In this document: piece by piece, positions 1-64,000 of the stretch
How the letters are laid out: each line of letters starts with the position of its first letter
How positions within the stretch are numbered: position 1 is the stretch's first letter
From: Colwellia sp.
GTDB lineage: Bacteria > Pseudomonadota > Gammaproteobacteria > Enterobacterales > Alteromonadaceae
Assembly (NCBI GenBank): GCA_026196955.1
Contig: JAPHTO010000015.1
Location: 28,510 to 92,509, forward strand
Length of the DNA stretch: 64,000 nt
Direction: 5' to 3'
Translations under genes and position numbers: made by a program
The notes under the pieces: generated by a model
What the model saw: the letters and a program-made list of their open reading frames with translations, nothing else
The model's database searches: none
Told to the model about the DNA's origin: nothing

Positions 1-1302
1 CGAATACTGTTAATTGCTTTACTGCCGACAAGTTTATTATTCTACTTGCTGTATTCTTATGACTTGTCTTGGTTTATTAAAGTCATGCTGGCTTTCTTGC
101 TTTTGGCTGTTATTTTTTACGGTGCTTATTCGATAAAGCAGCAAATATTAAATCACTTTAGGGCTTCAACCAATTTATTGGAAGCAGTGATATCAGGCGA
201 CTATTCGATGCGTACAAATCACCAAGAGGGTGATGGTGGCCTAGAAGAGCTTAATCGTTTACTAAATAAGTTAGCTGATACCCTAGCTGAGCAATGTTTA
301 ACATCAAAAGAAAAGCAAATTTTGTTGCATAAAGTTATCGCTCAAATCGATGTAGCCATTATTGCCGTTAATAATGTTAATTGTGTATCGTTGATGAACC
401 CAGCCGCTGAAAAACTCTTTAATTGCCGTTTTGAAGAAATGGAAAATTGGCCAATAAAGGCATTAGGTTTACATGATGTTATGTCAAAAGAATGCCGTAA
501 AATTGTTGAGTTTGAAATTAAAGAGCATAAAAAGAAAGTCTTTCTACATACGGATGAATATTTCGAAAAGGGGATCAGGCAACAGCTAATTTTTATCACA
601 GATATACAAAAACTACTGCGTGAAGAAGAGCGCCAAGCATGGCAAAAACTGCTACGAGTACTAAGTCATGAAATCAACAACTCATTAGCGCCAATTGCAT
701 CTATTAGTGAAACTTTATTGCAATTGCTATCGACGCCAGATGCTTTAGATAAGGTTAACAATGAACTAGGTGATGATTTAACTGAAGGCTTAGCTGTCAT
801 TACTGAGCGCTCTAATTCATTGAATCAATTTATTCAACGTTATCAACAGTTAACAAAATTACCCTTACCGAATAAAGCATTGTTTGATGTGGCAAAATTG
901 ATGCGTGCGATAACGTTGCTCTTCGAGGATGCTACCATTAACTTGAGTAATGCTCCTTTGCTTATTTATGCAGATGAGCAGCAGTTACGGCAGGTAATGA
1001 TTAACCTGTTGAAGAATGCACTCGAATCTATGCTCAATAAACCCGATGGACAAATCACTTTGACATGGGAGCAAGTGGCAGATCGGATCAAAATTCTTGT
1101 TATGGATGAAGGGATGGGGATTGATAATAAGGATAATTTATTTGTGCCTTTTTACACAACAAAAGCCCATGGGGCAGGTATTGGTTTGGTATTGAGTCGG
1201 CAGATCATTATGAACCATGGCGGTGATTTTACTATTAGCAACCGAAAAGATCAGTTAGGGGCAGTTGCCAGTGTCTATCTACCTGCCAACGATAAAAATT
1301 AG
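1..1302 (+). CDS. Sensor histidine kinase, NtrY-like (5' end outside window)
   Basis: Frame is open from base 1 (RILLIALLPTSLLFYLLYSYD...), so the listed TTG start at 46 is probably internal. HAMP-like region, H-box LSHEINNSLAPI, ATPase motifs NLLKNALES, DEGMGI, GAGIGLVLSRQI. Confidence 0.85.
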   Translation, partial: RILLIALLPTSLLFYLLYSYDLSWFIKVMLAFLLLAVIFYGAYSIKQQILNHFRASTNLLEAVISGDYSMRTNHQEGDGGLEELNRLLNKLADTLAEQCLTSKEKQILLHKVIAQIDVAIIAVNNVNCVSLMNPAAEKLFNCRFEEMENWPIKALGLHDVMSKECRKIVEFEIKEHKKKVFLHTDEYFEKGIRQQLIFITDIQKLLREEERQAWQKLLRVLSHEINNSLAPIASISETLLQLLSTPDALDKVNNELGDDLTEGLAVITERSNSLNQFIQRYQQLTKLPLPNKALFDVAKLMRAITLLFEDATINLSNAPLLIYADEQQLRQVMINLLKNALESMLNKPDGQITLTWEQVADRIKILVMDEGMGIDNKDNLFVPFYTTKAHGAGIGLVLSRQIIMNHGGDFTISNRKDQLGAVASVYLPANDKN

Positions 1303-1339
1303 TCTTGAGGTTAAGATTAAGGTTGGGCATAGCCACTAA

Positions 1340-1495
1340 ATGATTAATACCATTATCGATATTTTGGCTCAATATATTTGTTTCGATATCGAGACTATTG
1401 GTAACACTACCGTGCTGTTTTTTCTTTATTTTATTGAATTCTATAGTTTAATTTATATTGGTGCAGGGGTTGCAGTAACTTTGTTATTCATTTAA
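1340..1495 (+). CDS. Possible small hydrophobic protein (51 aa)
   Basis: ATG..TAA ORF MINTIIDILAQYICFDIETIGNTTVLFFLYFIEFYSLIYIGAGVAVTLLFI between two same-strand genes; one or two TM segments; weak RBS. Confidence 0.3.
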   Translation: MINTIIDILAQYICFDIETIGNTTVLFFLYFIEFYSLIYIGAGVAVTLLFI

Positions 1496-1510
1496 TAACA
1501 GAGAGTAAAA

Positions 1511-2173
1511 ATGACTATGTCCCCTATGTTAATTTTCCATATCAGTGTAGGTTTTCTTGTCTTAATTTGCGGTACAGGCGCGCTGATCTTTCGCAAAGGA
1601 ACTAACAAGCACGCAAAATCAGGCACACTGTTTTTTGTTGCCATGCTCATGGTTACTTTAAGTGCTATGTATTTTGCGATACAAAAAAACGAATTTCCTT
1701 TTATTCCTATTTTAGTTTGCTATTTGGTTGTCACATCGTGGATGACGGTAAAACGGAAAAACTCAGCTGTTGGTATACCTGAAATTGGCACATTTATCAT
1801 TATTTCAGCTCTTGCCATAGGGATGCTTAGCGCCGGTATAATGCCTGCGACAGCAGAAGAACGTGATGAGTCTGGGTTATATCTTTTCTTTGGTAGTATC
1901 GCCGCACTTGCTGCCATGCTTGATCTTAATATGATTGTTCGTGGCGGTATTAAAGGAGCGCATCGTATTGCTCGACATCTTTGGCGTATGTGTTTTGCGA
2001 TGACAGGTGCCATGGCATCCTTTTTTGATCAAAAACGTTTTATTCCCGATATTATTCGCGAAACCCACCTACATCAAATAACTCTTTTGCTTATGTTAAT
2101 TTTGATGATTTATTGGTTATGCAAGGTGCTTTTTACTAAATGGCTGACCGTTAAGTTTAAGGCATTGGAGTAA
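1511..2173 (+). CDS. Multi-pass membrane protein, DUF2306-like
   Basis: 220 aa, several hydrophobic segments, conserved-looking GALIFRKGTNKHAKSG; RBS-like gagagt upstream. Confidence 0.6.
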   Translation: MTMSPMLIFHISVGFLVLICGTGALIFRKGTNKHAKSGTLFFVAMLMVTLSAMYFAIQKNEFPFIPILVCYLVVTSWMTVKRKNSAVGIPEIGTFIIISALAIGMLSAGIMPATAEERDESGLYLFFGSIAALAAMLDLNMIVRGGIKGAHRIARHLWRMCFAMTGAMASFFDQKRFIPDIIRETHLHQITLLLMLILMIYWLCKVLFTKWLTVKFKALE

Positions 2174-2254
2174 GAGGGTCTTGCACTCATACTCCAATGC
2201 CAATAAAAAAATGCTAAAAGATTGGGGCTGTTTATCAATTGGTGAACATGGTAA

Positions 2255-4621
2255 TTATTCGTTAATCAAAAGTCCGGCATTGGCAAATACTTTTTTTGCT
2301 GGTGTCATCAATTCTGCAAAATTTTTCCAAGCCTCTTTTGATGTTTTATAAACAGGTTGCCTTACTTGACTTAAACTTGCCGTTGAAACACTGTCTGTTC
2401 TTTTATGAAAAGAAAGACACTGCGCTTGCCAGTCTAAATTGAGAAAGTCAAAAATTCTTCTTGCTTGAGTTTCTGTATCTTCTATCACATCTTCATAGTG
2501 AACATCTAAAATCCTCCCTGGAAATTTTTCATGCCAGAAACGCATTAAATTTTGATACAGTAAAATATAGTCGGCTGTTTCACTCATGTCATAAGAGTAA
2601 CTGTAAAAATTGTTGGAAAAAATTTGTTTGAAATTACTAAAGCTTGAGCTCAGTGGATTACGACAGGTATTTATAAATTTAGCGTTAGGAAATGCTAAGG
2701 CTATCATACCAATATCAACAAAGTTCATAGGGTGCTTATCAATAAAGTAGCGGCCTTGAAAGTTGCTTGGCTTTACTCTATCTAAGAAGCTTTGTGCGAC
2801 TCTAGTTAAATCTACTGGCATCTCTGACTGTTGGTAAAACCAACGATGAAAGCTTTTTTGTTGGCTTTGGGTAAAACTTGCTTCATTTCTTAATATATCT
2901 TTAAAGCAACCAACTTCACCTACAGAGTCAACGTCAGAATGACTTGAAATAATGCGTTCAATAAGTGTAGAGCCTGTCCGTGGTAAGCCTAAAATAAATA
3001 ACGGAGAATCATCAAAAACGGTGGAGCTTGGATATGTTTTGTTTTTGAAAAATTCTTTGCTAAGTTCAAAATCGAATTGAACACCAGCGGCATTATATTT
3101 TGTTTTATCTCGATGTGCTTTCGCTCCTTTTAGATAGAAAAAGCTGGCTTTATCGTACTGCTTTATGTCTTCATGCTCTTTAGCTAAGGCGTAATAAACA
3201 TGGGCAATTTCTTTAGAGTCAAGATCAAAATAATGCAGAGAGTCTTGGTATAAGGTGATATGGTTGTCACTGGCTGTTACTTTTCTAATAGTCGATAAAA
3301 AATAATAACTTTCTGAATATTTTGGATCTTTTTCAATCGCTAGTTTCACGTAATATTGGGCTTTTTCCATATCACCGAGAATTTGATATTCGCGACCTAA
3401 CCCTAGGCAATAATAGCCATTGTCAGGATTGTGTTGATGTAAAAAGTTGTAGAGTTTTTTAGCTAGTTGGTGATCTTCACAAGAGCGTGCAGCTGAGGCA
3501 AGATCTTCAACTAAAGTTATTGGTAAGTCTTCTATAATTATTAACTTATTAAGATATTTTTTTGTCCGTTTTCTGTCAGCCGCCCGCACAGAAGCATCAA
3601 ACAATAAGGTCAATAAAACTAAGTCTTGCTCATTTTCGCTTATTACTTGCTCTGCACAATCAATGGCTTGACCAAATAATTTTAAGGCTAACAATGCTTG
3701 CCCGCGAATAACTGCTATTGCTCGCTCTTGTTCACATGCATCGGTAATTTCGTTAGTTAACCGTACTACTTCTAGCGGAGAGCTTTTTAAAAGCACTTCA
3801 AGTTCGGCTATAGTAATATCTTTATGCTTGGTTTTTACCTTTTTTTGTTCTAATAAATCGGCAACATTTTCCAGTCCATACCAATAATCACTAGCTCTAA
3901 AAAAGTGTTTTAAAAACTTTAAACTGTCATCTTTTAATTCGTTAACTACCCATTGTTTTACTTTTGGATCCCAGTTGATATCAGTTTTTGTTCTGCCCAA
4001 ATTAGCCGAGCGGTTAGCGGCATTGGCACGTGAATTTGATTTTTGGGCATTTTCACTTGGGATAATAGTATCGTCAATAGCTAAAAATTTACAAACTGAC
4101 TGGAAGGCTTTTACGGGATTGTGGATAAACTCTTCGAACCAGATAACCTTTACGTTGTTGGCTCCAAAATATTGACAATAGCTTTCATAGGTTTCCCAGT
4201 AACGACTAGAATCAACAAAAATGGGATTTTGACAAATAGCATGGTTGATAGATGGATATGGCACTGTACCTTCTGTGCCCAAGCTTTCAACATAGCCCGA
4301 CTCAATGCGCTCGATAGGATGGCGAACCATGAAAATAATTTTTGCGTCAGGAACATGGGCTTTAATACGCTTTACCGCATCTGGATGCGTTCTTAATCGA
4401 GCATAAGAAACGGAGGCATCGCCAATAGCAATTTCATCGCTACAATGGCTAAATTTAGTTTCATACCAAGCTAAACCTCTGGCATATAGCTTATCGTAAG
4501 CAAAGAAGTGTGGCTCTTTATCTTTAGCAATGGCTGCCTGCGGATGTTCACTGAGCATTTTACTTAATGAGGTTGTGGCACTTTTAGCAGCACCGATAAT
4601 GAAAAAATTAGGCTTAATAAT
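2255..4621 (-). CDS. Two-domain sulfotransferase with central TPR region; start extended to a non-ATG codon near 4616-4624
   Basis: N-terminal PAPS-loop FIIGAAKSATTSL and RHPIERIESGY; TPR-like middle; second PAPS-loop FILGLPRTGSTLIERI and CRNPLSSSFSNF. The frame upstream of the listed ATG (4558) encodes the first PAPS loop. Confidence 0.85.
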   Translation of the reverse strand: MIKPNFFIIGAAKSATTSLSKMLSEHPQAAIAKDKEPHFFAYDKLYARGLAWYETKFSHCSDEIAIGDASVSYARLRTHPDAVKRIKAHVPDAKIIFMVRHPIERIESGYVESLGTEGTVPYPSINHAICQNPIFVDSSRYWETYESYCQYFGANNVKVIWFEEFIHNPVKAFQSVCKFLAIDDTIIPSENAQKSNSRANAANRSANLGRTKTDINWDPKVKQWVVNELKDDSLKFLKHFFRASDYWYGLENVADLLEQKKVKTKHKDITIAELEVLLKSSPLEVVRLTNEITDACEQERAIAVIRGQALLALKLFGQAIDCAEQVISENEQDLVLLTLLFDASVRAADRKRTKKYLNKLIIIEDLPITLVEDLASAARSCEDHQLAKKLYNFLHQHNPDNGYYCLGLGREYQILGDMEKAQYYVKLAIEKDPKYSESYYFLSTIRKVTASDNHITLYQDSLHYFDLDSKEIAHVYYALAKEHEDIKQYDKASFFYLKGAKAHRDKTKYNAAGVQFDFELSKEFFKNKTYPSSTVFDDSPLFILGLPRTGSTLIERIISSHSDVDSVGEVGCFKDILRNEASFTQSQQKSFHRWFYQQSEMPVDLTRVAQSFLDRVKPSNFQGRYFIDKHPMNFVDIGMIALAFPNAKFINTCRNPLSSSFSNFKQIFSNNFYSYSYDMSETADYILLYQNLMRFWHEKFPGRILDVHYEDVIEDTETQARRIFDFLNLDWQAQCLSFHKRTDSVSTASLSQVRQPVYKTSKEAWKNFAELMTPAKKVFANAGLLINE

Positions 4622-4668
4622 GATGACTCCTCTTTGGCTTAATATATCTCGATAACTATTAAAGAAGA

Positions 4669-4699
4669 AGCGCCCTAAATTATGGAGATTTAGGGCGCT
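4669..4699 (-). terminator. Perfect 12-bp hairpin between TonB receptor and sulfotransferase genes
   Basis: AGCGCCCTAAAT / ATTTAGGGCGCT, 7-nt loop; followed on the minus strand by TTCTTCTTT. Confidence 0.6.
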
Positions 4700-4704
4700 G
4701 TTGA

Positions 4705-7461
4705 TTAAAACCTTACAGTGACTGTTGCGCCAAAGTAGCGGTTGAAATCTCTTGGTACATTGCCAGCAAGTGTTGAGCCTTTATCAACACCTCGACCTAA
4801 GCCATAGGTTTCACTAGTGTAACTATCAGCACCACCAGTGATTGGGTCAGTATAATAGGCACTGCTACCAACGGCTCTATCTAGCATACTATCACCATAG
4901 GTCGATTTACGTGAATAGTAATGTTTATCAAAGATGTTTTTCACATAGAATGAAACGCTATAGTCGTTGTCGTTTGAATTCCAACCGAAAAACAAGTTGT
5001 AAATACCACGCGCATCAAGGTTAACCTCTGGCAGTGCTAAAGCACCATGCTCAGGAGACTCATCACCTTTATAGCGGTAGTTCAACTTAACATAACCATT
5101 GCCGCCTAAGAAATCATGATCATATTTAATATTTAAATTACCTTGCCACTCTGGAGAGCCAGCTAAACGATCACCTTCTAAATCATAAACGCTACGTTTT
5201 TTAGGTTTAGGGTTGGTGGCTGATCTTGTCGTTAGTATGTCATAACATTCATCTGTGCCTTTTAAGTGAGGAGGACAGTTAAGTACAGCGTCACTTTCAC
5301 CAAAGTAGGCATCAAGGTAATTTAAGTTACCTGAAAATTCAAGATGCTCAATAGGTTGGTAAATGAAGTCGAAATCAACCCCTTTACTAATTAACGTACC
5401 TGCGTTCATTAATTCTCTGATATAAACAGGGCGTATTTCTGTCTCACCAGTGATAGGGTCGGTAACTTCACTCGCGCCACGCGTTGTATCGTACGATATA
5501 GAGCGTATTCTATCTTGGTAATTCTCGTATTCAGCATAGAATATAGAAGCGTTTAATCTTAGGGTATTGTCAAGCCAGTCAGAGCGAACACCAATCTCAT
5601 AGTTAATTGAGTCTTCACCTTCAATTGGACCGGCAGCAACAAAATCATCGTTATCAAGAACGGTATCAGGAGACCACCAAGCAACACCTTTATAACCGGT
5701 TGCAATAGAGGCGTAAGTCATTACCTCTTCAATAGGGTAGTATTTTATTGCTGCACGACCTAACACCTTATTCTCTGCATGCGTATTGTGTAAGCGCTCA
5801 AAGTCAGTGCCTGGCATATCAAAATTACGTTTATTGATTAATTCTCCGGTTTCTGGGTCTGTAGCTCCATCAAATATTACCGGTAGCCAGTCTGTGTACT
5901 CTTGCTCTTCACGTAAAACACGAGCACCAACGGTTGCGGTTAACTTCTCAGTTAAATGAAAGTCAATACTACCAAAAATAGCAAAGTTTTCAGTCTCTAA
6001 AGTAACGTCTTCAGGGGTATAACGCACTGTCTGCATCTTACTACCCCAAGTTGTTGTCGTGGGGTTAAAGTCCGTCATGTTGAAGGGGACTTCGCGTTGC
6101 TCGCCACAAAACTCTACATTAAAAGTGTCTAAGTTTATTTGACTAAGCTGTAAGCCTGGATCATTACAGAATAAAGCTTGTTGTCTACGCTCAGTATCAT
6201 TACTGAAATAGGCAGCGCCAAGGATATATTCATAATCTTCACTTTCAGGGGAAGCTATTCTAAATTCATGTTGTACAGTTTGAGAGCGCGTTTTGCCAGC
6301 CCAAGTATACGGTGAAGTATTGATAGCAATTGACGCTGCAGTTTCATTAGAGTACATATCAAAATCACGATAATAACCTGCATAAACCATGTCATAGTCG
6401 CCCATAGCCCAGTTAAGCTCTAAAGACGTACCAGTATTTTTTAGCTCACCCGGATCATGACTACCATGATATGACGTTTTATCGTTATACTCACCTTCAG
6501 GTGTTTGAGAAAGTATATGTGCGCGTGAGTTTGCAACAGGCACGCCATCTACCATTTCAACTAACCCGCCTTCAAGGTAACGTGGATCGTTGAGTTGTTC
6601 ATCGCTTAAAATGGGGCGGTCATGGCGTATATAGACACGGTTGCCTGGGCCATAATTAGATTTTGTGTGATCTAAACGCCATAATAAACTGGTGTCGTCA
6701 TCAAAATAATGTAGCACTTGCACTTTGCCGGCACTATCATCACCTGAGCCACCATGGTCTTGACCATCAATAACATTTTCAATATGGCCATCTTTGTACT
6801 TGTGCGCTAAGTTTAACCTAACAGCTGTTGAGTCACTTAGTACCTTGTTAAACGTACCTTGTAATGTATAGTCAAAGCCATCAGCAGCTTCGGCAAAGCC
6901 AGCTTTTAATTTACCAGAATCACCGTTAAAATTTGGTCTATTGCTGATAACATGTAAAGCACCAGCAGAGGTGTTTTTACCAAATAAAGTGCCTTGCGGC
7001 CCTTTTAATAATTCTACTCGCTGATTATCACCTAACAAACTGTGAATAGCAGAAGAGCGCGCCATGACTTCACCATCAATGATAATTGCGGCACTCGGCT
7101 CTGAAGAAATATTGACTTGAATGGTACCAACACCACGAATGGCTAATGACGTTGTGCGTGGATCATTTCTGTCTGAAAAAGTTAAACCCGGTAATAATTC
7201 AGCCACATCCATAAAATTACTGAGTTCAGCTTGTTCAATATCTTTACCAGTTATTGCGCCAATAGAGATTGGCACATCTTGTAAAGGCTCGACTCTTTTT
7301 TGACTCGTTACCGTTATAACTTCAATTCCTTTCGCTTCATCTTCCTTTCCGACTTCTTCTGCTTGCACAGAGCCAGTATAAGTTGCAATGGCGAGTGATA
7401 ATGGCAGCATTTTAATCACTTTCTTGGTGTGAATACCAACATCTATTTCCCGTTTTAACAT
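4705..7461 (-). CDS. TonB-dependent receptor
   Basis: Signal-like N-terminus, TonB-box-like IEVITVTSQKR, plug motif PQGTLFGKNTSAGALHVIS, C-terminal GATVTVRF. Confidence 0.95.
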   Translation of the reverse strand: MLKREIDVGIHTKKVIKMLPLSLAIATYTGSVQAEEVGKEDEAKGIEVITVTSQKRVEPLQDVPISIGAITGKDIEQAELSNFMDVAELLPGLTFSDRNDPRTTSLAIRGVGTIQVNISSEPSAAIIIDGEVMARSSAIHSLLGDNQRVELLKGPQGTLFGKNTSAGALHVISNRPNFNGDSGKLKAGFAEAADGFDYTLQGTFNKVLSDSTAVRLNLAHKYKDGHIENVIDGQDHGGSGDDSAGKVQVLHYFDDDTSLLWRLDHTKSNYGPGNRVYIRHDRPILSDEQLNDPRYLEGGLVEMVDGVPVANSRAHILSQTPEGEYNDKTSYHGSHDPGELKNTGTSLELNWAMGDYDMVYAGYYRDFDMYSNETAASIAINTSPYTWAGKTRSQTVQHEFRIASPESEDYEYILGAAYFSNDTERRQQALFCNDPGLQLSQINLDTFNVEFCGEQREVPFNMTDFNPTTTTWGSKMQTVRYTPEDVTLETENFAIFGSIDFHLTEKLTATVGARVLREEQEYTDWLPVIFDGATDPETGELINKRNFDMPGTDFERLHNTHAENKVLGRAAIKYYPIEEVMTYASIATGYKGVAWWSPDTVLDNDDFVAAGPIEGEDSINYEIGVRSDWLDNTLRLNASIFYAEYENYQDRIRSISYDTTRGASEVTDPITGETEIRPVYIRELMNAGTLISKGVDFDFIYQPIEHLEFSGNLNYLDAYFGESDAVLNCPPHLKGTDECYDILTTRSATNPKPKKRSVYDLEGDRLAGSPEWQGNLNIKYDHDFLGGNGYVKLNYRYKGDESPEHGALALPEVNLDARGIYNLFFGWNSNDNDYSVSFYVKNIFDKHYYSRKSTYGDSMLDRAVGSSAYYTDPITGGADSYTSETYGLGRGVDKGSTLAGNVPRDFNRYFGATVTVRF

Positions 7462-7654
7462 TAGGTTATTTCTCCTATTCTATTTATAAGTATGCATATT
7501 GAAAATAACGCTAATCTAAGATCTATAGTCTTTAAAAAATAAAGCGAAACAGCCAGGCCTTTATTGTTTTACTAATTGTAATCTTACGAAAAGCTATTTA
7601 TCAAACAATTCTCGAAAGCAAAGAGAGTAAACTTGCTTATTATTTCTCACTTGC

Positions 7655-7680
7655 GAAAATAAATTGAAACCTTTTGAAAG
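7655..7680. promoter_or_regulatory. Candidate AgaR-type operator upstream of the TonB receptor gene
   Basis: cGAAAAtaaattGAAACcttttGAAAG, elements spaced 11 and 10 bp. Confidence 0.4.
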
Positions 7681-8197
7681 TAGATTATATTCAAAAGTAA
7701 ACAAAAGCAAGCTTTTTGTTAAAAGGTAAGTGTAAAAAATGTTCACACCTTTCTATTAAAGAGTTTTATTTGCATTTTTCCTCAATAAAATAGCCAATTT
7801 AATTGACTGGTAGGTGTTTAGTATTTTTAAAAATAAAGTTATGAAACCTCATTTTCTAAATGTTTTATGTCAAAGTATAAAAATGGTTGTGTATCTTTGG
7901 TTAGTTTAATGTTTTATATATCAAATATTTATTGTGATTTTGACGTGAAAGAAAGTCTCGTTTGCTAATTAGGGCAAGGAATGAAGTATTGTAAAAAGTC
8001 ATTTTTTCATTTAAATGAAAGACGTTAATACTATTTACTGATATTAACGTTGAACTATATTTACAAATAATCTAAGTCACTTTCGATAGGTTACTTTTCT
8101 ATTTTAATAAAGAGGGTGATTTTCAATATAAGCGTGCAAAGGGCTATAGTGACAAGGGGCAGGTCTACATTCTTTTGTTTAGGTAACAAAGAGAGAG

Positions 8198-8239
8198 GCA
8201 AGCTAGCTAAAGTGTGCTCTTTTATTTTAGCTAGCTTGC
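8198..8239 (-). terminator. 14-bp perfect inverted repeat downstream of GH20 gene
   Basis: GCAAGCTAGCTAAA (8198-8211) / TTTAGCTAGCTTGC (8226-8239); no clear U-tract. Confidence 0.45.
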
Positions 8240-8267
8240 AGGAAGTAGAATGAATTAAATCATATTA

Positions 8268-9821
8268 TTAATGATAAATGCTTGGTGGTGCATTTCCGAC
8301 AGCACTTAAGCGCTTGAGTAAGCCATTAACAGATTCTGAGCCTTTACTCCCCCAAATCCGCTCAGCAATTACGGCTTTAGCTTCGATAGATTTACCTTCA
8401 AACCATTGATCTGAATGCTCTAGTGCTTTGTCAGACCAAATACTGACTTTATAACCTAGTACGTTACCCTGAGTCTCAGGTTGCCACTTTTCATAAATTT
8501 TCTTGGTATCAACGATGCCATAGCCATCACTATTTTCTAGGCCAGGACTAACGTATAGCAAGCTTTCAGGCGTTAGCACAACTTGATACCCGTCTTTAAT
8601 AATTTGCTCTTGCCTAGGAAGGTTCCATACGTCAACAATAATGTCCTTTGCGGGTTGTAGTGTGGTTTTATTGTCAGCAAATCGCCACCAGTTCCATATT
8701 TTTGTCTGTTTACCATGAGACTTCACCAGTTCATTGACTTCATTTAGCCATTCAATGAAGATATCACCAGGTCTGCCATAGCCTTTATCTAACATGGTTT
8801 GCATTAACTCTGGACATTGATATTTTTGTGGGTCGTATTGATACTCATCACCACCAACATGAAAATATGGACCATCAAACAAAGGAATAAACTCATTCAA
8901 AAGCGCATTAATCCAGTCACGATTCTTTTGTTTGGTGATATCTATAGTCCATGCTTTGTTTTGCTTATTGGACTCCTCTCCCTGCCATTTAGCCAGTCTC
9001 ATTGACTCACAACTAAATGCAAGGTCGGGCTTAAAGTCAGTCATAAAAGTAGCATGAGCAGGAACATCTATTTCTGGCACTATGTTGATGTGATACTGAT
9101 TGGCAATATCTTGTAAGCGACGGATATCTTCTTTACTGTACGCTTCCTTTGAAGCGAGCCCTGGGTATGTATCACTTTGCAGGCGAAAGCCTACCCAATC
9201 AGTAAAATGTAAATGTAAAGTATTCAGCTTAAACCACGCCATATTACGCATGAGTGATTCCAGGTATTCCATTTCAAAATAGCGTCTACCGACATCAAGC
9301 ATGATGCCTCTAACCTTAAAGTCGGGACTATCAATACCTTGGCCTTTGCTGAGCGATATATTATCTTTTGACGTTTTTAGCATTTGTAATAGCGTTTGAT
9401 TACCATAAAATATGCCATGGTTATTCGCCGCAGAGATAATGATCTTGTCTCTTATGGTTAGTTGATAAGCTTCAGCAGTTCCCTTAAATATTTCATTTTT
9501 TGGTTCAATGTTGAGGTATATATCATTTGCCTTGGCGCTATTAGCCACTTTAATCTTTAAGTTTAGATTAGTGATAAATTTTATATCTTGCTGTAATAGC
9601 TCAGCTGTTGGTAAAAGATTTTTTTCATCCGTGGCATTAATGACAATACTTGAATTCTTGTTTAACTTTAATTGACCTTGGCTTGGGTGCCATTCTTTAA
9701 GTGCAGGTAGCAACGCATGATTAGCCAATGTAGTCATTGAGAAAAAACAGCTTAATATAATTAAAAGTGTTCGGGTTAAAACGATATTTTTTTTCATAAT
9801 ACTTGTCCATTTAATCTTCAT
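8268..9821 (-). CDS. GH20 family beta-N-acetylhexosaminidase
   Basis: GIMLDVGRRYFEMEYL, KLNTLHLHFTD, VPEIDVPAHA, catalytic YFHVGGDEYQYD; signal peptide. Confidence 0.9.
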   Translation of the reverse strand: MKIKWTSIMKKNIVLTRTLLIILSCFFSMTTLANHALLPALKEWHPSQGQLKLNKNSSIVINATDEKNLLPTAELLQQDIKFITNLNLKIKVANSAKANDIYLNIEPKNEIFKGTAEAYQLTIRDKIIISAANNHGIFYGNQTLLQMLKTSKDNISLSKGQGIDSPDFKVRGIMLDVGRRYFEMEYLESLMRNMAWFKLNTLHLHFTDWVGFRLQSDTYPGLASKEAYSKEDIRRLQDIANQYHINIVPEIDVPAHATFMTDFKPDLAFSCESMRLAKWQGEESNKQNKAWTIDITKQKNRDWINALLNEFIPLFDGPYFHVGGDEYQYDPQKYQCPELMQTMLDKGYGRPGDIFIEWLNEVNELVKSHGKQTKIWNWWRFADNKTTLQPAKDIIVDVWNLPRQEQIIKDGYQVVLTPESLLYVSPGLENSDGYGIVDTKKIYEKWQPETQGNVLGYKVSIWSDKALEHSDQWFEGKSIEAKAVIAERIWGSKGSESVNGLLKRLSAVGNAPPSIYH

Positions 9822-9822
9822 G

Positions 9823-11319
9823 CTAAACCCCTTTTGGCTCGGCCATTGTTGTGCGCCACTGTTGGTGTAAAGCTTTTAATCGCTTAACAATCTCGGGATG
9901 ATCTTTGGCAATATTTTTTGCTTCGGCTGGATCAGTTGATAAATCAAATAGCTGAGTACCTAGTTTTAACTCAACCATTTCAAATTTAGCATGCTCGTTG
10001 CTGTTTACTTGTTTTAATTTCCAATTGTTATCTCTAACAGCATACTCATAATGAGTATCCCAAATTAATGTCGGGTGATTAAGGGTCTTGTCAGTGCCGA
10101 GCAGTAATTCACTTATGTCTATACCATTGATGTTTTTAGGCTTTTCAGCACCAGCAAAACTTCCTAGGGTAGGCATAATGTCCATTGTACTGATGGTATT
10201 ATCAATGACTTGATTAGCAGCAATAACGCCAGGCCAAGCAGCTAACATAGGAATGCGAATACCTCCTTCATCTAAAGTGTACTTACTACCACGTAAATGG
10301 CCATTATTGGCGTATATAGGGGTAGAGCCACCGTTGTCACTAATAAACAGCACCAGTGTTTTTTCTTCAAGGCCTTGTGCTTTGATTGTGTCGAGTACCT
10401 TGCCTATTTCTCGATCCATATATTCAAGTTGGCCAAGGTAGTATGCGCGACCGTTGGGGTTATTAGGGTAGCGCCCTTTTTGATACCACTGATAATAACT
10501 TTCTTTTTCTGGTTGCCAGTCTTCAATACCGCTTAAGCCCTTTTCTTTAAGGTATTCTTTGGGTAATTGGTGAGTGAAATTATGTACGGCATTAAAGGCT
10601 AGCTGTAAATAAAACTTATTGTGTTTATTATCGCTGATAAATTCCCGCGCTTTAGCACCAAATAACTCAGTGGTTATGCCAGTAGCGGAAACTTTTTCCT
10701 TATTACTCCACATACTATCCATGCGTAAGCTTTGGCCTGTTTTTCGATTATATTTTTTTTTGTCTGCTAAGTGTTGTTGCTGTTTAGCATCATCGTGAAT
10801 TAAAAAATGTTTACGCCCGCCTGCAAAGCCATAAAAACTATCAAAGCCATGGTTTATAGGGAAGTCGCGACTTTCTGGTGAATTTGAGCTGTAATGGTAT
10901 TTGCCGACGTAGCCAGTGTGATAACCAACTGTTTTCAGCATTTCAGCAATGGTTGTGAATTCAGGTGACATTTCATTAAGGCCATAGAAATAACCCCCTT
11001 GGCGTTGCGGATAACTTCCAGTTAGGAGCCCCATTCTTGAGGTATTACACACAGGAGAGGTGACATAAGATTGGGTAAAGCGAATACCTGAGCTAGCTAA
11101 CTTGTCCAAATTTGGCGTACTCACATCGCCTGCTAACTTTGCTGCGCTTAAATCAGCATAGCCCATATCATCGGCAATAATCATGATTATATTGGGGGTT
11201 TCTTGCTTTACTGGTGATGAATGGTTTGTCTCAGTGTTATTTTTATCTGAATTACAGGCGAATAAAATAACAGAACATACTGATAATGCAGCAGTTTTTA
11301 AGGTGTTACTTTTAAACAC
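9823..11319 (-). CDS. S1-type sulfatase, lipoprotein; active-site motif CNTSR
   Basis: NIIMIIADDMGYADLS, VCNTSRMGLLTGSYPQR, FISDNGGSTPIYANNGHLRGSK; lipobox LFAC. Confidence 0.92.
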   Translation of the reverse strand: MFKSNTLKTAALSVCSVILFACNSDKNNTETNHSSPVKQETPNIIMIIADDMGYADLSAAKLAGDVSTPNLDKLASSGIRFTQSYVTSPVCNTSRMGLLTGSYPQRQGGYFYGLNEMSPEFTTIAEMLKTVGYHTGYVGKYHYSSNSPESRDFPINHGFDSFYGFAGGRKHFLIHDDAKQQQHLADKKKYNRKTGQSLRMDSMWSNKEKVSATGITTELFGAKAREFISDNKHNKFYLQLAFNAVHNFTHQLPKEYLKEKGLSGIEDWQPEKESYYQWYQKGRYPNNPNGRAYYLGQLEYMDREIGKVLDTIKAQGLEEKTLVLFISDNGGSTPIYANNGHLRGSKYTLDEGGIRIPMLAAWPGVIAANQVIDNTISTMDIMPTLGSFAGAEKPKNINGIDISELLLGTDKTLNHPTLIWDTHYEYAVRDNNWKLKQVNSNEHAKFEMVELKLGTQLFDLSTDPAEAKNIAKDHPEIVKRLKALHQQWRTTMAEPKGV

Positions 11320-11432
11320 TACTTCCTCCTAAATGTTGTTTTAGCTATACAAAGCTGTACAGTTCAATGTGATTATTTCTAACTCTACTGTATTTTTAAC
11401 TTGCTAACAACGGGTTTCGTAACTATAGTTTG

Positions 11433-11448
11433 CTTTCAAATTCTTTTG
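11433..11448. promoter_or_regulatory. Candidate AgaR-type operator between divergent sulfatase genes
   Basis: CTTTCaaattCTTTTG, 10-bp spacing. Confidence 0.3.
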
Positions 11449-11552
11449 AAGTATGTTTTTTGATGCTGGACATGTGTTTTTTTATAACTATTGAAAGGGT
11501 ATCTTTAGGCAGCAATGTAAACAATAATTAAACGCGAAAGGTTACCGAAGCT

Positions 11553-12959
11553 ATGTTTAATATATTTATTCTTATAATCGCTTTTGTTTTTTCTGCGGTT
11601 ACTAATGAGCTACAGGCTCAAGGCAGTGATAACAGTCAAAAAATAAAGCGTACCAATTTTATTGTTATTTTAATTGATGATGCTGGCTACAGTGATTTTG
11701 GTACTTATGGTAGCAAGGATTTTAAAACACCTGCAATAGATAAGTTGGCAGCAGAAGGGGTCAAGTTTACCGAAGCTTATGTTACCGCGTCAGTGTGTAG
11801 TCCTTCGAGAGCGGGATTATTAACAGGCCGTTATCAGCAAAAGTTTGGGCATGAAGCTAATCTGTCTGAGCCGGCACCACATGGCTCGGTGCGAGAACTG
11901 TCGGGGTTGCCTTTATCAGAGTCAACCATTGCCGATTTGCTACAACAAAATGGCTATAAAACTTCGGCATTCGGAAAATGGCATCTAGGCTCGGCAGACA
12001 GGTTTCATCCGCTGAATCGCGGTTTTAGCGAATTCTATGGCTTCCTTGGTGGCGGACGTTCGTATTTTCCTTACCGCAGCGAAAAATATGCACCGCTCCA
12101 GCAACTATTACATAACACTATCCCTATTAAGTCATCTGGTTATTTAACCGACAACTTAACGGAGCAAGCAATAGATTTTATTGAGCGTAATCGAGAAGAA
12201 GATTTTTTTATATACCTTGCTTATAACGCTGTTCATACCCCAATGCAGGCACCTGATGATTTACTTGAAAAATATAATCATATAAAAAAACCAAGACGTA
12301 GAGCGTTGGCGGCGATGACAGCCGCTCTCGATAATAATATTGCTCGGCTAACCAAGCGGCTGAAAACGTTAGGGTTAGAGCAAGACACCATGGTTATTTT
12401 TCTCAATGATAATGGCGGCCCAACGCCATATAACTTTTCCCTTAATACACCTTTGACAGGAATGAAGGGCACAGTAAAAGAGGGCGGTGTACGAGTCCCT
12501 TTTATCATAAAATGGCCAGATAAAATTAAAGCACAGCAAGAGATAATTTCACCAATATCTTCATTAGATATTTACCCTACCATTGCAAAAGCGGCTGACA
12601 TTGTGATTCCTGATCATAAAGCTTACGACGGTATAGATTTAGTCGATTATATTGCTCAAGCAACCCCTAAGCCCAGAACCTTATATTGGAAAAGAGGTTA
12701 TCACTCAGCTATAAGGCAGGGAAACCTTAAGCTTATTCGTTATCCAGACAGGTTGCCTGAGTTATTTAATGTGAGAAAAGATCCGAGTGAATCTGAAAAT
12801 TTAGCTTTGGCTCAGCCAAAAAAAGTGCATGAATTACTTAAAGCTTTTTTCGACTGGGAGCACCAGTTAGCAAACCCATTATGGGGAATTGATACTTATT
12901 GGAAAGCGGAAGCGCTGCGTCAATATGAGCAAGACTATGTGATGCGAAACTTTAATTAA
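11553..12959 (+). CDS. S1-type sulfatase (CSPSR)
   Basis: NFIVILIDDAGYSDFG, VCSPSRAGLLTGRYQQKFG, FGKWHLG, FLNDNGGPTP. Confidence 0.93.
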   Translation: MFNIFILIIAFVFSAVTNELQAQGSDNSQKIKRTNFIVILIDDAGYSDFGTYGSKDFKTPAIDKLAAEGVKFTEAYVTASVCSPSRAGLLTGRYQQKFGHEANLSEPAPHGSVRELSGLPLSESTIADLLQQNGYKTSAFGKWHLGSADRFHPLNRGFSEFYGFLGGGRSYFPYRSEKYAPLQQLLHNTIPIKSSGYLTDNLTEQAIDFIERNREEDFFIYLAYNAVHTPMQAPDDLLEKYNHIKKPRRRALAAMTAALDNNIARLTKRLKTLGLEQDTMVIFLNDNGGPTPYNFSLNTPLTGMKGTVKEGGVRVPFIIKWPDKIKAQQEIISPISSLDIYPTIAKAADIVIPDHKAYDGIDLVDYIAQATPKPRTLYWKRGYHSAIRQGNLKLIRYPDRLPELFNVRKDPSESENLALAQPKKVHELLKAFFDWEHQLANPLWGIDTYWKAEALRQYEQDYVMRNFN

Positions 12960-13014
12960 ATAACACTAATTGTTAAATAATAATGAAAGTAAACACATAA
13001 CTTATAGGTAATTT

Positions 13015-14694
13015 ATGAATACGCGCAAAAGAAAATGTAGAGGTTTTTTCCTATTAATGGTGCTGAGTTTATTTTTTGGGCATGTAGTTAATATTAGTGC
13101 TCAAGAGGTATTTTCAGATAACGCCAATACTGTTGTTAAAAAAAATACCCGCTCTAATATGGTTATAGCGCCCAGCTTTGGTGAAATTATCCCACAACCC
13201 GTTAGCTTTAAAGAAGGAGTAGGGCATACAGATTTTTCTCAGCTTAGCGAAATTTTGCTAGATCGAGAAAATGAAGAGCTTGTTAAAGTAGCAAACTATT
13301 TTTTGGCAAATTTCTCGACGGCCTTAAGTAACAAGGTCGCGCTTATTCAGGATATAAGCAGTAAAGGGAGTGAACTAGTTAAAAAAAAGGAGAAATCAAA
13401 AGCAAAAGTACAATTAAAACTCGAGCTAGTTGATAACCTTCAAGGGGGCGCTGAAGCATATCAACTTGATATTAATGCTCACCTTATTCGTTTACAAGGC
13501 ACAACGGTAGCAGGAATTTTTCGCGGCATACAAACGCTTAAACAGTTGCTAAACCCTGAAATTGAACAAGCATCAGCTTCTAGTAAGCGAGCTTGGTTAG
13601 TGAGGCAAGGGAGTATTGTTGATTACCCTCGCTTCGCTTATCGCGGTTTTATGCTTGATGTATCAAGGCACTTTTATACTGTTGCAGAAGTGAAACAAGC
13701 GATTGACTACCTGGCTGCTTATAAGATCAATATTTTTCATTTTCATCTAACTAATGATCAAGGTTGGCGCATTGAAATTCCTAAATGGCCTCGGTTGACT
13801 GAAGTTGGTAGTAACTCAGCCGTTGGTCAAAAAACTTGCTCTGGATGCTTTTATAGTTTGGCTGAGTATAGTGATATTGTTCAATATGCTAATGATCGTC
13901 ATATCACACTTATTCCTGAAATTTCTGTACCAGGACACATTAAGGCGGCATTAGCTTCCTACCCGGAAGAGCTTTATTGCGAAGGCGATAAGCCTGATTG
14001 GCCGTATACCGATATTTTTGTCAGGGTTAGCTCATTGTGTTTTGGCAACGAAGAAATTTATCAGTTTTTTGATGATGTCATTGCCGCCATAGCGCCATTA
14101 ACAACCGGCGAATATATTCATGTTGGTGGCGATGAAACGCCTAAATGGGTAAAGCATAAAGATTATGCAGACTTTATGCTTAGGGCTAAAAAAACGCTGA
14201 CTAAACATGGCAAAAAAATGATGGGCTGGACCAATGATTTAGGCAATGTTGCAAATATAGGCAGTGAAGTGATTGGTCATCATTGGTCAGTTGAAGATAC
14301 CTGTTGTGAAACTACCTTAAATATGGCGAAACAAGGAAGCAAGATTGTGTTATCGCCAGCAAATAAAACTTATCTTGATCTAAAATATGATGCGAGCACT
14401 GTCTTAGGTTTGAACTGGGCTGGTTATAATAGTTTAGAGAACTCCTATCGTTGGGATCCGGCTACTTTTGTTAATGCTTTAGCAGAAAGCGCTATTTATG
14501 GTATTGAAGCGCCTTTGTGGGGAGAAACTATTAATTCGTTAGAAGATGCGCAATATATGATATTTCCCCGTCTTTTATCCTTAGCTGAAGTTGCTTGGAG
14601 CCCCCAGTTATCACGTTCATGGACTGATTTTCATCAACGAGTTAAGCAACATCAAATTCGTTTGAAAATAGCGAAAATCAACTTTCATCAATAA
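13015..14694 (+). CDS. GH20 beta-N-acetylhexosaminidase, chitobiase-like
   Basis: FMLDVSRHFYTVAEVKQAIDYLAAYKINIFHFHLTNDQGWRIEI, IPEISVPGH, HVGGDETPK, LWGETI. Confidence 0.93.
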   Translation: MNTRKRKCRGFFLLMVLSLFFGHVVNISAQEVFSDNANTVVKKNTRSNMVIAPSFGEIIPQPVSFKEGVGHTDFSQLSEILLDRENEELVKVANYFLANFSTALSNKVALIQDISSKGSELVKKKEKSKAKVQLKLELVDNLQGGAEAYQLDINAHLIRLQGTTVAGIFRGIQTLKQLLNPEIEQASASSKRAWLVRQGSIVDYPRFAYRGFMLDVSRHFYTVAEVKQAIDYLAAYKINIFHFHLTNDQGWRIEIPKWPRLTEVGSNSAVGQKTCSGCFYSLAEYSDIVQYANDRHITLIPEISVPGHIKAALASYPEELYCEGDKPDWPYTDIFVRVSSLCFGNEEIYQFFDDVIAAIAPLTTGEYIHVGGDETPKWVKHKDYADFMLRAKKTLTKHGKKMMGWTNDLGNVANIGSEVIGHHWSVEDTCCETTLNMAKQGSKIVLSPANKTYLDLKYDASTVLGLNWAGYNSLENSYRWDPATFVNALAESAIYGIEAPLWGETINSLEDAQYMIFPRLLSLAEVAWSPQLSRSWTDFHQRVKQHQIRLKIAKINFHQ

Positions 14695-14744
14695 TAAATC
14701 ATTATTCATTTATAGGTAAACAGTTAACCATATAGGCAGAGACT

Positions 14745-15935
14745 ATGAGCAAGTCGTTTTTTTTAATACCAATACTAGCAATATTCTTTTCATTGTCAGG
14801 GGAGGCGAAAGATAACTTGCCCCTTAGCATGAACAATACTGCACATAAGGGCTGGGACGTACTCGATAAACCCATAAGACGCGCTCATTGGGTATGGCAA
14901 AAGGTACACTTGAGCGCTAACGATGTGCAAAAGAAGTACTTAGATTTCTATCAAAATAAATCGATCAGTGATGTTTATTTGTATATTGGCAATTGGCAGA
15001 CATCCACTAATTTACCGTTAAAAGCTGAATTAGATGACCAAGAAAAACTTGCGACATTTATTAGCAAAGCAAATGCTCGTGGTATTAAAGTATGGGGGTT
15101 ATATTATTTATGGGAGTCTTACCTTGATGCCAATGGTAAACGTATTAAAACCCTCAATTATATGGGGGATGTTAGTGCGAAAGAGCATATACGGGTAGGG
15201 CGTACTATTGCGAAAGCGGTAGGTAAATTTAACCAAAAATATCCTGATGCAGGTCTTCATGGTATTCAAAATGATCAAGAGCCAAAAGTAGCCCCTTTTT
15301 TTATACCGTTAATTGAATATCATCAGGCTTTATTTGAAGAGGCCAAGCCGTGGAATGCTCGCTTGCTCAAGCAAGGGGCACGCCCTTTTAAAAGCTCGGC
15401 GGCATATCGTAATCAATGGTTAGTACGAGATTTTGTTAGCTATGAAGGAAAAAAGGCACCACTGGCTTATCACTTGTTGAAAGTTACCCATCAGGCTGCT
15501 TTGATGAACTATAACAACAATGTTAATGGCTTTATTACCATGGGGGAAAAATACCTGCAACTAGCCGATTCTTTACCAGGAGAGCAAACAATTGTGATTG
15601 GTATAGAAACTGCTCCGTTAAGAGGGATGTGGCCCGGTGCAGAAAATGAAACTTATGCTGAAATTATTGCTGCTGAAAATGACACTAACCGTTTTAATAA
15701 ATTTGAAGCTGATATGGATAAGGCTGAGCATATCTTCAAGCAGTATAAATCGTATGAACGACTTGCCATTCATTCAGGAAATTATATCAAAGCTTGGTTT
15801 GATGGTCATGATATAGCTGATATTACCTCTGCGCCAAGTGATACTGTTTTTGTTGATTTATCTATTGATCAATCGCCGAGTGCGACTAAAACATTAACTC
15901 CAAACGGCTTGTCGAACATAAATGGACTCTTATAG
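14745..15935 (+). CDS. Secreted protein of unknown family, TIM-barrel-like; candidate glycoside hydrolase
   Basis: Signal peptide; alternating beta-strand/acidic motifs ISDVYLYIGNWQ, IKVWGLYYLWES, LHGIQNDQEPK, IVIGIETAP; embedded between two GH20 genes. Confidence 0.5.
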   Translation: MSKSFFLIPILAIFFSLSGEAKDNLPLSMNNTAHKGWDVLDKPIRRAHWVWQKVHLSANDVQKKYLDFYQNKSISDVYLYIGNWQTSTNLPLKAELDDQEKLATFISKANARGIKVWGLYYLWESYLDANGKRIKTLNYMGDVSAKEHIRVGRTIAKAVGKFNQKYPDAGLHGIQNDQEPKVAPFFIPLIEYHQALFEEAKPWNARLLKQGARPFKSSAAYRNQWLVRDFVSYEGKKAPLAYHLLKVTHQAALMNYNNNVNGFITMGEKYLQLADSLPGEQTIVIGIETAPLRGMWPGAENETYAEIIAAENDTNRFNKFEADMDKAEHIFKQYKSYERLAIHSGNYIKAWFDGHDIADITSAPSDTVFVDLSIDQSPSATKTLTPNGLSNINGLL

Positions 15936-15943
15936 GAAAAATT

Positions 15944-17485
15944 ATGAGATATTATTCGCTATTATTTGCTTTCTTCATTTATTGTTTATCTTTCTCGGCT
16001 TGGGCTAGCCCTATTGTTATTCCCGCGTTTAGCCAATGGCAAGCAGGCGTTGGCACATTTACATTAAATGCTGATGCTCGCTTGGTGATCTCAAACGATA
16101 AGTTAAAAGCGACCGCATCACAATTTCAACAAGATTTAAAGCTAATACGAGGCATAGCTCTTCCGATTGTTATTGGTAAGCCACAAGTGAATGATCTTTA
16201 TTTTACACTTGATGAGAAAAAGGCTGAACAGCTAGGTAATGAAGGCTACCAATTAAAAATTAATGATTCTGTTCAGGTTTCTGCTGCAGGTATCCAAGGG
16301 GTTTATTATGGCATGCAGTCTTTGTTACAACTGTTTAAGCAACAAGCGACTATAGCTCGTGGTCAGGCACTCGATAAACCTAGCTCACCCGAGCGCGGAA
16401 TTATGATGGATGTTGCAGCTTTTTATTTAACCCTTGATGAGTTAAAGGCAATGATCAGGCAATTATCTTGGAATAAGATGAATTTTCTTCATTTGCATTT
16501 AGCAGACAATGTCGCTTTTCGCTTAAAAAGCGACTTGTTTCCCGGTTTAACCTCAAAACGCCATTACAGCAAAGCCGATATTCGTGAATTGCAAGATTAC
16601 GCAGCACAACATCATGTCATGATTATTCCGGAAATCGATATCCCGTCGCATGCCACACATATTCTTAAATACAATCCTTATCTTGCTTTTGAATGTCCAT
16701 CCATGAGAACAAGTCATAAGGTTATTGAAAACTTTTCTGAAGATAAACATCCTCCGCGGGTACTCGATATTACTCGCAGGGAAGTTCGAGAATGGACTAA
16801 AGCAATGCTTGCTGAATGGTTGCCGCTTTTTGATGCACCATATTTTCATATTGGAGGCGACGAATATCCTTACGATGTGAATAAATACGCTTGTCCAGAA
16901 CTTATGCAAGCAACTAAAGATAAAGGTTATCCTTATCCGGGAGATGTTTTTGTTGAATATACCAATGAGCTGAATGCATTTGTAAAATCTTTTGGAAAAA
17001 TCACTCAGATCTGGAATTGGTGGCGTTTTAGTCCTGATGAAAATAAAAAAGATGTTTTGATTAAACGAATCAACCAAACCAGTATTCAACCGGATAAAGA
17101 TATTATTGTTAATATTTGGAACCAGCCTCGCCAAGATGCTATTTTACAAGAGGGTTATCAAGCGATTATTACCTCTGAAGAAGGCCCCGAGGCGCTTTAT
17201 GTTACCCCCGGAGATGGTACGCTTAAGCCCGGAGATTATGGCTATTTTGATAGTGAAAATATTCACCAAACTTGGCAGCCTAGGCGTCATCCTACAGTAC
17301 AAGGATTTAAAATTTGTATTTGGGCATTAGATGACAACGGATTAAGAAAGTTTGACTGGCTAAAACGGCAATACGATACACCACTCTCAGTTGTTGCTCA
17401 GAAAAGTTGGGGTAGTAAAACATCGGCTAAATTTACGGACTTTAAGCAAAAAATATCGACAGTAGGTCACTCTATTCGCCAATGA
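15944..17485 (+). CDS. GH20 beta-N-acetylhexosaminidase, paralogue of 8268-9821
   Basis: Signal peptide; KMNFLHLHLADNVAFRLKSD, IPEIDIPSHA, YFHIGGDEYPYDVNKYACPELMQ. Confidence 0.92.
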   Translation: MRYYSLLFAFFIYCLSFSAWASPIVIPAFSQWQAGVGTFTLNADARLVISNDKLKATASQFQQDLKLIRGIALPIVIGKPQVNDLYFTLDEKKAEQLGNEGYQLKINDSVQVSAAGIQGVYYGMQSLLQLFKQQATIARGQALDKPSSPERGIMMDVAAFYLTLDELKAMIRQLSWNKMNFLHLHLADNVAFRLKSDLFPGLTSKRHYSKADIRELQDYAAQHHVMIIPEIDIPSHATHILKYNPYLAFECPSMRTSHKVIENFSEDKHPPRVLDITRREVREWTKAMLAEWLPLFDAPYFHIGGDEYPYDVNKYACPELMQATKDKGYPYPGDVFVEYTNELNAFVKSFGKITQIWNWWRFSPDENKKDVLIKRINQTSIQPDKDIIVNIWNQPRQDAILQEGYQAIITSEEGPEALYVTPGDGTLKPGDYGYFDSENIHQTWQPRRHPTVQGFKICIWALDDNGLRKFDWLKRQYDTPLSVVAQKSWGSKTSAKFTDFKQKISTVGHSIRQ

Positions 17486-17568
17486 TTTAGCGTCAGTTTT
17501 TTGTTTGTGAATTAAGGAAGATATTTTTGTTTAATGGGTCAACTTTTTGCGTTAATAGTAGGTGATTT

Positions 17569-18648
17569 ATGAAGAAAGCTGTGCGACAGACAGTTAACGC
17601 TTTACTGATGCTCTGTTGTGTTTTGATTATCAGCGAGCATGCATTTGCCTATTCAACAACACCACTAAGGGTGTTGCAATTTAATATATGGCAAGAAGGG
17701 ACAGAGGTTTCTCAAGGTTTTGACGCCATAATTCAAGAGGTTATTGCTAGTAATGCTGATTTAATTGCTTTAAGTGAAGTTAGGAATTTTAATCAGCAAC
17801 CGTTAAATGAAAAGCTAGTTTCAGCATTGGCAAAACGTGGCTATCACTATTACAGCGAGCCTAGTCAAGACAGCGGTGTTTTATCGCGTTATCCAATATT
17901 GAAGCAAGAAATGCTGTTTTTTGATGCTAATGATCATGGTTCAATAACAAAAGCAACTATTTTGCTGCAGGATGTTGTCATTACGTTTTACAGCGCCCAT
18001 TTAGATTGGCAACATTGTAGTCTGTACTTACCCCGTGGTTATCATAGCTCTACTTGGAAAAAGTTAAAGGAGCCAGTGATTGATACGGAGAAAATAGCTC
18101 AAGACAATAAATTATCATTACGCGATGAAGCAATAACGCTTTTGCTTTTAGATAGTCAAAAAGAACGCGCGGCGGGACACTTGGTTATTCTTGCTGGTGA
18201 TTTCAATGAGCCTTCTCATCTTGATTGGATAGAAGCAACTAAAAACAGCTATGACCATCACGGCGTTGTTATGCCATGGCCTAATACGCTGTCATTAGCA
18301 CGAGAAGGTTTTGTTGATGCTTATAGGGCTAAGTTTCCTGATCCTGTGAGTCACCCCGGATTTACTTTCCCAGCTGACAATGTTGATGTTGCTATAGAAA
18401 AGCTAGCGTGGAGCCCCTTGGCAGATGACAGAGATCGGATTGATTATATTTTTTTTCAACCAGATAATCGCCTCACTCTAGGTGATGTGCAATTAATTGG
18501 CCCTTTAGGCAGCATAGTGAAAAATCAACGTAGTCTCGAAAAGAGTCAAGATCCTATAACCCCCCCGAAGGGAATTTGGCCTTCTGATCATAAAGCGGTG
18601 TTGGCAACTTTTTTGATAAATACTCAGGTGCAAGAAGTTGAAAAATAG
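17569..18648 (+). CDS. Secreted endonuclease/exonuclease/phosphatase (EEP) family protein
   Basis: Signal peptide; LRVLQFNIW, IALSEVRN, FYSAHLDW, LAGDFNEPSHLDW, RIDYIFF, PSDHKAVLATF. Confidence 0.85.
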   Translation: MKKAVRQTVNALLMLCCVLIISEHAFAYSTTPLRVLQFNIWQEGTEVSQGFDAIIQEVIASNADLIALSEVRNFNQQPLNEKLVSALAKRGYHYYSEPSQDSGVLSRYPILKQEMLFFDANDHGSITKATILLQDVVITFYSAHLDWQHCSLYLPRGYHSSTWKKLKEPVIDTEKIAQDNKLSLRDEAITLLLLDSQKERAAGHLVILAGDFNEPSHLDWIEATKNSYDHHGVVMPWPNTLSLAREGFVDAYRAKFPDPVSHPGFTFPADNVDVAIEKLAWSPLADDRDRIDYIFFQPDNRLTLGDVQLIGPLGSIVKNQRSLEKSQDPITPPKGIWPSDHKAVLATFLINTQVQEVEK

Positions 18649-18836
18649 ACGCTTAAGTTATGTTGATGTTTTGTGAAAGAATGCATTTTAATGCTAAAAA
18701 TATATAAAGCATAGTACTGAACAACACCATATGAATGGCTGTTCACATAGCTAATGTGCAGCGTAAAGAATTGTAAAATCCGTTAAATTCAGGAAGCAAA
18801 TGGGCTATAACATAGCCTTAGGTAATCATTATAAGG

Positions 18837-20501
18837 TTGAGAGCTTTGAAGTATTTTTCTCTTACAATTATAGGCTTATTATTGTGTTGGAGCTTGAGCG
18901 CTGTAGCTGCGCGTCAACAACAGCAAAGTTTACAGCTTAATATTAACGGGCAGCTTTATACAGTGGCATTACAAGAAAATGCTCGTTTTGACAATATCAC
19001 TAGTACGGCTAATCATGTGCATTACCTAGGTAAACTGGTGGGAGAAGAGCAAAGTTGGCTCCGTATTTCAAAGATAAATGGTCATTGGCAAGGTATTGTT
19101 TCTTTATGGCATGAATTACACCTTATTGACTCTAGCCAGATAGAATCAATAAGTGCGCCTGTGCTGGTAAGTAAAGATATAACAACTAGCGTTATTCGTA
19201 ATATGGATGATGAACAAGTGGTAAGCACTGAACACATTCAACCTGTCATTAGCACAGCGGCCAAATCAACCCCTTTCGCTAATTTATGCGCTAATACTGT
19301 GAATGATGTTTGCTTAATTGCAGATGTTGAAGTTGCCTTTGATCAACAATGGCAACAAGCTATTACAGCGATAGGAGAAGATCCTGAAGCGCAAGCCGCA
19401 TCGTTAATGAATATTGTTGAAGGTTTTTATCTTAATGATTTTGGTATTAGTTTTAATATATTAAATTTAGCCTTGTTAGATTCGACAGTGTTTACTGAAA
19501 GTGAAAATGCGGAAGACTTGCTTGGAGATATTATCCGCAAACGCCAAAGTAATCAGTTGTCATTTGAACGTAGTGAATTCTCTGTATTTCATTTAGTGAC
19601 AGGGCGAGATTTTGCAAAGGGCTCTGGCATTGCTCGATCTAAGTCTGTTTGTAGTAATGGTGGAGCCTCAGGTACTACTCGAATTACAAAAAGTGCTGGT
19701 GTGCCAAGTATTGCATTGTCAGCTCTGGTGGTGGCACATGAAATAGGTCACAACTTTGGCGCTGCTCATGATGGCTCAGGGAATAGTTGCGATGATACAT
19801 TTTTGATGGGCTCTGCGGTGAAAAACCGCGCGACTGGCTTTTCTTCTTGCTCAAAGTCGAGCATTGAAAATTATATCGGGAATATTGATTCGCTTACAGC
19901 TTGTATGAGTTTCCCGGCCGATATTTCAATCACTGCGGCAGTTGATAATCCTGTTGAAGCCCCACAAGGTGAAGTTACAACATTGGCATATCAGGTACAG
20001 GTAAATCATGCGTACCAAGCGGTTAGCAGTGTTATGGTTAGTGGAGCTGTGTCAGTAGATGAGGGGCAATTTCATGCAGTGACTCTCAATGACTTAGCAT
20101 GTTCAGTGGCAGATAATGGACTTAGTTATCAATGTATACATAATCAAGCTCAACCTAACATGTTGTTGCTAGTTGATTTTGCTATAGATAATGCTTTAAT
20201 CAGTGAAGCAGCTCATATAAATCAATCGGCTATGATTCATAATCAAAATGACATTGTTGATATTGATAGTCGTAATGATCAGTTGACGTCACAATTACGC
20301 GTACTTGAAACGGATACAAGTACGAGCGCTAATAACGACAGCTCTTCAACGACTAGTAGTGCAAATAACAACAATGCAACGAGTGCCTCTCAAAGTAATA
20401 TTCAAGAAAGCAGTGGAGGCTCAACTCATTGGCTTTGGCTAATTTCGCTAGTGTTAATCAGACTTTATCAACAAGCTATGTCAATAAGGTTTCTACGTTA
20501 G
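18837..20501 (+). CDS. Reprolysin/adamalysin-like zinc metalloprotease with GlyGly-CTERM-like tail
   Basis: Zn site HEIGHNFGAAHDG; Ser/Thr/Asn-rich linker; C-terminal ESSGGSTHWLWLISLVLIRLYQQ...RFLR. Confidence 0.85.
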   Translation: MRALKYFSLTIIGLLLCWSLSAVAARQQQQSLQLNINGQLYTVALQENARFDNITSTANHVHYLGKLVGEEQSWLRISKINGHWQGIVSLWHELHLIDSSQIESISAPVLVSKDITTSVIRNMDDEQVVSTEHIQPVISTAAKSTPFANLCANTVNDVCLIADVEVAFDQQWQQAITAIGEDPEAQAASLMNIVEGFYLNDFGISFNILNLALLDSTVFTESENAEDLLGDIIRKRQSNQLSFERSEFSVFHLVTGRDFAKGSGIARSKSVCSNGGASGTTRITKSAGVPSIALSALVVAHEIGHNFGAAHDGSGNSCDDTFLMGSAVKNRATGFSSCSKSSIENYIGNIDSLTACMSFPADISITAAVDNPVEAPQGEVTTLAYQVQVNHAYQAVSSVMVSGAVSVDEGQFHAVTLNDLACSVADNGLSYQCIHNQAQPNMLLLVDFAIDNALISEAAHINQSAMIHNQNDIVDIDSRNDQLTSQLRVLETDTSTSANNDSSSTTSSANNNNATSASQSNIQESSGGSTHWLWLISLVLIRLYQQAMSIRFLR

Positions 20502-20536
20502 GGGCTGCCCTAACAAAATGGCTTTATTTAGTCATG

Positions 20537-20577
20537 CCGTTAGCTGATTTTACTTCCCCTTAAAAATCAGCTAACGG
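20537..20577. repeat. 15-bp perfect inverted repeat (long hairpin)
   Basis: CCGTTAGCTGATTTT (20537-20551) / AAAATCAGCTAACGG (20563-20577), 11-nt loop. Confidence 0.6.
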
Positions 20578-20898
20578 TAATGGTTAAATTTTTTAAGTGG
20601 CCAAGTGTATGATAAAGGATTTTCATCAATATGGTTTTTTACAGTATTTGACTATTTATTATTGGTAAATCCACACTAGCATATAATATTTAGCCAATAA
20701 CAATGATGAGCTCCCTAATTCAATTCACCTCCTGTTCTAGGCTCTGCAATTTTGCTTGATATAAGCGATAAGTTGGGCGTTTTCTTTCACTAGTATAGTG
20801 AGTTAGTTTTAAGGAAAAATAAGCATAACCTCTGTGCTTATCTTTGTAACTAAATGTCGTATACGCCTAGTATTTACGAATACAGAATCAAAATGAAG

Positions 20899-20914
20899 CT
20901 TTCATTTTATTTCG
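20899..20914. promoter_or_regulatory. Candidate AgaR-type operator upstream of sulfatase
   Basis: CTTTCattttaTTTCG, TTTC elements 10 bp apart, further TTTC copies to 20973. Confidence 0.35.
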
Positions 20915-20986
20915 AAGTGGCATATTGTTTTCACTCATGATAGATTAAGCACAATGTAACTTATTTCTCTTTCATTGGTTAAAGAT

Positions 20987-22492
20987 ATGCAGATTTTTAG
21001 TTTTAATCTCATCAAGACTCGCTTAAGTGCTTTAGTTAAATTAGTAAGCCTTATCGCCTTATGCTTTGTTGTGATAGCCTGCAGCAAGACTGATAACAGC
21101 CCAATAGTTAAAAAAGATATTAGCCAAAAGCCTAATATTGTTTTTATTCTAGTGGATGATTTAGGTTGGCGAGATACTGGGGTGTATGGCAGTGCTTTCT
21201 ATGAAACCCCCAACATAGATAAATTAGCGCATGCTGGTACACGTTTTACTGATGCTTATTCATCAGCAGCAATATGCTCACCAACTCGTGCTGCAATAAT
21301 GACAGGTAAATCGCCAGCGCGTTTGAAAATGACTGACTATATTCCCGGTGAAGCTCAACAAGACCGCCAATTGCTAGGGGCTTTTGATCATAATGAGCTA
21401 GCACTAGAAGAGTACACCATAGCGGAAGCATTAAAAGCAGGTGGTTATAAAACATTTTTTGCTGGCAAATGGCACTTAGGCTCAGAAGCATACTACCCTG
21501 AGCATCAAGGCTTTGACTTTAATATTGCTGGTTCACATCATGGTACGCCGGGAGGTTACTATTCACCCTATAAAAACCCGAAACTGCCTGATGGCCCTGA
21601 AGGTGAGTATTTAACCGATCGACTCACCAATGAAACCTTGAGTTTTATTTCAAAAAATAAAGAGCATCCCTTTTTTGCCTATTTGTCTTTTTACAATGTG
21701 CATACTCCTTTGCAAGCGGCAAAAGCACACCTTGGAAGGTTCTCCGAAAAACTCATGAATATGCCTGCTGGTATAGGACCATCATTAAAAAAAGACGGCA
21801 GCGGCCTAAATAAGCAGCATCAAGATAATGCTACTTATGCTTCCATGATTTACGCCATGGATGAAAATGTCGGGCGAATTATTGATGGTTTGGCTGATAT
21901 GGGACTTGATGATAATACCATTATTATTTTCACCTCTGATAATGGTGGTCGCTCTATTTTAATTAATCGTTATGGCGGCGGTGATGCTACCTCTAATTTA
22001 CCGCTTCGTGCTGGTAAAGGATGGTTATACGAGGGGGGAATAAGAGTTCCTTTAATTATCAAGGCACCCGGAGTGACTACAGGGGGAACGGTTATTGATG
22101 AGCCTGTGATCAGTACAGATTTTTATCCTACTTTGTTAGAGCTTGCCCACTTGCCTAGCAAACCTGAGCAGCATTTAGATGGCTTATCATTAATGCCGTT
22201 ATTGCAGGGGAAACAGCAGCTATCACGGGAAAAGTTATATTTTTATTATCCACATTATCATGGTAGCGGCTCTGTACCTTCTGCGGCTGTACGTGCCGGG
22301 GACTGGAAGTTAGTGAAGTATTATGAAACTGATGCATTAGAGCTCTATAACTTAGCAGAAGATATTGGTGAAAAGAATAATTTAGCGCTAGCTGAGCCAA
22401 AGAAAAAGGCTGTTTTACATCAACGTTTGTCTCAATGGCTTGGAGAGGTAAATGCTGCCGTACCCACTAAAAACACTGCATTTAGTCAGTGA
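20987..22492 (+). CDS. S1-type sulfatase, lipoprotein (CSPTR)
   Basis: NIVFILVDDLGWRDTG, AAICSPTRAAIMTGKSPAR, FAGKWHLG, FTSDNGGRS; lipobox VIAC; listed start 20975 is TTG, ATG at 20987. Confidence 0.93.
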   Translation: MQIFSFNLIKTRLSALVKLVSLIALCFVVIACSKTDNSPIVKKDISQKPNIVFILVDDLGWRDTGVYGSAFYETPNIDKLAHAGTRFTDAYSSAAICSPTRAAIMTGKSPARLKMTDYIPGEAQQDRQLLGAFDHNELALEEYTIAEALKAGGYKTFFAGKWHLGSEAYYPEHQGFDFNIAGSHHGTPGGYYSPYKNPKLPDGPEGEYLTDRLTNETLSFISKNKEHPFFAYLSFYNVHTPLQAAKAHLGRFSEKLMNMPAGIGPSLKKDGSGLNKQHQDNATYASMIYAMDENVGRIIDGLADMGLDDNTIIIFTSDNGGRSILINRYGGGDATSNLPLRAGKGWLYEGGIRVPLIIKAPGVTTGGTVIDEPVISTDFYPTLLELAHLPSKPEQHLDGLSLMPLLQGKQQLSREKLYFYYPHYHGSGSVPSAAVRAGDWKLVKYYETDALELYNLAEDIGEKNNLALAEPKKKAVLHQRLSQWLGEVNAAVPTKNTAFSQ

Positions 22493-22544
22493 CTTTCACC
22501 ATTTAGCTTTAAAAGCTAAGACTTTATGTAACAGGAAATAGAAA

Positions 22545-24731
22545 ATGATGAAAATAAGAAGTTTGTTTTTTACTTTTGGTATGGCCTTAGTGTTTGCACC
22601 ACAAACTGCCTTATTAGCTAAAGAAGGTAGCGTTAGCAAAGTAGATGATAGCCGTGTTATACAACAACGTCGTATCGAGCTAGCTGGAGCGCCGTTTCTC
22701 AATGCCAACTTAACTGTTGATGAACGGGTACAAGATCTTGCTAAACGCATGAGCTTAGATGAACAAATAACCTATCTGGCTGGCACAGGTTTTAAGTCAG
22801 GAATAAAAATAGGTGAGACTCAGCCGTTAACCGCCTATGGTTTGCCAGCCTTTAAAATGACTGATGCCACCTTAGGATCAAAGTTAACGAAAGATGCTAT
22901 TTTATTCCCTGCCTATATTGGTTTAGCTGCATCGTTTAACACACAACTTTCTAATGATTATGGTCGTGCCGTTGCCGAGCAAAGCCGTGCCGATGGTTAT
23001 CGTATTTTATTGGGCCCAGGCATTAATATGTACCGAGTGCCACATAATGGTCGTAACTTTGAATATTTAGGGGAAGATCCCTATTTAACCTCACGTTTGG
23101 TGGTGGCCTATATTAAAGCGGTACAACAAGCGGGCGTACTAGCTACCGTTAAACATTTTGTTGCCAATAACTCTGATTATTATCGCCAAAATAGCAATAG
23201 TGTGATTGATGAACGGGTACTGAGAGAGCTTTACTTTCCTGCCTTTAAAGCAGCTATTCAAGAAGCTGATGTGAAAGCGGTGATGATGGCCTATAACCTG
23301 ATCAACGGTAAATGGGCTGGCGAACATCCATGGCTTATTCAAGATATATTACGCAAAGAATGGGCTTTCACTGGCATGGTCATGAGTGATTGGTGGTCGG
23401 TATTCAATGCGAAGGAAACAATATTAAGTGGCCTTGATCTTGAAATGCCAAAAGCGGACATGTTTAAGGCTGAGAATATTAAAAAACTATTGACTGAAAA
23501 ATCATTAACTCCCGATGATATTAAGCAACATGTCATAAATATTCTTACCCCTATTTTTGCTATGGGCTTGGCTGATGACATTAACCAAACAAGCCCTAGC
23601 TTACGCAATAATTGGGCTGAACATGCTGAAATAGCTAAACAATTGGGGCGAGAAAGTTTAGTACTGTTGAAAAATGATGGCGTATTACCCCTTGATCGCA
23701 ATAAGGTTAAACACATTGCTGTGATCGGAAATAATGCGCTTGAGACCATTGCTAGCGGTGAAGGCGCAGCAGGTTTCGATCCAGGCAAGGATTTTGTTAC
23801 TTATTTTGCGGCGATTAAAAATAGTGCCGGGAAGCATATAAAGGTTGAGCATTATCAACAGCCTAATGCTGCGGTAGCAAAAGCAGATGTAGCGGTGGTA
23901 TTTGTTAATGTCACCGAAAGTGAATCACGGGATCGCAACTTTAAATTACCGCCCGAACAGCAGCAATTAATAGAAAAAACTGCAGCGTTGAATAACGATG
24001 TGGTTGTGGTAGTGAGTAGTGGTGGTGCGGTGGAGATGCCCTCATGGCAAAATAAAGCACGAGGTGTTTTTTACGCTTGGTATCCTGGTACTTGGGGAGC
24101 GACTGCAATAGGTGAAGCTATTTTTGGTGACTTTTCACCCTCAGGTAAATTACCTATTTCAATAGAGCAACGCGAAGAAGACAGCCATTACTGGGGCAAC
24201 TACATTGAAGGTCCCAAGGCTCTGCCTTTTGCAGAAAAACAATGGTTAAGTAAGAAGAAAGGCGTACATCATCATGATATTCACTATCGTGAAGGGGTGC
24301 TAATGGGGTATCGCTGGTATGATGCAAAGCCCGTAGAGCCGTTATACCCGTTCGGTTTTGGTTTATCTTACACCCGCTTTTCCCTGAGCAAAGCCAAGCT
24401 TTCAAGCAACAGCATATCTGCTGACGAACAAATTGAAATTAGTGTGACGGTAAGCAACATCGGCCAACGTAGTGGCGCTGAAGTCGTACAGCTGTACGTT
24501 CATGACGTAACGAGTAGTGTTCTTCGTCCAATTAAAGAGCTTAAAGCTTTCAGTAAAGTCTTTGTCGAGGCTGGTGAAAGTAAGCAAGTTAGCTTAACGA
24601 TAGATCGTAAGGCATTACAATTTTGGCATCCTGAAACTAAAGCGTGGACTGTAGAGGCTGGTGAATTTGAGTTATTACTTGGTACTTCGTCACAACAGAG
24701 TAGTTCAATTGGCCGGATCAGTTATCAATAA
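22545..24731 (+). CDS. GH3 family glycosidase, beta-glucosidase-like with fibronectin-III-like C-terminus
   Basis: LGPGINMYRVPHNGRNFEYLGEDPYL, TVKHFVANNSD, nucleophile motif VMSDWWSV, YPFGFGLSYTRFSLS. Confidence 0.92.
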   Translation: MMKIRSLFFTFGMALVFAPQTALLAKEGSVSKVDDSRVIQQRRIELAGAPFLNANLTVDERVQDLAKRMSLDEQITYLAGTGFKSGIKIGETQPLTAYGLPAFKMTDATLGSKLTKDAILFPAYIGLAASFNTQLSNDYGRAVAEQSRADGYRILLGPGINMYRVPHNGRNFEYLGEDPYLTSRLVVAYIKAVQQAGVLATVKHFVANNSDYYRQNSNSVIDERVLRELYFPAFKAAIQEADVKAVMMAYNLINGKWAGEHPWLIQDILRKEWAFTGMVMSDWWSVFNAKETILSGLDLEMPKADMFKAENIKKLLTEKSLTPDDIKQHVINILTPIFAMGLADDINQTSPSLRNNWAEHAEIAKQLGRESLVLLKNDGVLPLDRNKVKHIAVIGNNALETIASGEGAAGFDPGKDFVTYFAAIKNSAGKHIKVEHYQQPNAAVAKADVAVVFVNVTESESRDRNFKLPPEQQQLIEKTAALNNDVVVVVSSGGAVEMPSWQNKARGVFYAWYPGTWGATAIGEAIFGDFSPSGKLPISIEQREEDSHYWGNYIEGPKALPFAEKQWLSKKKGVHHHDIHYREGVLMGYRWYDAKPVEPLYPFGFGLSYTRFSLSKAKLSSNSISADEQIEISVTVSNIGQRSGAEVVQLYVHDVTSSVLRPIKELKAFSKVFVEAGESKQVSLTIDRKALQFWHPETKAWTVEAGEFELLLGTSSQQSSSIGRISYQ

Positions 24732-24900
24732 GTACCCTTGTTAGATGGTTATAGTGTTGGCGAAGCTAACTAGCAATATAGCCTTCTTGTTGGCAAAACC
24801 TTGCTCACATGAGTATTAACCTTGTGATGTAAAAAAGACTTGCTGATTAATTTATCTATCAAACGTACATTTAGCTTACAAGTTACCGAAAGGCTTGTGT

Positions 24901-24915
24901 CTTTCATTGTGTTTC
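24901..24915. promoter_or_regulatory. Candidate AgaR-type operator upstream of GH116-like gene
   Basis: CTTTCattgtGTTTC, 10-bp spacing. Confidence 0.35.
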
Positions 24916-24938
24916 TATGATTTATAGGATTAATTGAG

Positions 24939-27644
24939 ATGAAAACCCAGTTTTACAAAAGTAGCATAATTATCAAGGCTTGTTTTTTAACATTAATAAT
25001 AAGCTTATTTTCATGTCAAGATAGGCAAAGTAACGTAACAGACACTAGGTTAGTAGCGACAGAAGAGCAGCCAGCAAAGCGCCACTCAAATAGCTACAGC
25101 GGTGAACAGTTGCGTTATATAGGTATGCCGGTAGGAGGAATTACTTCAGGGCAAGTCTATTTGGGCGGTGATGGCCAACTTTGGTATTGGGATATTTTTA
25201 ATATCAAACGATTAGATCCAGGCGGTGGCGGTGATAAGTTTTATTTAAACCCGCTAGTGCAAGATAAACGGTTTGAACAAGGTTTTGCTGTTCGCGTAAA
25301 CAAGCTGCCACCTAGCGATTTAAGGTCAATAGTTAGGCCGTTAAGAAACGACGGCTTTAAACATATTGAATTTAAAGGTGAATATCCCGTTGGTAAAGTA
25401 AAATATACCGATAACGATATGCCAGTAAAGGTAGAGCTAAATGCCTTTTCTCCCTTTATACCAACCTCGCATGAATCATCGGATTATCCAGCAATTATCA
25501 TGGAGTATACCCTAACCAATGAAACGGACGTTTCTGTTGAGGCGGAATTAATTGGTTGGTTGCAAAATATGGTGAACTATCAATCGCATGATAGTATTAA
25601 ACAAGACAATGCTCGGCATATTAATACCATTATCCAAGCGGGCAACAATGTTCAACTTTATGCTGAAAGCAACGTTGAAGAAGTTGGAAAAGAGTATCCA
25701 GATAGTGGCAACATGACCCTAACATTACTCGATGCACAAAATAGTTGGTCAACGCCAAAAGCACCCGCAGATATTGACTATAATTTAGCTGAAGTGAAAG
25801 GCTCATCGGATAAGAAGGCGGCTGCCAGCTTAGGTAAAGCATTAACGGGGGCTATTGGTAGTAAAGTGACTTTAGCGCCAGGACAAAGCCAAACGGTGAA
25901 GTTTGTTTTATCTTGGTACTTCCCTAATGTGCATAAAGTTGATATTCCTAAATTAGATAATCATCAGCAGTTACGTTATTTTTATAGCAAAAAATTTGCA
26001 TCATCGGCAGCAGTTGCGCTTGATATTGCCGATAAACAAGATGCGTTAATTCAAGCGACTAAACAATGGAATAAAACTTGGTATGACTCAACTTTACCTT
26101 ATTGGTTTTTAAATAGAACCTTCAGCAATACCAGTACCTTAGCAACAACTTCAGTTTATAGGTTTACTTCCACCAATCAGGATGAAAATTCTGAAGGGCG
26201 ATTTTACGCGATGGAAGGGGTATATTTAGGTGAAGGCACTTGTACGCATGTTTTCCATTATGAGCAGGCGCTAGGGAGAGTGTTTCCTCATTTAGCCAGA
26301 CAGCTACGCACACAGATAGATTTTGGCAGTAGCTTTAGCGACGGGATAATAAAATATCGCGCAGAGCACTCTAAGGTTGGCCGTCATGATGGCAGAGGTT
26401 ATGCTGTTGATGGCCAAGCAGGGACTATTCTGCGAGCTTATCGCGAGCATACCACCTCTGCTGACAACGCTTATTTGACAGAGCATTGGCAAAAAATTAA
26501 ACAAAGCACTGAGTATATGATTGCCCATGATGCAGAAAAGTCACTCACTCCAGATGGGCTCTTAGAAGGGGCGCAATACAATACTCTTGATCGCACTTGG
26601 TATGGGAAAATTGCTTGGTTAAGTGGTCTTTATAATGCTGCATTACTTGCTAGTGCTGAAATGGCTGATGTCATGGCTGATAAAGAGTTTGCGCTAAAAG
26701 CAAGAGCGATTGCCGCGCAAGGTAAGCAATCTTTAACCGCTGAATTATTCAATGGTGAATATTTCATTAATCAACTTGACCCTAATCACCTTGAATCACC
26801 CAACTCATATCTTGGTAACCATATCGATCAAGTGATGGGGCAGTCTTGGGCGATGCAATTAGGCTTACCTCGTGTTTTTGCTAAAGAAGAGACACTGAGT
26901 GCTCTAGCAGCTTTATATAAATATAACTTTTTTGATGACATTGGCGAATACTTGAAAACATCTGAAATTAAGAACGTACGTTTTTATGCGCTGCCGGGCG
27001 AGCCGGGTACTTTAATGACTACTTTTCCTAATGGTGGTGTTGAAAAAGTTAGTGGAAAAATTGAGAACGATTGGCACAGTCTAGTAGTTGGTTATTTCAG
27101 TGAAAGCATGACCGGATATACATATCAAGCGGCAGCACACATGATTGCTGAAGGCATGGTGAAAGAAGGTATGGATATGATTGAAGCTATTCATACTCGC
27201 TACCAACCTGAAAAACGTAATCCGTATAATGAAGTAGAATATGGCAACCATTATATTCGCGCTATGGCTAGTTTTGGTGCTTTTATCGCCGCCTCTGGTT
27301 TTACTTTGAATGAGCCTAAAGGTGAAATTGGTTTTGCACCCAAATTGACACAAAGTCAGTTTAAATCAGCTTTTATCACGGGTAATGGTTGGGGAAGCTA
27401 TTCACAAGCACTAACTGAAAAGCAGCAAGAGTTTAGTTTGTTATTGTCATACGGACATTTCAATCTAAATACCTTAGTGCTACCAAGTGTAGAATATCTA
27501 GAAGAAAGCAAAGTTAAGGCATTGCTAAATGGAGAAGAAGTTAAGGCTGTTGTTAAAAAACAAGGCGAGAATATGCGCATTGAATTTGAATCTTTAAACT
27601 TAACAGCAGCAGATAATTTACAGCTTATTTTTACTCGTATCTAA
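24939..27644 (+). CDS. GH116-like (GBA2/DUF608-type) glycosidase, lipoprotein
   Basis: [28 protein letters not shown] near N-terminus, [64 protein letters not shown]; lipobox FSC. Confidence 0.8.
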
Positions 27645-27843
27645 CTGCATTTCTGCTGATAGAATTCAAAAACTTGAGCGTTACTCGTTTCATGAAGACA
27701 TTAAATCTTAATTGAAGTACGAAAGGAGTATCGCTCAGGTTTAATATCAACTAGCAAGATAAACAGACTAATCTTAATTATGCAGTGAAATATGAGTAAT
27801 GCTTTATAAAAGAATTACTCAACTGTGGCTGCATAAGATTGCG

Positions 27844-29337
27844 TTACATTTTTTTCAATACTGGTATATAGGCACCAACCGATGTTAAATAGTTGGTTAA
27901 CTGCTTATCTAACTGTTGTGCTTTTTTCGGCATCTTATCAAGTAAGTTATTACTTTCATTAGGATCTTTTGCAAGGTTAAATAGCAAAAGAGTTTGGTGA
28001 TGGTAATTACGAATAAGCTTATAGTCACCAACTCTAATAGCGCTTGCTGGGTACCCCCCTTCCGCTTGATAATGAGGGAAGTGAAAGAATAATGGTCGCT
28101 GATTGAAGATTAGCTCTTTTGCTTTTTGTTCTTTAAATAGAGGAACTAAACTTAGACCTTCAAGGTGTTGGCTGCTTATCAAAGGTGCGCCTATCATCTC
28201 TAACAAAGTCGGATAAAAGTCTGTGCTGGTAACAGGTATATCTGAACTCATACCTGCTTTACTATGACCTGGCCAATGAATAAGCAAAGGTGTTCGTAAA
28301 CCACCATCAAAAACAAAGGTTTTTCCCGTGCGCAACGGAAAATTAGACGTTGGATGTTTCTGAAACGACAGTGATGCCATGCCACCATTATCACCAGTTA
28401 AGATAATAATCGTATTATCATATTGCCCTGATGCCTTTAGTGCTTTAACTAAGCGGCCAATATTATGATCTAAGGTCGCTAATTCTCCAGCGTAATCAGC
28501 ATCGTCTTGACGAACTTTTTGTGCCTTATGCCCATAACTATCTAGTATTGCGTCATTTTTTAGCTCAGGTAAGGATTGAGCTTTTTTGCTAAATTTTTCA
28601 CGTAATGCTGGTTTCGATAAAATAGGAGAATGCATCGCAAAATGCGCAAGATGCATATAAAATGGTTGTTTACGATCTTTAGTCATAAACTCAATGGCGT
28701 GTTCAGTTAACAAATCAGTAAAGTTGTCTCCCTCTTTCGCGTTAGGAAAATAATCAGGATTCCCCCTGAATGGATAAAACATTGATGCGCTATTTGCTTC
28801 AATGACGGCCATTTGCGAATCATAACCATGATTTTTAGGACCTCCCGTTTCATCAAAGCTTCCCATGTGCCACTTGCCATAAAACGCAGTATCATAGCCG
28901 ATTTCTTTAAGCGATTCTCCTAAGGTTATTTCATTTCCTTTAATGCCTGAGGATTTAGATAAAGGTGTGAGCACACTCGCGTGCTCTTTACGGCCACGGG
29001 TAAATGCCTTGCTGCTGCCTGGTAGCCACTGGGTGACTCCATGTCTAGCGGGGTTTTTTCCGGTTAAAATACTTACTCGGGTTGGGGAACACATAGGGCT
29101 GGGCGTATAAGCATTATTAAAGCGCATCCATTCGCTAGCTAAGTGATCTATTTCGGGCGTTTCATAAAACGAACTGCCGTTATAACCTACATCTTTCCAT
29201 CCAAAATCATCAATTAGAATAAAGAGTACATTCGGCTTATCACTGGAATCGTTATCTTGTGCAAGTGCTGGCTGATTAAGTAATAAAGTAATTATTAATA
29301 ACAATTTACTGAAGAAGTATATGGTTTTATTTATCAT
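27844..29337 (-). CDS. S1-type sulfatase (CSPTR)
   Basis: NVLFILIDDFGWKDVG, PMCSPTRVSILTGKNPARHG, FYGKWHMG, LTGDNGGMA; signal peptide. Confidence 0.93.
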   Translation of the reverse strand: MINKTIYFFSKLLLIITLLLNQPALAQDNDSSDKPNVLFILIDDFGWKDVGYNGSSFYETPEIDHLASEWMRFNNAYTPSPMCSPTRVSILTGKNPARHGVTQWLPGSSKAFTRGRKEHASVLTPLSKSSGIKGNEITLGESLKEIGYDTAFYGKWHMGSFDETGGPKNHGYDSQMAVIEANSASMFYPFRGNPDYFPNAKEGDNFTDLLTEHAIEFMTKDRKQPFYMHLAHFAMHSPILSKPALREKFSKKAQSLPELKNDAILDSYGHKAQKVRQDDADYAGELATLDHNIGRLVKALKASGQYDNTIIILTGDNGGMASLSFQKHPTSNFPLRTGKTFVFDGGLRTPLLIHWPGHSKAGMSSDIPVTSTDFYPTLLEMIGAPLISSQHLEGLSLVPLFKEQKAKELIFNQRPLFFHFPHYQAEGGYPASAIRVGDYKLIRNYHHQTLLLFNLAKDPNESNNLLDKMPKKAQQLDKQLTNYLTSVGAYIPVLKKM

Positions 29338-29403
29338 ATTTTTACTCTTTATTTAATATTGTTAGTTGTATTTTCTTTTAGTACTCTAATTATACTTATA
29401 TCT

Positions 29404-29449
29404 GAAAGTTAGTGAAAGTATTTTGAAGGCGCTGTGAAGTAATATGAAG
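29404..29449. promoter_or_regulatory. Array of phased GAAAG/GAAG repeats between divergent sulfatases
   Basis: tGAAAGttagtGAAAGtattttGAAGgcgctgtGAAGtaatatGAAG, spacing 10, 11, 11, 10 bp. Confidence 0.45.
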
Positions 29450-29704
29450 TGTAATAGGTTAATATAAAGTAATATGAAGAGCTGTTGTTTTAATTAAGTT
29501 GATATTGGTCGTCAATAACTTTACCAACGAGTGAGGCATAGCCTCTCGCGTTGTGCTTGTATTTTTACTTGGCATTTGGCTGACTAACACGAGAGTTAAA
29601 ACTAAAATAAACGAGAATTATATTGTGGATCTTAAGTTTTTCAGGCTCTTTACTTATTAGTAGTAGCAAAAAATCTTGATAAATTTAATAGGTTAATTCA
29701 GCGT

Positions 29705-31087
29705 ATGGGCAAAAAATATTCTCTAAAAATTAGTGGCTTAGTGCTTTGGCTTGTTGCTAGCATTGTAAATGCAGCCCAGACTCGTCCGAATGTTATTGTG
29801 ATACTTGCCGATGATCTAGGTTATGCGGATGTTGGTTACCACCATAGTAGCGAAGATGTTGTGACCCCTAATATTGATCGTTTGGCGAAAAGTGGTGCTT
29901 ATTTTACCGATGGTTATGTTACAGCACCAGTTTGTGGGCCTTCAAGAGTAGGACTTATCACGGGGCGATATCAACAGCGCTTCGGTTATCACGATAACAT
30001 TGGTCCTTTTGTGCGTGACAAAAGTATAGTGCAAGGTTTGCCGGAAGAGATCAAAACGGCTGGTGATATCTTCAAAAGTATCGGCTATAGAACTGGTATG
30101 GTTGGCAAGTGGCACGATGGCGATGAACAACAGTTTTGGCCACACAACCGAGGCTTTGAAGAGTTCTTTGGCTTTAATAATGGTGCTGCCGATTATTTTA
30201 TCGGCAAGAAGAATAAGCAAAAATCTAAGACTAAACTTTGGGGAGCGATTTATCGTAATGATCAATTAGTTGAAGATTTTGATAGTTACCTAACCGATGC
30301 TTTTGGCCTTGAAGCGGTTGACTATATTGAGCGACATAAAAACGAGCCTTTCTTTTTATATGTATCATTTAACGCTGTGCATGGACCCTTGCAAGCACGT
30401 AAGCAAGATTTAGCTCGGTTCAAGCACATTAAAAACAAAAAACGTCGTACTGTAGTTGCCATGAATTACAACATGGATGAAAACATAGGAAAAATTCTTG
30501 ATAGTTTGCAAGCAAACCAGTTAACAGAAAATACTATCGTTTTTTTTCTCTCGGATAATGGCGGTAAAATAAAAGGTAATCATTCTTATAATTTACCACT
30601 GCGTGGTGAGAAAAATTATTTGTGGGATGGCGGTGTGCGTATTCCATTTGCGGTCAGCTGGCCTGGGCATATTCCCACAGGCCAAATACTATCAGAGCCT
30701 GTAATTTCGCTTGATATAATGCAAACTGCTTTAGCAGCGGCAGAGGTGAGGGCAGATAGCTCGCTCAAGCTTGATGGTGTTAATTTATTACCTTATTTAA
30801 CTCAGCAAGAAAAGGCATTAGCCGATCGTTATATTTTTTGGGCTAACAATAATAGTTGGTCAGTCCGTAACCGTGAATGGAAGTTGATTAGCAATAAAGG
30901 TAAACAATCACTGTTTCATATCAACTCTGACATGAGTGAAAAGCATAATTTAATTCGCAGTAAACCCGAGGTTGCTATGCAACTTATCAAAAAATATAAC
31001 GCTTGGAATGAAGAGAATGAGCAGCCACGATGGGGCTGGGGTAAGCAAAGTCATTTACCTGTGAAAAAGGGCTATCGTAAGCATTAA
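29705..31087 (+). CDS. S1-type sulfatase (CGPSR)
   Basis: NVIVILADDLGYADVG, VCGPSRVGLITGRYQQRFG, MVGKWHDGD, FLSDNGGK; signal peptide. Confidence 0.93.
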   Translation: MGKKYSLKISGLVLWLVASIVNAAQTRPNVIVILADDLGYADVGYHHSSEDVVTPNIDRLAKSGAYFTDGYVTAPVCGPSRVGLITGRYQQRFGYHDNIGPFVRDKSIVQGLPEEIKTAGDIFKSIGYRTGMVGKWHDGDEQQFWPHNRGFEEFFGFNNGAADYFIGKKNKQKSKTKLWGAIYRNDQLVEDFDSYLTDAFGLEAVDYIERHKNEPFFLYVSFNAVHGPLQARKQDLARFKHIKNKKRRTVVAMNYNMDENIGKILDSLQANQLTENTIVFFLSDNGGKIKGNHSYNLPLRGEKNYLWDGGVRIPFAVSWPGHIPTGQILSEPVISLDIMQTALAAAEVRADSSLKLDGVNLLPYLTQQEKALADRYIFWANNNSWSVRNREWKLISNKGKQSLFHINSDMSEKHNLIRSKPEVAMQLIKKYNAWNEENEQPRWGWGKQSHLPVKKGYRKH

Positions 31088-31139
31088 TAATTATTGATAT
31101 TCAGTACGCTAATTTTTTATCATTTTAATGAGGATAATC

Positions 31140-31895
31140 ATGAAAAAAGTCACTAAACATGTTTTGACCATATTGTTATTTTCTGGCCTTGCGGCTTGCA
31201 GTACCCTACCCGAAAATTATAGTTATGATAAAGACATTGAAGCCACTCAGGCCAAAATGCGTGATGGCAAAGCAAGAAAGTGGTCTTTAAAACGCCATGA
31301 AAGCAAATTACAAGAGAAGCAAGGAAAACAAATCGATTTAGTTTTTGTTGGTGACTCCATAACCCATGGTTGGGAAGGAAAAAAAGGAAGGGCTGTTTGG
31401 AAAGAGAATTTTGCTGATTTAAATGCATTTAATCTTGGCTACAGCGGCGATCGAACTGAGCATGTTTTATGGCGTTTACAAAATGGTGAAGTAGATGGTT
31501 TAGCCCCTAAATTAGTGGTGTTAATGATTGGTACCAATAATACTGGCCACCGTAAAGAAAGCTCTGAAGATACGGCTTATGGTATTTTTGCTATTACCCA
31601 AGAACTTCGTCAGCGTTTGCCAACATCAAAAATTCTATTACTAGGTATTTTCCCACGTGGCGCGACGGCTGATGATCCGTTGCGTAAGCTGAATGAGGGA
31701 GTCAATGACATCATTAAAAATTATGCTGCTGACACTGAACACATTCATTATTTGAATATAAATGAAGGGTTTCTTAAAGCGGATGGCAGCCTACCTAAAA
31801 GCGTGATGCCTGATCGTTTGCACCCTAACCAAAAAGGGTATCAAATTTGGGCGACAGCTATGCTGCCAACAATTAAGCGTTTAATGGTTGAGTAA
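31140..31895 (+). CDS. SGNH/GDSL-family hydrolase, lipoprotein (PAF-acetylhydrolase-like)
   Basis: [32 protein letters not shown]; lipobox LAAC; ATG at 31140 has an RBS-like gaggat. Confidence 0.88.
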
Positions 31896-32030
31896 TTATT
31901 ACCAAGCCATTTCTCTTTAATCGCAGACGCTTAATAACCTAAATATTTAAATATATTTTAGAGACATTTATTGCGACTTAAGGCGCAACTGTTTGCCAAA
32001 TGCGTGCTTAACATACTAAGATAAAAAAAT

Positions 32031-32053
32031 GCCAAGATAGTCACTATCTTGGC
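32031..32053 (-). terminator. Rho-independent terminator for 32074-33018 gene
   Basis: GCCAAGATAG/CTATCTTGGC stem with AAAAAAAT on the plus strand (T7 on minus strand). Confidence 0.8.
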
Positions 32054-32073
32054 TAATACAATTTAAACCGTTA

Positions 32074-33018
32074 TTAGTTGTGCTTAAACGCCTTTCCATA
32101 CTTGGTTATTTGTTTTAACCAGTCTTGGCGATACTTCTCATTGGTAGGTGTCCAAGGGGTTAGCACTAGATGTTTGGTTAAGCCCTGTTCTGTTAGTTCT
32201 TTCTTCCAATTATCAATGTTACTTTGCTTATTGCCCGGCGCAGCCCAGACAGTGAAACCCATATTACTTAACTCTTTAGCTATCTTTCCATTAGGATGAT
32301 CATAATCCCATATCATCTGAATGATATCTTTTGGTAAATCAGGTGCAGCGCGCATGGTTTTTTCTGCGTAAACCTGGGCATGACTCTTGTCTCTTTCTAA
32401 ATAAGCACCGTCACTCCAGATCACTGTTTTTATGCCATGACTTTTTAATAACGTGTGATAGCGCTTTATTTCTGCAACGTATTGTTTGGTTGAACGGTTA
32501 TGATCTTCATCCATGCCAATATGAAAATATTTTAAATTGCCTATTTCGTTGATGAGCTCTTCAAAAACATTTTTAACCACAGGACGTGATAATGTTACTG
32601 TTTTGGCAACACTTAGCCCGTCCCAGTATGGAGATAACCATCTATCATGTTGATTACGATTACTACTTGATAAATTAAGTTTTGGGATAACTTCCATGCC
32701 GTAGCCTCTCGCTTTCGCTATGAGCTCTTTTAATGCCGACATTTTAATACTATAAGCGCGTGTCAACTTAGGGTGAGACTGATAAATTACTCCATCTTCT
32801 ATATCAAGAATAAGTGTGTTGAAGCCAGCTTCAGCCATGGCATCAACTAATGCCAAGCCAACCTTTAAATCAAACTTTTTTTCATCATCAGTCATTGTTA
32901 ACCACCAAGGATCGTAATGAGTAAGGTGCATTAATGCGCCACGAACTTGCGGTTGTTCAGTTGCTTGCAGTACAAACGATGTTAAGATAAAAAAAAGACA
33001 GCCAAAATACTTTAGCAT
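32074..33018 (-). CDS. Secreted GH20-like TIM-barrel protein of uncertain family
   Basis: Signal peptide; NTLILDIEDGV, YGMEVIPKLNLSS, YFHIGMDEDHNR, IKTVIWSDGAYL, DIIQMIWDYDH; resembles the GH20 active-site topology but is divergent. Confidence 0.55.
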   Translation of the reverse strand: MLKYFGCLFFILTSFVLQATEQPQVRGALMHLTHYDPWWLTMTDDEKKFDLKVGLALVDAMAEAGFNTLILDIEDGVIYQSHPKLTRAYSIKMSALKELIAKARGYGMEVIPKLNLSSSNRNQHDRWLSPYWDGLSVAKTVTLSRPVVKNVFEELINEIGNLKYFHIGMDEDHNRSTKQYVAEIKRYHTLLKSHGIKTVIWSDGAYLERDKSHAQVYAEKTMRAAPDLPKDIIQMIWDYDHPNGKIAKELSNMGFTVWAAPGNKQSNIDNWKKELTEQGLTKHLVLTPWTPTNEKYRQDWLKQITKYGKAFKHN

Positions 33019-33090
33019 TGTGAGTTCCTCATTTTCAGTGTGTTAAAAAGTGTTATGCACTACTTATTTACCGTAAATAGTATCTGTGAT

Positions 33091-33552
33091 TTACTTATGG
33101 TAATACCTGCTTGGGTTAACACGGGTGGTAAAAGAAGTTAATTCGCGTTTACTTTTTGCAGGCTTAACCCGCTGCCAAACTTCGACAATTTTGTTTGAAT
33201 AGATAAACCATTTGCCATCTTCTATTTTGAAGGTAAAACTTGCAGATTTACCGATTTGATCAGCTTGTTTGTGGACAATGAAATTCTCGCTATAGTTATT
33301 ATGTTCAACGGTATAAGTTCCCATGTGTGCACCAAAAATGGTTTTATTTGGATCTTGAGTTAAGATGGAATAATAACCATCCTTTAGTATTTTAAAAGAT
33401 TTGAACGTTTCTGTTCTTTTTAAGTTGATGATTGGGCCATTATCTTCATATTGATGTTGAGCAGAAACTAGCTCCCAGACACCTTCTAATGTTTGTTCTT
33501 GTGCTGTTACTTTTAGCGTTACCAGTAGCATTAGGGGTAAAATTTTATACAT
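33091..33552 (-). CDS. Small secreted protein, lipocalin-like/DUF4488-like
   Basis: Signal peptide then LEGVWELVSAQ...GTYTVEHNNYSENFIVH...EVWQRVK. Confidence 0.5.
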   Translation of the reverse strand: MYKILPLMLLVTLKVTAQEQTLEGVWELVSAQHQYEDNGPIINLKRTETFKSFKILKDGYYSILTQDPNKTIFGAHMGTYTVEHNNYSENFIVHKQADQIGKSASFTFKIEDGKWFIYSNKIVEVWQRVKPAKSKRELTSFTTRVNPSRYYHK

Positions 33553-34150
33553 GAATTTAACCTAAATATTATGTTGATGTTTTTGGAAAGCTTTCTTGCT
33601 CGCCGACTACAGTATTACTCAAGTTAGCGTCTTGAGTTTATTGTGAGATTGAAAGCTTCTATTCTATTTAAATTTCTACCTGTGTTTGTTAAGCAAATTT
33701 ACCTCTTAGTAATAAAAAGCCAATGTAGTTTACTTTTACGACAAAAACAATGTATTTTGAAATCTATTTTTATTTCATAATCTTTCATCCCGGTGTTTTT
33801 TTGCTGTAAAATTATTTTGTTGTAAGTGAGTTAACGCGAACATATTGATGTTATGTTTTTGATTGTTCGCCTTGTATCCCTTATTTCTATGGGTTTTAAC
33901 CTGCTTACTTACTTGGCGAGTAAGTTTTTTTAGTGCTCCATTTGAAATTGGAAATGCTAACGATATTGCTTTTACATGCATAAACCCTTACTAAAAAGGC
34001 GCTGGAACGCTTATTTCTTTCGATGATCTTTTCTTTGTTTTCATTTGTTTATTTGTTTTTGTTATTGTTTTTAGTTGTTAAATAATTGTATTTAATGGCT
34101 TTAATTTGATTTTGGTGAATTTCGCAAGTGTTTTTGAAATAAAAGTATTT

Positions 34151-34166
34151 GAAAGTTTTTGAAAGT
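34151..34166. promoter_or_regulatory. Candidate AgaR operator upstream of agaZ
   Basis: atttGAAAGtttttGAAAGtg, 10-bp spacing; another GAAAT at 34136. Confidence 0.5.
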
Positions 34167-34216
34167 GTTGTTATGATTCTTTTAGTTCTAGGGTTGAATG
34201 AAGTATAAAGAGAATC

Positions 34217-35500
34217 ATGAAAAATATTGAAGCTGTTATTAAAGCGAACAGGCAGGGTAATTCTAAAGGTATATATGCAATATGTTCAGCACATCCTTTA
34301 GTTATAGAAGCTGCAATAGAGCAAGCTAAGCAAGATAATACGCTTGTCCTTATTGAGGCGACTGCTAACCAAGTTAATCAATTTGGCGGTTACACTGGTA
34401 TGCTACCAGCTGATTTTTTAGAATTTATTGGTCAAATTGCGGATAAACTAGATTTTCCAAGAGATCATATTATTTCAGGGGGAGACCATCTGGGGCCTGT
34501 CTGTTGGGTTGATGAACCTGCAAAACAGGCAATGGAAAAAGCACGTGAGCTAATTAAGTGCTACGTAGCCGCAGGTTTTAAAAAAATACATTTAGATACC
34601 AGTATGTCATGTATGGATGATCCTGTAGTTATGTCTGATGAAATAGTTGCTGAACGTGCGGCTGAGCTCTGCTTAGTTGCAGAGCAAACAGCAATAGCCA
34701 CATTTGGCACTTCGGATCTCGTCTATGTTGTTGGTACTGAGGTACCACCTCCAGGTGGCGCAAGTGAAGAAATTGAATCTATAGAGTTAACTCCGGTTAG
34801 CAGAGTCAAACAAACGTTAAGCTTACATCAAGATGCTTTTGAAAAACGTGATTTAGCCTCTGCATGGCAACGCGTTGTGGGATTAGTCGTGCAGCCGGGT
34901 GTTGAGTTTGATCATACCAGTATCATTGATTATCAATCGTCTAAAGCTGCGGAATTAAAAGCGATCATTCAAACGCTTCCTAATATCGCTTTTGAAGCAC
35001 ATTCAACGGATTACCAGAATGAACAAGCATATATTGATTTGGTGAACGATCACTTTGCCATTTTAAAAGTAGGCCCGCAGTTGACGCTGGCTTTACGCGA
35101 AGCATTATTTGCTCTTAGTTATATTGAAGAAGAACTTATCCCGGTAGAAAAACGTTCATTTTTGCGTGATGTTTGTGAGCAAGAAATGCTTGAACTCCCC
35201 AAAAATTGGCAACGTTTTTATCCCGTCCCCGCAAGTAAAGGCACGCTATATCGCCGATTTAGCTATAGTGACAGAATTCGTTATTATTGGAATCAACCTC
35301 GCATCGAGAAAGCAGTTGAATGCCTGTATAACAATTTAAATGATGCAGGTATTCCTTTACCGTTAATTAGTCAATTTTTACCTGAGCAATACCGTGAAGT
35401 GAGAAAGCACAACATTGCGACTACCGCACAAGATTTAGTCAAAGCAAAAATTAAACAAGTAACCGAAGTCTATGCGCAAGCTTGCTGGAAGCAGAAATAG
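34217..35500 (+). CDS. agaZ: AgaZ/KbaZ/GatZ-family tagatose-bisphosphate aldolase-associated protein
   Basis: GIYAICSAHPLVIEAA, ANQVNQFGGYTGMLPADF, ISGGDHLGPVCW, GTEVPPPGGA, FYPVPASKGTLYRRFSYSDRIRYYW. Confidence 0.9.
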   Translation: MKNIEAVIKANRQGNSKGIYAICSAHPLVIEAAIEQAKQDNTLVLIEATANQVNQFGGYTGMLPADFLEFIGQIADKLDFPRDHIISGGDHLGPVCWVDEPAKQAMEKARELIKCYVAAGFKKIHLDTSMSCMDDPVVMSDEIVAERAAELCLVAEQTAIATFGTSDLVYVVGTEVPPPGGASEEIESIELTPVSRVKQTLSLHQDAFEKRDLASAWQRVVGLVVQPGVEFDHTSIIDYQSSKAAELKAIIQTLPNIAFEAHSTDYQNEQAYIDLVNDHFAILKVGPQLTLALREALFALSYIEEELIPVEKRSFLRDVCEQEMLELPKNWQRFYPVPASKGTLYRRFSYSDRIRYYWNQPRIEKAVECLYNNLNDAGIPLPLISQFLPEQYREVRKHNIATTAQDLVKAKIKQVTEVYAQACWKQK

Positions 35501-35532
35501 TGGTTAACTTAGTACCAACAAAGGATTTTTCC

Positions 35533-36654
35533 ATGTCAGAATATTTAACTTACAGTAATGAATTCTTAACGTCTAATAATGGCTATTGGACTGCTAGAGA
35601 AATATGCCAACAACCACGAGTTTGGCGTGAGGCGGGCGAAAATGTCAAAGCAGCACAAGTCAGTATAAATGCTTGGTTGTCGCCTATTTTAGCGAAAGAA
35701 AACTTACGGATTATTTTAACTGGAGCTGGAACTTCAGCTTATATCGGCGAGTCAGTTGCCCCTCACTTAACAGCGCAGCTTAACAGGCAGGTTGAAGCGA
35801 TCAGTACGACTAATATCGTGAGTAATCCACGAGAATATTTATTAAAAGATAAACCAACACTAGTGGTGTCGTATGGCCGCTCAGGTAACAGTCCTGAAAG
35901 TGTTGCTGCTGTAAAACTAGCAGATCAAGTTGTTGATGAATGTTATCACCTAGTATTAACCTGTAACCCCGAAGGTCACCTAGCAACTAACGCACAAAAA
36001 CAACATAATTCGTATTCATTATTGATGCCGGAAGGCACACTTGACCAAAGCTTTGCGATGACAAGCAGTTTTACTTCTATGCTAGTAAGTACTTTATGTA
36101 TTTTTGCTCCTCAGGCAGAGCAACTGGAAAAAGCAGCCGTAGCAGCAGAGCGCTTTTTTGCTCATGGTATTGATAACGTAAAAGTACAAGCTATGGCCGA
36201 TATTAAACGTTTGGTTTTTCTTGGCTCAGGTGGCTTGCAAGGTATTGCTAAGGAAGCGGCGTTAAAAGTCTTAGAGTTAACGGCTGGAAAGGTGATCAGC
36301 TATTTTGAAAGTCCGCTTGGTTTTAGACACGGCCCTAAATCTTTAGTTGATAACAGCACTGAAATTATATTTCTTTCATCAACTAACGAGTATACCAAAC
36401 AATATGATCAAGATTTGTTGGCTGAGTTAGAACGCGATCAGCAAGCCGCAGCTATTACTTTTTTAGATGGAAGTATTTTTGGTGATTTTACGTATTTAGA
36501 TGACGTTTGGGCAGGCTTACCATATATTGTTTATTGTCAGGTTTTTTCTTTCTTTAAATCGATTAATGCTGATATTACTCCTGATAATCCTTGTCCCACA
36601 GGTGAAGTTAACCGAGTGGTTCAAGGTGTAACCTTATATCCATTAGAAGACTAG
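35533..36654 (+). CDS. agaS: SIS-domain aldose isomerase/deaminase AgaS
   Basis: LTGAGTSAYIGE, VSYGRSGNSPESVAAV, FLGSGGLQGIAKEAALKVLELTAGKV, ESPLGFRHGPKSLV; ATG at 35533 preferred over listed 35482. Confidence 0.9.
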   Translation: MSEYLTYSNEFLTSNNGYWTAREICQQPRVWREAGENVKAAQVSINAWLSPILAKENLRIILTGAGTSAYIGESVAPHLTAQLNRQVEAISTTNIVSNPREYLLKDKPTLVVSYGRSGNSPESVAAVKLADQVVDECYHLVLTCNPEGHLATNAQKQHNSYSLLMPEGTLDQSFAMTSSFTSMLVSTLCIFAPQAEQLEKAAVAAERFFAHGIDNVKVQAMADIKRLVFLGSGGLQGIAKEAALKVLELTAGKVISYFESPLGFRHGPKSLVDNSTEIIFLSSTNEYTKQYDQDLLAELERDQQAAAITFLDGSIFGDFTYLDDVWAGLPYIVYCQVFSFFKSINADITPDNPCPTGEVNRVVQGVTLYPLED

Positions 36655-36667
36655 TAAAGGCACAGTT

Positions 36668-37609
36668 ATGTCTGTAACAACTACCAACACGCGAATTACT
36701 TATGGGTTGGATATTGGTGGAACCAAAATTGAGATTGGTCTATTTGATAATGATCTGAAGCTTATTGATAGCTGGCGAGTGTCAACACCAACACAAGATT
36801 ATAATGAATTTCTTAATGCGATAGCTGCACTGATAAGTGAAGCTGATAAACGCTCTGGGCAACAAGGCACTATCGGTATTGGAATGCCGGGTATTTTAGA
36901 CAAAAATGCGCGAGTGAAATCGGCTAATGTAGGTTGTGCCACAGGAAAACCTATCGTGGCTGATTTAGAAAAGCTATTAGGGCGCAGCGTTGCTGTTGCT
37001 AATGATTGTCGCCTATTTGCATTGTCAGAAAGTTGTGGTGGTGCTGGTGATAATAAGCCAATTGTCTATGGTGCTATCATTGGTACCGGCGCCGGTGGTG
37101 GCCTATGTATTAATGGTCAACTGTATCAAAGTGGTAATAACATTGCAGGTGAGTATGGTCATATGCCTGCATCGGGTCATCTCATACAAAAATACAACTT
37201 ACCTACACGACAATGTGGTTGTGGTTTAGTTGGGTGCAGTGAAGTTTATATTGCAGGGCCTGGCTTAGGTTGGCTGTATAATCATTTTGGCAGTGGTAGC
37301 CAAAGTACGACTAAATTTGTTAGCGATTTACGTGATAAAGACCCTATTGCTGTTAAGACATTTGATTGTTACATGGCGTTTTTAGGCTCAGCATTTAGCA
37401 CGTTAGTTTTGTCATATGATCCTGATATTATTGTTGTTGGTGGGGGATTATCTAAAATTGATGAAATCATTACCGCTTTACCTAATGCTATTAATAATCA
37501 TTTATTTGACGGCGTAGAGTCACCGCTAATTTTACGGGCGGTTTTTGGTGATTCAAGTGGTGTTAGAGGCGCAGCAATTTTAGGGAAGCAGCATGCAGAA
37601 AACCACTGA
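36668..37609 (+). CDS. agaK: ROK-family kinase, candidate N-acetylgalactosamine kinase
   Basis: YGLDIGGTKIEIGLFD, ANDCRLFALSE, GTGAGGGL, CGCGLVGCSEVYIAGPGL, IVVGGGLSK; operon context. Confidence 0.85.
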   Translation: MSVTTTNTRITYGLDIGGTKIEIGLFDNDLKLIDSWRVSTPTQDYNEFLNAIAALISEADKRSGQQGTIGIGMPGILDKNARVKSANVGCATGKPIVADLEKLLGRSVAVANDCRLFALSESCGGAGDNKPIVYGAIIGTGAGGGLCINGQLYQSGNNIAGEYGHMPASGHLIQKYNLPTRQCGCGLVGCSEVYIAGPGLGWLYNHFGSGSQSTTKFVSDLRDKDPIAVKTFDCYMAFLGSAFSTLVLSYDPDIIVVGGGLSKIDEIITALPNAINNHLFDGVESPLILRAVFGDSSGVRGAAILGKQHAENH

Positions 37610-38786
37610 TTACTATTTACATGCGAAGCAAATTTTTTCAGAAACAGGCATTGTAAATGAGCATTTTATTCTAGTCGAAAACGGCCAGGTTTCTAGGCTA
37701 ACTAAAGAAGTAAATGATGGCATTCCTGTGGTTGAATTAGGCAACTTGCGTGTATTACCGGGATTTCTTGATTTGCATATTCATGGCCGTGAAGGCTGTG
37801 ACATTATGGATGCTAAGCGTGAGTCTATAGATAAGATATCGAATTCTTTAGCTAAACATGGTGTGGTTGGCTTTTTAGGCACAACGGTGACTTCTACTTG
37901 GGATAATACTTTAGCGGCATTTGCTGCTATTGGGGAAGCATATCAAAATCAACCCCGTGGTGCTCAAGTGCTTGGTGCTTATAATGAAGGACTGTTTTTT
38001 ACAGAAGATCATAAAGGTGCTCATGATGAAAAATACTTCTTACCGCTTACTTTAGCGAATATTGATGCCATCATTGATGCTGCACAAGGTGCGTTAAAAG
38101 TTATGGCCTTGGCGCCTGAATTGCCAAACTCAGATGAAGTTATTCGTTATCTAGTCTCAAAAGGAGTGCGCCCCATGTTAGGGCACACTAATGCTGATTT
38201 TCAACAAACCTGCGATGCCTTACACGCAGGGGCTTGTGGCGGTGTACATGTATTTAATGGAATGAAAGGTATACACCATAGAGATCCCGGAACCGCGGGG
38301 GCAGTGTTATTAGATAAAGATGCCTATGTTGAAGTGATTGCCGATGGTATTCATCTGCACCCGGCAATACTGGAGATGATTTATCGCTTAAAAGGTGACA
38401 AAAAAATGGGCTTGATCAGTGACTGTATTGTTGCAGGCGGGCTCAATGATGGCACTTATCGTTTAGGTATGCTTGATGTCAATGTGGTCGATGGCGTAGC
38501 AAGGACGGAAGGAGGCTCACTAGCGGGTAGTACCTTAACGTTAGAAAGAGCTATTTTAAATTTGATAACATTAGCGAAAGTTCCTCCTTTAGAAGCAGTT
38601 CATATGGCGAGTTTGATCCCCGCATGTTTTCTTGGTGTTGATGATACCTTGGGGAGTATTTCTGCGGGCAAACGAGCTTGCTTTGCTATTGTAAATGATG
38701 AATTTCAGGTTCAAGGAACGATAGTCGATGGGCGTTTAGCCTTTGCTACCGAGGTGCTTGCTGAGCGTTTTTCTAATTTAATCTAA
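37593..38786 (+). CDS. N-acetylhexosamine-6-phosphate deacetylase (NagA/AgaA family)
   Basis: PGFLDLHIHGREGCDIMDA, GAYNEGLFF, LGHTNADFQQ, HVFNGMKGIHHRDPG, VIADGIHLHP, LISDCIVAGG; 17-nt overlap with kinase gene. Confidence 0.9.
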   Translation: MQKTTDYYLHAKQIFSETGIVNEHFILVENGQVSRLTKEVNDGIPVVELGNLRVLPGFLDLHIHGREGCDIMDAKRESIDKISNSLAKHGVVGFLGTTVTSTWDNTLAAFAAIGEAYQNQPRGAQVLGAYNEGLFFTEDHKGAHDEKYFLPLTLANIDAIIDAAQGALKVMALAPELPNSDEVIRYLVSKGVRPMLGHTNADFQQTCDALHAGACGGVHVFNGMKGIHHRDPGTAGAVLLDKDAYVEVIADGIHLHPAILEMIYRLKGDKKMGLISDCIVAGGLNDGTYRLGMLDVNVVDGVARTEGGSLAGSTLTLERAILNLITLAKVPPLEAVHMASLIPACFLGVDDTLGSISAGKRACFAIVNDEFQVQGTIVDGRLAFATEVLAERFSNLI

Positions 38787-39076
38787 TCAGTTTAACTTAA
38801 ATACAATGTTTTATTATTGAATGGAAAAAGTTGCTTATTGCTTGAGTTGAAATATAGGTTGTTATCAATGACAAAAACGAATAATTCATAGTTGGTCTTC
38901 ATATTGTTTCGATGCCTCTTTCATAAACAATCAATGTTTTAAGTTTTGTTTGGCATCATAGCAGCGAAATTGGTAGTGACACTGTACTTATCATGAAATT
39001 ATGAATTTTTATTGCTGCATATGAGGGATACAAGCAACTTATGAAGTAGAGGTAAATAAATTGATTTAGTTTGTTT

Positions 39077-39091
39077 GAAATCTTGTGAAAG
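39077..39091. promoter_or_regulatory. Candidate AgaR operator upstream of agaR
   Basis: tttGAAAtcttgtGAAAGagg, 10-bp spacing. Confidence 0.45.
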
Positions 39092-39143
39092 AGGTTTTTG
39101 CTTGATAGGATAACAGTACGAATTTATAACAAATGTAATAGCC

Positions 39144-39923
39144 ATGTTAACCACCATAGAAAGACGTCACGCAATTGTTGAACAAACTAACGAGATAGGC
39201 AAAGTTGATGTTGCTGAGCTTGCAGAAAAGTATCTTGTATCTACGGTAACTATCCGTAACGATTTGAATAGTTTAAATAAAAAGGGGTTGATAGTTCGCT
39301 CTCGTGGCGGCGCTGTGATGAACAGTCGTATTGCTAAAGAATTGTCAGTAAAAGAAAAGCATTGCGAACATTTATCTGTAAAGCAAAAGCTTGCAACGGT
39401 AGCTGCTAGTTTAATCAATGATGGTGAATCAATTATATTAGACTCAGGCACTACAACGGAAGAGATAGCAAAACAGCTAAATAATCACAAAAATCTTGTA
39501 GTGATGACTAATGGATTAAATATTGCCTCGGAATTAGCCGCAGGTGAAGAAACGGAAGTGATTATAACTGGCGGTACACTCAGGAAAAAATCATTGTCTT
39601 TTTATGGACGCCAAGCCGAAGCGAGTTTAGCAAACCTTCGTTTTGATAAAGTATTCCTTGGTGTTGATGGTATTGATGAAAAAGCGGGTTTAACCACTCA
39701 CTTTGAACATGAAGCTAACCTTAATCGAATGATGTGTGATATTTCTAAAGAAGTGATTGCCGTAACCGATTCATCAAAGTTTAATCGAAATGGCTTTTAT
39801 ATTATTAGCTCTTTAGATGCTATTGATACCTTGTTAACCGACAGTAGAATTCCACAGTCGTATAAAGATTATTTAGAAGAGAGACGCATCAATTTAATTA
39901 TTGTCCCTCATCCTGACGATTAA
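39144..39923 (+). CDS. agaR: DeoR-family transcriptional regulator, AgaR-like
   Basis: N-terminal HTH ERRHAIVEQ...VSTVTIRNDLNSLNKKGLIVRSRGGAV; DeoRC motifs ILDSGTTTEEIA, VFLGVDGID. Confidence 0.88.
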   Translation: MLTTIERRHAIVEQTNEIGKVDVAELAEKYLVSTVTIRNDLNSLNKKGLIVRSRGGAVMNSRIAKELSVKEKHCEHLSVKQKLATVAASLINDGESIILDSGTTTEEIAKQLNNHKNLVVMTNGLNIASELAAGEETEVIITGGTLRKKSLSFYGRQAEASLANLRFDKVFLGVDGIDEKAGLTTHFEHEANLNRMMCDISKEVIAVTDSSKFNRNGFYIISSLDAIDTLLTDSRIPQSYKDYLEERRINLIIVPHPDD

Positions 39924-39960
39924 ACTATTTTTTAACTTGTTGTAAATATGAATAAACGCT

Positions 39961-40893
39961 ATGAATAATTCACATATCATTACGTTGTTATTTTTAGCGT
40001 TAACAGCGGTCAGTTGTAGTCACACGGCAAACGAGCCGCCGGCCGAGCTTTCAATCGGTATCATTGCCGATTGCCAATATCATCATCGTGAGCATAAACG
40101 CGAACGCTATTACAATTTATCAGCAACTAAACTAGAGCAGGCCGTACATGCGCTAAATGAGCACTCAATTGACTGGAGCATTCATTTAGGCGACTTCATC
40201 GATAAAGACTATCAAAGTTATCAAACCTTATTGCCTATTTGGCAGATGCTGAAGGCTCCGGGGTATCATGTACTTGGTAATCATGATTTTAGTGTTGCAG
40301 AAGAGCTAAAGTTAACAATTCCTGACGTACTGAACATGCCTGCTCGTTATTACGATGTTAGTAAAAATAATTGGCGCTTTGTTATCATTGATGGCAATGA
40401 TTTAAGTTTATATGCATACCCTAAACAGAGTGAAAAGCACCTTGCCTCAAAAAGAGCTTTTCAAGCGTATCAAGAAAAATCACCGGCTGATAAAGAGTTA
40501 CACAGCTATAATGGAGCCATAGGAAACCAGCAAATGCACTGGTTAAAGGGAGTGTTAAATAACGCTCAAAAAGAAGAACAGCAAGTGGTGTTATTTTCTC
40601 ATTTTCCTGTTTTTCCTATTAACGGAAATAACTTATGGAATGATACTGCTGTCATTGAGTTACTTGAACAATATTCGAATGTCTTTGCATGGTTTAATGG
40701 CCATAATCATAAGGGGAATTATGGCTTTAAAAATGGCATACACTACGTTACATTCAAAGCTATGGTAAACACCACAGAGAATGCTTTTTCCATAGCGAGC
40801 TTTTATTCTGACAAAATAGAAATAACGGGCTTTGGGCGCCAGCAAAGCATGATACTTCCTCTTAAAAAACAAGCCAGTATATCTACTAATTAA
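39961..40893 (+). CDS. Calcineurin-like metallophosphoesterase, lipoprotein
   Basis: IGIIADCQYHH, IHLGDFID, VLGNHDF, LFSHFPV, FNGHNHKGNYG; lipobox VSC. Confidence 0.88.
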   Translation: MNNSHIITLLFLALTAVSCSHTANEPPAELSIGIIADCQYHHREHKRERYYNLSATKLEQAVHALNEHSIDWSIHLGDFIDKDYQSYQTLLPIWQMLKAPGYHVLGNHDFSVAEELKLTIPDVLNMPARYYDVSKNNWRFVIIDGNDLSLYAYPKQSEKHLASKRAFQAYQEKSPADKELHSYNGAIGNQQMHWLKGVLNNAQKEEQQVVLFSHFPVFPINGNNLWNDTAVIELLEQYSNVFAWFNGHNHKGNYGFKNGIHYVTFKAMVNTTENAFSIASFYSDKIEITGFGRQQSMILPLKKQASISTN

Positions 40894-41026
40894 AATTATT
40901 ATTTACTCTATTCAGGCTCCATTCTTTTTATTGTCTTTATAGTCGCATGAAAATGTGAATGTCTTTAATACACCACGATAAGCTATTGATGCTTTATATC
41001 ACTATAAATCAACATTTAACATGTAT

Positions 41027-41056
41027 TGAAAGTTAATTGTTCTTTCAGACTCTTTC
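41027..41056. promoter_or_regulatory. Candidate AgaR operator upstream of sugar permease gene
   Basis: TGAAAG...tCTTTCagactCTTTCattt, 10-bp spacing of CTTTC. Confidence 0.45.
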
Positions 41057-41114
41057 ATTTGTTTTGTTCTTATGCAACAATGAAGCAACTCTTGTTTGTA
41101 AAGGTGAATAAATA

Positions 41115-42455
41115 ATGGAAGCAACATTTTCAGCGTCAACTAAGCGCCAAACTAATTTAATACCTATGTGCATTATCGGCGCATTGTTTTTTATTTTCGG
41201 CTTTGTAACTTGGCAAAATGGCGCACTGATACCTTATCTTCAAATGGTATGCCAATTAACAGAAACAGAAGCTTTACTAGTGGCATCAGCCTTTTATTTT
41301 GCCTATACGGTGATGGCACTTCCTTCTGCAATTATTCTGGAACGTATCGGCTATAAAAACGGTATGAGTATTGGCTTATTGTGCTTAGTTGCGGGCTTTC
41401 TTTTTTATATTCCCGCCGCTCGAACTCAGCATTTTGGCTTGTTCTTATTTGCACAATTTATCATTGGCAGCGGTTTAACCTTATTACAAACCGCGGCAAA
41501 TCCTTATGTGGTAAAAGTGGGGCCAATTGAAAGTGCAGCTGTTCGCATTATGTTTATGGGCTTGATGAATAAAGGTGCAGGTGTGCTTGCTCCTATGGTT
41601 TTTACTGCGGTTGTTTTAAGCAACTTTTCAGGTATTACTATTGTCAGTCTTGATGCTATGGCTGAGTCTGAAAAATTAACAACTATCGCAGCTTTAGCGG
41701 ATGGTTTGATTTATCCATACCTTGGCATGGCCGTTATTTTTACTTTGCTGGCGGCATTACTAAAAATATCTCCTTTACCTGAACTTGTCATGGAAGAAGA
41801 TGGCAATGAAGATAATGGCAGTAGTGATGAGACTAAAACTTCAATCCTACAGTTTCCTAGCATAGTACTAGGGGCAATTACTTTGTTTGTTTATGTTGGT
41901 GCAGAAGTGATAGCTGGCGATACCATAGGCCTGTTTGCCTCAAATATAGGCATTGCTAATGCTACGTCATTAACGTCTTACACCATGGTCTTTATGTTAA
42001 TTGGCTATGCGCTAGGTATTGTATTGATCCCACGCTTTATGAGACAAGAAACAGCTCTTGTTCTATCAGCTGTTGCAGGTTTACTCTTCTCGATTTTAGT
42101 TATCATAAGCGATACGAGTAATTTCTCAGTATCAGAAATTATGTGGGGTTGGTCTGGGATTCCCACGCTACCTAATACTATTACTTTTATTGCATTACTG
42201 GGATTTGCCAACGCTTTAGTTTGGCCTGCTGTATGGCCATTAGCGCTAGAAGGATTAGGAAAGTTTACCTCAAAAGGCTCAGCATTATTAATTATGGGAA
42301 TATCGGGTGGCGCAGTAATTCCGCTAGTTTATGGTGCACTTTCAGAACATTACGATGGGCAATCAGCTTATTGGGTCATGATTCCTCTATACGTATTTAT
42401 ATTATTTTATGCTGTAAAAGGTCATAAGATGCGTCACTGGTCAAACAAAGCTTAA
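41115..42455 (+). CDS. agaP: MFS sugar permease, FucP/NagP-like; candidate GalNAc permease
   Basis: FIFGFVTWQNGALIPYLQ, LLQTAANPYVVKVGP, about 12 TM segments, context between agaR and pgi. Confidence 0.75.
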   Translation: MEATFSASTKRQTNLIPMCIIGALFFIFGFVTWQNGALIPYLQMVCQLTETEALLVASAFYFAYTVMALPSAIILERIGYKNGMSIGLLCLVAGFLFYIPAARTQHFGLFLFAQFIIGSGLTLLQTAANPYVVKVGPIESAAVRIMFMGLMNKGAGVLAPMVFTAVVLSNFSGITIVSLDAMAESEKLTTIAALADGLIYPYLGMAVIFTLLAALLKISPLPELVMEEDGNEDNGSSDETKTSILQFPSIVLGAITLFVYVGAEVIAGDTIGLFASNIGIANATSLTSYTMVFMLIGYALGIVLIPRFMRQETALVLSAVAGLLFSILVIISDTSNFSVSEIMWGWSGIPTLPNTITFIALLGFANALVWPAVWPLALEGLGKFTSKGSALLIMGISGGAVIPLVYGALSEHYDGQSAYWVMIPLYVFILFYAVKGHKMRHWSNKA

Positions 42456-42480
42456 CACTCAATAAACACAGGAAAAGAAG

Positions 42481-44133
42481 ATGACGATGAGAACATCGCT
42501 TAACAGCTGGCAAGCACTAGAGCGACACGCCCAAAAAATGAAACAGCAGCATATGAGTGAGCTATTTTCATTAGATAAAGAACGTTTTAATAAGTTTTCT
42601 ATTAAGTTGCCAACCATGCTGCTTGATTATTCGAAAAATTTAGTTACGTCAGATACTATGCATAAGTTAATTGCCCTGGCGAAAGAGTGTGATATTGAAT
42701 CATGGCGTGACAAAATGTTCACTGGCGAACGAATCAATAAAACTGAAGATCGCGCTGTATTGCATACAGCGTTGCGTAATAGAAAATTGAGCCCTTTACT
42801 GCTTGATGGTGAAAATATCACTGACTATGTGGAATTAGCCCTTGCCAAAATGAAAGCTTTTACCGAGCAAGTTCGCCATGGTCAGTGGAAAGGCTATTCA
42901 GGAAAGCGTATTACTGATGTTGTTAACATTGGTGTTGGTGGTTCAAATTTAGGACCGCAAATGGTCACTGAAGCATTAAAACAATACAGTGATGACAGCA
43001 TTACTGTTCATTATGTTTCTAATGTTGACGGCACACAAATTGCGAATGTACTTAGGCCGCTGGATCCAGAAAAGGTTTTGTTTATTGTTTCGAGTAAAAC
43101 CTTCACGACAACGGAAACAATGACAAACGCTAAAACCGCAGTTAAGTGGTTAGTGTCTTCTTCTTTTGATGAGAAAGCGGTTTCTAAGCATTTTGTAGCT
43201 GTTTCAGCAAACAAAGAAAATGCCATTAATTTTGGTATTGATCCAGATAATATTTTTGATATGTGGGACTGGGTTGGAGGGCGGTTTTCATTATGGTCTG
43301 CCATAGGTTTACCGATAGCTTTGGATTTAGGCTTTGATAAGTTTATTGAATTACTTGAAGGAGCCCATGAAATTGATGAGCATTTTTCTCAGGCGCCATT
43401 AGAAGCCAATGCGCCAGTTATTCTTGCTTTACTTAGCGTCTGGAATTGTACCTTTTTAGGTGCCAAGTCACAGGCTATTTTACCGTATGATCAGTCACTG
43501 CATATGCTATGTGCCTACATGCAACAGGCTGAAATGGAAAGTAATGGTAAGTCTGTCACATGGGAGGGTATTGAAGTGGATTACCCAACGGTGCCCTCTA
43601 TTTGGGGAGGAGTAGGAATTAATGGCCAACATGCTTTTTATCAATACTTACATCAAAGTAATAATGTTGTGCCAGCAGACTTTATTGGCTCTGTGGAAAG
43701 TGTTACGCCGGTAAAAGGGCATCACGAAACCTTGATGGCAAATTTCTTTGCTCAAACTCAAGCGCTGATGAATGGCGTTGATGAACAACAAGTGCGTGAA
43801 GACTTAAAAGCGAAAGGACGAATGGCAGATTATGTTGATAAGGTAGCTCCCCATAAAGTGCATAAAGGTAATAGGCCAACCAATACGATTTTAATCAAGC
43901 GAATTTCACCTAGCACTATTGGTAGTTTAATCGCTCTTTACGAGCATAAAATATTTGCTCAAGGTATTATTTTACAAATTTGCTCTTTTGATCAATGGGG
44001 GGTTGAATTGGGTAAAGGCTTAGCGAATAAAATAGAAGCAGAGTTACGTACAGGTGTTGTTAACCCAGCACATGACAGTTCAACCAAAGAATTGATTCAT
44101 TATTTTCAAACCATGAAAAGTACCACTGTTTAA
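42481..44133 (+). CDS. pgi: Glucose-6-phosphate isomerase
   Basis: VVNIGVGGSNLGPQMV, FIVSSKTFTTTETMTNA, WDWVGGRFSLWSAIG, FDQWGVELGKGLA. Confidence 0.97.
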   Translation: MTMRTSLNSWQALERHAQKMKQQHMSELFSLDKERFNKFSIKLPTMLLDYSKNLVTSDTMHKLIALAKECDIESWRDKMFTGERINKTEDRAVLHTALRNRKLSPLLLDGENITDYVELALAKMKAFTEQVRHGQWKGYSGKRITDVVNIGVGGSNLGPQMVTEALKQYSDDSITVHYVSNVDGTQIANVLRPLDPEKVLFIVSSKTFTTTETMTNAKTAVKWLVSSSFDEKAVSKHFVAVSANKENAINFGIDPDNIFDMWDWVGGRFSLWSAIGLPIALDLGFDKFIELLEGAHEIDEHFSQAPLEANAPVILALLSVWNCTFLGAKSQAILPYDQSLHMLCAYMQQAEMESNGKSVTWEGIEVDYPTVPSIWGGVGINGQHAFYQYLHQSNNVVPADFIGSVESVTPVKGHHETLMANFFAQTQALMNGVDEQQVREDLKAKGRMADYVDKVAPHKVHKGNRPTNTILIKRISPSTIGSLIALYEHKIFAQGIILQICSFDQWGVELGKGLANKIEAELRTGVVNPAHDSSTKELIHYFQTMKSTTV

Positions 44134-44192
44134 ACTAGTTTATCAGCAATGCCATAACTTAAAATGTTAGAGAATTTAGCTATAAACCATGG

Positions 44193-44215
44193 TAAAAGTG
44201 CTCCAAGTATAGGAG
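44193..44215. terminator. Weak hairpin between pgi and GH16 remnant
   Basis: GTGCTCC...GGAGCAC, 7-bp stem, no T-tract. Confidence 0.3.
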
Positions 44216-44246
44216 CACACTATTGATTAAATCGCTGCTCATTAGC

Positions 44247-44483
44247 TTATTTCTTTTGATAAACTCGGACATAGTCTATTTCATAGCGAGAGGGGAAAGG
44301 GGTTAAATCAGGGTTGCCTCCCTGATTGCCACCAATAGCAAGGTTTAGAAGGAGATAATGAGGTTGTTTGAATGGATTTGTGGGACCTCGACCAGTTTTA
44401 TTGATTGTTTTATTCAGCTCTATGGTATTGAGTAATTGATCATCAAGATAAAGTTTGTATTTATTTCTACAGGCACTATTCAT
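44247..44483 (-). pseudogene. C-terminal remnant of a GH16-family glycosidase
   Basis: 78 aa ending PHYLLLNLAIGGNQGGNPDLTPFPSRYEIDYVRVYQKK, a GH16 C-terminal signature; catalytic region absent and a stop lies four codons upstream of the ATG. Confidence 0.75.
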
Positions 44484-44591
44484 GTATAGCTTGTTTTAAT
44501 AATAGCTTTACAATATGCATAGTGCTTGAATATTCCATGTGTATTTGCCACACTATTTCGGTTTTTAATTATAATAATAAAGGTTTCACTT

Positions 44592-45983
44592 ATGGAATGG
44601 TTGTCGGTACTCCCGCCATTAATCGCTATTGTTGTTGTTTTATGGCGAAAGGAGGTGATTCTAGCCTTGCTGGTAGCTGTGTTTAGTTCAGAGCTATTAT
44701 TAGCATTAAATGATCATTCCAATCCTATTTTTTATGCTTTTCTCGGCCTAATAGAGCGGGTTATATCTATTTTTAGCTCGCCAAGTAATGCTCGGTTATT
44801 GATTTTCAGCTTACTTATTGGTGCTCTTCTTGCCTATGTTCGAAATTCAGGTGGCGTTACAGCCCTGGTGAATAAGTTGGTGAGCAAAGGTATTGCTAAA
44901 AGCAAGCGGCAAGTTGGTAGTGTGACTATGTTCACTGGTATGCTGATTTTTATTGAATCCAACCTTAGCGTGCTCACTGCGGGAATTTTATCGCGCGATT
45001 TATTTGATAAATTTAAGATGAGCCGCGCACGTCTTGCCTTTATCGTTGACAGTACCTCAGCACCAGTGTGTATCTTGGTCTTACTGAATGGTTGGGGGGC
45101 TTATGTATTGGGTCTTCTTAACAATTATGAATTAGAGCAATCATCGATGTCCATCTTGTGGGGCACTATCCCTTTTAACTTTTATGCCATTATTGCACTC
45201 TTGATGGTGGCTTATACTGTGATGACGGACAAAGTGTATGGACCTATGAAGCAGTCTGAATTAGCGCTTCACAAATTAGAAGTCAAAGAAGAAGATAGCT
45301 TAAAAGAGGCATTAATTGCACCCACAAAAGCACGCTTTATGCTAGTACCTTTGTTAAGTCTAGTTATCGCCATGTTCTTTTTTATGTATTGGACGGGAAA
45401 TGGCGATATAACTCAAGGTAGTGGCGGCAAGTCGGTTTTATATGCCACATGTTTTGCTGTCTCAGTTGCTTATTTTCTATTATTGTTTTCAAAGCGATTT
45501 TCACACAAAGAGCTCGTTGAAGTTGGCTTTGAAGGCTTATCGGAGTTATTACCTTTAGTCACTATTGTTTTGTTTTCTTTAACGCTTGGAGCAAGCCTTA
45601 AAGAGCTTGGCACGGGTATTTTTATCGCCGGGTTTGTGGGCGATCATTTACCCTTGATATTGGTCGTTCCTATGCTATTTATTGCCGGTGCGGTTATTTC
45701 GTTCAGTACAGGCACTTCATGGGGGACGTTTGCGATATTGATCCCCATTGGTGTGCCCTTAATTCAATCTTTAGGTTTACCGCCTTCATTGGTTATCGCC
45801 GCTATTCTAGGCGGTGGCGTGTTTGGTGATCATTGTTCGCCTATTTCCGATACTACTTGTGTGTCGGCAATTGCTTCGGGTTGTGACTTACTTGAACATG
45901 TTAAAACCCAATTACCTTACTCTATTTTCGGTGGTATTTTAGCCCTAATTGCTTACGTTATTGCTAGTTTTGTCATGATATAA
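44592..45983 (+). CDS. NhaC-family Na+/H+ antiporter
   Basis: About 12 TM segments, IFIESNLSVLTAGILSRDL, FSTGTSWGTFAILIPIGVPL, GGGVFGDHCSPISDTTCVSA; ATG at 44592 with RBS aaagg preferred. Confidence 0.88.
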   Translation: MEWLSVLPPLIAIVVVLWRKEVILALLVAVFSSELLLALNDHSNPIFYAFLGLIERVISIFSSPSNARLLIFSLLIGALLAYVRNSGGVTALVNKLVSKGIAKSKRQVGSVTMFTGMLIFIESNLSVLTAGILSRDLFDKFKMSRARLAFIVDSTSAPVCILVLLNGWGAYVLGLLNNYELEQSSMSILWGTIPFNFYAIIALLMVAYTVMTDKVYGPMKQSELALHKLEVKEEDSLKEALIAPTKARFMLVPLLSLVIAMFFFMYWTGNGDITQGSGGKSVLYATCFAVSVAYFLLLFSKRFSHKELVEVGFEGLSELLPLVTIVLFSLTLGASLKELGTGIFIAGFVGDHLPLILVVPMLFIAGAVISFSTGTSWGTFAILIPIGVPLIQSLGLPPSLVIAAILGGGVFGDHCSPISDTTCVSAIASGCDLLEHVKTQLPYSIFGGILALIAYVIASFVMI

Positions 45984-46088
45984 CTGCAGTTATAAAGTTA
46001 ATAGGCAATGAAAATTACGTTTCAATACTTGCATTAAGCGTGATATTCACTCAAATTGAATAAATTAGTCATAATCATTGGTTAATTC

Positions 46089-47153
46089 ATGGAAAAAACA
46101 ACATTCTATTTTGGTTTATCAGCGCTGTTATTAACTTTAACTCAAGTAAATGTTAGCTCAGCAGCGGAACTCCCTCAGTTAAATCAACTACCTGCACCTT
46201 TTGCTATAGCCATTCATGGCGGTGCAGGCACTATTCAAAAATCTAAATTCACACCTGAAAAAGAAGCCGCTTATCGAGCCAAATTGTCACAAGCGGTTGA
46301 AACCGGTTATAAGGTTTTGCACAACGGAGGCTCTAGTTTAGATGCCGTGACGGCGGCAATTAACGTATTAGAGAATTCACCTTTTTTTAATGCCGGTAAA
46401 GGCGCTGTTTATACTTATGATGAAACTCATGAAATGGATGCTTCAATAATGTTTGGTAAGAGTAGACAAGCTGGTGCTGTGGCGGGGGTTAAGCACATTG
46501 AAAACCCAATTAATCTTGCTCGTTTGGTGATGGATGAGTCTGTACACGTGATGCTCAGTGGTGAAGGGGCTGAGCAGTTTGCAAAAACGCAAGGCGTAGA
46601 GCTTGTCGATAATAAACTTTTTGATACTGAGCACCGATATAAATCATTACTAAAATCGAAACAGAGAATGCAAAAGGCAAAAAGTAAAAATAAAGATTAT
46701 CGGGCTGCCCATGATAGCCTTGAGGTTGAATATAAGGTTGGCACCGTAGGCGCTGTCGCTTTAGATTCACAAGGCAATATTGCTGCGGGTACATCAACAG
46801 GTGGCATGACCAATAAACGTTTTGGCCGTATTGGTGATTCTCCTGTGATTGGTGCTGGCACATTTGCTGACAATAGCTCTTGTGCGGTATCTGCTACTGG
46901 CCATGGTGAATATTTTATTCGTTACAACGTTGCTGCCGATATCTGCGCTAGAGTGCAGTACCAAGGAAAAACTATCGAACAAGCAGGACAAGAAGTTATT
47001 CACGATGTTTTGATGCCTGTTGGTGGCACAGGCGGCGTAATCATAATTGATAAGCAAGGTAATATTAGTATGCCATTTAATACCCAAGGCATGTATCGCG
47101 GTAAAAAGTCTTCTAACACGCCAACTTACGTGGCAATTTTTGCTGATGAGTAG
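46089..47153 (+). CDS. Isoaspartyl peptidase/L-asparaginase (Asparaginase_2, Ntn-hydrolase)
   Basis: AIHGGAGTI, NAGKGAVYT, autocleavage motif VGTVGAVALDSQGNIAAGTSTGGMTNKRFGRIGDSPVIGAGTFAD; signal peptide. Confidence 0.93.
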   Translation: MEKTTFYFGLSALLLTLTQVNVSSAAELPQLNQLPAPFAIAIHGGAGTIQKSKFTPEKEAAYRAKLSQAVETGYKVLHNGGSSLDAVTAAINVLENSPFFNAGKGAVYTYDETHEMDASIMFGKSRQAGAVAGVKHIENPINLARLVMDESVHVMLSGEGAEQFAKTQGVELVDNKLFDTEHRYKSLLKSKQRMQKAKSKNKDYRAAHDSLEVEYKVGTVGAVALDSQGNIAAGTSTGGMTNKRFGRIGDSPVIGAGTFADNSSCAVSATGHGEYFIRYNVAADICARVQYQGKTIEQAGQEVIHDVLMPVGGTGGVIIIDKQGNISMPFNTQGMYRGKKSSNTPTYVAIFADE

Positions 47154-47177
47154 TGGTGACATTTCAAAGGAGAAAAG

Positions 47178-47750
47178 ATGAAAACGGTATTATCAACCCT
47201 TTTGTTAACAGGCATGATTGCCTTTGTTGCAGTTAAGTTTTTCTTTACCAGTATTTTTGCTTTATTTGGTTATGCAGCACTGCCTATTGAGCATTTAAAT
47301 AAATTAACGCATTCCAAACAAATCATGCAAAAAATGCAAAAAAGACACAAGGTTAAAAACGCCAATGTATCAAAGCGTTTTGTTAAGCGCTCTGGTAAAA
47401 AAGTCGCTATCACTGCCGTATCGGCTGCCACTATTGGCACAGTGGCTGTTATTGGTACGCTGACTTATTTGGAGATAAGCCAATACTGCGATGAAAAACG
47501 AGTGTTAAATGAAGAGGCTAATATTTTGTTTGATACTCAGCAAGCATTTGATATGCAAGCCTGTCTTGAGCAAGGGAAACAAGATTCGGCTAATTTTGCT
47601 AATGAAGCATGGCAGAGTGTTAAGGATAGCGGTAGTGAAGTGCTAGAGGAGATTGAGAAGTCAAGTGATGAATTACTCGATCCTAGTCGTAAAGCAACAG
47701 TAGAGCTTTTTGAGTCGATTGATAAATGGTTTCAGCAAAATTTTAAATAA
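47178..47750 (+). CDS. Hypothetical membrane protein
   Basis: 190 aa, N-terminal TM, second hydrophobic segment VAITAVSAATIGTVAVIGTLTYL, acidic C-terminus. Confidence 0.6.
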   Translation: MKTVLSTLLLTGMIAFVAVKFFFTSIFALFGYAALPIEHLNKLTHSKQIMQKMQKRHKVKNANVSKRFVKRSGKKVAITAVSAATIGTVAVIGTLTYLEISQYCDEKRVLNEEANILFDTQQAFDMQACLEQGKQDSANFANEAWQSVKDSGSEVLEEIEKSSDELLDPSRKATVELFESIDKWFQQNFK

Positions 47751-47753
47751 AAA

Positions 47754-47782
47754 TTGACAGAACCGACTGGTCGGTCTAATCT
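47754..47782 (+). promoter_or_regulatory. Promoter with TetR/NemR-type palindrome upstream of GST gene
   Basis: TTGACA at 47754; inverted repeat ACCGAC-TG-GTCGGT at 47762-47775; TAATCT at 47777 with 17-bp spacing. Confidence 0.6.
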
Positions 47783-47828
47783 GGTTTTGCAGAAAAATTA
47801 AAGCTACTTATTAGTAAAGGAAAAGATG

Positions 47829-48482
47829 ATGTCAATATTATATGGTGTACCTCCATCACCGTTTGTAAGAAAGGCCATGCTGGTACATGCCCACAAAAAT
47901 ATCCCCTATGAAATGAAAGTGACTTTGCCTAGCAGTGATGATGAAGAGTTTCGCTTAGCTAGCCCTATGGGAAAAATACCCGGTTATAAAACTGATGATG
48001 GCGTTGCTTTTGCTGACTCATCGGTCATTGTTGCTTACCTTGAACGAATTTCTAATGATAATACTTTATACCCAGAAAAAGCATCAGATCATGCGCTTGC
48101 GTTATGGTATGAAGAGTGGGGGGATTCAGAATTAATGTCAGCGGTAAACGCACTTTACTATCAGCGCGTTATTGGCCCATTGTTTTTTGAGCATACTACA
48201 GATCCCGACAGAGTAGATGAAATCTTAACTAAGTTAATTCCTAATACTTTCAATTTATTAGAATCACGATTAACGGATGAACATTGGCTTGTGAATAACC
48301 ATTTTTCTATTGCCGACATTACTGTGGGTTCGTGTTTGATAAGTTTACTGCATGCCAATTATCAGATTGATCAGATACAATGGCCAAAATTATATCAATA
48401 CAACGAGCGATGGTTGTCATTACCGATAGTGCAAGCACAAATTGCTATTGAGCATGAGGTATTTAACAACGCCGCAAGCTGA
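47829..48482 (+). CDS. Glutathione S-transferase family protein
   Basis: N-terminal GVPPSPFVRKAMLVHAHKNIPYE, MGKIPGYKTDDGVAFADSSVIVAYLE. Confidence 0.9.
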   Translation: MSILYGVPPSPFVRKAMLVHAHKNIPYEMKVTLPSSDDEEFRLASPMGKIPGYKTDDGVAFADSSVIVAYLERISNDNTLYPEKASDHALALWYEEWGDSELMSAVNALYYQRVIGPLFFEHTTDPDRVDEILTKLIPNTFNLLESRLTDEHWLVNNHFSIADITVGSCLISLLHANYQIDQIQWPKLYQYNERWLSLPIVQAQIAIEHEVFNNAAS

Positions 48483-48513
48483 TCATTAGTGTTATGAGTA
48501 TATTAATGCGCCA

Positions 48514-49473
48514 TTACATTGCGGCATTAATATACTGACTGAAACGCTGATAATCGATATTAGCACCCGTTAATATCACGGCTACTTTTTTGCCTGACAT
48601 TTGCTCCTTCTCTTTAATGAGCGCGGCCAAACTAATTGCACCAGCACCTTCTGCTAAGTTATGAGTGGCTTGGTAATAGTGCATCATAGCTTGTGCTATT
48701 TCTCCATCTGTAACTTGTACTATGTGATCACAGCCGCGTTTTATAATTTCAAACGCTTCTGTCATTGGCGAGCGTGTTTTAACGCCATCTGCAATCGTTT
48801 GTGCCGTTTCGGTATTGATCACTTTTCCTGCCGCAAAGGATAGGGCAAAGGTAGGAGCGCCTGTCGCTACCACGCCTACTATGGTAGTTTTTAAACCAAG
48901 CAAGTCTCTCACTTGAATTATCCCCGCAATGCCAGAGCCCATACCAATTGGTACGTAAATAGTATCAAGATCGCTAACCGCATTGAAAAGCTCTAAAGCA
49001 TAGGTTGCCACCCCAAGTACTAATTCATGCTCAAAAGGCGCAACAGCGCGGTAGCCTAATTCATGCTGCAGCAGCAAACTATGTTGGCGGGCGGCTTCAA
49101 AATCATGACCATAAATAACCAAGTTAGCACCATGAGATTTGATTGCTCGATTTTGATCTTCGTTATTACCTTCAGGCACAACAATGGTAACGGGGAGGCC
49201 TGCACGTTTTCCTGCGAATGCGAGGCTTTGCCCATGATTACCAATTGTAGCTGAAATAAGCCCCTTGGGAGGATGTGCAGACTTCATTAAGGCATCAATG
49301 AGCACAAGGCCACCACGAACCTTAAAGGCGGATGTTGGCGTGTGGTTTTCATGTTTAACCCAAACTTCGCAATCGCAGATGTTCGCTAGCTGTGGCCAAG
49401 CATATTGTGGTGTTGCTGGAAATACTTGATGGACTAACTCACTCGCTTGTTCTAATTGTTGTAAAGTAAACAA
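48514..49473 (-). CDS. Threonine/serine dehydratase-like PLP enzyme
   Basis: HENHTPTSAFKVRGG, ATIGNHGQSLAFAGK, VPIGMGSGIAGI, EGAGAISLAAL. Confidence 0.9.
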   Translation of the reverse strand: MFTLQQLEQASELVHQVFPATPQYAWPQLANICDCEVWVKHENHTPTSAFKVRGGLVLIDALMKSAHPPKGLISATIGNHGQSLAFAGKRAGLPVTIVVPEGNNEDQNRAIKSHGANLVIYGHDFEAARQHSLLLQHELGYRAVAPFEHELVLGVATYALELFNAVSDLDTIYVPIGMGSGIAGIIQVRDLLGLKTTIVGVVATGAPTFALSFAAGKVINTETAQTIADGVKTRSPMTEAFEIIKRGCDHIVQVTDGEIAQAMMHYYQATHNLAEGAGAISLAALIKEKEQMSGKKVAVILTGANIDYQRFSQYINAAM

Positions 49474-49845
49474 ATGTTATTTCCGCCTAGTTTGAATCGT
49501 TATCAGATGAATTTAATACTATTACTATAATGTTTAATTATTCAGGTCAATTTTTTAGCGTATTTTTTACATGTAATGGCTGTTTAAATGCATTAAGCCT
49601 TGATAGAACTTCTATAAGCCAAATCTTGAATAATAAGTACTTTTAGCTATCAGCAAGCCATGATGTTACCGACCTTTTGTTCGAGGTGATGATAAAATAA
49701 CCTTAAAAAGTCAATATTAGGTAGGGGACACTCTCTTATTGCTGTATAATGCGCGACCTTAAATCTTGACCCCGCTTATTAGTTAATAACTAGTCATTAA
49801 AAAGCAAATCGCGCCATATAGTCGCAAACAATTAGGAATGTCCTT

Positions 49846-51468
49846 TTGATCACTACATCTAACATTACAATGCAATTTGGCGCAGAGCCTTTGTTTGAAA
49901 ATATCTCGGCTAAATTTGGCAACGGTAACCGTTACGGTTTGATCGGCGCAAATGGGTGCGGAAAGTCTACATTCATGAAAATTCTCAGTGGTGACTTAAC
50001 ACCAAGCTCAGGTAATGTCTCTGTAAGTACAGGAAACAAAGTCAGTACTTTAGGACAAGATCAGTTTGCTTTTGAGCAATACAGCGTTATTGACACTGTG
50101 ATCATGGGAGATATGGCTTTATGGAAAGTTAAACAAGAGCGTGACGCTATCTACGCACAAGCTGAAATGAGTGAAGCCGATGGCATGCGCGTTGGCGACT
50201 TAGAAAGTGAGTTTGCTGAGATGGACGGTTACACTGCTGAAAGTCGTGCCGGTGAAATATTACTCGATGCTGGTATTGAAGAGTCGCTGCATTATGGCTC
50301 TATGCAACAGGTTGCCCCAGGCTGGAAGTTGCGTGTGCTACTTGCTCAAGCCTTGTTTGCTAATCCTGATATTTTGTTACTTGATGAGCCAACCAATAAC
50401 TTGGATATCCATACGATTAGTTGGTTAGAAGGGGAGTTGAATAAACGTAAATGCACAATGATCATTATTTCGCATGACAGGCACTTTCTTAATGCTGTGT
50501 GTACTCATATGGCTGATATTGATTATGGGGAATTACGCATTTATCCAGGCAACTATGAGTACTTTTTAGAGCAGTCTAGTTTGTTACGTGAGCAGTTATT
50601 ATCAGGTAATGCAAAAAAAGCCGCTGAAATAGAAGAATTGCAGGACTTTGTTAATCGCTTTGGTGCCAATGCTTCAAAAGCTAAGCAAGCAAGCTCTCGT
50701 GCTAAAAAAATGGATAAAATTAAACTCGATGAAGTGAAGTCATCGAGTCGTATTACGCCAAAAATTACTTTTGCCCCAGGTAAAAAAATGCACCGTCAAG
50801 CGTTAGAGCTTGAAAAGCTCGGTCATGGTTTTGATGGCGAAGTGCTGTTTGAACAGGGTGATTTATTACTTGAAGCAGGCGCTAAATTAGCCATTATTGG
50901 TGAAAATGGTGTTGGCAAAACCACACTGTTACGCTGCTTAATGAACGAATTAGCGTGTAATGAAGGGGTGGTTAAATGGTCTGAAAATGCCTCGCTAGGT
51001 TATTGTCCACAAGATAGTGGGGCACTGTTTGATAATGATCTCACCTTAATGGATTGGATGTCACAATGGCGTAGACCTTGTCATAACGATTTAAGCGTTC
51101 GTGGTATGCTCGGGCGCTTATTGTTTACTGATGATGATGCGAACAAAAAAGCACGTAACTGCTCTGGTGGTGAAAAAAACCGTCTGTTATTTGGCAAATT
51201 AATGATGGGGGATATCAATGTGCTTATTATGGACGAACCCACTAACCATATGGATATTGAAGCCATTGACGCGCTAAATAATGCGCTGAAAGCTTTTGAG
51301 GGTACGTTAATATTTGTGAGTCATGATCGTGAATTTGTTTCATCGTTAGCAACACGTATTATTGATATTAAAGATAAAAAATTAGTTAATTTTCAAGGCT
51401 CATTAGATGAATACTTAGCTAACGAATTGCACAGCGCAGAAAAAAATGCTCAGAAAAAAGTTGCCTAA
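49846..51468 (+). CDS. ybiT: ABC-F family ATPase, YbiT-like (TTG start)
   Basis: [73 protein letters not shown], second ABC domain with [15 protein letters not shown]. Confidence 0.93.
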
Positions 51469-51522
51469 CAAGGCTAATTAACTCATTGCACTATTTTACT
51501 ATGGTGCTTCAAAGGTATTTTG

Positions 51523-52713
51523 ATGTCATTTTCATCTCTTGGATTATCTAAACCTATTACTAGCGCGTTAACTGACCTTGGTTATAGCGCCCCTACAGCT
51601 ATTCAAAAGCAAGCAATACCCGTGGTTTTATCAGGTAAAGATTTAATTGCTGCAGCACAAACAGGTACAGGAAAAACCGCCAGTTTTGTATTGCCATTAT
51701 TAGAGCGGCTAGGGCGGTTGAATGATGATCATACGCTGCGCGGAAAACGTATCAGAGCCTTGATTTTGACCCCAACGCGTGAGCTTGCTGTACAAGTTGA
51801 AGCAAGTATTGCGAAGTACAGCAAAAACCTGAAATTTACCTCTATGGCAATGTATGGTGGTGTCGATTCTGCCCCACAAAAACAGGCATTAATTTGGGGT
51901 ATAGATATTCTCGTTGCTACACCTGGTCGGTTATTAGACATGGCTCACCAGCGGGCATTGCATTTTGATGAACTGAAAACCTTGGTGTTAGATGAAGCCG
52001 ATAGAATGCTAGATATGGGCTTTATTGATGATATTAATAAAATCATAGAGCGCTTGCCTAAGCAGCGACAAAATTTATTATTTTCTGCGACTATTTCTTC
52101 CGATGTACGTGCATTAGCGAGAAGAACGATAAATGATGCCAAAGAAATATCTATCTCAGACAACAACCTTTCAAAGCCTAAAATAGACCAATGGTTAGCT
52201 ACCGTTGATAAAAGTAATAAATCTGCTTTGCTCAGCCATTTAATTAAAGAGCAACAATGGCAGCAAGCGCTTATTTTTATCGAAACCAAGCATGGTGCGG
52301 CTAAACTGGTTAGTCAGTTAGAAAAGCGTGGTATTAAGGCTGAATCAATCCATGGTGGGAGAACTCAAGCGATCCGAGAGCAAATTTTGTCCGATTTTAA
52401 ATCAGGTAAAATTACAATATTAGTATCAACAGGCATTGCTGCCCGTGGCATTGATATTGGCGAGTTAGCTAGAGTGGTTAATTATGATTTACCTGCGCAA
52501 GCAGATGAATATATTCACCGTATTGGCCGTACTGGCCGAGCTGGTGCAAGAGGTGAAGCTGTTTCGTTAGTGTCAAAAGATAATTTTAGAGAGCTTTGTG
52601 CTATCGAAAGCCGTTTAGGGCACATCATTGTTAGAAAAGAGTTTGAAGACTTTCCAGTAAAAAAAGCAGTACCTATATCAATATTAAACTATGTTCCTAA
52701 ACGCAAGCAGTAA
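51523..52713 (+). CDS. DEAD-box ATP-dependent RNA helicase, RhlE-like
   Basis: AAQTGTGKTASFVLPLLERL, PTRELAVQVE, VLDEADRMLDMGF, SATISSDVRALA, ARGIDI, HRIGRTGRAG. Confidence 0.95.
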   Translation: MSFSSLGLSKPITSALTDLGYSAPTAIQKQAIPVVLSGKDLIAAAQTGTGKTASFVLPLLERLGRLNDDHTLRGKRIRALILTPTRELAVQVEASIAKYSKNLKFTSMAMYGGVDSAPQKQALIWGIDILVATPGRLLDMAHQRALHFDELKTLVLDEADRMLDMGFIDDINKIIERLPKQRQNLLFSATISSDVRALARRTINDAKEISISDNNLSKPKIDQWLATVDKSNKSALLSHLIKEQQWQQALIFIETKHGAAKLVSQLEKRGIKAESIHGGRTQAIREQILSDFKSGKITILVSTGIAARGIDIGELARVVNYDLPAQADEYIHRIGRTGRAGARGEAVSLVSKDNFRELCAIESRLGHIIVRKEFEDFPVKKAVPISILNYVPKRKQ

Positions 52714-52740
52714 CGTTACGACAGTTAAATGTTAGGGAAT

Positions 52741-52768
52741 AAAAAAGCACCAGTATGAGTGGTGCTTT
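52741..52768 (-). terminator. PEP-CTERM-associated terminator copy 1
   Basis: AAAAAAGCACCA...TGGTGCTTT hairpin; A-tract on plus gives T-tract on minus. Confidence 0.8.
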
Positions 52769-52802
52769 ATGTATTAATCTTTTAGAGGGTAAACAGATTA
52801 AC

Positions 52803-53399
52803 TTACTGTTTTTTCATTCTACGTGATGCTAGGCCCAAAATACCTAATGCAAAAATTGCAAGCGTTGTAGGCTCTGGAACAGCGGCCATACGCTCAAAGT
52901 TGGTAAATGTCATGTAATCACGGTTGTCACCGTATGCGTATGCACCTGTCCAAGCAATGCTTCCCGTATAATCATTTGCAGATCTGTTTACATACCAAGC
53001 AGAGGTTACATTACCGTTGCCTGCATCTAAATAAGGTACCCAAATTTCACAAAATCCGGCTCTATCACAGCCATTGGTTAGTTCAGGTAAGGTATCGAAA
53101 TCATACTCAACACCGTCAACAATGACGTCATCGAGAAATACTTGAGCAAATAAAGCGTCTAAAGCTGCTGTAGCTCCTTGAACTGTAGTGAAGTCAAATA
53201 AAGACGCATCACAACCTGAGTATGCGGCATTACAAGAATCATCGACAAAAGTAACCTTGTACATTTCGCCATTAATATCTAGGCCACTTGCACCCATTAA
53301 TGTTCCATTTTGAACATCATAGATAACTCCAGCATTAGCAAGAGCACTTACAGATAATACTACGCCAGCAAAAGCGGCTTTCAACATTTTAAAATTCAT
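52803..53399 (-). CDS. PEP-CTERM sorting domain protein 1
   Basis: Signal peptide MNFKMLKAAFAGVVLSVSALANAG, C-terminal VPEPTTLAIFALGILGLASRRMKKQ; ATG 53399 has RBS AAAGGA. Confidence 0.93.
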   Translation of the reverse strand: MNFKMLKAAFAGVVLSVSALANAGVIYDVQNGTLMGASGLDINGEMYKVTFVDDSCNAAYSGCDASLFDFTTVQGATAALDALFAQVFLDDVIVDGVEYDFDTLPELTNGCDRAGFCEIWVPYLDAGNGNVTSAWYVNRSANDYTGSIAWTGAYAYGDNRDYMTFTNFERMAAVPEPTTLAIFALGILGLASRRMKKQ

Positions 53400-53464
53400 T
53401 TTTATTCCTTTGTAATACATTCTCAAAGAAAGAACTGCATTGTAATTATTGTTAATAAAATATA

Positions 53465-53481
53465 AGCACTAATTATGCCAG
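53465..53481 (-). promoter_or_regulatory. Sigma-54-type -24/-12 promoter of PEP-CTERM gene 1
   Basis: Minus strand CTGGCATAATTAGTGCT; GG-N10-GC spacing. Confidence 0.7.
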
Positions 53482-53542
53482 AAATAAAAATATCAATAAT
53501 TTCATTGTGATAACTAAAGGAGATAAAGCGAAATTATCGAGT

Positions 53543-53561
53543 ACTGTAAAATAATTGGACA
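53543..53561 (-). promoter_or_regulatory. Shared upstream box (putative enhancer-binding protein site), PEP-CTERM gene 1
   Basis: Minus strand TGTCCAATTATTTTACAGT. Confidence 0.6.
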
Positions 53562-53877
53562 CTCACATGTTGGTAAGTTGTTATATTTATTACACAAAAT
53601 TAACAATATGTAGAGGGACTAAATGCATGAGTTACCGTGTAGAGTGAAATAGTTGAAACCTTCCTAAAGTATTAAGCAGACAGAATAATATTAATCACAA
53701 TTTACTTGTGCGCTCGACCACAAACAAAACCAATAAAGTGATTAATAAGCGCTGATTCTTTTCTGCGTTAAGTTGTTTGATTTATAGGTTTTTGCTTGCT
53801 TTATTGTTTTTCTCTTACGTATAAACGGAAAGTCATTTCAAGTTGAAGGTAATGAAGGGGGGTTAATTAGGAGAAAT

Positions 53878-53905
53878 AAAAAAGCACCAATGTAAGAGGT
53901 GCTTT
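53878..53905 (-). terminator. PEP-CTERM-associated terminator copy 2
   Basis: AAAAAAGCACC...GGTGCTTT. Confidence 0.8.
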
Positions 53906-53939
53906 ATGTATTAATTTTTTAGAGGGTAAACAGATTAAC

Positions 53940-54596
53940 TTACTGTTTTTTCATTTTACGTGATGCTAGACCCAAAATACCTAATGCAAAGATAGCAAGT
54001 GTAGAAGGCTCTGGAACCTCTTGACTTAACCGGCTAAAACTTAAGTTATCTGCTACAACGTAAGCATTACTTAAGCGAATTGAGTAAATATCATTGTTAT
54101 CTCTTGTAATACCTCTAAAGTCACCGGCATTATCTGTATTGGTTACTATAGGTGCCAAGTTACTAATATCGTAAGATTCTAATAATATATTATCAAAACC
54201 ATAAGCTTCTAGAATGAATTGTCCATTACCCGGCGCATAATTAGTTAAAAGCGAAAACTCTTGAATTGGCCCGTCCGCAAAAGATATGGACATTGAGCCA
54301 CTTCCATTGTTTAGGCCTATGTATCCATCCATGTCATTCCATGAGCCATTACTGCTTAAACCATAACCGCCATTACCTATTACAGAGCCTCCATTAGTCG
54401 AAGACCATATAATTGACTCACCAACTAAGGCGCCTATTTCAATAGGTCCATTGGTAAAATTGAATGCACCAAATTGGCTGAAATCTACAGTGCTATCTGG
54501 AGTTGTTATTTCTGTCGTAATCAACCCTGCATTAGCTAAACTACATACAGATAATACTACGCCAGCTAAAGCAGATTTTAATATTTTATTATTCAT
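53940..54596 (-). CDS. PEP-CTERM sorting domain protein 2
   Basis: True start likely 54596 (MNNKILKSALAGVVLSVCSLANAG); C-terminal VPEPSTLAIFALGILGLASRKMKKQ. Confidence 0.93.
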   Translation of the reverse strand: MNNKILKSALAGVVLSVCSLANAGLITTEITTPDSTVDFSQFGAFNFTNGPIEIGALVGESIIWSSTNGGSVIGNGGYGLSSNGSWNDMDGYIGLNNGSGSMSISFADGPIQEFSLLTNYAPGNGQFILEAYGFDNILLESYDISNLAPIVTNTDNAGDFRGITRDNNDIYSIRLSNAYVVADNLSFSRLSQEVPEPSTLAIFALGILGLASRKMKKQ

Positions 54597-54664
54597 TTTT
54601 TTATTCCTTTGTAATACATTCCTTAAAGAAAGAACTGCATTGTAATTATTGTTAGTACTTGATA

Positions 54665-54682
54665 GAGCACTAACTGTGCCAA
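54665..54682 (-). promoter_or_regulatory. Sigma-54-type promoter of PEP-CTERM gene 2
   Basis: Minus strand TTGGCACAGTTAGTGCTC. Confidence 0.75.
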
Positions 54683-54741
54683 AAAATAAAACTCTTGTGA
54701 TTACAGTAGTATAGGCGCTATTTTGAAAAATCAATATCACG

Positions 54742-54761
54742 AAGTGTAAAGTGGTTGGACA
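54742..54761 (-). promoter_or_regulatory. Shared upstream box, PEP-CTERM gene 2
   Basis: Minus strand TGTCCAACCACTTTACACTT. Confidence 0.6.
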
Positions 54762-54933
54762 GTTAAATGTTTGTAAGTTGTTATATTTGTTACATAAATA
54801 TAACAACTCAGGGGGGGTGCTAACAGGCGAAAACTAGCTTTTGCTTATTGTCTTAAAGAAGATGATTATAAAATCAGGGCTGAGCTACTTCAGATAATGA
54901 GTGGTAATTAGGTGGTAGGAATTTTTAATATGG

Positions 54934-55395
54934 TTAAAGAAAACGTTTTCTGTCACCCTTAGAAGCACTTTCGTGGCATTCACCACGCAAAGTATAGATA
55001 GCCCCAACAAAGCTTTCTTCTAATGTAATATAACCCTCTCGGCAGTACTGTGCTCTTTCCATTTGCAGTATTAAGCGCTCATGAAAAATATCCTTCATTT
55101 TATCTTGTTTACTGCTTTGCTTCTTAGCTGTTGGAGCTAAAGCTGTATTTTGACCTCTTTGTCCTTTGCCTTTTCTTCCTTTTCTATTATTGCTATCAGG
55201 CGAACTATTACCTTCTTTTCTTGCTTCTTTCTGTTTTGTAGAAACAAGTAACGAAAAGGTAAACTCTTTTGAATTATCGTCACGAATATTGGTATGAAAA
55301 AACTCTTCAATTTTAGGTTGTTCTTTACTGCTGCATGCAGACAAAACCATGGTAAAGAAAAGAATATAAAGGGGAGAATATGTTGAATTTATCAT
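54934..55395 (-). CDS. Hypothetical lipoprotein
   Basis: Lipobox LSACSS; Lys/Arg/Gly-rich middle NRKGRKGKGQRGQ; no family recognised. Start 55395 or 55428. Confidence 0.6.
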   Translation of the reverse strand: MINSTYSPLYILFFTMVLSACSSKEQPKIEEFFHTNIRDDNSKEFTFSLLVSTKQKEARKEGNSSPDSNNRKGRKGKGQRGQNTALAPTAKKQSSKQDKMKDIFHERLILQMERAQYCREGYITLEESFVGAIYTLRGECHESASKGDRKRFL

Positions 55396-55494
55396 AAAAA
55401 GCCTACTAGTGAGCATTTGACTGTTCATGATAAAGCTTCAACTGTGAAGAAACGTAAAGGAAAGTAAAAGATAGGTAAATTTTAAAATTGATCA

Positions 55495-57285
55495 CTACTC
55501 ATTTTCTAATGGCAAGGTTATTGAAAAGATGCTGCCTTTATTAATTTCACTTGTGACGCTAACGCTGCCTTTGTGAGCTAATGCAATATGCTTAACTATC
55601 GATAGACCAAGCCCTGTACCGCCTAATGCTCTGCTACGTGCCTTATCGACGCGATAGAAACGTTCAAATAATCGTGACAAATGCTCTTCAGGGATACCAC
55701 TGCCTTTGTCTTCAACACTTATTTTAATATCATGCGCTTGTTTGACGACGGTTATTTTAATTTCGCTGTTGCCATTACTGTATTTAATCGCGTTGTTGAG
55801 CAGGTTAATAATGGCTTGTTCAATTAAAGACGGGTTATGTTTAAAGGTTATGTCTTCTGCTTCGTTTAAAATAATATTAATGTTTCTTTCTAATGCTTTG
55901 TCTTTACAGAGAAAAATAGCATTGCTTAAGGCTAAAGTGATCGACTCATTTACAAAGTCAATTTCATCAACTTCTGTTTCTTTCTCTATTTTAGATAAGG
56001 TTAATAGGTTTTCTATAATACCTTCTAAGCGAATAGAGTGTGTATGGATCACGCCAATAAAATTGGCCTTTTTTTCTTGGTCTAAGTCAGGAAACTCTAT
56101 TAAGGTTTCTGATAATCCCTGAATAGCCGTCAGAGGAGTTCTTAGCTCATGGGACACATTGGAAACAAATTCTTTTCTTTGTAGTTCAAATTCTTTTAAT
56201 TTAGTGATGTCATTAAAGACCACAAGGGTGCCACATTTGTTTTTATGTATATCCAGTAATGGCGCTGATTGCGCATATAACACTTGCTCTACATCATCAT
56301 GAAGAATGATTTCTTGCCCAACCGTTGTGTTCTGCTTTAGTGCAAATAAAATAAGGCTTTGTAATTCAATGTTTTCAATCGCATGGGTTAATTTAGTGCC
56401 TTCAATCTCTTTTTCTGAAATCTTTAGAATATTGTAGGCAGCTTGGTTAATACGGAGAATTTTTTCGTTACTGTCAACAGCAATAACGCCTTCAACCATA
56501 CTTGAAAATACCGCTTCTTGCTCATTTCGTTGATTAAGAATAATTTCAATACGTTCATTTAACTGAATGGCTATTTCGTTAAAAGCTTGTCCTAATTGTT
56601 CAGACTCTAACGAGTCGTTTGAGCTTAATTGCACACGGCTAGAAAAGTCACCTTTGGCTAAGCGCTGTGCTTGCACTTTCATTACTTCTAACGGCCTAAC
56701 TAAGGCTTTAGACATCCACCAACTAGCAAAAGCCGTGATAATGATAAGAATAAAAAAGCCTAACGATACCTTGTAATAAATACTCCATAGCGCATTTTGT
56801 AATGTATCTAAAGGTGTTGATGTTCTCATTATGCCAATGATTTCGTCTTCAACTATGATTGGCATGGCAAAATACATTGAGTCTATTGCCAGGGTATGGC
56901 CATAGCGAATTGATAAGCCTTTTCCGTAACGCGTTGCTTGTTCAATCTCCGGTCGGCTCTTGTGATTGTCCATGGTGGCGGGATCTTTTTTGTTATCCCC
57001 TATAATTTTACCAGAAGGTAATACGATAGTAATTCGTGTTGATGAATCGTCACCGAGCTGTTGAGATTGCTTCTGAACTTCTTGATAATTACCAGATTGG
57101 ATAAGTCGAGAAAATTCAGGTGTTAAAATCTTTGCTCTTATTTCTAGGTCGACAGCGCGCTCTTGATAGTAAAAGGATTTAAACGACCAAAGTGCAATCA
57201 TTACAATAGCGAGTAATGAGATAAAAGAAATAATTAAAAAAGAGGGGTATAACTTCCAAAAAAGCGTTTTGCGTTTTATTTTCAT
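55495..57285 (-). CDS. Sensor histidine kinase, PhoR/WalK-like (HAMP, PAS, HisKA, HATPase)
   Basis: VSNVSHELRTPLTAIQG, NLLNNAIKYSNG, DKGSGIPEEHLSRLFERFYRVDKARSRALGGTGLGLSIVKH. Confidence 0.92.
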   Translation of the reverse strand: MKIKRKTLFWKLYPSFLIISFISLLAIVMIALWSFKSFYYQERAVDLEIRAKILTPEFSRLIQSGNYQEVQKQSQQLGDDSSTRITIVLPSGKIIGDNKKDPATMDNHKSRPEIEQATRYGKGLSIRYGHTLAIDSMYFAMPIIVEDEIIGIMRTSTPLDTLQNALWSIYYKVSLGFFILIIITAFASWWMSKALVRPLEVMKVQAQRLAKGDFSSRVQLSSNDSLESEQLGQAFNEIAIQLNERIEIILNQRNEQEAVFSSMVEGVIAVDSNEKILRINQAAYNILKISEKEIEGTKLTHAIENIELQSLILFALKQNTTVGQEIILHDDVEQVLYAQSAPLLDIHKNKCGTLVVFNDITKLKEFELQRKEFVSNVSHELRTPLTAIQGLSETLIEFPDLDQEKKANFIGVIHTHSIRLEGIIENLLTLSKIEKETEVDEIDFVNESITLALSNAIFLCKDKALERNINIILNEAEDITFKHNPSLIEQAIINLLNNAIKYSNGNSEIKITVVKQAHDIKISVEDKGSGIPEEHLSRLFERFYRVDKARSRALGGTGLGLSIVKHIALAHKGSVSVTSEINKGSIFSITLPLENE

Positions 57286-57453
57286 TTTATATTCGTTAAT
57301 TGCTGACGTTATTATTGATTATTTAAATATTAAAACGTAAACGTGAGGAGCAATGATTTTAATAAAGGTAAACATTAACAATAAAGTACTAGCAAATAAA
57401 GGTGTTTGATCAACCTTCCCAATGAATTCTTGCAATGAAGACTGAAGATTTCA

Positions 57454-57990
57454 TTACAGCCAACTTACTTTGAAAATAAACCATAATAGAAAAGCCCAAG
57501 CAACTAGAACCACTAACCGAGGCATGTGCTTAATAATGAGTTTTTCCTCATGCTCATTCTTTCTGGCTAAATGCTCCATAATGCCGGTTCTTATAGGTAA
57601 ATATTGATAAATAATATTTGTAAGCCTTTCACCGCTCCAAATGATCGCTAAACACGAAACGACAATAGTGATGTGCTCAGTAGGCGTTAACTTTGTGGTT
57701 AACGTTTGCCAATTTGTTAACCAGCCAAAGATAATATCAGAGAGTACAAGAGCCAGAGCTACTGTAAGCTCTAATGGAATGCGTGAGAAAAATGATGGTT
57801 CAACGTCAGTAATTACTATGTATTTATTTTTAGGTATTTTCTCGTGAGCTAAAGGGACTTTGTGATAGACACGTTGGCATCTTGGACACTCCCAATCAGG
57901 AGCGTTATCCTCTTTTTGTCGGCGGTAGTGGCAATAATTGCACAGGGTACCTTTGGAGACTGATTGATTTGTCGCTGTTTTGCTTTTCAA
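57454..57990 (-). CDS. Zinc-ribbon plus multi-TM hypothetical protein
   Basis: Two CxxC pairs (CNYC, CPRC) followed by hydrophobic segments. Confidence 0.55.
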   Translation of the reverse strand: MKSKTATNQSVSKGTLCNYCHYRRQKEDNAPDWECPRCQRVYHKVPLAHEKIPKNKYIVITDVEPSFFSRIPLELTVALALVLSDIIFGWLTNWQTLTTKLTPTEHITIVVSCLAIIWSGERLTNIIYQYLPIRTGIMEHLARKNEHEEKLIIKHMPRLVVLVAWAFLLWFIFKVSWL

Positions 57991-58207
57991 TTAGCTTACT
58001 CACAACCTTTGCGTTCGTTTTATGTTTATAGCACTATCTCTCATACTTTTATACAGTGCAGATAATAGCTAAACAGTTATCTACACTTTATCGAAGGAAA
58101 ATTATGTTTGATATTACTTTTTTGCTAGACATGTAAAAGTGAGCTATTGATGAGGATAGTGACTAACAGATATAAAAGGATTCGATTAATTTAGTAAGCG
58201 GCAGGCA

Positions 58208-58237
58208 ATAAAAAAGCACCAAGGTTTCTGGTGCTTT
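58208..58237 (-). terminator. PEP-CTERM-associated terminator copy 3
   Basis: AAAGCACCA...TGGTGCTTT with A-tract. Confidence 0.8.
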
Positions 58238-58261
58238 ATCTGTTAAGAATAGTTTAGATTA

Positions 58262-58960
58262 CTATTTTTTTGTCACTAACAAAGAACGACGTGACGCCAA
58301 ACCCATAATGCCTAGTGCGAAGATGGCAAGGGTAGAAGGCTCTGGAATAGTATTATTTCCGCCACCACCATCAGGGTTACCATCAGCGGTTGCTGCTAAT
58401 AAAAGGTAGTTACCACCAAATCTAAGGGTTTTAAAGGTATCGTTACCTAAGTCTATACCTCTAAATTCGAACTCATTAAAGCCACCCGGTGTTGAAATAG
58501 GGCCTGACACTGTTAAGTCCCAAGTTTCTAAAACATTGTCAAATTCGTCTAATGCTGAAATAAAAGCATTATCGCCAAAACCAGGTGCATAGTTCATATA
58601 GGCACCAAAAACAGAGACTTCAGTGTCAAAAGTTAATTCAGCATAACCTGTGCCAGAGTCAACGCCAATATAAACGGCATCTCCGCCAAACGAACCATTA
58701 GCCCCTAAACCATAACCACCTTGGCCGATAACAGAGCCTTGACCACTATTACCACCACCACCGGGTGCTGCTGTAAAGGTGATGCCACCAGGTAAAACCT
58801 CAGGGCCAAAGGTAAAATTGTAACTGCCATTTTGATAGGCTGTTAAATCTAAGGTAGGCCCAGCATATCCTGCATCTGTCGTCATTAAGCCCGCATTAGC
58901 GATACCACTAATCGAAAAAACCAAACCAACAAGCGCTGTTTTTATCATTTTTAAATTCAT
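58262..58960 (-). CDS. PEP-CTERM sorting domain protein 3
   Basis: MNLKMIKTALVGLVFSISGIANAG; NTIPEPSTLAIFALGIMGLASRRSLLVTKK. Confidence 0.93.
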   Translation of the reverse strand: MNLKMIKTALVGLVFSISGIANAGLMTTDAGYAGPTLDLTAYQNGSYNFTFGPEVLPGGITFTAAPGGGGNSGQGSVIGQGGYGLGANGSFGGDAVYIGVDSGTGYAELTFDTEVSVFGAYMNYAPGFGDNAFISALDEFDNVLETWDLTVSGPISTPGGFNEFEFRGIDLGNDTFKTLRFGGNYLLLAATADGNPDGGGGNNTIPEPSTLAIFALGIMGLASRRSLLVTKK

Positions 58961-59023
58961 ATTTAGTTCCTTTAGAATACATAAATTGAAATGAGAGTGT
59001 TTTTTTAGTTACCATTAATTTAT

Positions 59024-59040
59024 CAGCATAAACTGTGCCG
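59024..59040 (-). promoter_or_regulatory. Sigma-54-type promoter of PEP-CTERM gene 3
   Basis: Minus strand CGGCACAGTTTATGCTG. Confidence 0.7.
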
Positions 59041-59100
59041 AAGAATAAAAGCCATTTCTTTTCAGTGTTATAGGGAGGGAAGGGAAATAGTGATATCAAC

Positions 59101-59120
59101 AAGTGTAAAGTAGCTTGACA
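59101..59120 (-). promoter_or_regulatory. Shared upstream box, PEP-CTERM gene 3
   Basis: Minus strand TGTCAAGCTACTTTACACTT. Confidence 0.6.
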
Positions 59121-59244
59121 CTTAATACAGCTGTATTTTATTGAGGTTTTTAGCCATGTTATTACTTTTTGATTTTAATATGACTATGTAACTTCTTTTT
59201 ATTTTCAGAGATAGTTAACATGGTGGGGATATTTTTATTCCGCT

Positions 59245-60777
59245 TCACAAATACTTCTCTATAGGTAGTAATTGTAATAAACGTGATTTAAGCCGTTCAG
59301 ATAGCTCCGTTTTTGGCTCACTCTCCCAGACTTTTTCACCTGAATACCAACGAACTTCCCCTTCAAGTAAGCTCAGGCGCCAACTATTGTCTTCATTCAT
59401 CGCTAACGCCATATCATCAGCAAGACTTTGTGCAACAGTATCACTTTCAATGATTAGCAAGGATTCAGTATTAAGGTAGGTTGAACGTAAGTTGAAGTTA
59501 AAAGAGCCTATCACAGCGATTTGCCTGTCAAATACAATAGACTTTGCATGAAGACCATAAGCCGTTGTTGGTGCGCACTTGGACAAATCCTTAGTCGATA
59601 ATTCACATAAACTAGTATCAGGTTTTAACTCAAACAACTGCATACCGTGGTCAAGCATGTCTCGACGTCGACCAGCGTAACCAGAATGGTTAGTGACTAG
59701 GTCATTAGACGCCATTGAGTTGGTCAATGCCTTGACCTGAATGCCATTATCGGTCAATTTCTGCAAATCTGCTAGCTGACGATCATCAAATACTAGGTAG
59801 GCTGACTCCAATATTATTTCTTGCTCAGATTGATGTGCTAATTCGGCCAATAATCTGGCCGTAGCTTTTGGCTCGTTAGTGTTGTTTTCATCGATAGGTA
59901 CGGGGCGATCAGAAATAAAGCGTGCTTGAACCCAAGTCATTTCATACATCAAATCTTTTAAGAACTGATAGGCTTTCTTATTTCCTTCTGGCAACGTGGG
60001 GTAATGCTTGTACTGGGGGGCAGGCTTTTCAGCTAACACCTGAAGCTCTGGTGAAGATTTACCTCCCAATAAGTTGACAGGGTAAGACCATTGACTATTC
60101 CAGTATCCACCAAAGCTAGCCTGAATATCAGTTACTACTGAGCCCATTACCAGTACATCGCGGTCACGAAAATTTATTTCATCAGAAAGATCAAAATATT
60201 CATCGCCGATATTACGACCGCCAACAATAGACAGAGCACCGTCAACGGTAAATGATTTATTGTGCATACGGCGATTAAGGCGGGAGAAATCACCTAATAC
60301 ATTTAGCCACTTAGCTGCTCCACTACGAGTTGGAACAGGGTTGTAAATGCGGATCTCTATTTGAGGATGAGAATCTATGGAGCTTAGCAGATCCTCTCGT
60401 TCGTTAAGATTGATATCATCAAGCATTACACGGACTTTAACACCGCGATCTGCCGCTGCTATCAAACGATTTGCCAGATAGTGTCCAGAAGTATCTGAAT
60501 TCCATATGTAATATTGGATGTCGATGCTGTGTTCAGCTGTTTCAATTAATGCCAACCGCTGAGCTAAAGCATCCCAGCCAGTATCTTGCAGCAGCACCGC
60601 GCTAGTATCTTTTGTAAGCTGTTCAGGCCGATACGAGTTAGTCAACTCGGATAAAGTACTCCTTGGTTGAGCGGCTACTGGCTCATTCGGGTGCTTAATC
60701 CCTTCGGGAAGTGATGCACATCCAGAGATAATGGTGACTAAAAGCATGGTGACGCTGATACGATGAAATACAGACAC
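59245..60777 (-). CDS. Phospholipase D superfamily protein, ClsC/YmdC-like
   Basis: Two HKD motifs HNKSFTVDGALSIVGGRNIGDEYF and HAKSIVFDRQIAVIGSFNFNLRS; lipobox ISGC. Confidence 0.9.
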   Translation of the reverse strand: MSVFHRISVTMLLVTIISGCASLPEGIKHPNEPVAAQPRSTLSELTNSYRPEQLTKDTSAVLLQDTGWDALAQRLALIETAEHSIDIQYYIWNSDTSGHYLANRLIAAADRGVKVRVMLDDINLNEREDLLSSIDSHPQIEIRIYNPVPTRSGAAKWLNVLGDFSRLNRRMHNKSFTVDGALSIVGGRNIGDEYFDLSDEINFRDRDVLVMGSVVTDIQASFGGYWNSQWSYPVNLLGGKSSPELQVLAEKPAPQYKHYPTLPEGNKKAYQFLKDLMYEMTWVQARFISDRPVPIDENNTNEPKATARLLAELAHQSEQEIILESAYLVFDDRQLADLQKLTDNGIQVKALTNSMASNDLVTNHSGYAGRRRDMLDHGMQLFELKPDTSLCELSTKDLSKCAPTTAYGLHAKSIVFDRQIAVIGSFNFNLRSTYLNTESLLIIESDTVAQSLADDMALAMNEDNSWRLSLLEGEVRWYSGEKVWESEPKTELSERLKSRLLQLLPIEKYL

Positions 60778-61162
60778 TTTTGATTTCCCTTATTTTATCG
60801 GCTTTAAGTTCTTATTCTAAAAAGCATTAATATCACTGTCGATAGTCTCAACTAACGCAAAATAACTTTAACACGCTAACTTAACTGTTTTTTCTTTAGT
60901 ATTTTTCTATGCTTTTAAAGAATAAAAGGAGCACATAAACCAGTGATCATTATTAAAGTCATTAGTGAATTTAATGCTCTCATAATTACCTTGCTTGAAC
61001 AACGTTCTAAATAAGCATTGAGAATAATGCTAATGACTGGTGCTTTGTGTGAATGGTTTTGAAGCATAACTTGGCTTATCGAGATGAGTGATGAGCACAA
61101 ATCATTGTTTAGTTGCTGGAATGAGAAAGCAATTAGCTTGTTGTGGGGGAATTATAGGCAAT

Positions 61163-61202
61163 AAAAAAGCACCATTTACTTATTAAATAAAAGTGGTGCT
61201 TT
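61163..61202 (-). terminator. PEP-CTERM-associated terminator copy 4
   Basis: AAAGCACCA...TGGTGCTTT with extended A/T-rich inner stem. Confidence 0.75.
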
Positions 61203-61225
61203 AGTTATTCGGTAAACAGGTTAGT

Positions 61226-61837
61226 TTACTGATTCTTCAATCTTCGTGCTGCTAAACCCATAATACCTAATGCGAAGATGGCAAGGGTTGAAGGCTCTGG
61301 AATATCATTGGCATCTATATATTGAAATCTTACACCGTCATTAAATGACCAACCCCATGGTGAATTATCAGAAATAGCTTGTGTCGATAAACGTGTGTCA
61401 TCACCAGATTCAAATGTATAGTTAAACTGATATTGGTCAAATACTGTGCCATTTCCTAGACTTAACGCGTTTTGAGGGCCAAAATGAGCACAAGATTGCT
61501 GTAAATTATGTGAGCCACCACCAACAGTGGTGCCATTATTAGAAAAACTCCACTCTGACAAGCCTGTGTTTTGGCAACCATCTAAATCTAATAAGTTTGC
61601 ATACCATTCATTTGAGCCAGATAACCATTCCCAGTGATCACCTTGAGCGGCAACTAAAGTGATGTCTAATGAGTCTCCAACATTAAAAACTAAATTATCC
61701 CAAGAAGAATTATTATCAAAAGAGAAATTAGCTCCATCGTAGGTAACGTCAAAGCTATGCATGATGCCAGCATTAGCAATACTACTCACAGATAAAACTA
61801 AACCAGCAACAGCTGACTTTAACATTTTTATATTCAT
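61226..61837 (-). CDS. PEP-CTERM sorting domain protein 4
   Basis: MNIKMLKSAVAGLVLSVSSIANAG; DIPEPSTLAIFALGIMGLAARRLKNQ. Confidence 0.93.
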   Translation of the reverse strand: MNIKMLKSAVAGLVLSVSSIANAGIMHSFDVTYDGANFSFDNNSSWDNLVFNVGDSLDITLVAAQGDHWEWLSGSNEWYANLLDLDGCQNTGLSEWSFSNNGTTVGGGSHNLQQSCAHFGPQNALSLGNGTVFDQYQFNYTFESGDDTRLSTQAISDNSPWGWSFNDGVRFQYIDANDIPEPSTLAIFALGIMGLAARRLKNQ

Positions 61838-61906
61838 ATTGTTTTTCTTTGTAAAACATTCCTTGAAAATAGAATGATATTGTTTTTGTTATTTCAAGCT
61901 ATACAT

Positions 61907-61924
61907 ATACACATAATATGCCAG
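61907..61924 (-). promoter_or_regulatory. Degenerate sigma-54-type promoter of PEP-CTERM gene 4
   Basis: Minus strand CTGGCATATTATGTGTAT; -12 GC replaced by GT. Confidence 0.45.
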
Positions 61925-61981
61925 AAAATAAAAACCTTTTGTTTCAGTGTTATAGCGATTATCATTTCTACTAAAATCAAG

Positions 61982-62001
61982 AAGTGTAAAATAATTAGAC
62001 A
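61982..62001 (-). promoter_or_regulatory. Shared upstream box, PEP-CTERM gene 4
   Basis: Minus strand TGTCTAATTATTTTACACTT. Confidence 0.6.
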
Positions 62002-62055
62002 TTTAACCAATCATAACCATCAGTTTTACTTACATTTATTTAACAATTGCAATTA

Positions 62056-62085
62056 TTACCACACGTTCAAACATTCCTGTATAAT
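62056..62085 (+). promoter_or_regulatory. Likely sigma-70 promoter ahead of rimO remnant
   Basis: TTACCA at 62056 and TATAAT at 62080, 18-bp spacer. Confidence 0.45.
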
Positions 62086-62199
62086 CCCGCCCATTAAACA
62101 ACTGCCTTAGGCAATGCACCAACTAAGCTATAAAGACAGTTAACCACCAATTACGAAGCTTTAACCAGCCTGAACGAAGTTAAAGCAGCAGAGCGCAAT

Positions 62200-62394
62200 A
62201 TGACCGTAGAACAATTCGACCCGCAAGCACCCAAAAAGAGTAGTAACTCAAATGAGAGCCAAACAACCACGTTAGACATTCCAGCTAAAATGATTGAAGA
62301 GCAACATCAGGCCGTTGTTAGTTCATCTAATGCAAGTAAAGAGTCAGAACGCGCTGCAAAGGTAGGCTTTGTGAGTCTGGGGTGCCTAAACTAA
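62200..62394 (+). pseudogene. 5' fragment of rimO (ribosomal protein S12 methylthiotransferase)
   Basis: 64 aa ending AAKVGFVSLGCLN*, matching the RimO N-terminal GFVSLGCPKN motif and then stopping; no radical SAM domain follows. Confidence 0.65.
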
Positions 62395-62460
62395 ATTAAC
62401 CGTTGCTTTGTAGCGCTAACCTGCTTTATTAAAGTTTATCTCTGCACATATCCCGCTAAA

Positions 62461-63420
62461 CTAACTTTGCGACTTAAAACTGTCACTAATTTCTTTCGAA
62501 AGCCAACGTATTTCTGGCTCAGATTCTCTGAAGCTTAACCCCACTAAAGCCATCGGTAAATTAGTCATATTCAGCTCGCTAGGGCATTGTAAAACACGAA
62601 GTCCAGACCAATCTTTTTTATCTTTTGACATAACATCGTCTTTGCTAGCTGCTAACGAGAAAATACAATCACTTTCACGGGTTATTTGCAGTAATGTCGC
62701 CATATCGTGTCCGTCGTATCTTATATCACGTACTTTGCCAACTTTAGCCAGTTTAAAATCAATCAAGCCTTGATTGTCGGTGTTAAGGCCTGGAATGAAG
62801 TAGCGTAAATGAGGATATGATAAGAAATCTTTTAATGATATTTCTTGGGTCGTAATCGGGTGTTTTTCGCGAACCAAAGATAATGTCGTTGCATTAGGTA
62901 GAGGCATTGAAAAAAACTCGCTGCCCCTTTTTTCATCTAAATGTATGGCTAAATCAGCTTTGCCATCGAGCAAAGTTTGCTCAGGAGTCGTAACCGTTTC
63001 AATGCTACGCAATTTTACTCCGGGCGCTATAGCAGCTAAACGTGCAACTAATCCTGAAAGCCAATGGGAGCTTAATAAAGAAGGGCAAGCAATAACAAAC
63101 TGGCCATTTAGGGTTGAAGGGTCAAAGGTTTCTGGTTTAAGTAAGGTATCAATACCAATCAACAAAGGTTGAAGCTCTTTATATAGGGTCATCGCTCGCT
63201 TTGTTGGCAGTAATCCATGTGATTGCCTAATAAATAATGGATTATCAAACAGCTCCCTCAAACGTTGTAACGTTCTGCTCATGGCAGATTGGCTCACAAA
63301 AGCGCGTTCTGCTGCAGCGCTAACTGACTTTTCTTCCATCAATATTTGAAAAGCAACCAACAGATTTAAATCAGCTCTGGCTAATTGTTTATAGTTACTC
63401 ATGATTCCCATCCTGTACAT
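62461..63420 (-). CDS. LysR-family transcriptional regulator
   Basis: ADLNLLVAFQILMEEKSVSAAAERAFVSQSAMSRTLQRLRELFDNPLFIRQSHGLLPTKRA. Confidence 0.93.
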   Translation of the reverse strand: MYRMGIMSNYKQLARADLNLLVAFQILMEEKSVSAAAERAFVSQSAMSRTLQRLRELFDNPLFIRQSHGLLPTKRAMTLYKELQPLLIGIDTLLKPETFDPSTLNGQFVIACPSLLSSHWLSGLVARLAAIAPGVKLRSIETVTTPEQTLLDGKADLAIHLDEKRGSEFFSMPLPNATTLSLVREKHPITTQEISLKDFLSYPHLRYFIPGLNTDNQGLIDFKLAKVGKVRDIRYDGHDMATLLQITRESDCIFSLAASKDDVMSKDKKDWSGLRVLQCPSELNMTNLPMALVGLSFRESEPEIRWLSKEISDSFKSQS

Positions 63421-63557
63421 ATCACTTATGATTAATGGTCGTTTGAATTATAACACGTTAAATTATAATCTATAGCTAATGAAAAAACAGACGAAAGATA
63501 ATTGATCTACACAACGAAATTTAACGTATGTAACTAATCAAAAGTAAGGAAAATATT

Positions 63558-64000
63558 ATGAAAAAATCTATTTTAGCTTTATCCATTGCATCAGTAATTA
63601 TGTTCGGTTGTTCATCAACTTCTGATACACAAAATACACAATCATTTAATACAGGTGGAGATGTTGTTGACACAACAAATTGGGGGACAAGACCTGAAAC
63701 AACAGGCATGACCGCAAAACAGTTCATCAAAGCAGAAGGACTAGACTTTGCTACTAATTTAGTGAAAAAGAATGGTATCAATACGTTTAATGTGCCAACG
63801 ATTGCTAGCGTTAACAATCAAATTTTAACAACGCCTAATGTGAATGTACTGTATACGGCTGCTGGCGTAGACACTACCGGTGGTTTTACCCTTAATATAC
63901 CTGTAGATGATACTCGGTTAGTGACAGCACAAATAATTAACCTAGATACGCATACAACACCCTTGCACTTAAATAAAGGTGGCGTTTACACATTTCCCGC
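63558..64000 (+). CDS. Lipoprotein, DUF1254-like N-terminus (3' end outside window)
   Basis: Open frame MKKSILALSIASVIMFGCSSTSDTQN...TPNVNVLYTAAGVDTTGGFTLNIPVDDTRLVTAQIINLDTHTTPLHLNKGGVYTFP running off the end; divergent from the LysR gene; absent from the ORF track. Confidence 0.65.
   Translation, partial: MKKSILALSIASVIMFGCSSTSDTQNTQSFNTGGDVVDTTNWGTRPETTGMTAKQFIKAEGLDFATNLVKKNGINTFNVPTIASVNNQILTTPNVNVLYTAAGVDTTGGFTLNIPVDDTRLVTAQIINLDTHTTPLHLNKGGVYTFP

Follow-up and report, generated by a model that had tools for sequence, protein, structure and literature searches.

We analysed a 64,000-nt stretch of DNA from Colwellia sp. (GCA_026196955.1, contig JAPHTO010000015.1, positions 28,510–92,509 of the forward strand), referred to here as the window, whose numbering is used in Table 1. 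The gene under study encodes a protein of 396 aa and lies between two GH20 genes. The reading frame, its location and the motifs quoted in a preliminary description of this DNA were all recovered exactly as given there. The GC content per codon position (0.476/0.358/0.335) was similar to that of neighbouring genes, and the 396 open codons compare with a maximum of 174 in 1000 shuffled sequences. The gene belongs to a co-oriented run, being separated from the upstream GH20 gene by 50 bases and from the downstream one by 8 bases, and no terminator-like site was found on the plus strand in either gap. Its product starts with a strongly hydrophobic stretch (Kyte–Doolittle peak about 2.9) that is closed by a plausible cleavage site between GEA and KD, and the N-terminus of the homologue described below likewise resembles a signal peptide. 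Judged from these signal-like features, the protein appears to be secreted, in line with the signal peptide proposed earlier.

Table 1. Features of the candidate glycoside hydrolase gene and its surroundings (coordinates in the 64,000-nt window)
Feature	Coordinates	Strand	Remarks
TPR-repeat protein with two sulfotransferase domains	2255..4558	-	adjoins the TonB receptor of the cluster
TonB-dependent receptor	4705..7461	-	
GH20	8268..9821	-	45% identical to the GH20 at 15944 (paralogue)
S1-type sulfatase	9823..11319	-	CNTSR at formylglycine site
S1-type sulfatase	11553..12959	+	CSPSR
GH20 beta-N-acetylhexosaminidase	13015..14694	+	HVGGDE motif intact
Candidate glycoside hydrolase	14745..15935	+	396 aa, ATG start; residues about 1–21 signal-like
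IQNDQEPK, residues 174–181	15264..15287	+	end of predicted strand 4; conserved D177 and E179, the latter as proposed acid/base
IVIGIETA, residues 283–290	15591..15614	+	end of predicted strand 7; conserved E288 as proposed nucleophile
GH20	15944..17485	+	lacto-N-biosidases (8hvb, 9fyn, 4h04) as nearest solved structures
Exo_endo_phos family secreted protein	17569..18648	+	
Reprolysin-like zinc metallopeptidase	18837..20501	+	zinc motif HEIGHNFGAAHD intact
S1-type sulfatase	20975..22492	+	CSPTR
GH3	22545..24731	+	
GH116-type protein	24939..27644	+	
S1-type sulfatase	27844..29337	-	CSPTR
S1-type sulfatase	29705..31087	+	CGPSR
GH20-like protein	32074..33018	-	314 aa; HIGMDEDH motif
aga-type GalNAc catabolic genes	34217..42455	+	
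Calcineurin-like phosphoesterase	39961..40893		within the aga cluster

Altogether, the surrounding sugar cluster comprises a TonB receptor, five S1 sulfatases, three GH20 proteins plus a GH20-like protein, GH3 and GH116. The aga-type genes, which adjoin this cluster, encode AgaZ/KbaZ-like, AgaS, a ROK sugar kinase, a NagA/AgaA-type deacetylase, AgaR, a metallophosphoesterase and a NagP-like transporter. Because sulfatases, the aga pathway and a lacto-N-biosidase-like GH20 with its paralogue occur together, the gene content indicates that the cluster probably targets a sulfated glycan containing GalNAc, perhaps attached to protein. The metallopeptidase encoded inside the cluster suggests a glycoprotein or proteoglycan substrate. 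The two phosphoesterase genes, one within the aga cluster and the other (Exo_endo_phos) in the sugar operon, as well as the phosphatase-like neighbours of the homologue, hint that the glycan may carry phosphate. The operon had been said to hold otherwise only exo-acting enzymes, which proved too loose a wording: the downstream GH20 is closest to lacto-N-biosidases, enzymes that release disaccharides, and the run also encodes the Exo_endo_phos protein and the metallopeptidase. In another genome of the genus (G992), a lacto-N-biosidase-like GH20 gene adjoins aga genes, and no comparable barrel gene was present among the ORFs of at least 200 aa in the stretch analysed on its GH20 side. A GH16 gene lies beside two GH20 genes in the marine Chondrinema litorale, which provides an analogy for an endo-enzyme near such GH20s and not evidence on the 396-aa protein.

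Several other genes of the region deserve mention. The CNTSR sulfatase departs from the usual CxPxR/CxAxR motif, so that the standard enzyme may not mature it, or it may be inactive. The 314-aa protein listed as GH20-like showed weak similarity to GH114 (Pfam) and to GH20 (PDB 9fyl, E 7e-6) and appears to be a GH20-like barrel standing on its own, one that escapes the GH20 model of Pfam. Like the window, with its TPR-containing double sulfotransferase, G992 carries a TPR-sulfotransferase gene (L018, 6291–7934) near its GH20 and aga genes.

No credible match to the 396-aa protein was obtained in Pfam-A, NCBIfam, PADLOC or PHROGs, nor in Pfam at E-values of up to 10; a Pfam EBV-NA3 match (E 0.13, far under its cut-off) was attributed to chance. 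Neither the GH18 nor the Glyco_hydro_20 model of Pfam matched, an hhalign comparison led us to reject kinship with GH20 (E 0.33, probability 0.2%), and nothing in the sequence ties the protein to a GH-A family. Searches of the PDB sequences with phmmer (single sequence) and with a two-row profile returned nothing beyond chance, and a literature search found nothing on the family. The earlier statement that the protein matches no family thus holds for Pfam, NCBIfam, PHROGs, PADLOC and the PDB sequences, none of which gave a clear match to a known family. As Pfam does not cover every CAZy family, the protein is a candidate for a new family as set against these five collections, not against CAZy's own models.

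The family is extremely rare, with two members in the genomes searched: a single homologue emerged from searches that covered over 1000 genomes and from a scan for peptide patterns in about 85,000 species genomes. This relative was found among 200 and then 400 genomes of the taxonomic family, whereas wider draws (395 genomes of the order, 274 and 350 of the class, 299 of the phylum, partly overlapping) contained none beyond chance. Of about twenty further genomes of the window's own genus in the family draws, none of those listed carries the gene, and plasmid, phage and viral-contig collections contained no relative either. The pattern scan with the two-row alignment, which depends on exact matches to short peptides and would overlook remoter relatives, returned only the known homologue across the about 85,000 species genomes; when genome contigs were scanned with the single protein, 40 candidates came up, none of them a relative. 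Weak matches in two genomes were dismissed as chance, one falling in a TssF/TssG-like type VI secretion region (G1168) and the other in a DUF262-like protein (G680); two more genomes gave weak matches with E-values of 0.05–0.08 (G723 and G103).

The homologue comes from an uncultured member of the Alteromonadaceae belonging to another genus (CANMXU010000015.1; L002, L005 and L006). Its identity to the 396-aa protein across the whole barrel domain was 44% by search and 47% in the alignment. With 720 aa, it is considerably longer: it has a 39-residue insert after strand 1, and the barrel domain is followed by a module of unknown family and a C-terminal CBM_4_9. It is surrounded by housekeeping genes and by two purple-acid-phosphatase-like proteins that share its C-terminal modules, and therefore lies outside any polysaccharide locus. 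The C-terminal module pair is common to three secreted proteins of this organism (L004, 14405–17137; L005, 11328–14141; L005, 838–3000), two of them purple-acid-phosphatase-like and the third the relative described here.

To assess the fold, we used AlphaFold models built from the two sequences (model numbering plus 26 gives full-length numbering). Model 1, of the 396-aa protein, was of low confidence (pLDDT 46, pTM 0.47), and model 2, with the homologue placed first, was poorer (pLDDT 42, pTM 0.40). Model 1 nevertheless contains eight strands (β1 20–23, β2 50–54, β3 89–94, β4 147–150, β5 190–193, β6 217–222, β7 257–262 and β8 311–316) with helices between most of them, that is, in the order of a TIM barrel; its best region extends from strand 2 through the helix after strand 4, with blocks reaching a pLDDT of up to 86. 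Foldseek returned 76 PDB matches for this model at E ≤ 0.001 (best 6.7e-6), and about 46 of the 50 listed were glycosidase barrels (GH5, GH20, GH53, GH39 PslG, GH84 and others). TM-scores to the structural matches were about 0.3, with sequence identities of 6–17%. The top matches of model 2 were GH53, GH5, GH1, GH10 and GH39, mostly of clan GH-A, and non-glycosidase barrels such as PETN reductase and epimerases were few among the matches of the models. The best viral match was an uncharacterised Terrestrivirus protein (E 1.6e-8). Both predictions favour the TIM-barrel fold of the preliminary description over a non-barrel one. We consider a glycosidase-type barrel likely, rather than shown, because the predictions come from weak models.

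The motifs that had been singled out fall on the predicted strands of model 1: DVYLYIGNWQ on strand 2, IKVWGLYYLWES on strand 3, GIQNDQEP on strand 4 and IVIGIET on strand 7. The DQE of the strand-4 motif (model residues 151–153, the Glu being E179) directly follows β4, and β7 terminates at E262, corresponding to E288 of the full-length protein, so that the acidic motifs NDQEP and GIETAP would sit at strand ends. The homologue, the sole one available, has kept these acids and shares every candidate catalytic residue: D177, E179 and E288 are identical in both sequences. However, acidic residues are identical at 25 of 40 aligned positions, and with only two sequences the conservation of a single residue therefore carries little weight.

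In clan GH-A, the acid/base glutamate follows strand 4 and the nucleophile glutamate follows strand 7. The 396-aa protein resembles this clan (GH5, GH53, GH39 PslG, GH1, GH113) in its predicted (β/α)8 barrel, in the predicted placement of its glutamates after strands 4 and 7, which are 109 residues apart, and in the best Foldseek matches of both low-confidence models. It differs in having no detectable sequence similarity to the clan and in reading N-D-Q-E-P, as does the homologue, where Gln takes the place of Asn ahead of the strand-4 Glu; an Asn directly at this position is found in most, but not all, GH-A families. Our preferred reading, to which we assign a probability of about 0.5, is that of a secreted, single-domain (β/α)8 glycoside hydrolase with a clan GH-A-like retaining mechanism, from a family outside Pfam, NCBIfam and the PDB sequences, that acts on a sulfated GalNAc glycan. 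The CBM_4_9 of the homologue and the sulfatases, GH20s, GH3, GH116 and aga genes around the Colwellia gene are consistent with a glycosidase, whereas the location of the homologue between purple-acid-phosphatase-like proteins, outside a sugar locus, counts against the proposed function.

The same residues could be read differently, with D177-Gln-E179 as the DxE pair of a substrate-assisted glycosidase that uses the 2-acetamido group (GH18-, GH20-, GH56- or GH84-like) and E288 in a structural role. GIQNDQEP fits the strand-4 motif spacing of GH18 chitinases, G-I-x-x-D-x-E, both D177 and E179 are conserved in the two sequences, and model 1 matched dispersins, lacto-N-biosidases, hexosaminidases and an O-GlcNAc hydrolase. 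Acetamido participation would also suit a cluster that handles HexNAc, with GH20 enzymes, one of them lacto-N-biosidase-like, encoded next door. We regard this mechanism as unlikely, given that the top matches of model 2 belong to clan GH-A and that neither a GH20 profile similarity nor a GH18 match was found. Moreover, the protein has neither the adjacent Asp-Glu of GH20 (its motif being D-Q-E) nor a GH20b domain, and of the GH18 motif DxxDxDxE, HGIQNDQE retains the final D and E but not the first two Asp; the second conserved Glu of the protein lies at predicted strand 7.

A separate question, compatible with either mechanism, is whether the protein belongs, as a highly divergent member, to a CAZy family already described, such as GH5, GH39, GH53, GH113 or one established recently that Pfam does not model. 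The Foldseek matches do cluster in such families, but the failure of Pfam and PDB sequence searches and the low identities to the structural matches make membership rather improbable, if somewhat less so than the DxE mechanism. We would give the least credence to another function altogether, be it non-catalytic glycan binding or a lyase or esterase activity, on a TIM barrel or not. The low confidence of the models, the few non-glycosidase barrel matches and the secreted phosphoesterase-like proteins flanking the homologue would fit such a role, yet glycosidases dominate the matches of both models, the glutamates at predicted strands 4 and 7 are conserved, and the homologue is fused to a CBM.

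Under the preferred clan GH-A-like reading, the protein would follow a retaining mechanism as in clan GH-A enzymes, with E179 (end of strand 4) serving as the acid/base and E288 (end of strand 7) as the nucleophile. Its role would be to help degrade a sulfated GalNAc-containing glycan alongside the sulfatases, GH20 hexosaminidases, GH3 and GH116 with which it would be made, and endo cleavage would yield fragments of a size that the exo-enzymes and the TonB receptor can handle. Both its endo action and its substrate are what we infer for the protein, and the idea that it supplies a missing endo activity is weakened by the different genomic context of the homologue. More tentatively, and with somewhat less than an even chance, the two proteins may found a new glycoside hydrolase family with a clan-A-like or DxE-type barrel, endo-cleaving or disaccharide-releasing on a sulfated GalNAc-containing glycan.

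Sugar-utilization loci often yield new families of carbohydrate-active enzymes, each of which can open a linkage that could previously not be cut. Here, the sulfatases, the lacto-N-biosidase-like GH20 and the GalNAc operon narrow the candidate substrate enough for testing, and E179 and E288 are direct targets for mutants. Work on marine carbon and the analysis of sulfated glycoconjugates would both benefit from enzymes that act on sulfated GalNAc glycans.
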